A stretch of 64,000 bases of DNA from Prosopocoilus inquinatus (Eukaryota; Arthropoda; Insecta; Coleoptera; Lucanidae), in contig CM069870.1 of the NCBI GenBank assembly GCA_036172665.1, positions 25,704,001 through 25,768,000 on the forward strand. Reading direction: 5' to 3'. The notes beneath the pieces were generated by a model that was given only the letters and a program-made list of their open reading frames with translations, had not been told where the DNA came from and searched no databases. Positions 1 through 64,000 of the stretch are shown one piece after another (within the stretch, counting starts at the first letter, position 1; each line of letters begins with the position of its first letter). The translations under genes and the position numbers were made by a program.

Positions 1-982
1 CGTTTTCCAGTCTAAGGATGGTACCTCAGAAACCAGTGTCCGGAATGTTTCAACCGCTGCTTCAGCCGACAAAAATCGCTCACCACGCATTTTATTTTTG
101 ACATTTGGAAACAAAAAGAAATCATTAGGTGATAAATCAGGTGAATATGGACAATGAGTCATTAATTCAACATTTTTGTTGGACAAGAAATCAACTGTTT
201 GACGGGCTGAGTGAGAGCTGGCGTTGTCATGATGGAGAATAATTCGTCGATTTCGATTGTTTCTTCTTATTTGATCGATGACTTTCGGCAAACAAATTGT
301 AGTACACCAATCAGCATTCACGGTTTTTCAATCCTCTGAAGCCACGATTGCTACATGTCCAGTTAAACCAAAGAAACAAGCAATCATTTGCTTCGCAGCA
401 CTGCGTGAACGGACAACTTTTGTTGGTTTTGGTTCATTTTGAAATACCCAAACAGTAGATTGTTGTTTACTTTCTGGCTCGTACGAATAGATCCACGTTT
501 CGTCACCAGTAACGATGTTATAAACTAAATTTGAACGACCTCCATTGAATTTCTTAAGCATTTCTTCGCTCCATTTGACACGACCCTGTTTTTGCGCTTC
601 TGTTAAATTGTGTGGAATCCAACGACTGCAAAGCTTTCGTACGTTCAAATGATCATGCAAAATCTGGTGTATTGCTTTCATGTCAATGCGTAAGGATGCT
701 TGAATCTCACGGTATGTCACTGTGTCTATTTCGCTCAAGCATTTCACGCACAGCATCTACAATAATGGCAACAACAGATGTTGATGGACGACCGTCACGA
801 AATTCGTCACTGAGTTAGGTATGTCGACGCTGGAATTCGGCAAACCAATTATAAACACTGCTCTTTGATGATGCTTCATCTCCAAAAGCCAAATGAAGCC
901 GATCGAGGCATTGTTTCGGCGTTAGACCACATTTGAAATCGTAAAAAATCATGGCACGAAAATTTTCACGCGAGATTTCCAT
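1..982 (-). pseudogene. mariner transposase pseudogene (partial)
   Basis: Decayed mariner transposase. The longest open stretch (756-328) holds the second helix-turn-helix region, a WIPHNL motif (family form WVPHxL) and TGDETW with the first catalytic aspartate. After it the frame breaks near 328, and the HHDNA and SPDLSPND motifs follow in another frame at about 130-245. The N-terminal part (982-757) is shifted and carries a stop around 815. The C terminus is cut off by the window edge. Transposition by this copy is not possible as it stands. Confidence 0.88.
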
Positions 983-1154
983 GTTTACACAAAATCACTT
1001 TTTCTCAAATGTTGTACAAACAAAACTAGTTCACTTGGATAGGAACTGTCAATAGAATTATAGGCGAAAAACGTCAAATTTTTCAAATATGACAGTTGAT
1101 AAACGCTAACAATTCTAGACCTACTAGATTCCAGAAAATTTTCCAGCACCCGTA
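1..1154 (-). mobile_element. mariner element, cut by window start
   Basis: Mariner-family DNA transposon read on the - strand. The 5' inverted terminal repeat ends near 1154, but it is damaged: several bases are missing compared with the intact ends at 50238 and 56238. The transposase start codon is at 982-980. The 3' end lies outside the window. Sequence is closely similar to the copies at 1822, 48937 and 54968. Confidence 0.9.
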
Positions 1155-1821
1155 TAGGGTGATTTTTGAAAAGCGGTTTTTTTGACCGTAACTCTTTGAA
1201 ATATAGGGGGCTATTAACTCACTAAAACCTTCTATGTGAAAAAATTCTAAACTATTAAGAAAGACATGCAAAAATATTTTTTATTATTATATGAAATCCT
1301 GTGCACCTTAAGAATTGAATGCCTTTTTCTTCAACTACTTTGCCTGAGGCAAATTTAGAATCGGGTAGTTAATCGGACTGGAGGTTCTTAGCGCGCTCTT
1401 GTTTTCTGTAAATGCCTTCAATAAAGCTCGTAGTGGTGGTTTAAATTAGCGCTTTGTAAGATATCGGTTAAACAAGATATCGCTTCGCAAGTATATAACG
1501 AACTTGTTCAATTAGGCGTTGGCAAATTGAAGCATGGCGCAACTTCGTCAATTAAGTCTGCCTGCATACTTGTACCTTTGAGTAACGTCTTCGCGTTAAT
1601 TTACACTAAAACTGTGTAACTCGCAAAAAAGATAAACGGATACCTTTATTATACGAGACATTTGGGAAGACGAATAAGATTTTAGTTTTCTTGTTTTTAG
1701 AATTATTTTATATAATACCGTACGGGTGATTTTCTTGTGCAGCAAATAAATTAATACCTAAATAAAAGCCACTGGTATGTAAATTATTCATGCAAGTACA
1801 CGGTATATAGTTGTAAGGTAA
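1155..1821. other. spacer between two mariner copies
   Basis: No gene seen. The first ~60 bases (from the GGGTGATTTTTGAAAAGCGG run) resemble, in inverse orientation, a stretch at 38373-38400 that also ends in a CACCCTG-type motif. This suggests the end of another TA-type inverted-repeat element. The rest is plain AT-rich sequence. Confidence 0.4.
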
Positions 1822-3084
1822 TACGTGGGCTGCTGGAAAATTTTCTGGAATCTACATAGTAGGTCTAGAATTGTTTCTAAATTTGTCGTTTTTCGCCTAT
1901 AATTCTATTGACAGTTCCTATCCAAGTGAACTAGTTTTGTTTGTACAGCATTTGAGAAAAAGTAATTTTGTGTAAACATGGAAATCTCGCATGAAAATTT
2001 TCGTGCCATGATTTTTTACGATTTCAAATATGGTCTAACGCCGTAACAATGCCTCGATAGGCTTCATTTGGCTTTTGGAGATGAAGCACCATCAAGGAGC
2101 AGTGTTTATAATTAGTTTGCCGAATTCCAGCGTGGACGTACCTCTCTCTGTGACGAATTTCGTGAAGGTCGTCCATCAACATCTGTTGTTGCCACTAATG
2201 TAGATGCTGTGCGTAAAATGCTTGAGCGAGATCGACATGTGACATACAGTGAGATTCAAGCATCCTTACGCATTGACATGAAAGCAATAGACCAAATTTT
2301 GCATGATCATTTGAACGTACGATAGCTTTGGAGTCGTTGGATCCCACACAATTTAACAGAAGCGCAAAAGCAGGATCGTGTCAAATGGTGCGAAGAAATG
2401 CTCAAGAAATTCAATGGAGGTCGTTCAAATTTAGTTTATAACATCGTTACAACAAAAAACGTGGATCTATCCGTACGAGCCAGAAAGTAAACAGTAATCT
2501 ACCGTCTGGGTATTTTAAAATGAGCCAAAACCAACAAAAGTTGTCCGTTCATGCAGTGCTGCGAAGCAAATGATTGCTCGTTTCTTTGGTTTAACTGGAC
2601 ATGTAGCAACCGTGGCTTTAGAGGATTGAAAAACCGTGAATGCTCATTGATATACTACAATTTATTTGCCGGAAGTCATCGATCAAATAAGAAGAAACAA
2701 TCGAAATCGACGAATTATTCTCCATCATGACAACGCCAGCTTTCACTCAGCCCGTCAAACAGTTGATTTTTTGTCCAACAAAAATGTTGAATTAATGACT
2801 CATTGTCCATATTCACCTGATTTATCACCTAATGATTTCTTTTTGTTCCCAAATATCAAAAATAAAATGCGCGGTGAGCAATTTTCGTCGGCTGAAGCAG
2901 CGGTTGAAACATTCCGGACACTGGTTTCTGAGGTACCATCCTTAGAGTGGAAAACGTGCTTTAGAAATTGGTTCGAGCGTATGCAAAAGTGTGTTGACGT
3001 CAAAGGCGAATACTTCGAAAAACAATGATACCGTTTACCAAATTTCATATGGGTTTTTTCATACCGTTTCCAGAAACTTTTCCA
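1822..3084 (+). mobile_element. mariner element, 3' end truncated
   Basis: Starts at a TA followed by the family's terminal repeat (CGTGGGCTGCTGG...). It runs through a broken transposase and stops about 12 bases short of the expected 3' terminal repeat, changing to unrelated sequence after TTTTCCA at 3084. It is in opposite orientation to the copy at 1-1154. Confidence 0.9.
1978..3028 (+). pseudogene. mariner transposase pseudogene
   Basis: Start codon at 1978 and natural stop at 3026-3028, nearly full length for the family (~345 residues). Several in-frame stops break it, for example where the fourth helix lysine codon has become TAA at 2043 and again at 2112. The TGDET block at about 2450 is altered. 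The C-terminal third is open (2666-3028) and holds HHDNA and SPDLSPND, the second and third catalytic aspartates with 34 residues between them. Confidence 0.9.
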
Positions 3085-5165
3085 TACGACGGCGTATTCG
3101 GTAGGGGCACACGAATGTAAGAAATATTTTAATTCGCGTTAATTCGCGGTAGATGTTATGTCATTTTCAAGGCGTAAACACTATTCTCTTTGGTACATTG
3201 ATATTTTTGCTTCCCTGCCTTTAGCTATTTCTCTCGCACATTGATCTTACATTCTCCTGTACATACAACTGCACACCTGAATGCTCTGCCTGATCATCTA
3301 CGTTATTATTATTATGCACCGCGTGTGCAAGTGTAATCTAGTTTCGTAGTAAAAATGAGCTGTTTATAGACTTAAAAAAAATCACACTTCGTGCTTTCTC
3401 GGAAACGAGGCTATGAATTTTTATGATTGATCTCGCAGGTGGGTCATATTCTTTTTAACGTTTCCGAACATATCGGTGTCTCAAAAGAAACGTTAAAAAT
3501 AATTGAATTTGTTTACGCTAACGTAAAGTACTTTTATGACGTCATTTTATCAAATAAAAGCCGTATCGTGTTATGCGGTGAATATACAATGATGTTCAGA
3601 AATAGACGGCCCTGGTAAATATTGACGATGTACGAGAGCGGTGGGCTGCCGGCTTATTTTAATTTTAATTGACATTCGGTCATTGCGTTTAATGGAAACC
3701 AAAACCAAAGGACGTGTTTGAAACTTTTTAATATTTGCGAAGTAAAATGCAAATTGCATTTTTTTGTTAAGTGACGAATTAGCGACCGACATTTTGTGAG
3801 TACAGTGTGTTGCATAATTTTAAGGCGTCGCGATTTATAATTAATGAACAGTTTTAGCAACGGTTAAGTATAATACTCTCTTTTTGTAAATTGATCCTCA
3901 CACGAATTAATTTTAAAAGCTTTCGAACGTATATCGTTGCGGCAAGCGATCCACTGGAGAATTCATAAATCCCATTTTACAACCGTCAAGGGAAGATCTC
4001 TTCTGAGATTCTGCTATATCTATTACGAAATAAGGGTTGTGAAATCTGGGACTTTATTGGCAAGCAGTAATTGCAGGAAATAATGGTTTCAGTATCCCGG
4101 ATTTGCTCTTCCCTCGCTATAGCTAAAAGTACCCACAAGTCCGCACTTGTAAAGATGTAAAGATAAATGCATTCATTTTAATGAAAGAGAGCTTGGATTA
4201 CTTTATTAAGACCAGGATTACAAAATTTTTCTTAAAAAATAAAGCCAAACGTTTTACAACAAATAGTCTCCAATTATGCCAAATATTGCTACTACTTCGG
4301 GGTTCGTAAATAATAATTGTCTACTAATTTCAGACACAATCGTTTACAAAACAAAGATGACACTAATACACTTACAGCTCGCTAAACTTAAACTGTTTAA
4401 ATCGTGCGCCCATCCATCGAGTTGCGCCGTGGAAGCATCGAGAAATCTTTATGAACTCGTTGGAACATTCCGTGCCGTATAGATGGCGTACCTTCTCGAA
4501 AACACTGCAACAATCATAAACATTTCCACAGACAACAACTAAAGCAGACGTTCCACCTATATGAACTTTTATGCACCCCATTAAATCGAAAATTGTCTAC
4601 AACTAAACTAGGTGTCACTGTCGTCAGTTGTAGATACAGTAAGTCTGTGAAGTAGTCAACAGGTCTTTTATTCTTCTGGTCTACACAACCCACCATTACA
4701 GTTCAATTTCCGCCAAGCAATGACGACTTGTTCCGAATAGGCACGATCACTGTATTTTTGTAGTATTTGTAAACATTACATTTCACACATCTCGACATTC
4801 GCAACCTGAGAACGAGAATCATAAGATTGTAAATAATTTTAGCAAATTTTGTATAATCATATTTAATGCATACGCTGAAGGAAATTTAAATTGAGTTGCA
4901 ATTACATAGAAGTTAGAACTTAAAAATATACTTCTGCATAATCTACATGTGAGGGTGTGACATAAACAATGATCTGGTATGGGGTGGATGCAAAATATTT
5001 ATTGCGATTTGTTTTTGATTGACTAGTTTTTTGCGTATCCGGATGCATCTGAACTAAGCTTTCATTTGCCGCAAACCACGTGGTATCGACCATTTCTGAT
5101 CTTTGTTACTCTTAGGGAATGCTCATATTATCTTTCTCTCTGTAATGTTAAAAACTTGAATAAGT
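3085..5165. other. gene-free stretch
   Basis: No gene or clear repeat boundary recognised. Short open frames at 3427-3618, 3571-3860 and 4276-4696 overlap on both strands, have no family motif and no splice context, and look random. Sequence is AT-rich and unique within the window. Confidence 0.5.
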
Positions 5166-5290
5166 TAAATTGAAGCGGGATTTGCTCCTAATAAGTCCCC
5201 CCATGCAAGGCGGCCATGCTTGCTGTCAAAGCATAATGAAAGTTTTTTAGAAAAATTTTGTGCAAATCGTTCTTGATTGCAGTGAAAGCC

Positions 5291-5355
5291 TCGAGCAGCC
5301 TCTGGACAGCTGTTTCAGCCCTGCTTGGGGCTTCTTCAGCAGAAACTTAGCTCGA
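5291..5355 (-). ncRNA. hammerhead ribozyme motif, type I
   Basis: 65-nt motif on the - strand. It shows the CTGAAGA core, stem II AGCCC/GGGCT, GAAAC, a two-pair stem III closing loop AGCT, and the GTC triplet. Stem I outer arms are TCGAGC/GCTCGA. One base differs in the stem I internal loop (GCTAAG instead of GCTACG). Predicted cleavage lies after the base at 5305. Confidence 0.7.
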
Positions 5356-5414
5356 CATTCCCACTGCAGACCAAAAACGACTTGCCCAATTTATTCGCAA
5401 TTGCAGTGGGAATG

Positions 5415-5479
5415 TCGAGCTACGTCTCTGCTGAAGAAGCCCCAAGCAGGGCTGAAACAGCTGTCCAGAGGCTGCTCGA
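5415..5479 (+). ncRNA. hammerhead ribozyme motif, type I (best pairing)
   Basis: Core CTGAAGA at 5431-5437, stem II 5438-5442 with 5449-5453, GAAAC at 5454-5458, loop AGCT, GTC at 5463-5465 with predicted cleavage after 5465. Stem I inner pairs are TCTCTG/CAGAGG, where a G-U of other copies is a G-C, and outer pairs are TCGAGC (5415-5420)/GCTCGA (5474-5479). This is the textbook natural type I layout with an internal loop in stem I. Confidence 0.75.
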
Positions 5480-5524
5480 GGTTTTCACTGCAATCAAAAA
5501 CGATTTGCACAAAATTTTTCTTAA

Positions 5525-6198
5525 TTTAATATTCTCAATCTCAATCATAGATTATCTCAATTTTAAAACATCCGCGCAGAAGGGGAGGAAGATATTTTTA
5601 AGTCCTCCGGTCTTAGTTCTCAGGTGCACTAGGCTCAAAATTAATTTCCGAAGTACAACCAACTAAGTGTATGCCATCTCGCGGTAAAATTTTAATACAT
5701 AAATCTGGTGCAAAATTTCTACAGGGCTGACAGGTCTGCTTTAGTTGTTGTCTGTGACATTTCCATCAACCCGTGAAAGAGTCGGTTGACCAATGGATGG
5801 CGCGACTCATCCGAATACGAAATTTATTGGCACCCCAACTAACGGCTGTAAAAATATCAATTAATTTTATTACATTATTTAAACTATCAGTAGGAGTATA
5901 TAAAAACCTGAACATTTTCCGCAATAATAAAATGACATAAATTACTACAATCTTAAAATTTTTGGATTAGAAGCGTGGTGATAGAAAACAAAAACGAATC
6001 GTTAGTTAATCATACAAATGTAACTAAGTTGACGGTTGTCTTGGTATATACACTATTGTCTTTTTTGTTTGTTTCTTTTTCTTGCTAAAAATAATAGCAG
6101 AAAATATGTAACAAAAGATAAATAAAAAATCACCGATCTAAAACATCCAAAATCGGAAAAAATGAAAAAGCAAACAAATTAAACGTGAAAAGGAAACG
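5525..6198. other. gene-free stretch
   Basis: Nothing recognised. AT-rich, with no long open frame supported by motifs. Confidence 0.5.
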
Positions 6199-6358
6199 GA
6201 AACAATAGAATAGATAAAACAGCGACATCCTACGATCGTTTTTTTACCTGACATTGCAGTAGGATAACAAATTGAAGCGGATTTGCTACATAATAAGGCA
6301 AAGCGGCCAGGCTTGCTGTCAGAAACGATTTGTAACAAAATTTGTTAGAAACAATAGA
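6199..6358 (-). mobile_element. deleted hammerhead-family insertion with 11-bp target duplication
   Basis: 138-bp insertion (6210-6347), sense on the - strand, flanked by perfect GAAACAATAGA duplications at 6199-6209 and 6348-6358. On the - strand it starts with the inverted 5' segment, jumps to the middle of the repeat (TGACAGCAAGC) and ends with the constant 3' tail (GATGTCGCTGTTTTATCTAT). The hammerhead itself is deleted. Confidence 0.85.
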
Positions 6359-7792
6359 GAAATTAAAGTAAAAAATCAGAAAAAATATAGAGATAAAAGA
6401 AACGGAAACAAAAGAGAAATATAAGAACAGCAACAAAAATGCAAGGCACGGAGCGAAAAAAAAGCAAAAGAAGATCGTCAACGACAAATTCGCAGAAAAT
6501 TAAAGAGACTTGTAAAAAAGTCAACAATACGATTAAAAAAAAAAATAAGGAAAAAGGATGAACTATAAACTACAGTGCGCAAAAACAAAACACATGAAAA
6601 ACGTTGAACTAACAAGAAGCATTAATAAAATGCGAAAAATAAATTCGATAAGAAAAGCAGTAGAGTAATAAAGTGTGTTCATCTGAGTTTGATGTCTATT
6701 GACCGTTGGAACTGTTAAACTTATTTTGTGAATTAAATCATATGATTTACCTTTTACTTTGACATTTGCTGAAAATAATACACAAATTTATGATAACAGT
6801 TATTTTTATTTACAAAATACCATTTATTTGAAGTCCGTTGTGAAAAGAAAAAATTTAGATTCACACGTTCGTTTTAAGCACGATTTTACGGAATACTTCT
6901 AGGTTAGGAACACGTGTATCATACGCCTGTAAACAGACTGACGTGAACAGTTGTACCAACTTAGCCCTTTTGGCGCTAAATTTAGCTCTTTTCTGAGAGA
7001 TTTAGACCTGTAAATTTTCAAATAGCCCTCGAGGTCTATTTTAGCCCCAAAATTAATTTATTTATCGTATTTTTTAAATTTAAAAATTGTTAAAAATATG
7101 TTTTATTTTTTACAAGAATTTATTTACGGCATTTAAAATATTTTAAAATAAACTATTGACCAGATGAGATTTCAATAACATTTTTATTTTATTTATTACG
7201 TAACAAATCAATTAAAAATGTTCATTTTTAACTTAATGTAAACCTTTTTAGCCCTAAACCAATCAAATTTAGCCCTATTTTGGTTTCTGTTTAGATCTTT
7301 TCTAAATGTAGAAAGACGTGAAAGTGCGTGTTGACATACGCTACGACATATGTACGCAGTCGTCAAAGCTCTCTAGACCACAATTTGTACATACGTATAT
7401 AATACTAAAGCACAAAAAAAACAAAAAGTTGACGTCTAAGACGAACAGAAAACAAATGAGTTTCCTTACGAAAATAAAAAAACTTATAGGAAACAAAAGA
7501 CAATTGTAAAAAAGAGCGTTAACAAAATGTGAAAAATCAATTTAATAAAAATAAACAAAAGAGGAATACAAAAAGATAAACCAAATTTTAAAAAATGAAG
7601 TGTACCTGCCACAATACTAAGACGAACAAAAAAATGAAAATCGACCAAGAAAGTCTTTGCAAATAAAAACAGTAGGAAGCAGAAGATAACTGTAAAAATG
7701 TTTCAATAAAATGCGAAAACCGATTCGATTAAAAAATGGAAAAAATCGAAGTATTCTCGTCGTATGGCCTTTGAAAACTGGTACCTTTAACC
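6359..7792. other. gene-free AT-rich stretch
   Basis: Very A-rich 6360-6660 and 7370-7760. No gene motif. A loose inverted similarity (TTAGCCC... segments) lies between 6960-7060 and 7240-7300 and may be an old repeat, but the ends are not clear. Confidence 0.4.
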
Positions 7793-7973
7793 AGGGCCGG
7801 CTGAATTGATATGTCATGTACGGCCAGTCCAAAGAGCATTAAAAATGTTTTTGGAAAAACTGAAAGGCATGTGTCAAGTGGCACCCTCAAATTCAAAATT
7901 AGTGTCAAAATTACTGTCATCTTGAAATTTTTGAAAAATTTTGTGCAAATCGTTTTTGATTGCAGTGAGAACC

Positions 7974-8038
7974 TCGAGCAGCCTCTGGACAGCTGTTTCA
8001 GCCCTGCTTGGGGCTTCTTCAGCAGAAACGTAGCTCGA
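7974..8038 (-). ncRNA. hammerhead ribozyme motif, type I
   Basis: Intact 65-nt motif in the inverted half of the array: core CTGAAGA, stem II AGCCC/GGGCT, GAAAC, AGCT loop, GTC triplet (C17 at 7988), stem I outer arms TCGAGC/GCTCGA. Confidence 0.75.
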
Positions 8039-8285
8039 CATTCCCACTGCAGACCAAAAACGACTTGCCCAATTTATTCGCAAATGCGATGTAAGAATGA
8101 TGAACATATAAAATAGCGACATCTTACTATCGCTTTTTGACCTAACATTGCAGTAGGATAGACAAATTGAAGCGGGATTTGCTCCTAATGAGTCCCCCAT
8201 GCAAGGCGGCCATGCTTGCTGTCAAAGCATAATGAAAGATTTTAGAAAAATTTTGTGCAAATCGTTTTTGATTGCAGTGAGAACC

Positions 8286-8351
8286 TCGAGCAGCCTCTGG
8301 ACAGCTGTTTCAGCCCTGCTTGGGGCTTACTTCAGCAGAAACGTAGCTCGA
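8286..8351 (-). ncRNA. hammerhead motif, core disrupted by 1-bp insertion
   Basis: Same layout as its neighbours but 66 nt long. One extra base falls in the conserved core between CTGAAG and the stem II strand (CTGAAGTAAGCCC). Catalysis is expected to be lost or much reduced. Its predicted cleavage position is 312 bases from the previous copy. Confidence 0.65.
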
Positions 8352-8598
8352 CATTCCCACTGCAGACCAAAAACGACTTGCCCAATTTATTCGCAAATGC
8401 GATGTAAGAATGATGAACATATAAAATAGCGACATCTTACTATCGCTTTTTGACCTAACATTGCAGTAGGATAGACAAATTGAAGCGGGATTTGCTCCTA
8501 ATGAGTCCCCCATGCAAGGCGGCCATGCTTGCTGTCAAAGCATAATGAAAGATTTTAGAAAAATTTTGTGCAAATCGTTTTTGATTGCAGTGAGAACC

Positions 8599-8663
8599 TC
8601 GAGCAGCCTCTGGACAGCTGTTTCAGCCCTGCTTGGGGCTTCTTCAGCAGAAACGTAGCTCGA
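8599..8663 (-). ncRNA. hammerhead ribozyme motif, type I
   Basis: Intact 65-nt motif, last of the inverted units. C17 is at 8613. All core bases and both stem I helices match the other copies. Confidence 0.75.
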
Positions 8664-8885
8664 CATTCCCACTGCAGACCAAAATCTTTCATTATGCTTT
8701 GACAGCAAGCATGGCCGCCTTGCATGGGGGACTCATTAGGAGCAAATCCCGCTTCAATTTGTCTATCCTACTGCAATGTTAGGTCAAAAAGCGATAGTAA
8801 GATGTCGCTATTTTATATGTTCATCATTCTTACATCGCATTTGCGAATAAATTGGGCAAGTCGTTTTTGGTCTGCAGTGGGAATG

Positions 8886-8950
8886 TCGAGCTACGTTTCT
8901 GCTGAAGAAGCCCCAAGCAGGGCTGAAACAGCTGTCCAGAGGCTGCTCGA
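8886..8950 (+). ncRNA. hammerhead ribozyme motif, type I
   Basis: Intact 65-nt motif in the sense half of the array. Predicted cleavage after C at 8936. Confidence 0.75.
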
Positions 8951-9197
8951 GGTTCTCACTGCAATCAAAAACGATTTGCACAAAATTTTTCTAAAATCTT
9001 TCATTATGCTTTGACAGCAAGCATGGCCGCCTTGCATGGGGGACTCATTAGGAGCAAATCCCGCTTCAATTTGTCTATCCTACTGCAATGTTAGGTCAAA
9101 AAGCGATAGTAAGTTGTCGCTATTTTATATGTTCTTCATTCTTACATCGCATTTGCGAATAAATTGGGCAAGTCGTTTTTGGTCTGCAGTGGGAATG

Positions 9198-9262
9198 TCG
9201 AGCTACGTTTCTGCTGAAGAAGCCCCAAGCAGGGCTGAAACAGCTGTCCAGAGGCTGCTCGA
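9198..9262 (+). ncRNA. hammerhead ribozyme motif, type I
   Basis: Intact 65-nt motif. Predicted cleavage after 9248, exactly 312 bases from the previous site, so a transcript of the tandem would release a 312-nt unit. Confidence 0.75.
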
Positions 9263-9557
9263 GGTTCTCACTGCAATCAAAAACGATTTGCACAAAATTT
9301 TTCTAAAATCTTTCATTATGCTTTGACAGCAAGCATGGCCGCCTTGCATGGGGGACTTATTAGGAGCAAATCCCGCTTCAATTTGTCTATCCTACTGCAA
9401 TGTTAGGTCAAAAAGCGATAGTAAGATGTCGCTATTTTATATGTTGAAATTTTTGGTTATGAGAAATGTCAATTCGTCTTGATATTTAAATTGTCAAAAA
9501 AAGCGTCGTAACCATGGTAACAACTAATTAATGAGTACGAGAGGGCGCTAGTTGATA

Positions 9558-10427
9558 CGCTCCATTAAAGTCCCTAGATCTATCAAAGTACCGCAATTGG
9601 TAAGGACAATGAGTTAGAGAGAAAACAATCGGTAAAGACCGTGAGTTAGAGTGAGAACTATCGAAAAGGAATCAATATGGCGCAGTGACATTTCGTGACA
9701 GTTGTCAGACGATTTGTCGTTAGCTTTAAAATTTGAGTTTCAAGCATAATTGTGTTTTAAACGCACAAGATTTATGAACACTATCTAACTGAAACGTGCG
9801 TTTCACGATTTCTAGCATTTTTTAACTTATCGGCATGCACAAATGGATAAGAAAAACTCCTGTTGATAAGGCTTCAACTTTCGCCGAAATCACACTCAAC
9901 AATCAAGATACTCCGATATTATCAATCAGATTCGTTCATTAAGCAAATCAACGTTGGGACTAGGAATCATAATGGAATAGTGTGAATGGACATCTTCGAT
10001 ATCTAGGAAAGTTGAATAGTGACTATAAATTTAAAAGACGTATACATCAATTACTACAAACTGAAATTAATCTTCAGGAAAATGCCACATTCACAGTATT
10101 CCAAAATAATCAAGCTAATCGAATGCGGAGGACGTCAAGAATCGTAAAGGTTGAAAAAGATCTACAAAATTTTGCTGCCCTAAAAATAATATTTTATTAA
10201 TAATACTTACGAATTAAGTGCGGTTTTATTTATAAAATTAATTAGTATTTTCTGTGATTCAGGTCATTCTACACGATTCACTTAACGACTTTATTATTAA
10301 CTAATTTAGTAAATGACTGCGGGAAACTTTCAGCTGTCATCAATGTTTTGACGTTGGCACGAAATAGGGAATCAATATGGTGGCAAGTTTGCGATACTTT
10401 GATAGATCTAGGGACTTTACGCTCCAT
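9558..10427. mobile_element. non-autonomous DNA transposon with 8-bp target duplication
   Basis: Element 9566-10419 with terminal inverted repeats TAAAGTCCCTAGATCTATC... of about 28 bases, directly bounded by perfect CGCTCCAT duplications (9558-9565 and 10420-10427). An 8-bp duplication fits hAT or P-type elements; the ends do not match a family I can name. A 72-codon open frame at 9982-10200 lies inside and has no recognised domain. Confidence 0.8.
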
Positions 10428-10586
10428 GGCTTCCTTTACTGGAACACATTTTTAGACGAAATGGACTGGCCGTATGTGACATATAAATTCAGCTGGCCGT
10501 GTTTTAACAAATACAATAGGGTCATTCAATAAACAAATCGATTAATTATAATCGGATCGAATCGATTTAAATCGTTTCATAAACAC

Positions 10587-11180
10587 ACTAGGGGCATTCA
10601 ACAAATAAATCGATTAATTTAAACGTCAGTGATATGTCGTGACAGGTGACCTATAATCTCTGGCAATAGCAACAATAAATTTAAATTTAATAACGCCGTT
10701 TTTTATCCCCGACATTGCTGATTCCGGTATCGATTTTTCTATGATTGCAACTTCTGTTGCCACCAATGAGCTGATACCACTTTCTGCGGCACTGCGCATG
10801 TCTCAAAAGAAGCATTACACGCTGAGGAATCCTATAAAACTGGAATAATAGCGCAATAGCACCTGTAAATGATGTATTTCTTCATACGGTCCAAATATAG
10901 TCTTTTGCACAAGGTATAATTTCACAATTTATTCATTAATCTAAGGCGGCTCATGTCTTCTGAGCATTGCACCAGGAAGCGGTAACATGTCATCGAAGTT
11001 GTCAGCGTATTTCTTTTTTAATTCCAAATATTTGAGATCCATTTTTTAAAGAGCGTGAGTCTTTTTTTTACTTATTTCTGAAATAAACAACTAGCAGACA
11101 TAATTTTATTCATATATGTTGAACGCTACACTGTATGTAATCATAAATCGATTGTGAATCGATTGTATACGTTGAATGCC
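10587..11180. mobile_element. TA-flanked inverted-repeat element (Harbinger-like ends?)
   Basis: Ends GGGGCATTCAAC... (from ~10590) and ...GTTGAATGCCCC (to ~11178) are inverted copies, each followed by AATCGATT blocks and flanked by TA. A degenerate second copy of the same end lies just upstream at ~10517. The class is a guess: the GGGGCATT start and short flank would suit PIF/Harbinger. Confidence 0.55.
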
Positions 11181-11314
11181 CCTAATGTTTTGATGGTGTA
11201 AACTGATCCCAAAACTGATGTTTCTAAACGTCACTCAAACTTCTCTAAATTTTGCTATGAATTTGTCAAATTTGACACTGACATCAAGACGATAGATGAA
11301 GGTTTGATTTAAGA

Positions 11315-12300
11315 TGACGATGATATTTGGAAGCGCCAGAGTGAGCTGATTACAACGGTATAGAGATATATTAATTTCATTGATAACTTTCTTAAAATAA
11401 TTTTTTTTCTTGAAGAATTTTGCAAAAATTCAGTCAGTTTGAATATGAATTTCTGATTACTGAGGTAACACAGACAAACGACTAACACGATATTTTTAGG
11501 ACTTTGGCCTTTATGAAAATGTGAACAAAATTAAGATATCTTTTTGCATTATACCGAGCGATCGATACATACGAAACTTTCGGTATCTCATTTTTTTTAA
11601 ATGGAACGGCCTACTTTTTATTTCAGAAATGGATAACACTTAAATGTAGCTTTTTGCTGATATAAGGTTATATACCTTTATTTTTAATATTTTCGTCACT
11701 AGAAATTTTCTTTTTATAAGTATTTCAATGGTCGGCGTTTTAAACTATACACCCAGTATTGCTACTTTCCTACCTAAATTCAATAATTCGAAGTCATTTT
11801 TCGATCATTTGATTCTACTTTCAAAGATTTCTAATTTAAATACCCCCGCGATGGGATTTATTTTACCAAAAATAATTGAAAAACAGACCATTGAAATACT
11901 TGTAAAAAGAAAATTTTTAGTGACGAAATTATTAAAAATAAAGACATATAACCTTATATCAGCAGAAAGCTACATTTAAGTGCTATCCATTTCTGAAATA
12001 AAAAGTATGCCGTTCCGTTAAAAAAAAAATAAGATACCGAATGTTTCGTAAGTATCGATCGCTCGGTATAATGCAAAAAGATATCTTAACTTTGTTCACA
12101 TTTACATAAAGGCCAAAGTCCCAAAAATATCGTGTTAGATTTTCGTTCGTCTGTGTTATCTCATTAATCAAAAATTCAAATTCAAACTGACTGATTTCTT
12201 GAATAATTCTTCAAGAACGAAAATTTATTTTACGAATGTACTTCAATGAAATCAATATATCTTTATACCGTTGTAATCTGCTTATTGCGGCGCATCCACA
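11315..12300. mobile_element. long foldback element
   Basis: Two arms of about 390 bases (≈11345-11740 and ≈11888-12283) are reverse complements with moderate divergence, around a ~150-base spacer. Matching landmarks are GATTACAACGGTATA on the left and TATACCGTTGTAATC on the right, and ACCGAGCGATCGAT on the left and ATCGATCGCTCGGT on the right. The outermost ends are blurred. Overlapping short open frames are by-products. Confidence 0.8.
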
Positions 12301-13393
12301 TATCTAAAAATATACAGGTGTTGCCATTAAAAAGAATTAGTTTCCACGAACCACCATTTTTCTGATCACTCTGTATACTTCAAAATAATTTTACAATATG
12401 CCGCGTATTGTCGATTTTTTTCCTATAGGCCTCAGAAGAAATACGCATCGTTGGGCCACCCTGTACATTGTTTCTGCAACAAAAGTAGCCCAAACCGGGC
12501 CAGCCGGCCGCCAAATAAGATTTTTAAACATCAAATGTCTGAAATGAAGCTCAAATGGCGGAATTTCGCCCAATCTCTGGTAACCCTGATTAAGACCGCT
12601 AGCAACTATTCGAAGATGAAACGCATAAACCCCAACATCAAGTCTTAATATCTTTGAGAGCTGCTATAAAAGAATGCGACATAAAACATTGGATTCCATA
12701 AAAAGCGATTTTATCTCCAGTAAATAGGATCATATTTGTCACTATATTTACTTTTATTGTGGCGTAGCAGTTGTGTGGTATAAAAAAAAACACACGTTTG
12801 ATTTATTTATTTTTTTGTGTGTGTTAAAAGTGACGTGGCCAATCTTTTTTTCTCTTTTTCTTATCTTCTCATCTTTTAAGAAATGGAATTTGGATCCGAT
12901 TAAATTGAATAACTCTCTTAAAATTCCGAACGCGTTCTAGTAACACGTCGCGGACAAGGCAAATTGAATATTAGTTTGCTCAAGCATTAAGAACCCAATA
13001 TTCTGTTCCAGTTCGTGCTTCAAATATGCTCGGAATAATTGGTGTTATTATTGACCTTCCTTCGTAAATCTGGTTATAGTTCGGTTCAGAAGTCTATATG
13101 TATAGCGCTAATGCATGCGTGCATATTCATCAGACGGAAATGACTTCTAGAGTAAGCCATCCGCTATGTAAATGCCACTTCGCATCGGTTTTGTAATATC
13201 CTGATCCAGAGTTGAACATGTTCATCGTATGAACGAAATACGTACGGCAAATTCAGCAGGCACTTGCAAAACAAGGGCGTATTGTGCAGTCACAATTGAA
13301 CGAGCGGGATAGATTTCGTGAGCTGGTTAACCTCCAGTTTAAATTAACATTTCGCGAGGAATACAAATGAGAAAACTTAACAATCTCATGCAG
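12301..13393. other. gene-free stretch
   Basis: No gene seen. A sequence ending in GGGCCACCCTGTA at ~12448-12462 looks like a solitary end of a TA-type inverted-repeat element. Confidence 0.4.
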
Positions 13394-15544
13394 TACAGGG
13401 TGGATTTAAATTCGATGTCTCTTATGGGCATCCCCGTAACTATAAGTGATAGGAAAAAACTAATGGCCAAGACGCGATCTCTTTTTTGGAGATTAAGTCA
13501 AAACCGTAAACAATAATTGGCTATCTTCTTTTGTTTTCAAGTTATGGGCAAAAATTGACATTTTCGACTTTTCTTTTTTCGGTCATGTCTCGTTTATTTT
13601 TAGAGATATTAGAAAACTGTTTGATCATTATTAGAACACATTTTGGAATACAATTCAGTGGTGTAGTTTATTTTTTAATATTTACTTAAATTTTTGAAAT
13701 ATAAGATAAAGTTGTTTTTTTTTTTTTTTAATGGAAATCATAGTAGGCAATGCCCTCATTAAATAGAGATGTTTTTCCTGTTTATATATACTTTGTTGGG
13801 TTTATTTTTTATAATTAATAGGAAAAACTGTCATTTTTATTATTATCCTTGCGTTAATATCCTAGTCTCAATAGGCTGAGTTCAATACTGTGCCGATTTT
13901 TGTTTTGCAAAAAATTTTAACGAAGCTTTGAAATATTTTCACAGTTTTGGCTGCCTAAATAATTTCCCATTCGCGTTAATTTTCGGTCGCGTTAATATTC
14001 ACTTAAATTTTCAAGCTAAAACATAAAGTTATATTTTTTTTGTTTTCAAAAATGTATACTTTGTTAGGTTTATTTCTTAAAATTAATAGGAAAAACTATC
14101 ATTTTTATTATTATCCTTGCATAAATATCCTAGTCTTAGTAGGCCGGGTTCAATGCGGAGCCGATTTTTTTATTTTATAAAATTTTAACGAGCTTTCAAA
14201 TCTTTTCAAAGTTTTGGCTGCGTAAATAATTTCGTATACGCGTTAATTTACAAATTTCCGTTTCATCGTTTTGAGCGACCGTTCTAATAAGAGTTCCCGT
14301 CTGACTTTCTATTGAAAATCAGTTTATCATTTAATTTATAGAAAAATTATTTTCAATCTTTAAACAGTCAAAATTGCACGAATACTCAACGTTTCACTAT
14401 CGGTTTATAGCTTCGTTAGGAAGAAACGTTGAACGTTCGTGCAATTTTCAGTGTCCGTTTAAAAGTTGAAAACAATTTTTATACAATTTCCATTGGACAA
14501 GAAACGACTTTAATAAAAAATTTGTAATTGAAGTCGACTCTTGTTCGATGAAATATGTGAGAGAAAATAGTATTTAAACTTTAAAATGGACACTGTGAAA
14601 TCGCAAGAACACGCTACGATTCGCTATCGCTTTATAGTTTCGTCAGGAGTGAAAAAATGTAAACAAACAAGTTGTCAAGAGAAGCGAAAAGGTAACATGA
14701 TTTTACACTAAAATAGAAGTTGTTCGAATAAATATAAAGGTAATAATAACTAAATTAGAACTAAATTAAGATTTCGTTTTTTTGTTTCTCTTGAGTTATA
14801 TTTTATTAAAAACACGAAAAACAAAAATAAACACACAAATAGTAAAATATAAAAAAAATCGGACATGTATCAAACTAAATTTGCGTGCATTTATATTTAA
14901 TAAAAACGAAAAAAGGTTTTGACAGATCGGTCGCGATGCATGCTACATTTCTCAAACGGAATTTTGTAAAATCAAGTGAATGTGAAATTCTTTACGTGGC
15001 CAAAACTGCCAAAAGGTTTGAAAGTTCATTAATATTTAATAAAAACAAAAAATGTCGGCACTGTAGCCTACTGAGACTAGGATACGCAAGGCTAATAGCA
15101 AAAATGGCATTTTTCCTATTAATTATAAGAAATAAACCCAACAAAGTATATATTTTTGAAAACAGAAAAAAAAATCTCTATTTAATGAAGGCATTGCCTA
15201 CTATGATTTCTATTTAAAAAAATAAAATTTTATGTTATAACTTGAAAATTTAACTAAATATTAAAAAAGCAACTACACCACTGAATTGTATTCCAAAAAG
15301 TGTCCTAACAATGATCAAACAGTTTTTTAATATCTCTAGAAACAAACGAGATATGACCGAAAAACGAAAAGTCGAAAATGTCAATTTTTGCCCATAACTT
15401 GAAAACAAAAGAAGATAGCCAACTTTTGTTTAGGCTTTTGACTTAATCTCCAAAAAAGAGATCGAGACTTGGCCACTAGTTTTTTTCTATCTCTTATAGT
15501 TACGGAGATGCCCATAAGAGACATCGAAATTAATCCATCCTGTA
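13394..15544. mobile_element. 2.15-kb inverted-repeat element
   Basis: Begins TACAGGGTGGATT and ends ...AATCCATCCTGTA. The terminal arms (13394-13740 and ~15200-15544) are ~350-base reverse complements; matching inner segments at 13780-13870 and 15050-15200 extend the palindrome. The block around 13780 is repeated in direct orientation at 14045. Two small foldback segments with hammerhead-like motifs lie inside at 14365-14460 and 14600-14700. No transposase found. Confidence 0.85.
14365..14460. repeat. short hairpin with hammerhead-like motif (decayed)
   Basis: A ~20-bp stem (ATTGCACGAA.../...TTCGTGCAAT and TCAACGTTTC/GAAACGTTGA) encloses, on the - strand, CTAACGA, a stem ending in GATAGT, and GAAACGTT. 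The conserved G of the CTGANGA core is changed to A, so this copy should be inactive. Confidence 0.45.
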
Positions 15545-16100
15545 CACACTTGTACTATTAATATTATTACCTTGGCACCTTTTTTATTAACGGCGCGGCA
15601 GTAACAAATACTTACATCAAATTTTATTTAAACTTCCTGGAATAGTATACAGTTTGTCCCCGGATAGACTCCGCGATACGGATAATAGACGAATAGACGA
15701 AAAATGTTTGACGTTGAATTTCTTCATGGAAGCGGAATTAACACAAGAAGAAATAAAATCTGTGCAGGTAAAGCCTGCCTTTCGTTTGAATTTAGAGAGA
15801 TATGCCAAGGTCCAATGTCCAATAACGCAATATATACAGGGTGTACCACTTAAGACGGATTCTTTCATACCTCTCTGGTTATTAAATTTACGAAAAAATA
15901 TTTCAAATGAAAGTTTCACAGGGTCATGTGGAGCATATTTTAAAATTAGTTTGACGCGTACAGAGTGTTCCGTTTAGCCTAGGCGTTAGGTCACTTCGTT
16001 TTTTTAAATGGAACACCGTATATATTTTTACATTTTCGGATTCGACACTCGTTAGTATTAGGGTTAGCTTTGTAGACAGTAGGTACTATCGATTTATTTA
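15545..16100. other. gene-free stretch with solitary element end
   Basis: A TATACAGGGTGTACCACTTAAGACGG-like element end starts at ~15835 and a matching GGAACACCGTATA end is at ~16008-16022, so a small ~190-bp inverted-end element may sit here. The overlapping open frames (15617-15977) have no known domain. Confidence 0.4.
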
Positions 16101-17000
16101 CTTATTTTTATAAATGCGTTTCAGCCAAGTATGACTCATCATATAAGAGATGCATAATCTCAGTGAAAAAGCTTATACAGATGCAACTACGCAAACGACC
16201 TTTTGCATTTGGTTGCCTATCCTGGCGTTTCTTAATTCTTAAAAAAATCTAATTTTTTATTACTTTTTACTAACTATTTTTATCCTGCCGTTAAATTATA
16301 CACTGTAACCACATATCTGTATTTATAGATTGTTGCGAATACTTGACGACCTGGTGCTACCTTTGCAGTCGTAACGGAATAAAGATTTATTACTATTATT
16401 ACTGGTTAAAGGTAATCAAGTAATCAATAATTTTATTTTTCGAAGTCTATTACGTATTTCTTTTCTGAAATTAGGAAGAATTGTTTTCATTTCAAAATAG
16501 GAAAACTCAGTAATCTCAGACAATCGTGAAAGTTTAAAATTAAGTGTTTTGAGAATTCTTTTGAACATTAAAAAAGAAATTGGAAAGTTGCATAATCTCA
16601 GTGAATCGCGTAAAATTTATGACGTTTCCAATTTAAAGAAATTGTTAAGACCTTCAGTGTAGGGAGCCGTGCAAACGACTGTGTTGATTCGGTTGCCTAC
16701 ATTAAGGCGTTAATACAGGTGGAAACTAAAAGATTAAAAATAATTAATAATTTTGGCATGTCTGAAATGATTTCATTTCCTGAAATCAAGAAGAATTGAA
16801 AATTTGTTTAAACGTTTAAGAATTTGGAAAATTGCACAATCTCCGAATGTGAAAGTTTATATTTCGTGACAAGAACTATTCTTACCGCCTTGAATACAGG
16901 CAATCATGCAAACTACCGCGTTTACAGGCTTGCCTATACTAAGGTTTTCGTATTGAACAAATCTAACATTTATTTTTAAACAAAATCCTTTTGTTGAATG
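16100..17000. repeat. tandem hairpin-repeat cluster 1
   Basis: About three degenerate units. Each has a hairpin built from CGCCTTnAnTGTAGGCAACC and GGTTGCCTACATTAAGGCG halves with ~28 bases between, and a linker containing TTGCATAATCTCAGTGAA. Hairpins are near 16165-16220, 16645-16710 and 16890-16950. Related clusters are at 22690-23400 and 33990-34560. Confidence 0.65.
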
Positions 17001-19205
<2,205 letters not shown>

Positions 19206-20000
19206 TCATTCGAGATAAACGTGTAAATCATTTTGTCTCTGCGGTTTAGTTTAGTTATTACGCAATTACTTATTATTATTATTATTTCTTATTGAAACCG
19301 AGTAGGTTCGATTAATTTAAATTATATTACTTCGTCAGTATCAAAATACTTTTAGACTTTATGGATTTACGTGTAGTATGGTAGCGGTGAAATGTAACAT
19401 AACAAAGTCAAACAAGAAAATACAAATATATCTATTTTTGAAATATTAGTTTTTGTAATGTTTAAATAACATGTTGTGGTTGTGTAAAACGTGCACCGGT
19501 TACTTATGTCATGAGATACTTCTTTAGTAATACATACATTTTAATTAATTCTCGTTTACTCTAGAGACTTCATTCCAAAAATATTATTAAACCTGTCGCC
19601 TGTTTACAGGCGAGGAGGTGTTGGTCATGCTTCTTAAAATAGTGATATTTTCTTAGTATGTATTTATTTAAAAAGGTAAGGTGCATATGATATTCGGTGT
19701 GACATCTAAGCTAACTGCCTGCCCTCTCTGGCAAATCTTGAGTTATTTCGAAGAAACATCTAATTGTTCAGGGAGTAACTAAGAAGGGCGGTTGTTTAGA
19801 TCAACTCGCACACCCGACTCAAAGTTGAATCACAATGTATAATTTTTTGTGAATAAATTATTTAGTACCCTATTTGCCGCATGTAATTTATAAATCTTGT
19901 GATGATGAAACAGTGATGTGTAAAATGTAATCGTGTAAAAGTACAAAGTTGTTTAAATAATAAATAGGCAAGAAAATAATTTGCTTTGGACAACACGTTG
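19206..20000 (+). other. rl: likely 3' UTR of the MAP kinase gene
   Basis: Follows the TAG at 19203-19205. AATAAA polyadenylation signals are at 19852-19857 and 19959-19964. No other gene seen before the inverted-repeat element at 20167. Confidence 0.55.
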
Positions 20001-20166
20001 AGAAAGTTTTTATTTTAATTTATTTTTTTTCTAGCGTAATTAAGAGTAAAATCTGTTTGGAGTTTATACATCTGAAGCTCCACAGTATTAAATTTGTAAT
20101 TGTTTAAAAAAAGCTTTACTTTGTTTTGTATTTTTTTTCAATTTCCTTTTGTCAATTCGTTATTTA

Positions 20167-21167
20167 TACAGAGTGGTGATAAAGTCCCGCAACACGCCCA
20201 TAATTTGTTTATTTAAATTTTTTTTACAAAATCCTGAAACAGGAAAATTTTTAATTTTAAAAAGCCACATGCTAGTGTAAGAACTTTTTCTTGATCGTCA
20301 TTTGTCTTTCCACCGTGACGTCAACATGATTTTTTTAAATGACAACCATGACTTTTTAGTTAAAATGTAGATGTCAGTTAAATGTTAACATAAAAAAAAT
20401 AATACCTTACATAATATTTTTTTGGAAAAAATGAGCGTATTATTTAATAAAATAAAAATTATTTCTTGCCTTCATTTTGAAATCAACAAGCCTATAATTT
20501 GTTTATTTGAAGTTTTTTTTTTCGGTAATCCTGAAACAGGTAAATTTTTAATTTTAAAAAGGCAAATCTTTTCTTGAGTCATTTGTCTTTCTGCTGTGAC
20601 GTTACCCTGATTCTTTTAAATGACGAGCCAAGCTTTTTAGTCGAGATTTGGATGGTCCTTCATGTAATTAAATGCTCATATAAAAAAGACTATTATCTTA
20701 CATAATGTTTTTTTGGAAAAAATAAATTATTTCTTATGATTGTTTTAAAATTAAAAACAAAAACTAATAATTAATTAACAAAAATATTCAAATTGTTCGC
20801 TACGAATTAATTTGCACTGCATTCTTTTTACTGCACGTGCAACAATTTCTGGACTGATATTTTTGCATTTCTACACGAATTTAATGCTTCTTTTTCCAAA
20901 AAAATTTTTATGTAAGGTACTAATCTTTTTATATCAGCATTTAATTAACGTGAAGGACCATCCAAATCTCGACTAAAATGTTAGGATTGTCATTTAAAAA
21001 AAAAATCATGGTGACGTCATAGCGGAAAAACAAATGACGATCAAGAAAAGATTTTTACGCTTACATGTGCCTTTTTAAAATTAAAAGTTACCTGTTTAGC
21101 GATTTTGCAAAATACTTCAGATAAACAAATTATACGCTTGTTGCTGCACTTTTATCACCACTCTGTA
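20167..21167. mobile_element. 1-kb TA-flanked inverted-repeat element
   Basis: Ends TACAGAGTGGTGATAAAGT and ACTTTTATCACCACTCTGTA are inverted. Arms extend ~180 bases (matching landmarks CTTGATCGTCATTTGTC and GACAAATGACGATCAAG-like). A second, internal copy of the left arm lies at ~20490-20680. No transposase, so a MITE-like element just downstream of the MAP kinase gene. Confidence 0.8.
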
Positions 21168-22689
21168 TATATTTTTCTTGTTTCTGTTTTCCACTATTTA
21201 CTCTTCGTCTTCAAAGTTTTCTACCTCCATTTTTTTTGCTTCTATTTTACATCCACTTTTTTTTTCAATAAAACTTTGTTAAACTATATTATTTTTTATT
21301 TTCTTATTTTCAAATTTCTCAATCCTCTCATTCATCAAGTTCATTTTTGTTCTAAATTTCATGTTTTCTTCCTGCAGTTATGTACTTTCTTGCTTTATTC
21401 TTAGCAATTCTTTCTGGACGTGTTTTCGCTTTGTTTCTTTCGTGATTTTGTTAATTTGCCTGGCCATTTCCTAAGTACATTTATTTTATTTTAGAATCTT
21501 ACGCTATTTAAAACCTTAAATCTTAAATTATAGGTGGCAGAATAAAAATATTAATGTTATTTTTATTAAAACTAGAAACTTCTTGCCTATCTCTGAACAA
21601 AACATTTGAATACTAAAGATTTTACTCTTAGTTATTTTGGATGATTTAAGAACGTAATTTTTTGTAATTGTTTGCAACGAAATGAAAACGAGAGTGAATG
21701 TTTTGTCGTCACAAATCACGCACACATAAAATATCAAAACTAGTTTAATCATCGATGTTTCTCTCTCTCTAAATGTTTCCACCCTAATTTGTAAATAGCT
21801 ATCAAAATAAAAGTACATAATGTTTTTTATCTGTGATTTATCACTTTGTTCTGATTCTTCGTCAGTGTGTGGTGTATTATCCATTACGTAGATGCTAGGT
21901 AACTTTCGTTTGTGTGTACCTACCGTAAGGAATATCTTGAAATCATTACTGAAATCTAAGTGTAGTGTTCTTTGTTATTAAGCATAACCTTGTTATACTA
22001 CTACTATTACTATTACTAAATACCTTGAGCACGCAGGTAAAAGGTGTGAGACGTGCATCTAACTGTACATATAATACATATTATAGTTATAATTGTGATA
22101 GTACTACAAGTAGACGGGTAGGTTTATTTAGTATATTTTTTAAAACGAATATTTTATTAGTGCTTTCCCATTAAGATTGCTGCTTTCTGAACGGATGTGT
22201 TGAGAGGAGGCATTTTCGAAATTTTCATGCGATCGATTTTCTATAAAATAATTAAATCAATTCGAAATTCAACTTCACGCACACACAACAAATCATATCT
22301 AGAAGCAATTGATTTTTGGATTTTCAAGTGAATGTGTATTTAATGATTTTATGTTAGGAAAAGATGGCCTAAATAAAACATTTTTTCTTGTTACATAAAT
22401 GTTGTTAATATTACTGTTAATAGCATGTTACATTCTTAGTCTTCATGGTCACATGCGTATGTAGCTCTTATAAATGTATTATTAAATGATATAAGTAAAC
22501 GTGCTGACTTTTTCATTCTTAAACTCGCATCAGACGAAAATCTATAACACAAAAAGGAGCAAATTTTATTATCTCAGGGGAGATGGTTTAAATTTTAGTT
22601 ATTATTAAACTGATCAGGGAACATTACAAATGATCGTGAATTGCTATTTAGTGGATAAAGGGCACTTAACATCAACTTTGGCTAGAAAA
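21168..22689. other. gene-free stretch
   Basis: No gene recognised. Very T-rich at 21170-21400. Open frames at 21528-21884 and 21965-22174 carry no known domain and no splice support. Confidence 0.45.
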
Positions 22690-23400
22690 GTGGCCTTTAG
22701 AATCCCAGTCGAAAGTTACATTTTTAACAAGAATGTTGTGTGGAGGCAACCGCACAAACGAACTGTATATTTGGTTGCCTATCTAAGGCTTCTTAATATT
22801 TGAATAAGTTTAATTTCTTTTTGTTTAAACACATACATTAAATTAATAATAATTAAACTTTTTAAAGGTTATCAATAATTTTGTTTTTCTAAAGTTTATT
22901 ATTTCTTTTCTGAAATTAGAAGAATTGGAAAACTATTTTCATTTAAAAACAGGAAAACAATAATTTCAGGCAAACGTGAACATTTACAAGTTTTTTGAGA
23001 ATAGACTTGTTTTGAATATTAATAAAGCAATTAGGAAAGTTGCATAATCTCAGCGAGTCGCGAAAAAGCCGTTCTTAATTTAAAGCAATTGTTAGGACCT
23101 TCAGTATAGGTAGTCGTACAAACGACTGTGTTGATTCAGTTGCCTACATTAAGGCATTAAAACAGGTGGAAGTTAAAATAATAAAAATAGGAATAAGAAT
23201 TGGACATTTAAAAAAATGCTAAAATTGCATAATCTCAGTGAAATGTGAAAGTCTAATTCTTTTGGTAGGGAATTACCAAAAGAATTATTCTTACCGCCTT
23301 TAATGTAGGCAACCATACAAACAGTCGAGTTCACTGGTTTCCTCATAGTAATTGAACAAATCTATTTTTTTTTTAGATAGGCGAGAAATGCGAAGTTGTA
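22690..23400. repeat. tandem hairpin-repeat cluster 2
   Basis: Three degenerate units of the family described at 16100-17000, with hairpins near 22742-22792, 23098-23155 and 23295-23345. The linkers again contain TTGCATAATCTCAG. Located between the MAP kinase gene and NCBP3. Confidence 0.65.
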
Positions 23401-24097
23401 CATGAATGTAACTCTCCTATTAGTTGTATTCTTTTATTTATTTTATTAAAACAGCAATTAGCGCCGATTGGGGTCAACTTTGAAACGTTTTGTCGTCTGC
23501 TGGTTGTGTAATACTAATACATTTTCCGCCTATCAATAAAAAATGGAGTACAGTTATAAACGGTTTTGCGAAACAATACAAAATGTTTTCAGTTTTTGTT
23601 ATGCCCAAATGATTTGACAACTTTATCAGAGTTTAAATTTTTACTAATCGATTTTTCTCGTTTAAAATAAATCCTAGCGGATCATTTTTTCTTCAAATGC
23701 AATGCCGAGTAAATCGAGAATTTTGAATTTTCGAATGTTCCAAATCACGGTTTTAAAAAGAAGTTTCTTCCCCGTAAACCTTTGCTCATTCATGCCAACC
23801 ATGAAGCTATTGATTTAAAAAGAAAATGATTCAAATGATTGTGAATTGCTGCTTTGAACTCTGAACATTAAATAGTCGAGTTCCCGGGCAAAGTAAACCA
23901 TCATTTAATAATTCAAAGGGAGATAAGACCAATTAAAAATGATATAATTTCACGCAAAAAAAATATAAATTACAAAAAAATGCAGATTGTACTAATATAT
24001 GTACATTATATTGATATCATTGAAAAATAGTATCAACCGAATTATGTACACTCTTCACGATGATAATAATAAAATAGAAACAATTTCTGAATGTGAA
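23401..24097. other. intergenic, includes NCBP3 3' flank
   Basis: No gene seen. NCBP3 ends at 24098 on the - strand, so part of this is expected to be its 3' UTR. A weak ATTAAA-type signal on the - strand lies near 23906. Confidence 0.4.
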
Positions 24098-26188
24098 TCA
24101 CTGCTTCTTAAAATGATCGTTACTGATTTCAATTCTCAGTGGACTCCTGTGTTCTTTTTGATTAAAATTGGGCTCTCCTTCGAAACCCGGCCTGTCGGTG
24201 ATTCTCTCTGGCTTGCTTGGGGCATCAGAATTTCGAAACTCGGATAAACTTTCCTCAGTGTCGGAACTTTCGACAGAATCGTCGGAGCTGCTCTCGCTGC
24301 TACTCGTCTCGCTTTCACTGCTTGTAGATTCCTTTCGTATTCGAAGCTTCCCCTCAGACACGGTTTTCAATCGTTCCCTTTCTGAATGAATTCGAGACCA
24401 GACTGTCGATGCAACCGCCGGTTTTTTCTGAGTTTTGATTACAACAGCTATTTTACTTTTTGGTTTATGGTTGTTGAAACGATCTTCATAATACTCCTCC
24501 CTTCTTCGATTTTCTTGCCTGTCTGAGTGCAACCTCATTTCGTAATGCTCTGATGGTGATTTATGTCTTCTACGTTTCTCATCTTTGCTTTCTTTTTCTA
24601 CCAATTTCCTACTTCTGTGATGTCTTTCAACTAATTCTTCTTCTACACTGCTCGCTTTATTTCTCTCCGTTTCAGTTTTATCACTGCGTAACCTCTTGTT
24701 TCTGTTTTTTAATTTTGAACCTAAATCAGTTTCATTATCTTTTTCTTCAAGCTTTACCGTGACTTTGTTCTTTTTCGATGCCACCTTTAAAATGTTCCTC
24801 AAGTCTTCCATGCTACTTTCTTTCTGAAGACTCTTAGCCATTTTTAATTCTTGTAATTGTCGTTTACGCTTGATTTTTTCTTCTTCTTCATCTGCGTACA
24901 TTCGCATTCTCGGTACCTTGGTTTTCTTTTCCATGTTACCTTCTTCAGACTTACTGGTGCCTGGTTCCAAAGATCTTTTAAAACCTAATCTGTTCATTAT
25001 GTCAGACTTGGTTGTCCTCGGGTGAGATACCAAACTATTTGGCTTTGGGACACTTTCGACTTCCCGCTCGCAATAATGAGCATCTTCATCCCAGTTCAAT
25101 GCCAATGCACCCCAAGGATTTTTTGAATCATCAGCAGCTACCTTCTTGTCTCTTTGGATGTCTCTGTTACGGTCGAATATGCCTTTGAATCTTTGCTTGC
25201 GACTTTCCGTTATTATTCCTTTCATGCCGCCAAAATTTGGATTTCCATGTTTTTTATAGTACTCACTAAATTTTTCCGCTTTCAACGGTTTCTTATCTGA
25301 CTTAAAAGCAAACCTTAAGAGTATGAATTTACACTTTGGATGTGGCACTCCTAATCTCCAATATCCAGGAGGAATTGGAACCGTAATATCACTAATATGC
25401 ACGTATGCATTCGTTGCGTCTTCTTTATAATCATCTTGCAGTTCCACTTCTCTATTTGTATTTTTCAGTAAGATACTACGACCTTCATTTTCTTTGTTTT
25501 CCGTTTCTTTGGAATCCAATTCTTTCACGAACGGATCACAAGGACCTTCAACCGGCATACCTTTTATCGGTTTCGAAAGGAAGAACAATGCCCTGGCAGA
25601 TGATATTTTGTCATTCCACACGATGTTACAACTTTCGTCATTTATCCATTCTATACCAGCCGGTCCATATTTGCCGAAATATTCAAACACATCTTCTGTA
25701 CTCAACTCATCGGTTCCTCTCATGTGAATCGCTTCGAATCTTATGTCCTTTTCTTCCTCTGTCGTTATTCCTAAGGTATCGTGCAGTTCTTGCAGCTGCT
25801 CGTCAGTGAAATTATTTAAATCACTTGGGTTTAAAGCAAAGCGTTTCGCTCTTTCCAGGAGCTTACTCTGCTCTTCCTTGTCGAAGATATTGATGCCAGT
25901 GGTGAAGCCACCATTCGAGTTTGGCCATATCTAAAAAGATGATGCAAATTATCACGTACATTATTATAGAGATGATTACGATGGTGATTTACACACCCTC
26001 TGCGTTGGTACAGGTCTGATTATTTGTTGCTGCTGGGGATTCGTGGGGAGTGTTTCCATGTCGTTCGTATCGCTAATTTCACCTTCTTCTTCCTCATCTT
26101 TCTTTTCTTCGCCGTCAACATCCATCGCTTCCACTAAATTATTGTGAATTTCTATACGTATGTTTGGCCTCATTGTTGACTCCGCCAT
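24098..26188 (-). CDS. NCBP3: nuclear cap-binding protein subunit 3
   Basis: NCBP3 (formerly C17orf85/ELG) binds the 5' cap of RNA polymerase II transcripts in the nucleus with the large cap-binding subunit NCBP1 and links to TREX and export factors. Exon 1 is 26188-25997 and exon 2 is 25930-24098, phase 0, 674 residues. The start is the ATG of MAESTM in a good context (AAAATGG). After an acidic N-terminal region (EEKKDEEEEGEI) comes the family's signature NGGFTTGINIF and ERAKRF, then the RRM-like domain (STEDVFEYF, GPAGIEWINDESCNIVW) and a second conserved block (YYKKHGNPNFGGMKGI). The C-terminal half is charged, ending in a Ser/Glu-rich tract. The human family's WLDD RNA-binding motif reads WIND here. 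It lies head-to-head with SMPD4. Confidence 0.95.
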
Positions 26189-27931
26189 TTTCGTAACCGA
26201 ACGTTTCAAAACTGGACGTTGGCTGACAACGGCAAAGCTTGATATTCCCTAAACGCTTTGAATACTTTATCCTGTATGTACTTATTATTTTAATGTTGTA
26301 TCCCGTTATTTATATCAAAAATACTTTAAGAATAATAAAAATGCACATGAAAATATTAAGCTAAATAAACTAATACGCAAATACTAATCGGGAGCAAGTC
26401 TACAAATTATAAATAGATGGCGCCAGGCGAGAATGAAAATGTGATGAAAATTATGAAAATTCGACACGTAATTTTCGTATTAAATTGATTTATCATTTCT
26501 TACAATGGAGATTATTTTAAAGCAGTTTCATCCTTCCAAAACAAGTAATGCATTTCATATTTTGGATAGATTTTGGGTAAGATATTGTATTGTCGCCGCC
26601 AAAAAAAAGTGGACACTTTTTCTGAGGTAAATGCTAAGAATTTTGCTAGATGGCTGTAATAGGAACGTGGAAATTTCAAAAAAATTTCTTTTTTTAAAGA
26701 AATGTGAAAATTTCAATATTTTTAAAGGGAAACGTTTCAATAGGAAATTTCTAAGAAATTTCACTTTAAGTAAAAAGAATGAAATTTCTTTAAAATTTCA
26801 ATGAAATTAAAAAAAAGATAGAAAAAAGCTAGTACTAAATGTAATAAACCCAACAAAGTATATATTTTTGAAAACAGAAGAAAAATCTCTATTTAATAAT
26901 AATTTTAATTGCCTACTACAATTTTTATTTAAAAAATATAACTTTGTTATAACTTGAAAATTTAAGTAAATATTAAAAAAGCAACTACACCACTGAATTG
27001 TATTCTAAAAAGTGTCCTAATAATGATCAAACAATTTTTTAATATCTCTAGAAATAAACGAGATATGACAGAAAAACGAAAAGTCGAGAATGTCAATTTT
27101 TGCCCTTAACTTGAAAACAAAAGAGGATAGCCAATTTTTGTTTACGCTATTGACTTAATCTCCAAAAGAGAGATCGAGACTTGGCCACTAGTTTTTTTCT
27201 TATATCTCTTATAGTTACGGAGATGCCCATAAAAGACGTCGAAATTAATCCACCCTGTACAATTTGGACTTTGTGTTGGGATATTTTCTACAGACTTTTT
27301 TTATTAAATTCTGGGAATCGCGACACTCAGGTAAAGAAATGATACCCTTTTGTGTCGTACGCTGTGATGGTACGCCTATGGTAATGTGGGAAGTGTTAAT
27401 AAATCTATAGGTTATACTGACTTTTCTGTTTTAACATTGCATATCATTTCTAGTCTTAGGATTTCATTGCTAATAATCAGGCCTAGGCGCATTTTAGGCG
27501 GAAGGTTTCGTTAAATATACGAGGAAGGTTTCGTTAAATATACGAGGAATTGATATGAATTAAATACAGTGCCAGTCTTTTAAAAGTTACATAAAAGAAT
27601 TATAATGTTTTCATAATTATTAATTTGAAAGAAACTATAAAGGCAATTATGTTACACATGTAATTTACATCAAACGGTTGTTTCTGATGCAATGAGCGCG
27701 AGGGTGAGAGTTCCTCGGGCATAAAAGTCGTTCAGCGACAACGTTGAAATCTACGCCGCTGCTTTACCAGATATCCTAGGAATGTCCGACCCTTAGTTAT
27801 AATTAAAATTAAATTTGAATGGTTTCCAATGTGTCAACAGATGTCGCTTAGGATCAAATTTCAAAATTCTCCGTAAAATAGATTGAGGTTAATTTTAAGT
27901 TTTGATAAGAGAAGTAAATAATAAATTCAAA
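26189..27931. promoter_or_regulatory. shared upstream region of NCBP3 and SMPD4
   Basis: 1.74 kb between two divergent start codons, so it must hold both promoters and 5' UTRs. It contains a run of AAATTTC-rich low-complexity sequence (~26670-26810) and half of an inverted-repeat element (26835-27259). No TATA box could be assigned with confidence. Confidence 0.5.
26835..27259. mobile_element. solitary right half of the 13394-15544 element family
   Basis: Close match, in the same orientation, to the right arm of the 2.15-kb element at 13394-15544 (from the AACCCAACAAAGTATATA block to the ...AATCCACCCTGTA end). The left half is absent. Confidence 0.85.
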
Positions 27932-30900
27932 ATGTTTGCCTTCGAATCTGATAATTTCATGGTAAGTTCGTTGTTAATATGCAATAATTAATGTAACAGT
28001 ATGAACGCACGTCTCAGAATCGAGTGTCACAGGCATTGAATAGGCCCATTCAAAGTCGTTGTGCCGAATTAACGGTCCTTTTCGATCGAGGCAGCGCCAA
28101 GGATTTGCAGAATTTTTTTCCCTTGCTCATCGACAATATATTCGGCCCCCAAGGAACACTGAGCTGGGGTCTGCGGAACATAACGGCAGCTTTGAAACCT
28201 CAAGACTTCCAGACGTTGCAGCACTTCCTGTCACCATGCGGGCCTATGTTCAAACTGATTTACGGGCTTCTGAAAGATCCTTTTATAAAATACGACTTCA
28301 GCGTTGCATATCTACCTGTATGTAAAAATGAATAACTTTTTGAATTTTTAAATCAAAATTGTTTTACAGACAAAGATTCGTCAGTTATTAGAATCCACAG
28401 CGGTACATCCGTTTTATTCAGAATTGGTACATGTGAGCCCTCAAAATAAGCAAGTAGTATCTTTAATGCTGAGTAGGTGTCTGTTCTGATTTGAAAGTTT
28501 GTTTGTGGTTTTTATAAAGTACATTTCAGATCCTTTTGACTATTACATGTTTCACTTTGCCTACCATTTAATCAACCCTTGGCATCAAAGAAGCGGAGCA
28601 ATATTAGCCTCCTCATGGAATACAGTGTACTACATACTTTGCTGTGATTATGTTTTGCATTTTCTGCCTACTGACCCTAATAATCCAGTGACACCAATTA
28701 TTAATTACACCGGAAAGAATCCTGTGCAACATTTACAAACTTTTACAAGGTGGGATGCAAATGTGCTTAGTGCATTTATTAAGTTTACATTTAAGAAACT
28801 TTAGGCCCACTAGAGTATCCAAATTACTACTTTCTTCTGTGTGTGCCGAGCCAATAAATGAATTTAATAGTTTGCATTCACCTTTGGAGAGACATCCTAG
28901 AAGCGAAATTTGGAGAAGTGAAACAGTTTTGACTGTTTTCTTAGATATGTGGCTGAGTAACGATCAAGTAAGCCAATACAATGAAAGTTTCAATCTTTCA
29001 ACGGCAAAGGTAAATAAAATATCTAATTTATTTCTCAAGTTTTTCAACAATGAAAGATTAGTCCAAAAGCAAATGTTGGTTTCGAATTAAAAACACTATT
29101 TAGATTCTAAATAAAAAATTTTAACTGCATCCTTCATATACAGGGAGATTCAGGCAACCTTTTCTTTAAAAGTTTACGGACTTTTGCTTTGAATTTCTGT
29201 TTCATATTTTGCAGTTATAAGTTAATGATAAGGGTTTATCAAAATGCAAAATTTTTAATTTTCGGACACTTCCGCTTAAACCGGAAGTTGCTGTCAACTT
29301 TCTTATTTCAAATGGAATACCCCATTTTTTAATATACTTTTAAAATCTTTGTAAAATTCTAAAAATATTTTGTGCGTCATGTGACACAAGAAAAATTAAC
29401 CGTTTCCGAGGTATTTCCATTTTTTAAAAAAAGCTCAGACTTGCAGAACCTTGTTTTTTGATACTACCATCTTTGTGCAACGAAAACCACGGTGCCAATT
29501 TTTGGCCTGTAGTAGGATACAGTAACATTCTTTCAGATCATGGCCAGTTTTGCACTTGATTGTTTACGGGCTGGTTGAAGAGTAACTTCTATTCGAACTA
29601 ACTTCAACTGTCGAAAAGTCATGTTTTTTAAATGGAACGCCTAGTATATTTTTATACCATGTGACTCAATATTAAAAGTTCTTTCATCCTGTATTAGCAT
29701 TCCCTATACCTATCTCTTATAGTTCACTCATTATCGATGATTTCTTTTTAACACCTAATTTTTTTTCCATTTTTTGGTATTGTTTTTAAATAGTGGGCTA
29801 AGAAAATTAGAGGAATTATAATTTTTGAAATCATCCGTCTGGTAGGAATTAAAGAAAAACATTTTAATCGCTATGAAGAACTAAAAAATGAATATTCAAA
29901 CACAGACATATTAAATGTATTTGATGTTAAAAAAATCGACAATTCAAGAAGTTAATAAAAAAAGTTGTTATATCGAGGAAAATGCGTTATTACTTAGATA
30001 CAGTAGAAAGTTATTACTAATAAATAATAGCCGAGGACAACTTAGAGCCAATATTATAACCAACAATTTGTGTATTATTTTTAATATTTCTGATTTATTT
30101 ATCAGTTTTCATAAAATTTTGTATTCTAAGTGTAAATTTCTCCTTGTAAATGTGTAAATAGTCATACCAAGAATTCTAATACATGCGGCATATGTAAACA
30201 AAAAGTTCAGATGATATATATGTATTTAAATATTATTTGTCGGTTTTTAAAATGAAATTGAAATTACAGTTAGAAACTAATTTAAAAAACCTCAGTTTGT
30301 TAAATTTTCATAGCACACTATTCAGGAATAATATTGAAAAGTGAAAAAATTGATGTGTCAAAGAGAAAATCATGAATAGAAAGAGAAAGGTAAGTTCGAA
30401 AGAACATTTAATCCTGATTCTTATGGTATAAAAAGTACTGGGGATTCTATTTAAAAAACATAACTTTTCGGCAGTTGAAATCAGTTCGAATAGATGTTAC
30501 TTTTCAACCAACACGTAAACGATTTTGTGTAAAATTTGGTATGACATAAAAGCTTATGAGCATAACCTACTACAGGCCAAAAATTGAAATTATGGTTTTT
30601 GTTACACAAAGATGGCAGCATCATAAACAAGGTACTGCAACTTTGAACTTTTTTTAAAAAATGGAAATATCTCTAAAACGGCTAATTTTTCTTGCATCAC
30701 ATGATATACAAAATATTTTTAGAATTTCATGAGGATTTCAAAAAAGCAATAAAAATGGGGTATTCCAATTAAAATAAGAAAGTAGACAGCAACTTCCGGT
30801 ACAAGTGGAAGTGCCCGAAAATTGGAAATATTATATTTTAATAGACCGCACAATATGAAATAGAAATTCAAAGAGGAAGTCCATAAACTTTTAATGAACG

Positions 30901-33900
30901 GGTTGCCTGAATCTCCCGGTACAGTAGTGATGCGACGAGTCGAGTAAACTCGCGGACAGACTCGATTCTCAAAAGTACTCATTGTACTCGAGTAACCAAT
31001 TCTGTGAACCCGACTCAGCAGTACTCGAATCAACTCGAGTTCGATTCAAGTACTCGAGTACCGACTTTAGAATTAAATAGCGCTGCAACGAGACTGAATT
31101 TTCAAAGGTACTCGCTCTACTCGATTCACTTCACAGTGCTTCCTCGTTAATAAATAATATAAATCTCTAAAATTTATATTTTACATATTTTGATATACAT
31201 AAGTCTCTAATAATAAAGTGTGTAGATACCGTTAAAAATATAAACAAAAACACTGCACCTTCAAATTTTTAACTATAGACTTTACCATGAGTAAAACAAA
31301 TTGAGTCGTGACTACTCATACTTACGGGTTTAGTTAAATGTTCGAATCTTTTGATTTAGACTCGAGTCGAAACTCGCCCCTGTTATAAAAAATACTCAAA
31401 TTTATTATATTCCTTAAGACAATTCGAGTTTATTCAGGTATTCAAGTACTTTTGACTTGGACTTTTGACTCTAGTAGACTTGAGTACTCGAGTATTTTAT
31501 AAAAGTATTCGAGTCGACTCGATTCTTAAAAACACCGACTCGTCGCATCACTACTGTACAGTGACCGGCGGAAACGTACATACTACATATGGGAAAATTT
31601 TTTATTATTGATTTCTCAGAAAAATTTATTCTTTATGAAAGCTCTAAGTGTCAAAGTTTGAATACCTCCTGTCATGTACCGGGGAAATCAAAATATTTGA
31701 AATCGATAAAAGAGTAAACTACCGTTATTTTTCACGCTACGCGGAAATTTTATTTGAAAAAGTTATCAGAATTGTTATGAAATCTCAAATATGAAATCAT
31801 GGCTACCTATGATGGAAAAAAATAATTTGGCTACAAAAAATTGTAATTTTTAGGGTATCAATGTTATTAATCATAATTTATAGTTGACAGTTGAGCAAAA
31901 GACAAATTTTAGAGTTCATGTCACACTTGAAGAAAGGTCCAGCTCTACACATTCAAAGTTCTGCAACACACACGTTGGTACGAAAAAAATTGAAAAATAC
32001 GTGAAATTCTTTTTTTCATCGTAGACAGCAATCATTTCATATTTGAGATCTCATAATAATTCTGAGTAACTTTTCCAAATAAAATTTCCGCGCAGCGTGG
32101 AAAATAAAGGTAATTTACTCTTATATCGATTTCAAATATTTTGATTTCTCCGGTATATGACAGGAGGTATTCAAACTTTGACACATGCATCTTGAGTTTG
32201 GGAAGATGCAGGGGCTTTCATAAAGAATAAATTTTTCTGAGAAATCAAAAATAAAAAGTTTCCCATATGTAGCCAACTTTCTGCCGGTCACTGTATGTCT
32301 AAATTAATTTTTCAGACGTTGCATTTTAATGAACTACCGACTGGGGAATACGTAAGAATTATTAGAGTTCTCGTAAAGCAGTTGCACGCTTTCGCTTCCA
32401 GCGGGAAGCTAGATGACAGCCACATGGGCGAACTTAAGAAAATCACCGTTCCAATGATGCAAGGAAAAATGTACGTTTTCCTAAGGAATTTAATACACCG
32501 TTGGCCTTTGGATGGCTCGTTTCGACTGGTCCTGGAACTCTGGTTGAGTTTCATACAACCATGGAGATATCCAGGAAATACACACTTAAAACAGTTGTAA
32601 GTAATCAAGTGCTAACTAATTTTGATTTGTATTGTTATGCAAAATAATTTGAGTAGGAATCAAGCTGACGTAAATTCTGATTTAGAAGATATGAATTTTG
32701 CAACATTAAAATCGGTTGACAAGGAATACTTGCCGTTCATCGCTGAAAATATTTTAGCATACGTTGTTATATTCCAACAATTACTGCCGAGGTTCACCAG
32801 GGTTGACTTATCGAGTCCAAAGAATGCCCTTATGTTATACAGATTAACGAAGGTACAGCAAGAAGCGTTGCACATCTTGGCCGTAATTATAATCTCCTTG
32901 TTTAAGGTGTTCGATCAGCCAAATTTAGTGCCTTTAATACGGGAAGTAGAAAGCTGCATCGAGGAAAGAAATTTATCCCCCAGGCATACATTTAATGTAA
33001 CCGCCTTGAATACAATGCCACCATTATCCCCCACTTCAAGATGGTCAACAAACACCACGCACTACACCTTACCCAAAAGTTTCGACACTATGAACACCAG
33101 TAAGGACATGTCTGGCTCTAGTTTCTTCGAAACAAGCAAACATAATTGTGGCAAATACGCAGCGCTTATAAGGCAAAAAGTATACGAATTAGAAGGACCG
33201 AATTTCTGTTACAAACCGCTGTTCACAACTCCAGCTGCACCGGAAGTAAATGCACCGGTGATTGTTGGTTTTTTCTTACCTTCACGAAATCATAACTTGC
33301 AGGTTTATGAAATGATTAAGCAAATAAGAAAATCGGAAATCACAGCTCAAAACATAATCCAAGTACGGGTGGACGAAATGAAAAGGATTTCCAGCGGATT
33401 CTTCGGTTTCTTTAAATCAATCTTTGTGAAACTGGATACCTCGTCGGATGAGTTTACGTTGGAGGAGCGAAGGAAGGTTCCTGTGTATTTAGATTTTTCC
33501 TACCAGCACTTAACAGACATGTTTCAAATTAACGATGTATGTGTTTAATGATTGTTATAAAAACTTATATACTTTGCTTTGTACTTTTTAATGTTTGTTG
33601 TAGTGTTTATGTGCAGAAACTGAGAGTTTCTCCGAAATAACTTTACCGCCGAGACAACAAGAAATTAGAAATGAAAATTTCCAACATTTGTTGACGCCGG
33701 AAAGAGTTAAGGAGCGAAGAAAAACTATAATTTACGAAGGTGATCCAGATTTGCATCCGATTCGTTCTACTGAAAATAAATTTTTCGTGAGGATGTTGTA
33801 TCATTGGGCGACGAAAATCAATGAGAAGGTACTATTCCTACTGTTAACTTTTTATTATATTTCTTGTTGCTGGATCAGTTAGTAATTAAATTTACAATTC

Positions 33901-35205
33901 CTAGTATTGAATTTTCATGCATTCCTAACAAAAATGAATGGAACAATGTGGAGGGTTCCCACTCACTGCGTAAACCAGGAAATTGAGGAAACAAAATAAG
34001 CTTTTTAACTCAGAAATGAAATTTTAAAGAATTGGAAATTTGAGGTAGATTTGTTTTCTGAAATTGGAAAAAAATTACCACCTTTAATGTAGGCAACCAT
34101 ACAAACAGCTGAGTTTATTAATTTGCCTGTGCTATAGTTTTTCGTCGAAGAATCTAATTTCTTTCTTTTCAGACAAGCTGGCATGTTATTAAATTTGATT
34201 GTTTGTAGTTTTTAAAAGGCAATTGAAATAATCTAATACAGGTGAAAATTAAGAAAAAAAAAATTCCTAATAAATTAATAATTGGTGTATGTCTACAATT
34301 TCTTTTCTAAATTCAAGAAGAATTGAAAAATTGTTTAAATATTTTAAAAATTAGAAAAGTTACATAATTTTCGTCAATTGTAAAAGTTTACAAGCCTTTT
34401 GACAAGAAAATATTCTTACCGCCCCTTAGTATAGGCAACCGCACAAACTGCTAGGCTCGGTTGCTTGCCTATATTAAGGCGTTCTCTTAAAAAAAATCTA
34501 ACATTTCTTTTTAAACAAACTGGAACAGTTCTCTTCATAATACGCCTGATAATAAAAAAAAGTCAATAATGACCAATTTTATGTATCTGCTATTATTTGT
34601 TCTGCAGTTGAGAAAAAAATTGTTTAATTTTGTAAAAATGAGGAAAATTGCTAATCGTAATAGACACTGAGTTTTTTTCATGAAAAATCAGTTTTAATGA
34701 AAATAAAGCAAGAACTTTGATGTTGTATATGCCCCTAACGTTTCATGTAGTAATGGAATAGATTTAATTTCGAAAGCTATTTAAAAATTACTATCGAAAT
34801 GTTTTACTTGTTAAAAACAATTTTTTTTCTCTTTTCTAGTATTCTCCATTAATTAATAGATTCTACGTCGATGAAAGTTACGTAGGAAAGCTAGCTCGTC
34901 AGTTTATTTGCCCCCCAATAATAATTTACAAGTATGATAAATCCCAGCCAGGAAGATCACCAAGAATTTCAGAGCAACTACCACCAAGAATAAGCCTGCG
35001 TTATTTCGCCAGTCATAAATTTCTAGCTTACATTGTAATAGGCATAGTAATAAGTCGGTTTTACAATTACAACGCCGTCACCTTTCTACTGTGCGTTTGT
35101 ATCGTATGGTTCTTGTACTGCTGCGTGAAGGCGTTCTTCGATAAAAGCATGGATCAGCATTCGACCGCACACATCGGTAATTTAAGCTTTAATGATTCCT
35201 TGTAA
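27932..35205 (+). CDS. SMPD4: sphingomyelin phosphodiesterase 4 (neutral sphingomyelinase 3)
   Basis: SMPD4 is a membrane-anchored protein of the ER and nuclear envelope that hydrolyses sphingomyelin to ceramide and phosphocholine. Exons: 27932-27961, 28018-28317, 28370-28472, 28530-28749, 28805-29009, 32316-32596, 32657-33536, 33604-33828, 34840-35205; phases agree at every junction, giving ~869 residues, close to the human length. Family landmarks seen: LNPFDYYMFHFA across exons 3-4, SEIWRSETVLTVFLDMWL in exon 5, LVKQLHAFA and HRWPLDGSFRLVLELWLSFIQPWRYP in exon 6, VFDQPNL in exon 7, GDPDLHPIRSTE in exon 8, and two hydrophobic C-terminal segments in exon 9 (FLAYIVIGIVISRF and a second after it). 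The exon 2 acceptor could be 28018 or 28033, both in frame. Intron 5 (29010-32315) is filled by three transposons and intron 8 contains hairpin repeats. Confidence 0.96.
29139..30921. mobile_element. 1.8-kb inverted-repeat element in SMPD4 intron 5
   Basis: Ends TACAGGGAGATTCAGGCAACC and GGTTGCCTGAATCTCCCGGTA. Arms of about 500 bases are reverse complements (landmarks: CCGGAAGTTGCTGTC against GACAGCAACTTCCGG, and ATGTTACTTTTCAACC-like blocks). The ~750-base middle holds a 55-codon open stretch at ~29800-29955 of unknown origin. No transposase. Confidence 0.85.
30922..31556. mobile_element. 635-bp inverted-end element in SMPD4 intron 5
   Basis: Ends CAGTAGTGATGCGACGAGTCG and CGACTCGTCGCATCACTACTG are perfect inverted repeats of ~21 bases. 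The interior is full of ACTCGAGTA and ACTCGATT motifs. The CAGTAGTGATG start is hAT-like, but flanks share only TA, so no 8-bp duplication supports that. Confidence 0.8.
31557..32295. mobile_element. 739-bp foldback MITE next to SMPD4 exon 6
   Basis: Begins TACAGTGACCGGCGG and ends CTGCCGGTCACTGTA. Arms ~250-300 bases are inverted (landmarks: CAAAGTTTGAATACCTCCTGTCA and its reverse complement). It abuts the previous element with no spacer and stops only 20 bases before the exon at 32316. Confidence 0.85.
33990..34560. repeat. tandem hairpin-repeat cluster 3, in SMPD4 intron 8
   Basis: Two units of the family described at 16100-17000, with hairpin halves near 34080-34140 and 34418-34485 (TAGGCAACCGCACAAAC ... 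TTGCCTATATTAAGGCG). Confidence 0.65.
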
Positions 35206-35781
35206 GCAAATTTTTTATAATACAGTTTGTAATGCATTTTGTAATTAAAACTCTTAACCGTAGTCATCAGTCTTGGGATTCTTCTTTTATGTTCCCTAAA
35301 AATTGTTTCTTCTGAGAGGCAAACTGATTATTGATGAGCTTCTCTTCAGTATCACCCTGGACAAGAAAAGAGAATTAAATTTAAGTTAAAATTAACAGAA
35401 AATATTTCACAATTTATTATTTGCTTTAGGTGTAGGTTTTTTAATGCATTAAAAAAATTGCTAATCCTTAAAAAGAACTAAATGTTTAAACGAAAATATG
35501 CCGCTTATTGTGTAATTATGTTGTGCATTTAATTACTCCACAAAATTTTACAACGAACTTATTGCAGCAGGTTTGTAATCGCTGCTTCGAAAAAAAAAAA
35601 TAGCAATATTTGTGGCCATCTCTAAGAAACCCGATTACGTAAGTATCTGCTATAGCGCGTTCCACTCTTAGAATGCAGTATAGGCCTTATGGATAATTCG
35701 GAGAGAAAAATATAGCTTTACTGAAAAACCATGAAAGATAGCCATACTTCATATTAAGATTGAAACCCGCGATAGTACAAT
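35206..35781. other. intergenic between convergent genes
   Basis: 576 bases between the stop of SMPD4 (35205) and the stop of the opposite-strand gene (35782). Expected to hold both 3' UTRs. No coding sequence seen. Confidence 0.5.
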
Positions 35782-36558
35782 TTATCTTACAATTAAAATT
35801 TTTGGAAAATCATGATCCTCGGGATCAGAGCTCAAATCCTCATCGTCAGAGTGACTGGCTGCTCTTTGCAAAAATAGCTTCACCTTCCTCATACTCTTGA
35901 GCGAAGACAAACTTGAAGTCCTTGTCGGCTTGTTTGAAAACGTCGCGAAGATGTCTTCAGGCACCGGAGGCAAATTAACAACGTTGCTCAAATCGATTAG
36001 AGAATCTCGCGATAAATTTTCGGGATATTTCTCGTCCACGTCGGACTTGACGCTCTTGACGCTTCCGCTCCGTTGCAGAAAAGTCGTGTCCGACAGTCTC
36101 TGCTTCGCCTCCAGGTATTTTATTTTCTCCGCTAGGTTGTTCATGTTGGACAGCGCCTCGGAGGTTTCCGTCTCCTCTATGTCCGAGAGTTCTTTCTCGA
36201 TAACCGCCAGAAGTTTCTCGTATTCAAGCTTAAGATTATAAGAAGACTGCTCCGTGACTGATAAGGGCACATTATCAATGGACAACATCATCGACGTCGC
36301 CAGCTTTTGGGCCAGAAGCAAGAAGCTTTTGCTGGTGGATTGTAAGGCGTTGATGTTTCTCCCAGCGCGAACCGCCAAGCTCCGGAGGTACGAGACGTAT
36401 TTCTCACCGGATGCGCACCTCTCCTTGATGCCCATTCCCATTTCCGTCATGAGAATCGCGTTTTGAAGCATGTATTCTGATTGAGTACGGAAATTTAATA
36501 AATGCGCGTTTAGATGATCTGCCGTCGTTGAAGATATGCTCGGTGAGTTCGGATCCAT
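35782..36558 (-). CDS. unrecognised 258-residue protein, probably helical
   Basis: Single open exon read on the - strand. The start is the ATG of MDPNSPS at 36558-36556, preceded by ACAAAA and followed by G, a good animal context; an upstream in-frame GTG is not needed. I do not recognise the family. The first ~145 residues look alpha-helical, with conserved-looking stretches such as FRTQSEYMLQNAILMTEMGMG and a likely coiled coil through YEKLLAVIEKELSDIEETE. The last ~100 residues are Ser/Asp-rich and probably disordered, with PPVPEDIFATF and an acidic DDEDLSSDPEDHD tract. No signal peptide or membrane segment. The long frame, low frame competition and higher GC than surroundings support a true gene. 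Confidence 0.8.
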   Translation of the reverse strand: MDPNSPSISSTTADHLNAHLLNFRTQSEYMLQNAILMTEMGMGIKERCASGEKYVSYLRSLAVRAGRNINALQSTSKSFLLLAQKLATSMMLSIDNVPLSVTEQSSYNLKLEYEKLLAVIEKELSDIEETETSEALSNMNNLAEKIKYLEAKQRLSDTTFLQRSGSVKSVKSDVDEKYPENLSRDSLIDLSNVVNLPPVPEDIFATFSNKPTRTSSLSSLKSMRKVKLFLQRAASHSDDEDLSSDPEDHDFPKILIVR

Positions 36559-36924
36559 TTTTGTATACGACTTGACGGATAACACAAATTATGACATTTA
36601 AAAATTGTATTCAGTTAAACAACTGGCATTTCAGGCAACTTACGATTTTTTTTCGCTGTATTTAAGTTAGAAATTTTATTATAAAACTTTTCTTTCACAT
36701 TTTCCTATTTAGATATTTACTTAAGTATTTGTGTTGCCTGTCATTTTCTTTTATGGCCTATCAGTCTAGGATAATTATTAGTTCTTAAATTTTTGGTTGT
36801 TTGATTTTTTATGGCAAGTTTTTTAGGGCTGCAGGCGATACTTCGATACTTTTATAAGTATCGATATCTTTTAGGTTTCGAATTGTATCGAACCATCGAT
36901 ACCTTCGTTTCGATACTTTTAAAG
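36559..36924. other. upstream region of the 258-residue protein gene
   Basis: No gene seen. 36828-36925 carries a GGGCTGCAGGCGATACTTCGATAC stretch rich in TATCGATA blocks that looks like a transposon end; a weakly similar inverted block lies at 40368-40395. Confidence 0.4.
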
Positions 36925-37507
36925 TAGAGTAAAGTCGGCATATATGATATAGACTGGCTAATATGGAATACCCGGTATTTTTGAAATAAAAAGCGCCATC
37001 TGTTAAACGACTCTGGCATTAACATGAGTTTCGGTATTGTAGGTCACTGCTACTAGTTCTCACCCGGTAAGATTGCATAACTTTACAGTACATGATTTTG
37101 TGAATTTATCATTTTGGAAGTTTTGGCGAGGTACAGAAAAATGTATTTTGGTGTATTTTTTAAAATAAAAGTTTTTTTTACAACAAAGTTAGTTTGTTGT
37201 AGTGTAAATTAGTACAACAGTAGATATTTCACCTTATTAATTCAAGGTGTTGCATATTTTTCTTTGTTCCATATCACCCCAACTGACTATTCCATATTAC
37301 CAGTCAGTTTAAATCATATCATGAAAATGCAGTTTTTTTTTAATTTGTTACAGAATTTTCCCAATATATATTTCTTAAATTTATTATATGCAACCGCTAG
37401 AAAATAACATAAAGTATTTTTAATTAAAATATTTGAGTATTTAGTATCTTCGTTCAGAATTTGACGGCGCAAAGAATTGGTATTCCGTATATGCCGACTT
37501 TACTCTA
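36925..37507. mobile_element. 583-bp TA-flanked inverted-end element
   Basis: Ends TAGAGTAAAGTCGGCATATA and TATATGCCGACTTTACTCTA are perfect inverted repeats. No coding potential. The TA flank suggests a Tc1/mariner-type MITE. Confidence 0.8.
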
Positions 37508-37511
37508 CTAA

Positions 37512-37862
37512 TACTGGGTGATCAACGGAATTCATAATTAGAGGAGGCTGTGACTGGTGCTTATTTATGCTGTGTGATTGGATATACTGAGAAATAAATA
37601 ATAATTTGGCAGTTGTCATTTTTGAGGTTATGCTCGTGCCTAGTATAATCTTTATTTTGTATGGATGCTGGTTTAAATACTTTTTTGGAATATTAGGGGA
37701 GGTTGAATAAGACACATCCGTTAATTATCAATCGTTAAAAAGAAATAAATGTCACAATTCTGACATTTCAAATTTTTAATGTCAAATTGCAAGCCTGTGT
37801 TGACAACTTTTTGGAAAATATCACAGCCTGCTCTAATTATAAATTCCGTTGATCGCATGGTA
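37512..37862. mobile_element. 351-bp foldback MITE
   Basis: TACTGGGTGATCAACGGAATT at the left and AATTCCGTTGATCGCATGGTA at the right are inverted. The next ~30 bases (CATAATTAGAG...GGCTGTGA) also match inverted. The interior short open frame is incidental. Confidence 0.75.
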
Positions 37863-37975
37863 CTTTTATTTAGGAATCGGAAAGTATTGCAATCGAAAAA
37901 TTAATGACAATTGCTCAAATCTAGCTCAAACCCAGTACAAAAAAAATAATAATCTCGTCTTCTCGCTTCAATTAC

Positions 37976-38372
37976 TCAACTTTTTACAAAATTTTGTTGC
38001 AAATCGTTTTACTGCAATGTCAGGTCAAAAAGCGATCGTAAGATGTCGCTGTTTTATCTGTTCATCACTCTTCCATCGCAATTGCGAATAAATTGGACAA
38101 GTCGTTTTTGTTTGCAGTGGGAATGTCGAGCTACGTCTCTGCTGACGAAGCCCCAAGCAGGGCTGAAACAGCTGTACAGAGGCTGCTCGAGGTTTTCACT
38201 GCAATCAAAAACGATTTGCAACAAAATTTTTTAAAACTTTCATTATGCTTTGACATCAAGCATGGCCGTCTTGCATGGGGGATTATTAGGAGCAAATCCG
38301 TTTCAATTTGTCTATCCTACTGCAATATCAGGTAATGTAAGATGTCGCTGTTTTATCTATTCAACTTTTTAC
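37976..38372 (+). mobile_element. hammerhead-family insertion with 12-bp target duplication
   Basis: Insertion 37988-38360 between perfect TCAACTTTTTAC duplications (37976-37987 and 38361-38372). It begins with a ~23-base inverted segment (AAAATTTTGTTGCAAATCG), switches into sense sequence at ACTGCAATGTCAGG, contains one full unit with a hammerhead, and ends in the constant tail GATGTCGCTGTTTTATCTAT. It is the most diverged copy. Confidence 0.9.
38126..38190 (+). ncRNA. hammerhead ribozyme motif, diverged copy
   Basis: 65-nt motif with core CTGACGA (only the free position 7 differs from other copies), unchanged stem II and GAAAC, and triplet GTA in place of GTC. Stem I inner strand is TCTCTG, which pairs better with CAGAGG. 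The changes fall where hammerheads tolerate them. Confidence 0.72.
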
Positions 38373-38696
38373 GTTTAGAAAAACCGCTTTTGAAATCACC
38401 CTGCACATTTCAAGTTTTAAATCGCATTTACTTTCCATGACGCAATATTCGGAAAGAAACAATTATCGTGTGTACGACAAGCAGAGCAGTTTCTCGCTTG
38501 TTTCTATTACGTTGCAATAAGTTTCTATTATCATTTTCGCCCCAGAATAAGTTATTATATTTAATATACTTGGGTTCCACGTCTCGATCTAATTTTGTGG
38601 TGCAAGTCACAGACTGTTTTTTGTACATCTCAGAACACTCTGGCAATAAACCATCTTACGATTTTCACTGCTTCGACTTTATAATGTCGTATAATG
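38373..38696. other. gene-free stretch
   Basis: Starts with an AAACCGCTTTTGAAATCACCCTG block resembling (inverted) 1160-1180. No gene seen; overlapping open frames at 38428-38716 lack motifs. Confidence 0.4.
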
Positions 38697-39766
38697 TGGA
38701 TAAAATTAAAATTTAAATTTTAGGAGTTAAGCATTAGTTTGTGACACTTGGATGGGGGGGGGGGGGCATCTTCAGGCGTGGATTCGATCCCCACTGCCAG
38801 TGCATGTTCTATGTGAGAGATGAAATTTTCATCTGTCGGTTATTGTTCGGTTGAATTTGCTTCGAACTGGTGTTTCTGCATTTCCCTGGTTTGTAAGGCA
38901 AAGAAGGTAAACATGTAGTTAGTCGGTCGCAGTCACAGTTAATGATCATAATTGCCAACCATTACAACTCTGCCACAAACCATAAAGCTTAGAACTAGGG
39001 TGGTATTAAATAAAAGTATGCATAGAGTTTTTTATGTTACAGATGAAATAAATATAAATTTTTAACAGACTAAAAGTACAAACGGTCTCAGTATAGATTT
39101 TTTAATTAAAACCAACTAAATTGTAGACAAAATATTCCATTGGAAGATGGAATAATTGCTGATTTATGAATCTACGAATTTGACATCTTACTGTGTGTAG
39201 GTTTGTTATGTAGCGCCTACTGAACCCTATACATTGTAAAGCTTAATCAAAGACCTATTGAATTCAGTAATAAAATTTAGGGTTTTTCATTTAAATTAAA
39301 CTAACCGGGTAAACTAAACATCGGAGTTATGAATCACCCTGTGTAAAATAATAGGAATATGTTCGAGATGGAAATTGTTTTCTGTTCCATAGAGGTTATG
39401 TAACGTTACTGTAAAATTTAAATGCCGAATTTTAATAAACATTTAATCTGTAAAACACCAAATAATACCATTTTTTTACATTAAAATGTCAATATCTCAA
39501 AAACTATTAGGTTTAGGTACATAATACCCTTATAATAAATTTATCTACTCTTAAAGACGAATCGAAATAAAACATAATATACAGTATGTGCCACTGAAAA
39601 AAACATAACTTTGGTCTGGCACAGCCACACGGAACATTCTGTAGAATTGTAACTAATTTTAAATCATGCATCTGTATCATCGGTAAGTAATAGCGAAATC
39701 AGATTTTCAAAATCTGCATTAATATAGGCGCTATCCACCGAATACGCACTATTGGCCCACCCTGTA
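38697..39766. mobile_element. left-truncated copy of the 40397-41587 element
   Basis: Parallel to 40610-41587 over ~1 kb, including the SINE-like segment and the right terminal repeat ending ...ATTGGCCCACCCTGTA. The left ~210 bases with the other terminal repeat are missing. It carries a run of 13 G at 38754-38766. Confidence 0.85.
38767..38985 (+). repeat. tRNA-derived SINE-like segment
   Basis: Has an RNA polymerase III B-box-like GTGGATTCGATCCCC and then the same body landmarks as the SINE at 43545-43863 (GTGTTTCTGCATTTCCC, TTTGTAAGGCAAA, GTCGCAGTCACAG). The A-box region is missing. Confidence 0.55.
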
Positions 39767-40396
39767 TTGATATATAAATTTCTTTTGCATTTCTACTTAT
39801 GGGCGAAGAAGCCAAATCTGGGTTTATTAATTTCTGACGTGCATGTTTATTTATGTTATTCCGTCGTGGTTGTGATATCTTCAGGGCATGGTGATGTGTT
39901 TTGTGTGTGGACTGCGGCCCTTGGCCTTGGGAACAAGGCACGTCGACGACTTCGGTCGGTTGTAAACTTGGTATCCTGGCGGCTCGAAAACTCATCCGAG
40001 TTTGTTCCAGCCTGTCCCTGTTGTTATGGACAGGTTTGTTTGCGATTGTTGCTATTTTCGCGCGAAATACTATTGTCGTCCGTTTTTCTACATCTAAGCT
40101 TAAGTACACTTTTCGTAAAGGCGTACCTTAAGTACAGGGTTTGTTTTAGTGTAGTTAAATAACTTTTGGGCCGACTTTCTATGACGATCCTTTTGGGAGA
40201 GCAAACATTGTGCACCGGCTTTTTTCGAAGCAACACTGCCGACCGGTTTTGGGTTTTGGCGTCTCCACACGTCAAATGCTGCGGTGATGGATAGATTTTC
40301 TGGGCAACTAACGCCATGCACAGTATTTTACCCAATAAATTTGATACTATTAAAAAAGGCATCATTTGATAAAAAGTATCGATACCTTGTCTAAAA
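39767..40396. other. spacer between the two related elements
   Basis: GC-richer than its surroundings. Overlapping open frames on both strands (39699-40365) have no recognised domain; no gene assigned. Confidence 0.4.
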
Positions 40397-41587
40397 TACA
40401 GGCTGGGCCAATAGTGCGTATCCGGTGGATAGCGCCTGCATTAATGCAGATTTTGAAAATCTGTTTTCGCTATTACTTACCTGTGGTATAGATGCATGAT
40501 TTAAAATTAATTACAATTATAGAGGATGTTTCGTGTGGCTGTGCATTTTTATTCGTATCTTTATTGATATTGTTGTTGTTGGGTGTTGTCTTATTTAAAA
40601 TAATCATTGATAAAATTAAAATTTTAGGAGTTGAGCATTAGTTTCGCAGGTAACGGAACTGACACTTGGAGGGAGGGGGCATCTTCAGGCGTGGATTCGA
40701 TCCCCACTGCATGTTCTATGTGAGATGGAATTTTTCTCGGTTATTATTTGGTGGAATTTGTTTCGAACTGGTGTTTCTGTATTTCCCTGGGTTGTATGGC
40801 AAAGAAGGTAAACATGTAGTAAGACGGTCGCAGTCACAGTTAATGGTCATAATTACAAACCATTACAACTTTGCGTACAAACCAGAAAGCTTGGAACTAG
40901 GGTGGTATTAAATAAAAGTATGCATACAGTTTTTTATGTTACAGATGAAATAAATATAAATTTTTAACAGACTAAAAGTACAAACGGCCTCAGTATAGAT
41001 TTTTTAATTAAAACCAACTAAATTATAGACAAAATATTCCATTGGAAGATGGAATAATTGCTGATTTATGAATCTACGAATTTGACATCTTACTTGTGTA
41101 GGCTTGTTGTGTGTCATTTAAACTAACCGAGTAAAATAAACATCGGAGTTATGAATCACCCTGTGTAAAATAATAGGAATATATTCGAGATGGAAATTGT
41201 TTTCTGTTCTAGAGAAGTTATGTAACGTTACTGTAAAATTTAAATGCCGAATTTTAATAAACATCTTATCTGTAAAACATCAAATAATAGCATTTTCTTA
41301 CATTGAAGTGTCAGTATCTCAAAAACTATTAGGTTTAGGTACATAACATCCTTATAATAAATTTATCTACTCTTAAAGACGAATCGAAATAAACCATAAT
41401 ATACAGTACGTTCCATTAAAAAAAACACAAGTTTGGTCTGGCACAGGCACACGGAACATCCTGTGTAATTGTAACTAATTTTAAATCATGCATCTGTATC
41501 ATCGGTAAGTAATAGCGAAATCAGATTTTCAAAATCTGCATTAATATAGGCGCTATCCACCGAATACGCACTATTGGCCCACCTGTA
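40397..41587. mobile_element. 1.2-kb element with ~145-bp terminal inverted repeats
   Basis: Left end TACAGGCTGGGCCAATAGTG and right end CACTATTGGCCCACCTGTA. The terminal repeats (40397-40545 and 41440-41587) are inverted and roughly 85-90% alike by eye, flanked by TA. Each contains the palindrome CAGATTTT-AAAATCTG. The interior has a SINE-like segment but no transposase. Confidence 0.85.
40680..40905 (+). repeat. tRNA-derived SINE-like segment
   Basis: Same segment as at 38767, with GTGGATTCGATCCCC B-box, TTGTATGGCAAA and GTCGCAGTCACAG landmarks, carried inside the terminal-inverted-repeat element. Confidence 0.55.
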
Positions 41588-42644
41588 TGCATCCCTAGTT
41601 ATAATATGCGTATAATACGTACGTTTTCCTTAGCAATTTATTAACTGCGACAGTTCCTTGAAATAATTACCCTTAAAAGTAGCGTGAGGATACACATCGG
41701 CACGTAAAGAAACGTAAGAGCTCACACGTCATTATCAATACACAAGCGAATTGAAATCGCCATTAGAATATGACGGCCCATAAATACTCCGGCCATTCCA
41801 CGGCATAATCAGACGCTTTTATACGTAATTAATGGCGCGTCGCCAGTATGTTCGTAATTTTCTTTTCGGCGCACGCTCCAGGACGAGGAGGAAAGCGGCG
41901 GCTTCGCGCGAACCGCGTTAGTGATAGACCACGTCCTCTGGAGCAATCTAGGACCGTGGTGAATAGGTACATACGATGAAATGCGGCTACGTCAGATATA
42001 CCAAGCACCCGCAGATCTCGCGGTCTCTTCTTTAAGTCGGGAAACTTTCCCGGCAGAAACTTTTCAATTGGGAGTGATAGCAGCAACCTCGTTGTATTAA
42101 TGCGCGGTAAACTTTTCCCGTACGTGATATGAACAAGAATAAAAAAAAAACTTTTGTGAACCCTCCGATCGGAATGTATTATGTGTTTGTGCATCGTGAA
42201 ATTCAAAATAGTGGTTAGTTTGGGCTTAGCGTAAGGACGAACTCTGCATGTGTGCACAGGTAAATCATAAACTTTCAGGAAAAGTTTTAAATACTTGCGA
42301 TTTTGTTATTTAAGAGCTTAAAGAATTAAATAACATTTTATGTTAAGGAGTTTAATGCAAGATTCTCTTTTAAATAAAAAGTTTAAAGCGTCATTTCAAA
42401 CATTTTAAAAATATTTATGGAAATCAGTTTTCTGCGATGCAAGGACGTTATAGGGATTGAAAGACAGAAAAAAATTCTTCTATTCGTTATCTTAAACCAG
42501 TCTGTATCATATCGTAGATATTTAGAGTTGTGGACGTTTAAAGGCAATCAGAAACAAAACTAACTCCATTCTGTTGCGCTAAGAGATAGCATTTTATTCA
42601 TAAACTCAGAATTCAGAATTTTTCAGGTAGGCCTTCACAAGTTG
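41588..42644. other. gene-free stretch with GC-richer core
   Basis: 41700-42130 has more G+C and more complex sequence than surrounding DNA. An open frame on the - strand (42257-41829) is uninterrupted but lacks domain signs and a plausible protein composition. It could be regulatory or a diverged exon; not assigned. Confidence 0.35.
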
Positions 42645-43070
42645 CCCTGTAGTAGGGTTTTCTGTCCCGGAAATTGCCGGGAAATTTATGTTTCTTGCCC
42701 GGGAGATAACGGTCGGGAATTCCCGACTTGACGGGAATTAAAGCTTGGAGTGTAGTTTGGTCCTAGGCGCGTTAAAATGATATGTACAGTCAGATATTAA
42801 AAAGATGTCTGCTCCATACACTGCGATAGTATTGCAAACTACTATACTAAGCAGCTGGACAATCGAATGAGAGAAAGGTACATTGAGGCATGTGCTGGTT
42901 CCAGTCACAAGGTATAGTATTTTAAACTAAATTCACATTTTACGGGGAGACAACTTTTTATTATCTGGCACTGCATACGAGGCGCGGGATTATTGAAAAA
43001 AAAAAACGAACTGATATTCTGGGTGGGGGGCGCAGTTCTTGTAGTACCGGTTTCTGCCGTGTACCTAAGG

Positions 43071-43529
43071 TACACGTGTACACGGACTCCGTGTAATAAT
43101 ATTCGCGAATTAAATTCACATGTAATTAAATACACGTGTAATTGTGCATTACACGTGTATTTTTACGGATCCGTTTGGTACATTCAAATCAAAAAGTAAG
43201 ATGTCGCTATTTTATCTGTTCATTCAAATCAACGTACGTTACCTAGCAACAGATATGTTTTTGTTTACCGATAGCGGGAAGGTAACTTTTATATAATGAG
43301 AGTCAAAAACAACAGCAATAATTGAAAATTTCATTTTATTTATCAGTTAATTGCTTGCTTGACAATACCTATCAATAAAATATTAACGTGTAATATAAAT
43401 ACACGTGTAAAACAAATACACGTGTAAAACAAATACACGTGTAAAACAAATACACGTGTAATATTAAATACACGGGTACCCGTGTATTTAATATTACACG
43501 TACTAAAATTTGAATCTGTGTACACGTGT
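43071..43529. repeat. ACACGTGT palindrome cluster
   Basis: Eight exact ACACGTGT palindromes at 43072, 43132, 43151, 43401, 43418, 43435, 43452 and 43522 (starts). The four from 43401 are spaced exactly 17 bases apart, a short tandem array, followed by a larger palindrome AATACACGGGTACCCGTGTATT around 43470. Confidence 0.8.
43181..43232 (+). mobile_element. 28-bp tail-only insertion of the hammerhead family
   Basis: Perfect CATTCAAATCAA duplications at 43181-43192 and 43221-43232 enclose just 28 bases (43193-43220) ending ...AAGATGTCGCTATTTTATCTGTT, the constant 3' tail of the family. Confidence 0.85.
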
Positions 43530-43544
43530 ACTGACACATACGTG

Positions 43545-43863
43545 AAATAGGGACCTCTACATTCTAGCCCCAAGCTTTCTCAGCTTATCGGGGAGGCGTG
43601 TGGCTAGTAACTCTTATTGCCGCTTGCGGCTGCGGCCGTCTTACAGTTGTTATTTCTCCTTCGGCATTTGCCTTACAAACTGGGGAAACTCAGAAAACCC
43701 AATTTGTAGGAGCCGGTAAGAACCCGAAACACCATCCGACACATAAGTACTCTATCTCTCACATATAATCCATATGCACCAGGAAGAGATTCGAACTCTC
43801 ACCTAATACTTCCCGGACCAGCGTCAAACGCTTTGTCAGAGCGCTCAACCAACTCGGCCATGC
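43545..43863 (-). repeat. tRNA-derived SINE
   Basis: On the - strand the head resembles a class II tRNA: an A box TGGCCGAGTTGG at 43860-43849 and a B box AGTTCGAATCT at 43797-43787. A unique body follows, with TTTGTAAGGCAAA and ACGGCCGCAGCCGC. The acceptor stem does not pair (GCATGGC against CTGGTGC) and it continues into the body, so it is a SINE and not a tRNA gene. The 3' end is approximate. Confidence 0.75.
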
Positions 43864-44558
43864 AAACTAATTAAAATTAGTTTTTAAGATTAAAAATAAG
43901 AAAACTGACATTACTGAGACTGAGATCTTTAGAAAAGCGACATATGGTCCTTTCCAGTTTTAATAGTGATAAAAAAATTACCTTCCTATATCACGCCTAC
44001 AATAAATACGAAGTATCATCGTGTGCAAATAAAAATAAACCAATCCTAGGGGTATTTTAGTTTTGTAAATCCATCTTCGGGATATTTTTTTTTACAAATA
44101 TTTGTGATAATCAAGGACAATTAGTCCGCTAGGAAACATTGGAAAATCAAAGTCACATATACACTACCGAAAAAATCATTTACTCTTCTTTGCACTTGAA
44201 AGTACAGTCCTGAGCGTTAAATTTTGGTCGTCACTGTCAAAACGTCAGTTTCAATTACAAAAAAATAAAAATTTGTTGTATTTTATCCTCCTTAGTTTTA
44301 ATAAAAGAGTTTGGTGGCAATCTGTGACAATTAGCGACGAGCAAAATTTATTTCTCACGACTATATCATCGTAATCATAAAAACCGTTTACAGTCAAAAT
44401 AGTTGTTGTTTGAAATGAGCTTCGAAATAAACTTTTGTTATTTTGACATTAACTTCATTTTGATAATTGGATGAGATTTTATAGATTGACAAATACTTTA
44501 AAAATTACAGAATACACGACTGAAATTTCTAAAAATGGAAGTGTCTGTTTCACGGTGG

Positions 44559-45272
44559 TACAGTTGCGGCCCCTGAAAACTGTTACTCTGAGAATTGACA
44601 TCGATGTCAAAAATTCGTAATTTTGTAATGTGCAAACCAAACCTTCATCTATCATTTTGATGCCAGCGTCAAATTTGACACATCTGTAACAGAATTTAGA
44701 ATGATTTAAGTTGCTTTCTTTTCAAGAACGTGACGCCCTTAGGGCTTGACAAACGGAGCTGTTAGGAAATGATCCTGGAAAGAACTTAAAATTCTTAATA
44801 ACTTGGGCAATAAGTGTGACAAGATAACCTCAAAAAATACGTCGTTGCGTTTGTAACGACTATAACACTGTCACTTTAAATTAAATTCAAATTATTCTAA
44901 ATTTACAATTAGTTTGTAAGTGTTATTTGTCTCCCCATCCATATGCAATAACTCTAGTAAATTTTGCATTTCTATTTGTTAAATCTAACCTCAATTTGAC
45001 ACAAAAGGCATCACGCTCGAACGAAATAGATGGTGCTCGAGGGGAAAGGGGAAAGGGGAAACGGATCATTAGAACTACTCAGAACCTTAGGAGCTCGACG
45101 CCTCTCCTGAAAAGAACAACGCAAATATTAACCCTGAACTCTTCCGGGCAGCTCAAGCTCTGAAAAGAAAGCGGCATTAATGACGTTTAGAAACTTCAGA
45201 TTTAGGTTTAGTTTACACTGCCAAAACATTCTGTATGTCAAAGTGTACCAGTTTTCAAAGGCCGCAACTGTA
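44559..45272. mobile_element. 714-bp TA-flanked inverted-end MITE
   Basis: Ends TACAGTTGCGGCCCCTGAAAACTG and CAGTTTTCAAAGGCCGCAACTGTA are inverted. An internal segment (44635-44700) is similar, reverse complemented, to 11235-11310. GGGGAAA is repeated in tandem at 45040-45061. Confidence 0.8.
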
Positions 45273-45677
45273 CCTTTGGGTGCATAGAAAAGTAAACGAT
45301 TTTAATCGCTATTGCATGTTTGGCTTTCGTTTACTAATGCTGAATAACGAACTAATTGACTGCCAAAAAAATATAATCAAGCTTGTTTTACGAAACTAAA
45401 ATAATTCAAAATACCCTGACCGAGAGTAAGAGAAGAAAGGTTATAAAAGAGTTAAAACTATTTTGTTTTTGTTGTATTTCCAAATGTTTTAATTCACAAT
45501 CATAACTAGAATATTTAGTTAAAAAGCAAAATTTATATTGCTGGTAATTTTTCTAAAAGGACATAATAAAGTATCCCAAAAACTAAAATTTCCCGGGATC
45601 CCAGGCTCATGATTTTTACATTCCCGATTCCCGGAAAATGAAAGAAAACCCGGAAAATCAGAAACCCTAGCCTGTAG

Positions 45678-48600
45678 TAAGTGCGACGTTGTACTTTGCA
45701 TAAAATTAGTTACTGTTTTTGATTGAAACCATTTCCACATTTTGAGTTTGTGAACCCATGAAGGTTACTTTCACTTTTCCTTTTGTTACCCACTCTCGTC
45801 TTGAGAGAGAGCATTTTCTTTCTTTAGAAAGCTGGGCCACAAATTATTTCTCTGAAACTTCATAATGAACAAGATCAACTCTCGTCAGGTTTTTTTAAAG
45901 GACAATAGCTTCACCAAGGCCGATTTTTCTCGTAGGCGTTGAGAGAATCTCAATCTCTCTACCAAGTGCAAACAATGTTACCGTTGTACGAAGACAACCG
46001 AACTAGATCTATATATGTGTGGAACCACAAGTAATTAGAAGAAATGAATCACGAAGTAAAACTCTCCAGAAAATTGATATCATTGGGCCAATTAATAGAA
46101 CTTTCTTTTGCCAGTAGAAGTGAAGAAAATTAAGAAAATGTCACCCTGTCAATACGTGCGAGTATATTATAAAGAACCCTTTACTAAAAGTAATAAGAGT
46201 ATCTTTATGTAATTGAACCGCTATTAATTCTTCAAAACATTGAACGTCCCAAGAGATTGCAAATTCTTACGTGACCAATCGACGTTACCAAATGTCTAAA
46301 TTGGAATAGAAATTTTCCATTAGACGCTTTCACCATCATAGAAACGCAGAAAAACAAGAAAACAAGAAGGAGTTATCAACATTTGCGCCTTTGGAATTCA
46401 AACATCGCCCAATTTTTTCAGAAGATAAGTTAATGGTAAATTAAGAGTGTTGCTGAAACTCTATTCACAAAATCAGATGTTGCAATTGATCCTGCAGCTG
46501 CTTGACTTGCTCCTGCATGCCGATAGAAATAAAGAAGAGAGAAGCAGGTCTTTTGAATTTCGAAGATCATCAACAGCTTTGTTGGGAGAGATTCTGCAGA
46601 CTCCTTCGCATACAAACGAATATAATCCCTGATACTGTTTACATGTAGCTAGACGTCTTAAATGATGCTGGCTGAAGCTTGTTACAGCACTTACTTGCAC
46701 CATCACAGAAATACACAAAAAAGGAAGAATTTAAGAATTTCAAAGATCACCAGCAGCTTCGCTGAAAGAAGCTTATCCAAACCCCTTCGCACGCAAACGA
46801 CTAGACTCTAGACTCCATGTAGCCGCGCATAACAAAGAAAGGAAAACTTCAACCGATTCAGGATTTTAGAAATTATGGCTTTATTGAAAAGGGTTCTGCA
46901 GATTTGTAAACAAATATATCACGGACATAAGGGGAGATGATTGTGGAGGATTACAATCCGGTGTAATGAATAAGGAGAAATATCACCAAAATTCGCTCCA
47001 AGAAATTGGACCACAAATAACTAATTCGGATTTCCGTCCTTAAATAAAATGAAATTGCTTCTTCGAGTTATCAAGCAAATATTGGTAGACAAAGCGAAGT
47101 TAGATATTGTTGCTCACGTCACTGAAAATCGGTTTTGATAAATAAGATGGAATGGTGAAGCTTTTAGGATTTGTTTTTCAAAAGATGAAAGATGACCAAG
47201 TTTTTGTGTAACTTGCAGGAAGTTATTTATTTGTTACTGTGAAGTAACAAAAAATCATGTTTTCAGTAAATTCCACGGAAAACATTTTTTTTTGTCCTGT
47301 AGTTACTGGAATTTGAGCAGGTTTCAGATGAACTGGAATCGATTGATGGATGAACTCTGTTTCGTGTGCGCACTTTTCCTTTATTTTGAACGCCTTAAAA
47401 GCAGTCGCTGTCGCGTCTTGTAATTCAAACTTGTTTGCTTTATGAATTTAAATCCTTGTTAAAGGATGCAGAAGCGTTTGCCATTTGGTATACAGATGCA
47501 GCAAGTATTACTGCTCAAAAATTTGTTTTGGAAATGAACGCGTCTAGGGTTAAAACATTTTGGATTACTATTGAAAACTTTAAACAAAGTAATCTCATCT
47601 TTTATAAATAATTTAATTTTAGAGAATTGTGCTTTTATGCCTAATTAGTTCATTTTCGTTGTCGATCATTATCTGTCTTTCTTGCAGCACTTTACGTTTT
47701 GTAAACTTTTGTTTAAATTAAGCAAAACCGTGCATCATAATTTTCACACTCGATTGACCTTCTGCGCCTCGTACTTTGATTTCAAAAACAGATATCTCAA
47801 ACGTAAATCTGACGGAATAAGTTACGTCTGTACGTAATTTTTAGTTTCGTACTTCCTCAGGCCCCGTGCATTAAAAATAATTAAATTCAAATAATGCAGA
47901 CGTTGAAAAGAAACGAGTTTTCTACTTCCCTAAAAGGAAATCAAATCAAACAAATGGTCTGTGTTTTGAGACGTTTTATTAAATAACGAAAAGACAAGCA
48001 AAAAAAAGTTGTTGTTACTAATTGCAATTGTAATTATTTACATTCTGGATGTGCTGCATTGAATATTGCAATTTGAAAAATGAATAATTACATTTTTATA
48101 GGTCACAAGTTCACCGCATACTGTTCTATCATACGTTGGCATCGGATGTGAGTTGAAATCTTTTGAAAGAGAACAACGTTGTTTCACATGGTTTATCAAA
48201 GGCTATTTAATAAATGAAATGTATAGGTTCAAGTTCGATTAGATTTTAATATCGCTCTCTGAGTTGCAAGCACATCCAAAAATATACAGATTGAATCGGG
48301 CAAGTAGGTAGGCGGTGAGGTCCTCGTATGTGTTCGGGTATACAGATTGGGTAAACAACGGAAGGTTGGCTACATTCCTGCCCAATTCGTCCCGAATACA
48401 TACTAGGACCCTAGTTGCCCGTATACATCTAAATGAACGTATATTCTGGAGTGGGCGAAAATTTACGAACGTTAGTGAAAGAGGAAGAAGAATTAGAAAT
48501 ATCAAAAAAAAAAAAAATGCAATTGATAATTAACAATCCACTCCTGAATATTAATTTATTTAAGAATTGTTTCAAATTACTACTACAGAAAGTTAATTAA

Positions 48601-48936
48601 CTTTGAAATTGTAATTAATTGCTAATTATTTTTAAACTAAAAGTTTATTGCGAGCGTAAAAAATAATGCACGAAAAAGTAAATCTAAAATAAATATAAGA
48701 TATTAACTAAACCAGAACTGTGTAGCTTAATACCGTCATTAATTTGCAGGGAGAAGTAAAGCAGATTGCTTTAGCTTCGAAAATAAATTTCTTTTGTTTG
48801 TCACTTCTAACACATCGCCCATCGTCTATTCTAAATTAAACATAATCACATTGATTAGCCAAAAATCTAAATTATAGAATTGTGTCTCATACTTCCAGCG
48901 GATTAGAATATTTAAATGATTCTCTATAATTTATTC
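45678..48936. other. gene-free stretch
   Basis: No gene recognised over 3.2 kb. Two related ~65-base blocks (46555-46620 and 46734-46800, AATTTCnAAGATCA..CAGCAGCTT..) spaced about 180 bases form a degenerate tandem repeat. Overlapping open frames at 46430-46718 and 48239-48533 look incidental. Confidence 0.45.
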
Positions 48937-50238
48937 TACGTGGGCTGCTGGAAAAGTTTCTGGAAACGGTATGAAAAAACGCATATAAAATTTGGTAAAC
49001 GGTATCATTGTTTTTCGAAGTATTCGCCTTTGACGTCAATACACTTTTTTTCGTACGCTCGAACCAATTTCTAAAGCACGTTTTCCACTCTAAAGGTGGT
49101 AGGTAGCTCAGAAACCAGTGCCCTGAATGTTTCAACCGCTGCTTCAGCCGACGAAAATCGCTCACCACGCATTTTATTTTTGATATTTGGGAACAAAAAG
49201 AAATCATTAGGTGATAAATCAGGTGAATATGGACAATGAGTCACTAATTCAACATTTTTGTTGGACAAAAAATCAACTGTTTGACGGGCTGAGTGAGAGC
49301 TGGCGTTGTCATGATGGAGAATAATTCGTCGATTTCGATTGTTTCTTCTTATTTGATCGATGACTTCCGGCAAACAAATTGTAGTATACCGATCAGCATT
49401 CACGGTTTTTCGATCCTCTAAAGCCACGGTTTCTACATGTCCAGTTAAACCAAAGAAACAAGCAATCATTTGCTTCGCAGCACTGCGTGAACGAACAACT
49501 TTTGTTGGTTTTGGTTCATTTTGAAATACCCAAACGGTAGATTGTTGTTTACTTTCTGGCTCGGATAGATAGATCCACGTTTCGTCACCAGTAACGATGT
49601 TATAAACTAAATTTGAACGACCTCCATTGAATTTCTCGAGGATTTCTTCGCACCAGTTGACACGACCCTGCTTTTGCGCTTCTGTTAAATTGTGTGGGAT
49701 CCAACGACTGCAAAGCTTTCGTACGTTCAAATGATCATGCAAAATCTGGTGTATTGCTTTCATGTCAATGCGTAAGGATGCTTGAATCTCACGGTATGTC
49801 ACATGTCGATCTCGCTCAAGAATTTCACGCACAGCATCTACATTAGTGGCAACAACAGATGTTGATGGACGACCTTCACGAAATTCGTCACTGAGAGAGG
49901 TACGTCCACGCTGGAATTCGGCAAACCAATTATAAACACTGCTCTTTGATGGTGCTTCATCTCCAAAAACCAAATGAAGCCGATCGAGGCATTGTTTCGG
50001 CGTTAGACCACATTTGAAATCGTAAAAAATCATGGCAAGAAAATTTTCTCGCGAGATTTCCATGTTTACACAAAATTATTTTTTCTCGAATGCTGTACAA
50101 ACAAAACTAGTTCACTTGGATAGGAACTGTCAATAGAATTATAAGCGAAAAACGTCAAATTTTTTAAATATGACAGTTGATAAACGCTAACAATTCTAGA
50201 CCTACTAGATTCCACAAAATTTTCTAGCAGCCCACGTA
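48937..50238 (-). mobile_element. mariner element, both ends intact
   Basis: Bounded by TA at both sides, with inverted terminal repeats TACGTGGGCTGCTGG... (48937) and ...TAGCAGCCCACGTA (to 50238), about 28 bases. Length ~1.3 kb is typical for mariner. It contains the least decayed transposase of the window. Confidence 0.95.
49071..50063 (-). CDS. mariner transposase, nearly intact, C terminus frameshifted
   Basis: Cut-and-paste transposase of the Tc1/mariner superfamily. The 330-residue frame starts at the ATG at 50063 and has paired helix-turn-helix regions (about residues 1-110), the linker motif WIPHNL (121-126), and the catalytic triad D160 (TGDETW), D252 (HHDNA) and D287 (SPDLSPND), with exactly 34 residues between the last two, the mariner D,D34D signature. 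Compared with sibling copies a 4-bp gain at about 49092-49110 shifts the frame and replaces the last ~30 residues, and another indel follows near 49050. The conserved C-terminal helix (LEWKTCFRNWFER) is therefore encoded out of frame at 49207-48887. Probably inactive or impaired. Confidence 0.9.
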   Translation of the reverse strand: MEISRENFLAMIFYDFKCGLTPKQCLDRLHLVFGDEAPSKSSVYNWFAEFQRGRTSLSDEFREGRPSTSVVATNVDAVREILERDRHVTYREIQASLRIDMKAIHQILHDHLNVRKLCSRWIPHNLTEAQKQGRVNWCEEILEKFNGGRSNLVYNIVTGDETWIYLSEPESKQQSTVWVFQNEPKPTKVVRSRSAAKQMIACFFGLTGHVETVALEDRKTVNADRYTTICLPEVIDQIRRNNRNRRIILHHDNASSHSARQTVDFLSNKNVELVTHCPYSPDLSPNDFFLFPNIKNKMRGERFSSAEAAVETFRALVSELPTTFRVENVL

Positions 50239-50880
50239 TAACCAATTTTATGAAATAGAAACGTTTTCCGTTTTTTGATCAGCGTTGATGAGAAACCGAT
50301 TTTTCCAGCTAACTTACCGTCACCAAACGAATTTGAGAAAAGGTTTCTAATTACCCTATCTCTATGATAAGCAAATTACGCATTACTTTTCAGGTTAACT
50401 ACTGTTATTTAATAAATTATCCAATCCCATAAAGTGCATGAGGAACGTTACCTTTTCAAATAATGTGCTTTAACTAAATGGCCCGTTTTGTAGCAGCGTT
50501 GATGGGTTTTCCAATTACAGTAATTTGTTTTATCTTTGTATGTACTGTTTCACATAAAATGTGAGGTTGTTTCACAGAAAACGATTTCCAATATAAGTAC
50601 CTATCTATTTTCATCCGTTGTTTCGATTGTCAGTATAAAAAAAGAATAAAAAAAAACCCTTCTTATGTAAAAGATTTGTTTTTTCCTTGGTATTCCACCC
50701 TCACGCCTTTTCCTACAGAGCTTTCATAAATAACTAAGAGTCACGTGACTTTTGAGGAACTTTAAAGTACTACATATGTTCTTGCTCCCCCCCCCCCCCA
50801 TTAACTTTGGAACCAAATAACATAGAAAGTTTAGATAAAAACCAAATCAAAGTAAATAAAAATAAAATTACTTTAGAAAA
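50239..50880. other. gene-free stretch
   Basis: No gene seen. A run of 13 C is at 50787-50799. Confidence 0.45.
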
Positions 50881-51775
50881 TCCGCTAGGCGGCTTTAAAA
50901 TTTGAAATGGTACGGTGGCTTAGGTGACATATAATTATAAAGGGGCTTTAATGCTACATTCAATGACGCTGTCAGTTTTAACAGTCTTCATTTATTTTTG
51001 AGTTAATGACAAAAAAATGTGTTCTATTAAATATCGAATATTTTTTTATAAAATCACTATTTCTACTAGGCCTATAAATATTAAAACAAACAAAAATCTT
51101 TCACTTCAAAACGAAAACAGTAAATTGATAAAAGGTGGCTGCGCTGCGCGCGCTATGAACTTCACAATTTTAATTAGCATGGTTACATAAGTGCCATATC
51201 ATTTTAAAGTAATTTTAATTCTATATTCAATGACGTTGTCAATTTTTAACAGCTTCAAAACTTGTCGGATATTTTTTATAAAATCCAGTGGGCTTATAAA
51301 TACTGAAACAAACAAAAATCTATCACTTCAAACCGAAGAAGACACTAAATTGTCAAAATGAATTGAAATAAAAATCTACAAAAAAAAAATACGTTGATTG
51401 TTACATTAAAATCTTACAAATTTAAAAACAAATGCCAGAAAGTGAAAATTGATAACGTCAGTGAATGTAGAATTAAAACTCTTTTAAAATGATGTCACTT
51501 AAGTAACCATGCCAATTAAAATTTTCAAGTTCATAGCGCGCCCAACGTCACCCTTTATCAATTTAGCATTTTCGGTTTGAAATGATAGATTTTTATTTGT
51601 TTTAATATTTATAAGCCTATTAGGAATAGTGATTTTATATGTCACTAACTCAAAAATAAATGAAGACCGTTAAAACTGACTGTTACAACAGATTAAAGCT
51701 TCTTTAAAATTAAGTCACTTATGCCGCCATGCCATTTAAAATTTTAAAGTTCATGCGGATATTCTGAAGTAGTCT
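50881..51775. mobile_element. foldback element with ~400-bp arms
   Basis: 50890-51330 and 51380-51765 are inverted, degenerate copies (landmarks: CAGTCTTCATTTATTTTTGAG against CTCAAAAATAAATGAAG, and the GCGCGCTATGAACTT/AAGTTCATAGCGCG blocks). The left arm itself contains a partial direct repeat. Ends not sharply defined. Confidence 0.65.
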
Positions 51776-51899
51776 TATCTCAAGAGTTAGTATTTTTTAT
51801 CTACTTTGATTTGGTTTTTGTCTGAACGTTTTGTCTTTCTATTTGATTCCAAAATTAGACTAGCACTGTATAAGTAAGGGTTATTTTCCTAATTGATGG

Positions 51900-52545
51900 T
51901 TAATTTAATTATGTAAGGTTTATTTTAGGAGCTAGAGAAAAACTTTAAATGCAAAAGTTATAAGGACGTATGCCTAATATGTTTTAGAGTTATTTATCAT
52001 AAGAAACAAAAGCGCATCGCAAATTGGAGAAAAAAATATAATTTTTATATCAGATTACATTTTCCTGATTTCAAAAATATATAATATGTTTATATTTGGA
52101 AGAGCCATTTGTGAAATATTTGAGGTTAGAATATCAATTAAATTAATGTTTAAAATATTAAGGCGACCTGGAATTTTGGTTTTTATTATTATTATTATTA
52201 ATCCATTGTGTAAGGTCTCCAGAATTCGAGTTTCCAGGCCATCTTGATTTTTTAAACGTCATTATGCTGATATTTTATACTTAATTATATTACGAACGGC
52301 CCCTCCAAATGTCAACATATTATATATTTCTGAAATCAGGAAAATATGACCTTTTATCATAGCAAACAATATGTAGGGTGTTAAAAAAAAACAAAAAATG
52401 CATGTTTTTCTTTCAATTTGCGATGCGCTTTTGTTTTTTGTGATATCTCTAAAAGATAATAGCCATAAAATCTTACAGTTTTTGCATTTAAAATTTTCCC
52501 CTAACTCCTAAAGTAAACCCTTTAGATGGGGTGCAAAAAGGTTTA
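51900..52545. mobile_element. second foldback element
   Basis: Arms ~51915-52095 and ~52310-52540 are inverted (landmarks: ACAAAAGCGCATCGCAAATTG and CAATTTGCGATGCGCTTTTGT; TTTTCCTGATTTC and GAAATCAGGAAAA). An ATT microsatellite (52184-52201) is in the spacer. Confidence 0.7.
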
Positions 52546-52755
52546 GATTGCCAAACACAACAAATGAAGAGAAAATCTTAATGTGACGCTATCCTGTCAA
52601 AATTAAAAGACATCACGTTAGGATGGTTTCTTACGATAATTTGGAGAAATGGGACATGCTTACAGCATATATTGATAGCGGAAAGGATTTAAATTACAAC
52701 ATCCGAATTATACTTCACTAGATATCCAGAAAGACGTCAACCAGATTCGAGACTT

Positions 52756-52989
52756 TAGGTGCTTTCTTTCGCTTAAAAGTTTGAATCATGTTTCGAATAG
52801 TTTGGACCTGAATTTCGTAGTTGTTACAAAGAAATACCTGACTTGAATTTTTGATTAACAATTCATTTGTAAATAAGCATAATTCAATCCAAACAAGTTT
52901 TAAAAGTATAGAGGTTCAATGAAAAGAATGTCTGTTTTTGAATCAAAACACGTTTGGATCACGATTTTGTGAGCGAAAGAAAGCACCTA
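52756..52989. mobile_element. 234-bp MITE
   Basis: TAGGTGCTTTCTTTCGCT and AGCGAAAGAAAGCACCTA are perfect inverted ends flanked by or including TA. No coding content. Confidence 0.7.
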
Positions 52990-53080
52990 TAATAAGAGAA
53001 TTGAAAAGAATTTAAAACTGCATGAACCTTTCGAAAAAACCAAACCAAAAAAGTACAGTAAACCTGAGAAAAGAAATGAC

Positions 53081-53404
53081 AATGTAAACGTTTTGACATT
53101 GGTTGAAGCGAATCCAAATATTACTTCAAGAGAAATAGGAGTAAGTAAAACAAAAACTTTACGAATTTTATAAGATCATAAATTTCGACCATACAAAATT
53201 AGAATGAATTATTTTCTATACCCGGAAGATTATCAAAAAAGTACAGAATTTTGTCAATGGTACTTAAATAAGTGTAGATTGAACGATACTTTCCAAAATA
53301 ACATCATTTGGAGTGAAAAGCCCGATTTACCAACGACGAAACATTTAATCGTCATAGTCATGATGCTCTTATCTTATGCAACCTTCAGTAGTTTAACATC
53401 GTAA
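53081..53404 (+). pseudogene. Tc1/mariner-type transposase remnant (N-terminal)
   Basis: One frame encodes a helix-turn-helix-like stretch (LTLVEANPNITSREIGVS...) with an internal TAA at 53171, then HKFRPYKIRMNYFLYPEDY, EFCQWYLNKC and NIIWSE. This order matches the DNA-binding half of widespread insect Tc1/mariner-like transposases, where FSDE carries the first catalytic aspartate; here it reads WSE, so that residue is lost. No catalytic half found downstream. Confidence 0.6.
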
Positions 53405-54441
53405 TCAATTAGCGTTTTTGGGATGAAAGAATACAAATTGATATTGTGTTTTCAAAACTTATTGCGTGAGGAAAACAAGAGTTAAATATTTTAAAACTGA
53501 ATTTAAATATAAACTTAATCTTATCCTAATGAAACAACTTCATCTAACTAATAGTTTGATGGATTAACAAGATGTAATAATAAAACATCAGTAACTTTAC
53601 CAATTGAAAAAAATGTAAGTGGTACGTTAATTTTGAACAGGTGTTTATGTCTCTCGTTTTTTTAATGAAATGTATAATATTCTCCAGTAAGCTTATCTCA
53701 TTACGTAACCGCACGTTGCTGCTGCGGTAAACAGTTTCAAACTGCATTTTAATCAGCTGCTTAAAGTAAGTTTAGCGGCTTGTTTGGAACCTTTGTCTTT
53801 TAAGTTTCCCTGAACATGCTGCGACATTATTATACTGAGCGTTCTTCTATTCTCTCATAAAGTGGGCTAAATCATTTGAAGTTAATTTTAGTTTTTAGAA
53901 ACTGTAGATATTTAACTTTAAAATTAAAAATTTGAAAATTCTGGTTTTGTGATTTTTCCAATATTTTTGGTTAACAAATTCAAATGCTCAAATTTTTTAC
54001 AACTACTGATTATTATGTATTTTCGAAAAAGTGACCGAAGCTAATAATAGTACGTATAACATGGTATACCTATACGCAATACTTTTTATTTACAAAGTGT
54101 GTAAAATAAACGTTACATTTTTTATATTAATTAAATATAATTTGTGTAAAAGAGAATAAAAAATAATAATTCTAAAGAAACCACATTACGTGTAGACTTT
54201 AATAAAATTTGATTAAACAAAATTACTTGAGTAATTAACTCTTCGCATGGAAAGGTGACCCGCACGCATAAGCTCTATTTTCGACAATCAGTTGCACGAC
54301 AGAGCCACCACAATTACTCTTCTGTACAATGAGGGAAACATTCTCTCGCTTGAGAAAAAGAAAATGCCGTCTGTGGTGAACATTTAAAGAGAAAACGACG
54401 CGATGAGGACATGGTCACACGAGATTGAATTAGCCGGTTTA
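53405..54441. other. gene-free stretch
   Basis: No gene or clear repeat seen. Confidence 0.45.
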
Positions 54442-54673
54442 TACAGGGTGCTGCATTTTGAAACGCAACATAGGAAATCCTATGCTAATTTAAATATAAT
54501 AATCATATATATATAGATCTTCTGTACCAGTGGTGTAGAAATTTACAATTACAAATTACAAAGACAAAAAGTAGTCAGTAAAATAATAAAATAATAAATA
54601 ACAATAATATGACAAATTAAAAGTTAGTGATATGAGAAATAAACATTAAACATTGTTCAGAATATTCAGAGTA

Positions 54674-54703
54674 TACGTGGGCTGCTGGAAAATTTTCTGG
54701 AAT
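54674..54703 (+). mobile_element. solitary mariner terminal repeat
   Basis: TACGTGGGCTGCTGG followed by the next ~15 bases identical to the mariner 5' end, then unrelated sequence. A relic of an excised or deleted mariner copy 265 bases upstream of a full one. Confidence 0.8.
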
Positions 54704-54967
54704 TGGCTCAACTTTGAACCGAGGTTTAAACCCTTAGCAAAGATTATTGCAACAATTATTGTGAAGGATTTAAGCTTCGGCTCAAAGTTAAACCGTCATT
54801 GTAAAAGTGGTAAAAGTGATGCCCGATTTTTTCACCTTCTGATAAATTTATCTGCCAGGTATTATGCTTGGAAACCATTGTATGGATAATTTTAGGAAGC
54901 GAAGAAATCAGACATTAGTTAATCAAATAATTAGAAATAATTTGTGAAATATATCACAGCAACGAAA

Positions 54968-56238
54968 TACGTGGGCTGCTGGAAAATTTTCTGGAATCTA
55001 GTACGTCTAGAATTGTTAGTGTTTATCAACTGTCATATTTGAAAAATTTGACGTTTTTCGCCTATAATTCTATTGACAGCTCCTAACCAAGTGAACTAGT
55101 TTTGTTTGTACAGCATTTGAGAAAAAGTAATTTTGTGTAAACATGAAAATTTCGCGTGAAAATGTTCGTGCCATGATTTTTTACGATTTCAAATGTGGTC
55201 TAACGCCGAAACAATGCCTCGATCGGGTTCATTTGGCTTTTGGAGATTAAGCACCATCAAAGAACAGTGTTTATACTTGGTTTGCCGAATTTCAGCGTGG
55301 GCGTACCTCTCTCTCTCTCTCAGTGACGAACTTCATGAAGGTCGTCCATGAACATCTGTTGTTGCCACTAATATAGATGCTGCGCTTGAAATACTTGAGC
55401 AAGATCGACATCTGACGTACCGTGAGATTCAAGCATCCTTACGCATTGACATGAAAGCAATACACCAGATTTTGCATGATCATTTGAACGTACGAAAGCT
55501 TTGCAGTCGTTGGATCCCACACAATTTAACAGAAGCGCGAAAGCAGGGTCGTGTCAAGTTGTGCGAAGAAATGCTCAAGAAATTCAATGGAGGTCGTTCA
55601 AATTTAGTTTGTAACATCGTTACTGGTGACGAAACGTGGATCTATTCGTACGAGCCAGAAAGTAAACAACAATCTACCGTTTGGTTATTTCAAAATGAAC
55701 CAAAACCAACAAAAGTTGTCCGTTCACGCAGTGCTGCGAAGCAGATGATTGCTTGTTTCTTTGGTTTAACTGGACATGTAGCAACCGTGGCTTTAGAGGA
55801 TCGAGAAACCGTGAATTCTGATTGGTGTACTACAATTTGTTTGCCGGAAGTCATCGATCAAATAAGAAGAAACAATCGAAATCGACGAATTATTCTCAAT
55901 CATGACAACGCCAGCTCTCACTCAGCCCGTCAAACAGTTGATTTTTTGTCCAACAAAAATGTTGAAGTAATGACTCATTGTCCATATTCACCTGATTTAT
56001 CACCTAATAATTTCTTCTTGTTCCCAAATATCAAAAATTAAATGCGTGGTGAGCGATTTTCGTCGGCTGAAGCAGCGGTTGAAACATTCCGGACACTGGT
56101 TTCTGAGGTACCATCTTTAGAGTGGAAAACGTGCTTTAGAAATTGGTTCGAGCGTATGCAAAAGTGTCACGTCAAAGGCGAATACAATTACGAAAAACAA
56201 TGATACCGTTTCCAGAAACTTTTCCAGCAGCCCACGTA
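54968..56238 (+). mobile_element. mariner element, both ends intact
   Basis: TA-bounded with inverted ends TACGTGGGCTGCTGG... and ...CCAGCAGCCCACGTA. It is inserted in the 3' part of the LINE remnant. Confidence 0.95.
55144..56203 (+). pseudogene. mariner transposase pseudogene
   Basis: Start at 55144. Stopped early where a glutamate codon of the GDEAP motif became TAA (55249), then disturbed by a CT-rich expansion at 55308-55322. An open frame resumes at 55451-56041 with WIPHNL, TGDETW, and a DNA block (HDNASSH). The third catalytic motif reads SPDLSPNN, so that aspartate is changed to asparagine, and a stop follows at 56039-56041. Confidence 0.9.
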
Positions 56239-56480
56239 GGTGTAGCGCTAAAAAATTCAAGTAAACAAAAGCTAAATTTACTTAAGAAGGTATTATGAAC
56301 ATATAAAATAGCGACATCTTACTATCGCTTTTTGACCTAACATTGCAATAGGATAGACAAATTGAAGCGGGATTTGCTCCTAATGAGTCCCCCATGCAAG
56401 GCGGCCATGCTTGCTGTCAAAGCATAATGAAAGATTTTAGAAAAATTTTGTGCAAATCGTTTTTGATTGCAGTGAGAACC

Positions 56481-56545
56481 TCGAGCAGCCTCTGGACAGC
56501 TGTTTCAGCCCTGCTTGGGGCTTCTTCAGCAGAAACGTAGCTCGA
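56481..56545 (-). ncRNA. hammerhead ribozyme motif, type I
   Basis: Intact 65-nt motif in the sense half of this insertion: CTGAAGA, AGCCC/GGGCT, GAAAC, AGCT, GTC, and both stem I helices. Confidence 0.75.
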
Positions 56546-56921
56546 CATTCCCACTGCAGACCAAAAACGACTTGCCCAATTTATTCGCAAATGCGGTGTA
56601 AGAATGATGAACATATTAAATAGCGACATCTTACTATCGCTTTTTGACCTAACATTGCAGTAGGATAGACAAATTGAAGCGGGATTTGCTCCTAATGATC
56701 TGCACAAAATTTTTCTAAAATCTTTCATTATGCTTTGACAGCAAGCATGGCCGCCTTGCATGGGGGACTCATTAGGAGCAAATCCCGCTTCAATTTATCT
56801 ATCCTACTGCATTGTTAGGTCAAAAAGCGATAGTAAGATGTCGCTATTTTATATGTTCATCATTCTTACATCGCATTTGCTAATAAATTGGGCAAGTCGT
56901 TTTTGGTCTGCAGTGGGAATG

Positions 56922-56986
56922 TCGAGCTACGTTTCTGCTGAAGAAGCCCCAAGCAGGGCTGAAACAGCTGTCCAGAGGGTGCTCGA
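56922..56986 (+). ncRNA. hammerhead ribozyme motif, type I
   Basis: 65-nt motif in the inverted half. One stem I base differs (GAGGGTGCTCGA in place of GAGGCTGCTCGA), removing one pair next to the internal loop; the core is intact. Confidence 0.7.
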
Positions 56987-57028
56987 GGTTCTCACTGCAA
57001 TCAAAAACGATTTGCACAAAATTTTTCT

Positions 57029-57917
57029 AAGAAGGTATTGTTTGAATTTCTTACCATGAAAAGATTTTATTTCATCCGGTAACGTATTATATATTTTGAT
57101 GCTAATATAAATGTGAGAATTATTAAATTTACTACTTTGTATTTGATCGATTCTAATGAAGTTTGGGGTTCGAGTTTTGTATCGAAGAACATCAGAATTA
57201 GATGTTAACTTATTCATATTTTCATGCACGTAGATTACAGATTGCAGGATAAATAGATTAAAGACAGTGGGAATGTTTAAGTCAATAAAAACTTGTTTTC
57301 ATGATTCCAGCGGACTTAAATATCTTATAACGCGTATCGCTTTTTTTGTAATAACAATATTTGATTTAAATTGGATTTGGATCCCCAAAGTAATAAGCCA
57401 TATGTTACGGCTGAATTGAAATATGCGAAACAAATCATACGAAATGTGGCAATATCACATATTCCTCGCAATTTTAAAAGTACAATGATGGCTTTATTTA
57501 ATTTTGGCAGCATTGATTCCAAATGGAGAGATCAACTTAAATTACTATCTAATGTTAAGCCCAGTAATTTCGATTTTGTGACAGTTTTTAAATTAATATC
57601 ATTTATTATGATATCTTCGTTATATTTATTTTCAAAGATTAAAATATTAGTTTTATCCATATTTAGGGTTAATTTGTTGCTATTGAACCAGTGAAGTAGC
57701 TGGTTCATGATTGTCTGACATTTATTCACAAGGTCATCTCTATTGTCACCTGTGATCACAATATTCGTATCGTCTGCATATAATGTTGTAGTGGCGTCAG
57801 TGTTGGTTGGGAGGTCGTTTATAAGTATGACAAATAGGAGCGGGCCTAATATAAAACCCTGGGGTATTCCAGAAAATATGTAAAGTCTATTAGATTGATG
57901 AATATAGTATTTGAAAA
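57029..57917 (-). pseudogene. LINE reverse transcriptase remnant
   Basis: Non-LTR retrotransposon ORF2 piece read on the - strand. From the 5' side: GIPQGFILGPLLFVILINDL, the catalytic YADD at 57780-57769, then a thumb region with LGLTLDSNL, a frame change near 57525, YFNSAVTYGLLLWG at about 57430, and the C-terminal YISIKIYNTLPDEIK and KKFKQYLL. The block order resembles Jockey/CR1-like elements; the clade is not certain. The remaining C terminus continues beyond the nested hammerhead insertion at 56283 and toward the mariner. Truncated at the 5' end and frameshifted, so inactive. Confidence 0.85.
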
Positions 57918-58430
57918 GTAAAGATGCTCGAATATTGGCTTACCCAATTATGTTACAGCAAAATTCTATTTAGGTTTCTTAAAGTGCTCTTCAAGATAAA
58001 TCAGTTTGTGAAATTTGAGAATATTTCAGTCGCTCAGTTTCAAGATATTTAAAATGATCAGTAACGAAATTGAATTTATACCAAACTTGATCAGTAAATG
58101 TGGAAATAAATTACTGGAAATGTTTTTTTCTATCAATCTTCTTCTAAAACGACTAGACTTATTAATTATCTGTCCGGTTTTCACTATCATTAATCAAGGC
58201 TGTGCTGATAGTTTAGTATAACTTGAATTTAGTTACAAAATCTTTATTTAAATATCTTGAAACACAGCGTATGAAAAATTTTCAAACTTCACAGACAGAT
58301 TCATCTCGAAGAGTACTTTAAAAAACATAAATGTAATTTTGCCGTAAAATAATTAGGGAAGCCAATATTCCAGCATCTATAAATTAACATGGGATTTCCT
58401 ATGTTGCGTTTCAAAATGCTGCACGCTATA

Positions 58431-59619
58431 TATACATATATGTGTTGTGATTGTCACCGGTAATTGAAATGTCGTGTAATAATTCTAAAACTGTGTACAT
58501 TTTAATACCTGTTTGGTTTGCAAAACCTAGCGTCGCAAATACGCTTATGAAATTCATCTAAAAAATATCATTCGGATAAATAACTACAAAGAACGGTTTT
58601 CGACATTTTATGGCCATGCCAGATTGAACCGATAAATCTGGGCTATAAACATTTATTACTAATGTTGCTCGCGCTGGCTCCGGGTTTAAACAACAATCTA
58701 TATACACAGCATATCTGAAATAAATCATATTTGAAGTAAAAACGGCATTGATTGGCGTTAGATTACACTTTGCAAGGAGGAAGCAGTCAGAATTTCAAAT
58801 ATTATAGCAGCACATAAAAAATGAATAACGTGCATTATTAATTTTGTTAGTAACGGAAAGGTTTATTAAATTAAGGAGACGAAAATCTCAACAGATACTG
58901 AAGTGCCGGTTCTTAGAGGAGACTTTATTTTAATGAAAAGGAAAACGAACGTGTCTTACAGGTTAAAAAAGCAGCTTTAAATTTAATTTTTTTCTGAGAA
59001 GGGCTCCAAGCATTTAATTGAAATACATTTCTATAATTGATAATTTGATGCGTATGCGCAGCCAGGAGGGGTAAAATTAAAACAAATCTTTTAAGTACGA
59101 AGTAAAGTTGCCTCGTTCCGATTTAATACGCAGTTTGAAGTTTCCTCCCCGCAAAAGTAACTCGTGACGTCACACGAAACTTCTATCCGTCACAGTGAAG
59201 TAAATAGGATGAGTTTTAATCTGTTTCCTAAAGCTTTATCTAATTCACTAAAAATGGAATTCTATGGTCCTATTGATCAAATAACGCAAAAATCTCGTTA
59301 ATATGCCCAAAATACGCACCCTCTGGACCCCTCCGCTGATCAAGACAACCTTCTAATACACAGTCCAGCTCTACTAACCTTGGGGCACTCTCCGAGTATC
59401 TCCATCTTGTTTTGAAATGTAATACTAACAAATAACGGGGGATGGCGATACTCTTACAATTAGTAGCGGTCTTAGGGGCGTATTTCTTGGGGCTCGCGCC
59501 ATATACGATACGTGAATTTTTCAATTTTTTTTAACCCACGATAGATCAATTCAGATTTACGATTATCGAATATCTGTTTAAAATCTACAATCATTTAAAG
59601 ACGGAAAAATTTGCCGATC
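58431..59619. other. gene-free stretch
   Basis: No gene recognised. The open frame at 59524-59270 (- strand) has no known domain. Confidence 0.45.
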
Positions 59620-59926
59620 TATATAAAATGATTAGAAAAATTTTGTGCAAATCGTTTTTGATTGCAGTGAGAACCTCTCTCTGCTGAAGAAGCCCCAAGC
59701 AGGGCTGAAACAGCTGTCCAGAGGCTGTTCGAGGTTCTCACTGCAATCAAAACCGATTTGCACAAATTTTTTCTAAAAACTTTCATTATACTTTGACAGC
59801 AAGCATGGCCGCCTTGCATGGGGGACTTATTAGGAGCAAATCCCGCTTCAATTTGTCTATCCTACTGCAATGTCAGGTCAAAAAGCGATAGTAAGATGTC
59901 GCTATTTTATATGTATATAAAATGAG
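59620..59926 (+). mobile_element. hammerhead-family insertion with 12-bp target duplication
   Basis: Insertion 59632-59914 between perfect TATATAAAATGA duplications (59620-59631 and 59915-59926). The inverted 5' segment is ~46 bases, switching to sense inside the hammerhead (at CTCTGCTGAAG). It ends in the constant tail GATGTCGCTATTTTATATG. Confidence 0.9.
59684..59718 (+). ncRNA. hammerhead core, stem I strand replaced
   Basis: CTGAAGA, stem II, GAAAC, AGCT and GTC are intact. The 5' strand of outer stem I was removed by the orientation switch; six inner pairs (CTCTCTG region with CAGAGG) remain, and a new long inverted helix GAGAACCTC/GAGGTTCTC lies outside it. Confidence 0.6.
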
Positions 59927-60424
59927 TCAAACAGAAAAATAAAAATCTTAGATATAACCAAACAATACATAGCTATAAACAAATAGATGTACTTAATACT
60001 CCCTTAACAAATCGTACTTTTAGAGAAACAACATTTCAGACCAGCTCTTATTCCTAGAATAACATATGAGGACCATATTTTATTATACACATCAATAATT
60101 TTTTGTCCTCCCTTAGAATTTAAGTAAATAATCTCATTCAACTTTCAAATATGTTTAAGTATAATAGGAGTAATGTTTAAGTAAGATTATTGCAGTTTAT
60201 TATATTTAGTTTAAGTTTTTAAATTCTCGATGACCTAATACATTGGTTAATGTAGAGAGTAATGTAGAGCAGGAGTTCCTAAACTTTTTTAAGCATCGTC
60301 AAAAAAATAAAAGTATTAATCTACACCCTTTCAAGTTTTAACAGTGTGTAGATATACCGATTGTATTTGACTTTACATAATTTTTTTTAGTTATAAGCCA
60401 ATCATTGAAGTTGACTCTTATCAT
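59927..60424. other. gene-free stretch
   Basis: No gene or repeat recognised. Confidence 0.45.
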
Positions 60425-61185
60425 CCGATGAAAAGTGTAAGTAAAAAGTTTTTATTCTCAAACCGGATAGAATTGTGATTGGAAAAGTACTCAACGTTTC
60501 ACTGTCGATTGATAGCTTCATCAAGAGTGAAAGAAATAAATAAACAAGTTGTCAAGAGAAACAAGTCGTTAAGAGAAACAAAAAGGTAACGTGATTTTAA
60601 ACTAAAATACGAGTTGTCTGGAGAAACAAGAACAAAATAACTAAATTAGAACTAATTAAAAAAAAACTTTTAGACCAACATAAATATCATACCTAAAAAA
60701 ATAATCAAATCATTCAATGCTTGTAGAACATTAATTAGTAAATAATCATAATTTTAATTTTTATAATACTAACATTTTATATTGTGAACCTAATATTTTT
60801 AAAAGGCATAGAAATGTGTAAAATTAAAATATCATCGAATTCTGTTAATAAACATACTGATTTTTAAAATTAAAATAACATATTTTGTAGTTTTCTGCAT
60901 TCATAAAGTAATAAATACATATATCTGTCAATTTATATGTAATTAAAACAAAATAGTTTTAATTTAGTTATTTAGTTCTTGTTTCTCCGGAGAATTTGTA
61001 TTTTAGTATAAAATCATGTTGCCTTTTTGTCTCTCTTGACGACTTGTATCTCTTGACAACTTGCTTATTTATTTCTTTCACTTCTGACGAAACTATCAAT
61101 CGATAGTGAAACGTTGAGTGCTTTTCCAATCATAATTCTATCGCGATTTAAGATTAAAAACTTTTTATTCATAAACCGATCCTAT
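60425..61185. mobile_element. foldback element with hammerhead-like motif in each arm
   Basis: Arms ≈60428-60665 and ≈60950-61183 are reverse complements around a ~285-base spacer. Landmarks: TGTCAAGAGAAAC repeats, GAAAAGTACTCAACGTTTC at the left and GAAACGTTGAGTGCTTTTC at the right, and AAAAAGTTTTTATTC at the outer ends. Confidence 0.8.
61079..61120 (+). ncRNA. hammerhead-like motif, second family
   Basis: CACTT / CTGACGA / A / ACTATC-AATC-GATAGT / GAAAC / GTT / GAGTG. Core bases and a six-pair stem II are present and CACTT pairs with GAGTG as stem I. Stem III would be only the palindrome ACGT, so it could close only between two molecules or units. One unpaired A precedes stem II, so activity is uncertain. 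Confidence 0.45.
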
Positions 61186-62089
61186 TTGGTTTTTACTTGA
61201 TTCAATTTGACTTTGTACTATCAGTTTGATTCCCTTTTGTTTTCTCTTTAGTTCTCTTAATTCGATTTGACTCAGTGTTGTATAGAATATTTACTTTCGT
61301 CAAATTTTCAACGCCGATCGTCTTTTGTTTATTTTTAACTTCCTTATTTGATTTGATTTAATTCAATTTTTAGTGCAGCGTGGAAACTAAGCGGCGGATT
61401 AATTCAATATTTTCAAGGCGGTCAATTTTCTCAAAAAATTTTCGAATTTTCTATTTTGTCTATAATTTTCTGCCCTTTCCAGAAAATATTTTTACTACTG
61501 CAACGTCTTTGCGAAAAACTGAACGAGTGTTAACTTATTTTTTTTAATGCTACCCCTCCCCCCAATTAGACAAAATTATAACGGATCGGAGCGTTTTTTT
61601 TTTGACAAAATTAATCGTCTGGAAAATATTGAATTTATCCGCTATTTAGTTTCCATGCTGAATAATTAATTGATCGAGCTTTGTTCTTTTATTCGATTTA
61701 TTCCTTTAATTTATTTTTAAATATCAATTGTTTGTGGTTTGCTTTTGTTTTTTTATTTACTAGATTTGAGTGCATTTTACATTTTAATCTCTTCGATAAA
61801 TCGCCCCAATTTTTTTTTTATTTTTTATGCCATTTGACTTTATTTTTAATTAATTAAGTATACTTTTTCTTTAAAATTTAACGAATATTTTTTTACACTC
61901 CTATAATTTTATAATTTCGTCTATCATCTTTTATTTTTTCTTTTGTTTGATTTCATTTGATACGATTTTTTTTCCTCTATCTTACTATCAATTGAGTAAC
62001 TTCTGTTTTGCATTTTTTCTTTCATTTACTCTATTTGGGTTTATTTCATTTTACGATTTAATCTTTAATATTTACAACTAAAGTCAAAT
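61186..62089. other. gene-free T-rich stretch
   Basis: No gene recognised; long T-rich tracts. Confidence 0.5.
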
Positions 62090-62430
62090 CTTGTCTGAAG
62101 AAAATAGCTTTTAAACCTTAAAACGGACACTGTAAAATCGCAAGGAATACTCTACGTTTCGTAATCGCTTGATAGCTTTGTCAGGAGTAAAAATATATAA
62201 ATGAACAAGGTGTCAAGAGAAACGAAAAGGTAAGTAACATGAATTAAAAAAAACACTAGTTCTTTTTATTTGTTTCGTTCTTTAGTTTAAAATCATGTTA
62301 CCTTTTTATTTCTCTTGACAACTTGCAAATTTATATCACTCCTGACGGAGCTATTAAGCGATAGCGAAACGTAAAGTGTTCCTTGCGATTTTATAGTGTT
62401 CGTTTTAAAGTTTAAAAATTATTTTCTTAA
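62090..62430. mobile_element. short foldback element, second hammerhead-like family
   Basis: Arms ≈62110-62240 and ≈62290-62425 are reverse complements (CACTGTAAAATCGCAAGGAA against TTCCTTGCGATTTTATAGTG). The right arm has CTGACGG, stem GCTAT/ATAGC and GAAACGTA; the left arm (- strand) has CTGACAA. Both depart from the CTGANGA core by one base. Confidence 0.75.
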
Positions 62431-63693
62431 TATTTACAGATCAAATTTTTGGTTGTCAATTTTTATATCGATTTAACTTATTCTTAGCTTTACACATTTT
62501 TTATGTTCGTCCTATCTTCATCGACGATCGTCTTTTGTTTTCGTTTTATTAGATTTTATTTTTATTTTGATGATTAATTAATCGTCTTTTTCCTTTCTTT
62601 GATTCGAGTTTTTGTTTAATATAATTATTATATGAGCGATAGAAACCTTAGTACAAATTGTACATGAGTTAATAAATTATTTGTTTATTAGCACAGTGTG
62701 TACATGATATGAAATTTTATACAAAGCGATATTGAAGTTGTTAAAGTTTGATTATTATGACATTATAGCCTAAACCCATAATTAATTCAAATTTATTTAA
62801 TACTTGTAAATCTTCTCCTTTTTTAAATAAGTTATTCAGATATGCTTCCACTAGACCAGAATTCATAACTTCGACCTCCTAAAAAACCCTAGAGGTTCAT
62901 CGACCCCAACCGACACTTACAGGTTCGTCGACCCCTTTCAAATGTTCATCGCAACTATTAAGGCCGCCTCTGCTTACATTGCTTTGGAGCAGTAAGTTGG
63001 AAGTACAGTGAACAACAACCGTTTTGGAAATCTTTTGATGATGTCAATTTTAAATTACAGTTTATATTTCAGTATCCATTTTCTGTGTATGTTTAGCCTA
63101 TTATAAAACATCATATTTTTTTTTCTTAGGCAGTGATATGATTGACCCATTATCATCTTCTAATCTGAAATATTCTCAGACAAACGTCGCGTCGCGTCGC
63201 ATCGGCAAATAAGACCGGATTTAGTTGGATGTAATAAAAGTGAATACGAGTTCCGGCTAGAGCTTATTGATGCTTTGTAATCTGACTTTTGTGTTCTAAT
63301 TAATCGACGGATATAGCGTGATTTTGTGCCTGAAACACTTCCACACGCCCTGCACATTTAGAAGAATTTTCTAGCAAATCTACTTTAAAGATGAAATAAG
63401 TCAAATAGCCGTTTTATTATTATGCAAAGAAGCTATCATCGGACAATATGTAAATAAAATTTCCGGCGAGTACCTCAACCGGAAAAATTCCATGAAACAA
63501 ATAATATGCAAGGAATGCTGGAAGCGATTGCTTTTTCCTTTCAAGAAGCGACTTAGCGTAACGAATAATTTACGACGTTTGCTGAATCAAATCGTTTTCA
63601 GATTTTAAAATTGTAAAATTTTCCAGCACGACAGCTTTATTATTATTTAGTTTCTTTGAATCGTTTGCGTATTATTCTAAGTGAATCCAGTTA
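62431..63693. other. gene-free stretch
   Basis: No gene recognised. The 65-codon frame at 63357-63160 is discussed under rejected items. Confidence 0.45.
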
Positions 63694-64000
63694 TACAGGG
63701 TGCTGCATTTTGAAACGCAACATAGGAAAGCCCATATTAATTTAAATGTGCTGGAATATTGACTTCCCTAATTATTTTACAGCAAAATTACAGGTTTTTT
63801 AAAGTACTCTTCAAGATGAATCTGTCTGTGAAGTTTGAGAATTTTTCATACGCTGAGTTTTAAGATATTTAAAAAAGATCCTGTAGCTAAATTCAATTCA
63901 TGCCAAAATATCAGCTCGACCTTGATTAATAAAAGTGAAAACTGAATAGATAATTAACAAATCTAGATCGTTTTTGAAAAAGATTGATAGAAAAGGCTTT
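63694..64000 (+). mobile_element. start of an inverted-repeat element, cut by window end
   Basis: TACAGGGTGCTGCATTTTG and the following ~250 bases match, in inverse orientation, the right arm of the 54442-58430 element (AATATTGACTTCCCTAATTATTTTAC and later blocks). The other end lies beyond the window. Confidence 0.8.

Follow-up and report, generated by a model that had tools for sequence, protein, structure and literature searches.

A beetle hammerhead retrozyme with head-to-head insertions of the Penelope type

Animal non-LTR retrozymes, as described by Cervera and de la Pena (2020, PMC7229834), are repeats of about 300 bp with GC below 45%, and insects are among their carriers. They contain a type I hammerhead, lack a coding region, and occur in tandem as dimers to multimers. 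Stem III is weak, with two pairs and a tetraloop; in newts and axolotl, hammerheads whose weak stem III ends in a palindromic loop have been described as working as dimers. The available portion of that account calls the mobiliser unknown and Penelope a candidate. Both it and PMC7761336 (2020) name Penelope elements as likely movers of retrozymes, without insertion-site evidence in the portions available; none appears among the matches listed in open-licence PMC titles and abstract starts.

Penelope elements encode reverse transcriptase and a GIY-YIG domain, whereas the unit described here has neither. According to the accessible part of PMC11167929, a purified Penelope protein of the anole cuts the two strands, extends them, and uses two internal RNA start sites; ribozyme mutants insert as well as wild type. 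Rotifer Penelopes have target-site duplications (TSDs) of 8-10 bp or none, in the part of PMC3846280 at hand. The pDo500 repeat of Dolichopoda cave crickets (PMC2837043) is likewise insect repeat DNA with a hammerhead; compared by description only, it differs from the beetle repeat in being presented as satellite DNA.

The window (the whole 64-kb stretch analysed, from the beetle Prosopocoilus inquinatus) contains a 312-bp repeat with 11 hammerhead motif copies.

8821..9132, plus: reference 312-bp unit, numbered u1-u312, the basis of unit coordinates
5291..5355, minus: hammerhead copy, pattern and descriptor match
5415..5479, plus: hammerhead copy, pattern and descriptor match
7974..8038, minus: hammerhead copy, pattern and descriptor match
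8286..8351, minus: hammerhead copy with T inserted in the core, no descriptor match
8599..8663, minus: hammerhead copy, pattern and descriptor match
8886..8950, plus: hammerhead copy (u66-u130), predicted cleavage after u116, pattern and descriptor match
9198..9262, plus: hammerhead copy, pattern and descriptor match
38126..38190, plus: hammerhead copy with N7 = C and H17 = A, pattern and descriptor match
56481..56545, minus: hammerhead copy, pattern and descriptor match
56922..56986, plus: hammerhead copy, pattern and descriptor match
59678..59732, plus: hammerhead copy in which stem I lacks its outer 5' arm, pattern and descriptor match

The 312-bp repeat belongs to a kind already known in animals, the non-LTR hammerhead retrozymes, and is non-autonomous. 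This upholds the retrozyme comparison drawn in an earlier, sequence-only reading of this DNA. The unit falls within 170-400 bp, has 43.3% GC (below 45%) and a type I hammerhead, and occurs in tandem copies (genome-wide, 3,244 exact dimers and one run of 13 units). Neither LTR-like direct repeats nor a long frame was seen in it. The 312 spacing reported earlier is correct, with one unit of 313. Scans found 22,314 hammerhead cores across the beetle genome (control 0), and no match in either GTDB contigs or viral contigs.

All ten copies that had been counted at near full length were located. Three amendments are needed: an eleventh copy, its stem I missing the outer 5' arm, lies at 59.7 kb; the copy at 8286-8351 has an extra T in its core; and the repeat copy at 6210-6347 has no ribozyme. 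The described parts were verified: TTTCTG or TCTCTG, CTGANGA, AGCCC-CAAGCA-GGGCT, GAAAC, an AGCT loop on two pairs, GTC, and CAGAGG with GCTCGA. The GTA variant is found at 38.1 kb. A loose core pattern gave 11 matches against 0.67 expected; it skips the T-insert copy, and one of its matches (61,084) is part of a different repeat and was left out of the hammerhead count. The full type I descriptor (CUGANGA, GAAA, three helices, an open stem I, and a UH cleavage site) matches 10 of the 11 copies; when the window was dinucleotide-shuffled 100 times, it matched nothing.

Two checks went the other way. The sequence-only reading had named the lack of a covariance-model hit above threshold as grounds for abandoning the hammerhead, and formally that is the result: Rfam gave no match at gathering score, the best model being RF02275 at 14.5 bits against a cut-off of 52 (the clan filter reports the best model only). 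Folding, which it had also proposed, favours a nearest-neighbour minimum that pairs part of the core differently (-27.6 versus -18.1 kcal/mol). Rfam was rejected as arbiter because it overlooks the motif and also lists no hammerhead in two Penelope loci; descriptor statistics were therefore used instead. The type I anatomy stands, and copy-to-copy variation sits where the ribozyme tolerates change. Position G5 is altered in 76 copies and G8 in 67, compared with 732 for N7, suggesting that the ribozyme is under selection; H17 is A in 1,533 copies genome-wide. (The fetched loci had been picked for an intact core, so position-wise core conservation is unreadable from them.) The 312-bp repeat carries a type I hammerhead motif, with cleavage predicted.

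What is new is the retrozyme's way of inserting; no report of a beetle retrozyme appears among the matches listed in open-licence PMC literature (titles and abstract starts). Insertions L1 to L6 lie in the window, and insertion ends are typed by two zones of the unit, sites A (u~175) and B (u~312), about 138 nt apart.

8990..8998, plus: site A, u170-u178, zone of one insertion end
9128..9136, plus: site B, u308 to u4 of the next unit, zone of the other insertion end
5167..5524, minus: insertion L1, with ends at site A and u252; no TSD found
6210..6347, minus: insertion L2, without ribozyme, short A arm by eye; 11-bp TSD GAAACAATAGA at 6199-6209 and 6348-6358
7934..9443, plus: insertion L3, inverted arm of 2.4 turns and forward arm of 2.4 turns; TSD TTGAAATTTTTG at 7922-7933 and 9444-9455
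37988..38360, plus: insertion L4; TSD TCAACTTTTTAC at 37976-37987 and 38361-38372
56295..57027, minus: insertion L5; TSD TAAGAAGGTATT at 56283-56294 and 57028-57039
59632..59913, plus: insertion L6; TSD TATATAAAATGA at 59620-59631 and 59914-59925

Two arms in (-,+) order were present in 72 of 96 clusters and a single orientation in the other 24; no (+,-) cluster occurred among the 96. One end was untyped in 10 of the 72. The 62 fully typed clusters comprise AB 31, BA 30, AA 1, and BB 0, so that in 61/62 the arms stand head to head, with an A end on one side and a B end on the other. The lone AA row (L008) was dismissed: it holds two insertions, A..B and B..A, separated by about 40 bp and fused by the script's 80-nt rule.

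The longest flank match is at least 12 bp in 45/61 insertions and exactly 12 in 29/61, a TSD peak at 12 bp; the cross-locus control gave 0.24% of 2,388, and 14/61 insertions lack a flank match of at least 11. The 29 exact 12-mers yield a target consensus of about nATAAwwTTATn. Mostly head-to-head arms, an A plus a B end, and 12-bp TSDs go beyond the available text of PMC7229834, which mentions TSDs of more than 4 bp and does not describe how insertions are built.

Penelope-type insertion is marked by arms placed head to head, a pair of internal start sites, and an AT-rich target with a TSD, and the retrozyme has each of them. From what PMC11167929 and PMC3846280 describe in the parts available, it resembles Penelope-like elements further in having a tail on one end only, both strands apparently cut and extended, and a hammerhead. 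The same beetle genome contains a Penelope-like element (RVT_1, 54.4 bits; GIY-YIG, 31.7 bits). In 6/6 loci examined, its two ends are of different kinds and the flanks match over 11-15 bp (cross-locus control no more than 9). Neighbouring GIY-YIG pairs are divergent in 46/47 cases. Some differences count against the parallel: TSDs are 12 bp in the retrozyme versus 8-10 bp in rotifer Penelopes (PMC3846280, as accessible); start sites are about 138 nt apart versus 37 nt in the beetle's own Penelope; and the Penelope hammerhead-like core fails the type I descriptor in 5/5 loci given. Comparison of the end region of this one Penelope family, a candidate helper, with the retrozyme unit revealed no homology beyond chance (58/300 shuffles as good).

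Other machineries could be imagined. LINE-type twin priming, in place of a Penelope-type enzyme, produces an inverted and a forward part with TSDs, the L1 picture in the available part of PMC2837659, and a LINE reverse transcriptase fragment lies directly downstream of L5. It is nonetheless very improbable, given the frequency of two-armed clusters, the one-end-per-type rule, the sharp 12-bp TSD peak, two fixed internal start zones, and the lack of an A-tail among listed insertion ends. It is barely credible that the repeat is a DNA transposon whose terminal inverted repeats (A-inverted and B) are imperfect, with 12-bp TSDs and an interior only resembling a hammerhead. Sites A and B, in the same sense, have ACTGCAA..TCAAAAA.CGAT in common (13/2000 shuffles equally good), so the ends do resemble imperfect inverted repeats. 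Cut-and-paste copying of one element, however, predicts exact termini and a conserved interior; here, end points vary over several bases, and the positions of inner joins are spread round the unit. Moreover, shuffles never matched the hammerhead descriptor, and an element bearing reverse transcriptase has the same layout.

The arms also bear on the template. Arms of the same locus match in 288/309 polymorphic cells (shuffled mean 62.7%; 0/5000 as high), indicating that both arms came from one template variant. Odd unit lengths also recur within loci (10 pairs versus 1.3 expected; 9/20,000). On the other side, arm-to-arm difference exceeds the inter-locus median in 6/39 loci, and periods are unequal in 3/17 multi-interval loci; gene conversion between arms could raise their likeness. 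The predicted cleavage junction is crossed by 82/114 arms; one inner end lies within 3 nt of it, and 27 arms are longer than one turn. The shared variant is best explained by one RNA circle, and the template data speak for a circle size of about 312 nt.

The same two-ended insertion might instead copy a linear multimer of a tandem array, with the ribozyme dispensable for insertion. Tandem arrays do occur, as the exact dimers and the 13-unit run attest. This reading is unlikely: the gap between meeting arms is at most 16 nt in 57/57 loci whose arms number exactly two, which leaves no room for long co-copied flanking DNA, and the rarity of G5 and G8 changes points to ribozyme selection.

Probably, then, a Penelope-type enzyme inserts a retrozyme RNA circle by priming from both DNA ends. 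Transcripts with at least two tandem ribozymes would self-cleave to about 312 nt, and these RNAs would be closed into circles. The enzyme would cut both strands of an AT-rich palindromic target 12 bp apart, matching the duplication observed. Reverse transcription would be primed by both DNA ends, at A for one and at B for the other, with a single circle as their shared template. How far each cDNA travels round it would vary, several turns being the upper range, and the two would be joined at their stopping points, mostly over few shared bases. The product would be the observed head-to-head insertion with one A and one B end. In the anole system, start sites were alike on both strands and insertion by ribozyme mutants matched wild type (PMC11167929, in the part at hand), which counts against this mechanism.

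The junctions link an animal retrozyme to Penelope-type insertion, and show that both halves of an insertion stem from one template variant. The scars suggest that a Penelope-type enzyme copies single RNA circles into DNA from both cut sides, a step previously only guessed. A broader proposal is somewhat favoured: a Penelope-type dimer holds a single ribozyme-made RNA circle at two start sites, each cut strand priming on a different one, with the A-plus-B rule general to Penelope and animal retrozymes. If true, it would make retrozymes SINE-like parasites of Penelope. Sites A and B are start sites open to test with purified Penelope protein.

The window also holds a second repeat.

62077..62426, strand not given: repeat whose head-to-head structure is Penelope-like; by eye, one end is longer by 21 nt; 12-bp TSD TTAATATTTACA

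Suggestive only, and noted by eye, is CTATTT near the ends of retrozyme site B, Penelope site A, and this 62-kb repeat.

Retrozyme copies are numerous in this genome. The hammerhead core, at up to three mismatches, occurs at least 22,314 times in the 649.6 Mb host assembly (reversed control, 0), and exact tandem dimers of the 312-bp unit (u1-u312) at least 3,244 times (control, 0). One head-to-tail array holds 13 cores at a spacing of exactly 312 bp (G000:C1:13287520-13291269). The insertions in the window have one end at about u169-175, in inverted sense, and the other at about u308-u4; the exception is insertion L1, ending at u252. (The short A arm of insertion L2 was read by eye.) Five of the six are flanked by an exact match of 11-12 bp, and the sixth by none.

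A larger sample joined the window to 100 listed core places (of at least 22,314), every one a zero-mismatch hit within the first 6.31 Mb of contig C1; the sample covers one contig end and one window. By outer-arm orientation, its 96 clusters (seven from the window) comprise 72 (-,+), 16 (+,+), 8 (-,-), and no (+,-). Some one-orientation clusters, such as those at 38.0 and 59.6 kb, are really two-armed, one arm falling below the script's size limit. Outer ends were typed as A (u170-u178) or B (u308 to u4 of the next unit). Both ends could be typed in 62 of the 72 (-,+) clusters (60 on C1, two in the window), with one end untyped in the other ten: AB, 31; BA, 30; AA, 1; BB, 0. The AA row was rejected as a true A+A insertion: it comprises an A-to-B and a B-to-A insertion that the script had joined into one cluster, with about 40 bp between them. 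In the 61 loci left, the longest flank match reaches at least 12 bp in 45 (exactly 12 in 29) and falls short of 11 in 14; of 2,388 cross-locus control pairings, 0.24% have a match of at least 12. The 29 exact 12-mers give a target consensus of approximately nATAAwwTTATn (A+T 84%), and end points vary by several bases between insertions.

Template use was analyzed in the loci made up of exactly two arms, 57 of the 61 (114 arms). More than one turn of the unit is present in 27 arms. Scored with a script junction set one base early, the predicted cleavage junction (after u116) is crossed by 82 arms, and a single inner end falls 3 nt or less from it. At the arm joins, 1-11 bases are shared in 40 loci, 39 and 62 bases in two, and zero in six; in the remaining nine, 1-16 nt separate the arms. 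At 14 polymorphic sites, 288 of 309 cells are identical between the two arms of their locus; shuffling right arms among loci gives a mean agreement of 62.7%, and none of 5000 shuffles reached the observed level. Of 39 loci whose arms overlap by at least 60 nt, 30 have arms that differ less than the inter-locus median, 3 match it, and 6 exceed it. Periods were compared in the first 100 of the at least 3,244 tandem dimers, which lie in 63 loci. Within a locus, odd periods recur in 10 pairs, versus 1.3 expected (9 of 20,000 shuffles as high); one locus has four 309 intervals, spread over both arms. Judged from these sequences, the arm and period patterns would most simply be explained by one RNA circle serving as template; a linear multimer is a possible template also. 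Unequal periods occur in 3 of 17 multi-interval loci.

Published work on Penelope elements offers a comparison. PMC11167929 describes an anole Penelope protein that, once purified, cleaves both strands and extends each of them; it starts at two internal RNA sites, the same for both strands, and its ribozyme is dispensable for in vitro insertion. PMC3846280 describes rotifer Penelopes with inverted ends, an optional tail at one end, and target site duplications of 8-10 bp or none.

Scoring 150 of 2,232 candidates in the beetle genome showed a uniform GIY-YIG family, whose open frames reach 788 aa. One frame matches both RVT_1 (54.4 bits, 951-base piece) and GIY-YIG (31.7 bits, end piece), and by these matches is a Penelope-like element. 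Neighboring GIY-YIG pairs less than 7 kb apart (n=47) are divergent in 46 cases, same-strand in one, and convergent in none. Loci L079, L080 and further pairs are short Penelope insertions of two near-identical C-terminal halves, head to head. Six short pairs, picked for shortness, each terminate near TCTCACTATTTATTT on one side and, 37 nt further on, near TTGCTTTGTGATTA on the other (the tail end of L077 was located by a different short motif). Flank matches are 11-15 bp within these loci and at most 9 across them. The Penelope insertion layout follows the same grammar as the retrozyme. A hammerhead-like core, CTGAAGA..GAAA, is present on both arms in all six; it fails the strict type I descriptor in all five loci tested. 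For the one Penelope family compared, no homology was found between its end region and the retrozyme unit.

The retrozyme hammerhead motif (u66-u130) is present in the repeat as the sequence-only reading proposed; the window holds 11 hammerhead-like cores, against the ten near-full-length copies given there. The full type I descriptor fits 10 of the 11, and nothing in 100 dinucleotide shuffles of the window; the copy at 8286-8351 (minus strand) has an additional T within the core. The suggested covariance check formally went against the proposal, with no Rfam match at gathering score: in the 901-base stretch searched, the top hammerhead model, RF02275, scored 14.5 bits against a cut-off of 52. 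The proposed pairing survived nearest-neighbor folding in part: stems I and II are largely retained, but part of the core is preferentially paired (preferred fold, -27.6 kcal/mol; hammerhead fold, -18.1). The 68-nt motif's fold energy was equaled by 8 of 200 shuffles. The circularized whole unit has a computed fold of -111.4 kcal/mol; 100 shuffles give -74.2 (sd 4.6).

Among arm copies (69-83 per position), a second letter reaches 10% at just two ribozyme positions: u77 in stem I, where U.G and C-G alternate, and u116, the H17 position (C 71, A 11, G 0, T 0). The listing of these loci had required an intact core, any letter being allowed at N7, so they are uninformative on core conservation; exact genome-wide counts were used instead. 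N7, the position hammerheads leave free, is A in at least 12,320 copies and another letter in at least 732. Replacements number at least 67 at G8 and at least 76 at G5, and H17 is A in at least 1,533 copies. Among the matches listed, N7 variants are mostly C and frequently occupy the same places as H17 = A, so they may trace to few events.

Other features of the window
1-756 (-): Mariner/Mos1-like transposase copy, alike by translation
2651-3025 (+): Mariner/Mos1-like transposase copy, alike by translation
14389-14419 and 14616-14646 (-): second repeat, hammerhead-like core CTGACGAAGCTATC..GATAGCGAAACG
17867-18922 (+): kinase exons, host gene piece
24098-25930 (-): NCBP3, host gene piece
32616-33545 (+): exon matching mitochondrial-associated sphingomyelin phosphodiesterase, host gene piece
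43454-43501: perfect 48-nt palindrome, weak microRNA match
49074-50075 (-): Mariner/Mos1-like transposase copy (Pfam scan)
55352-56041 (+): Mariner/Mos1-like transposase copy, alike by translation
57538-57939 (-): fragment of a LINE reverse transcriptase (62.3 bits to RVT_1), adjoining retrozyme insertion L5
62065-62438: second repeat, same hammerhead-like core

The second-repeat pair at 62.08-62.43 kb resembles Penelope elements in its head-to-head arms, its 12-bp target site duplication, and one longer end (by 21 nt). The product of the NCBP3 gene at 24.1-25.7 kb is nearest to beetle proteins, the best being that of Popillia japonica (53% identity).
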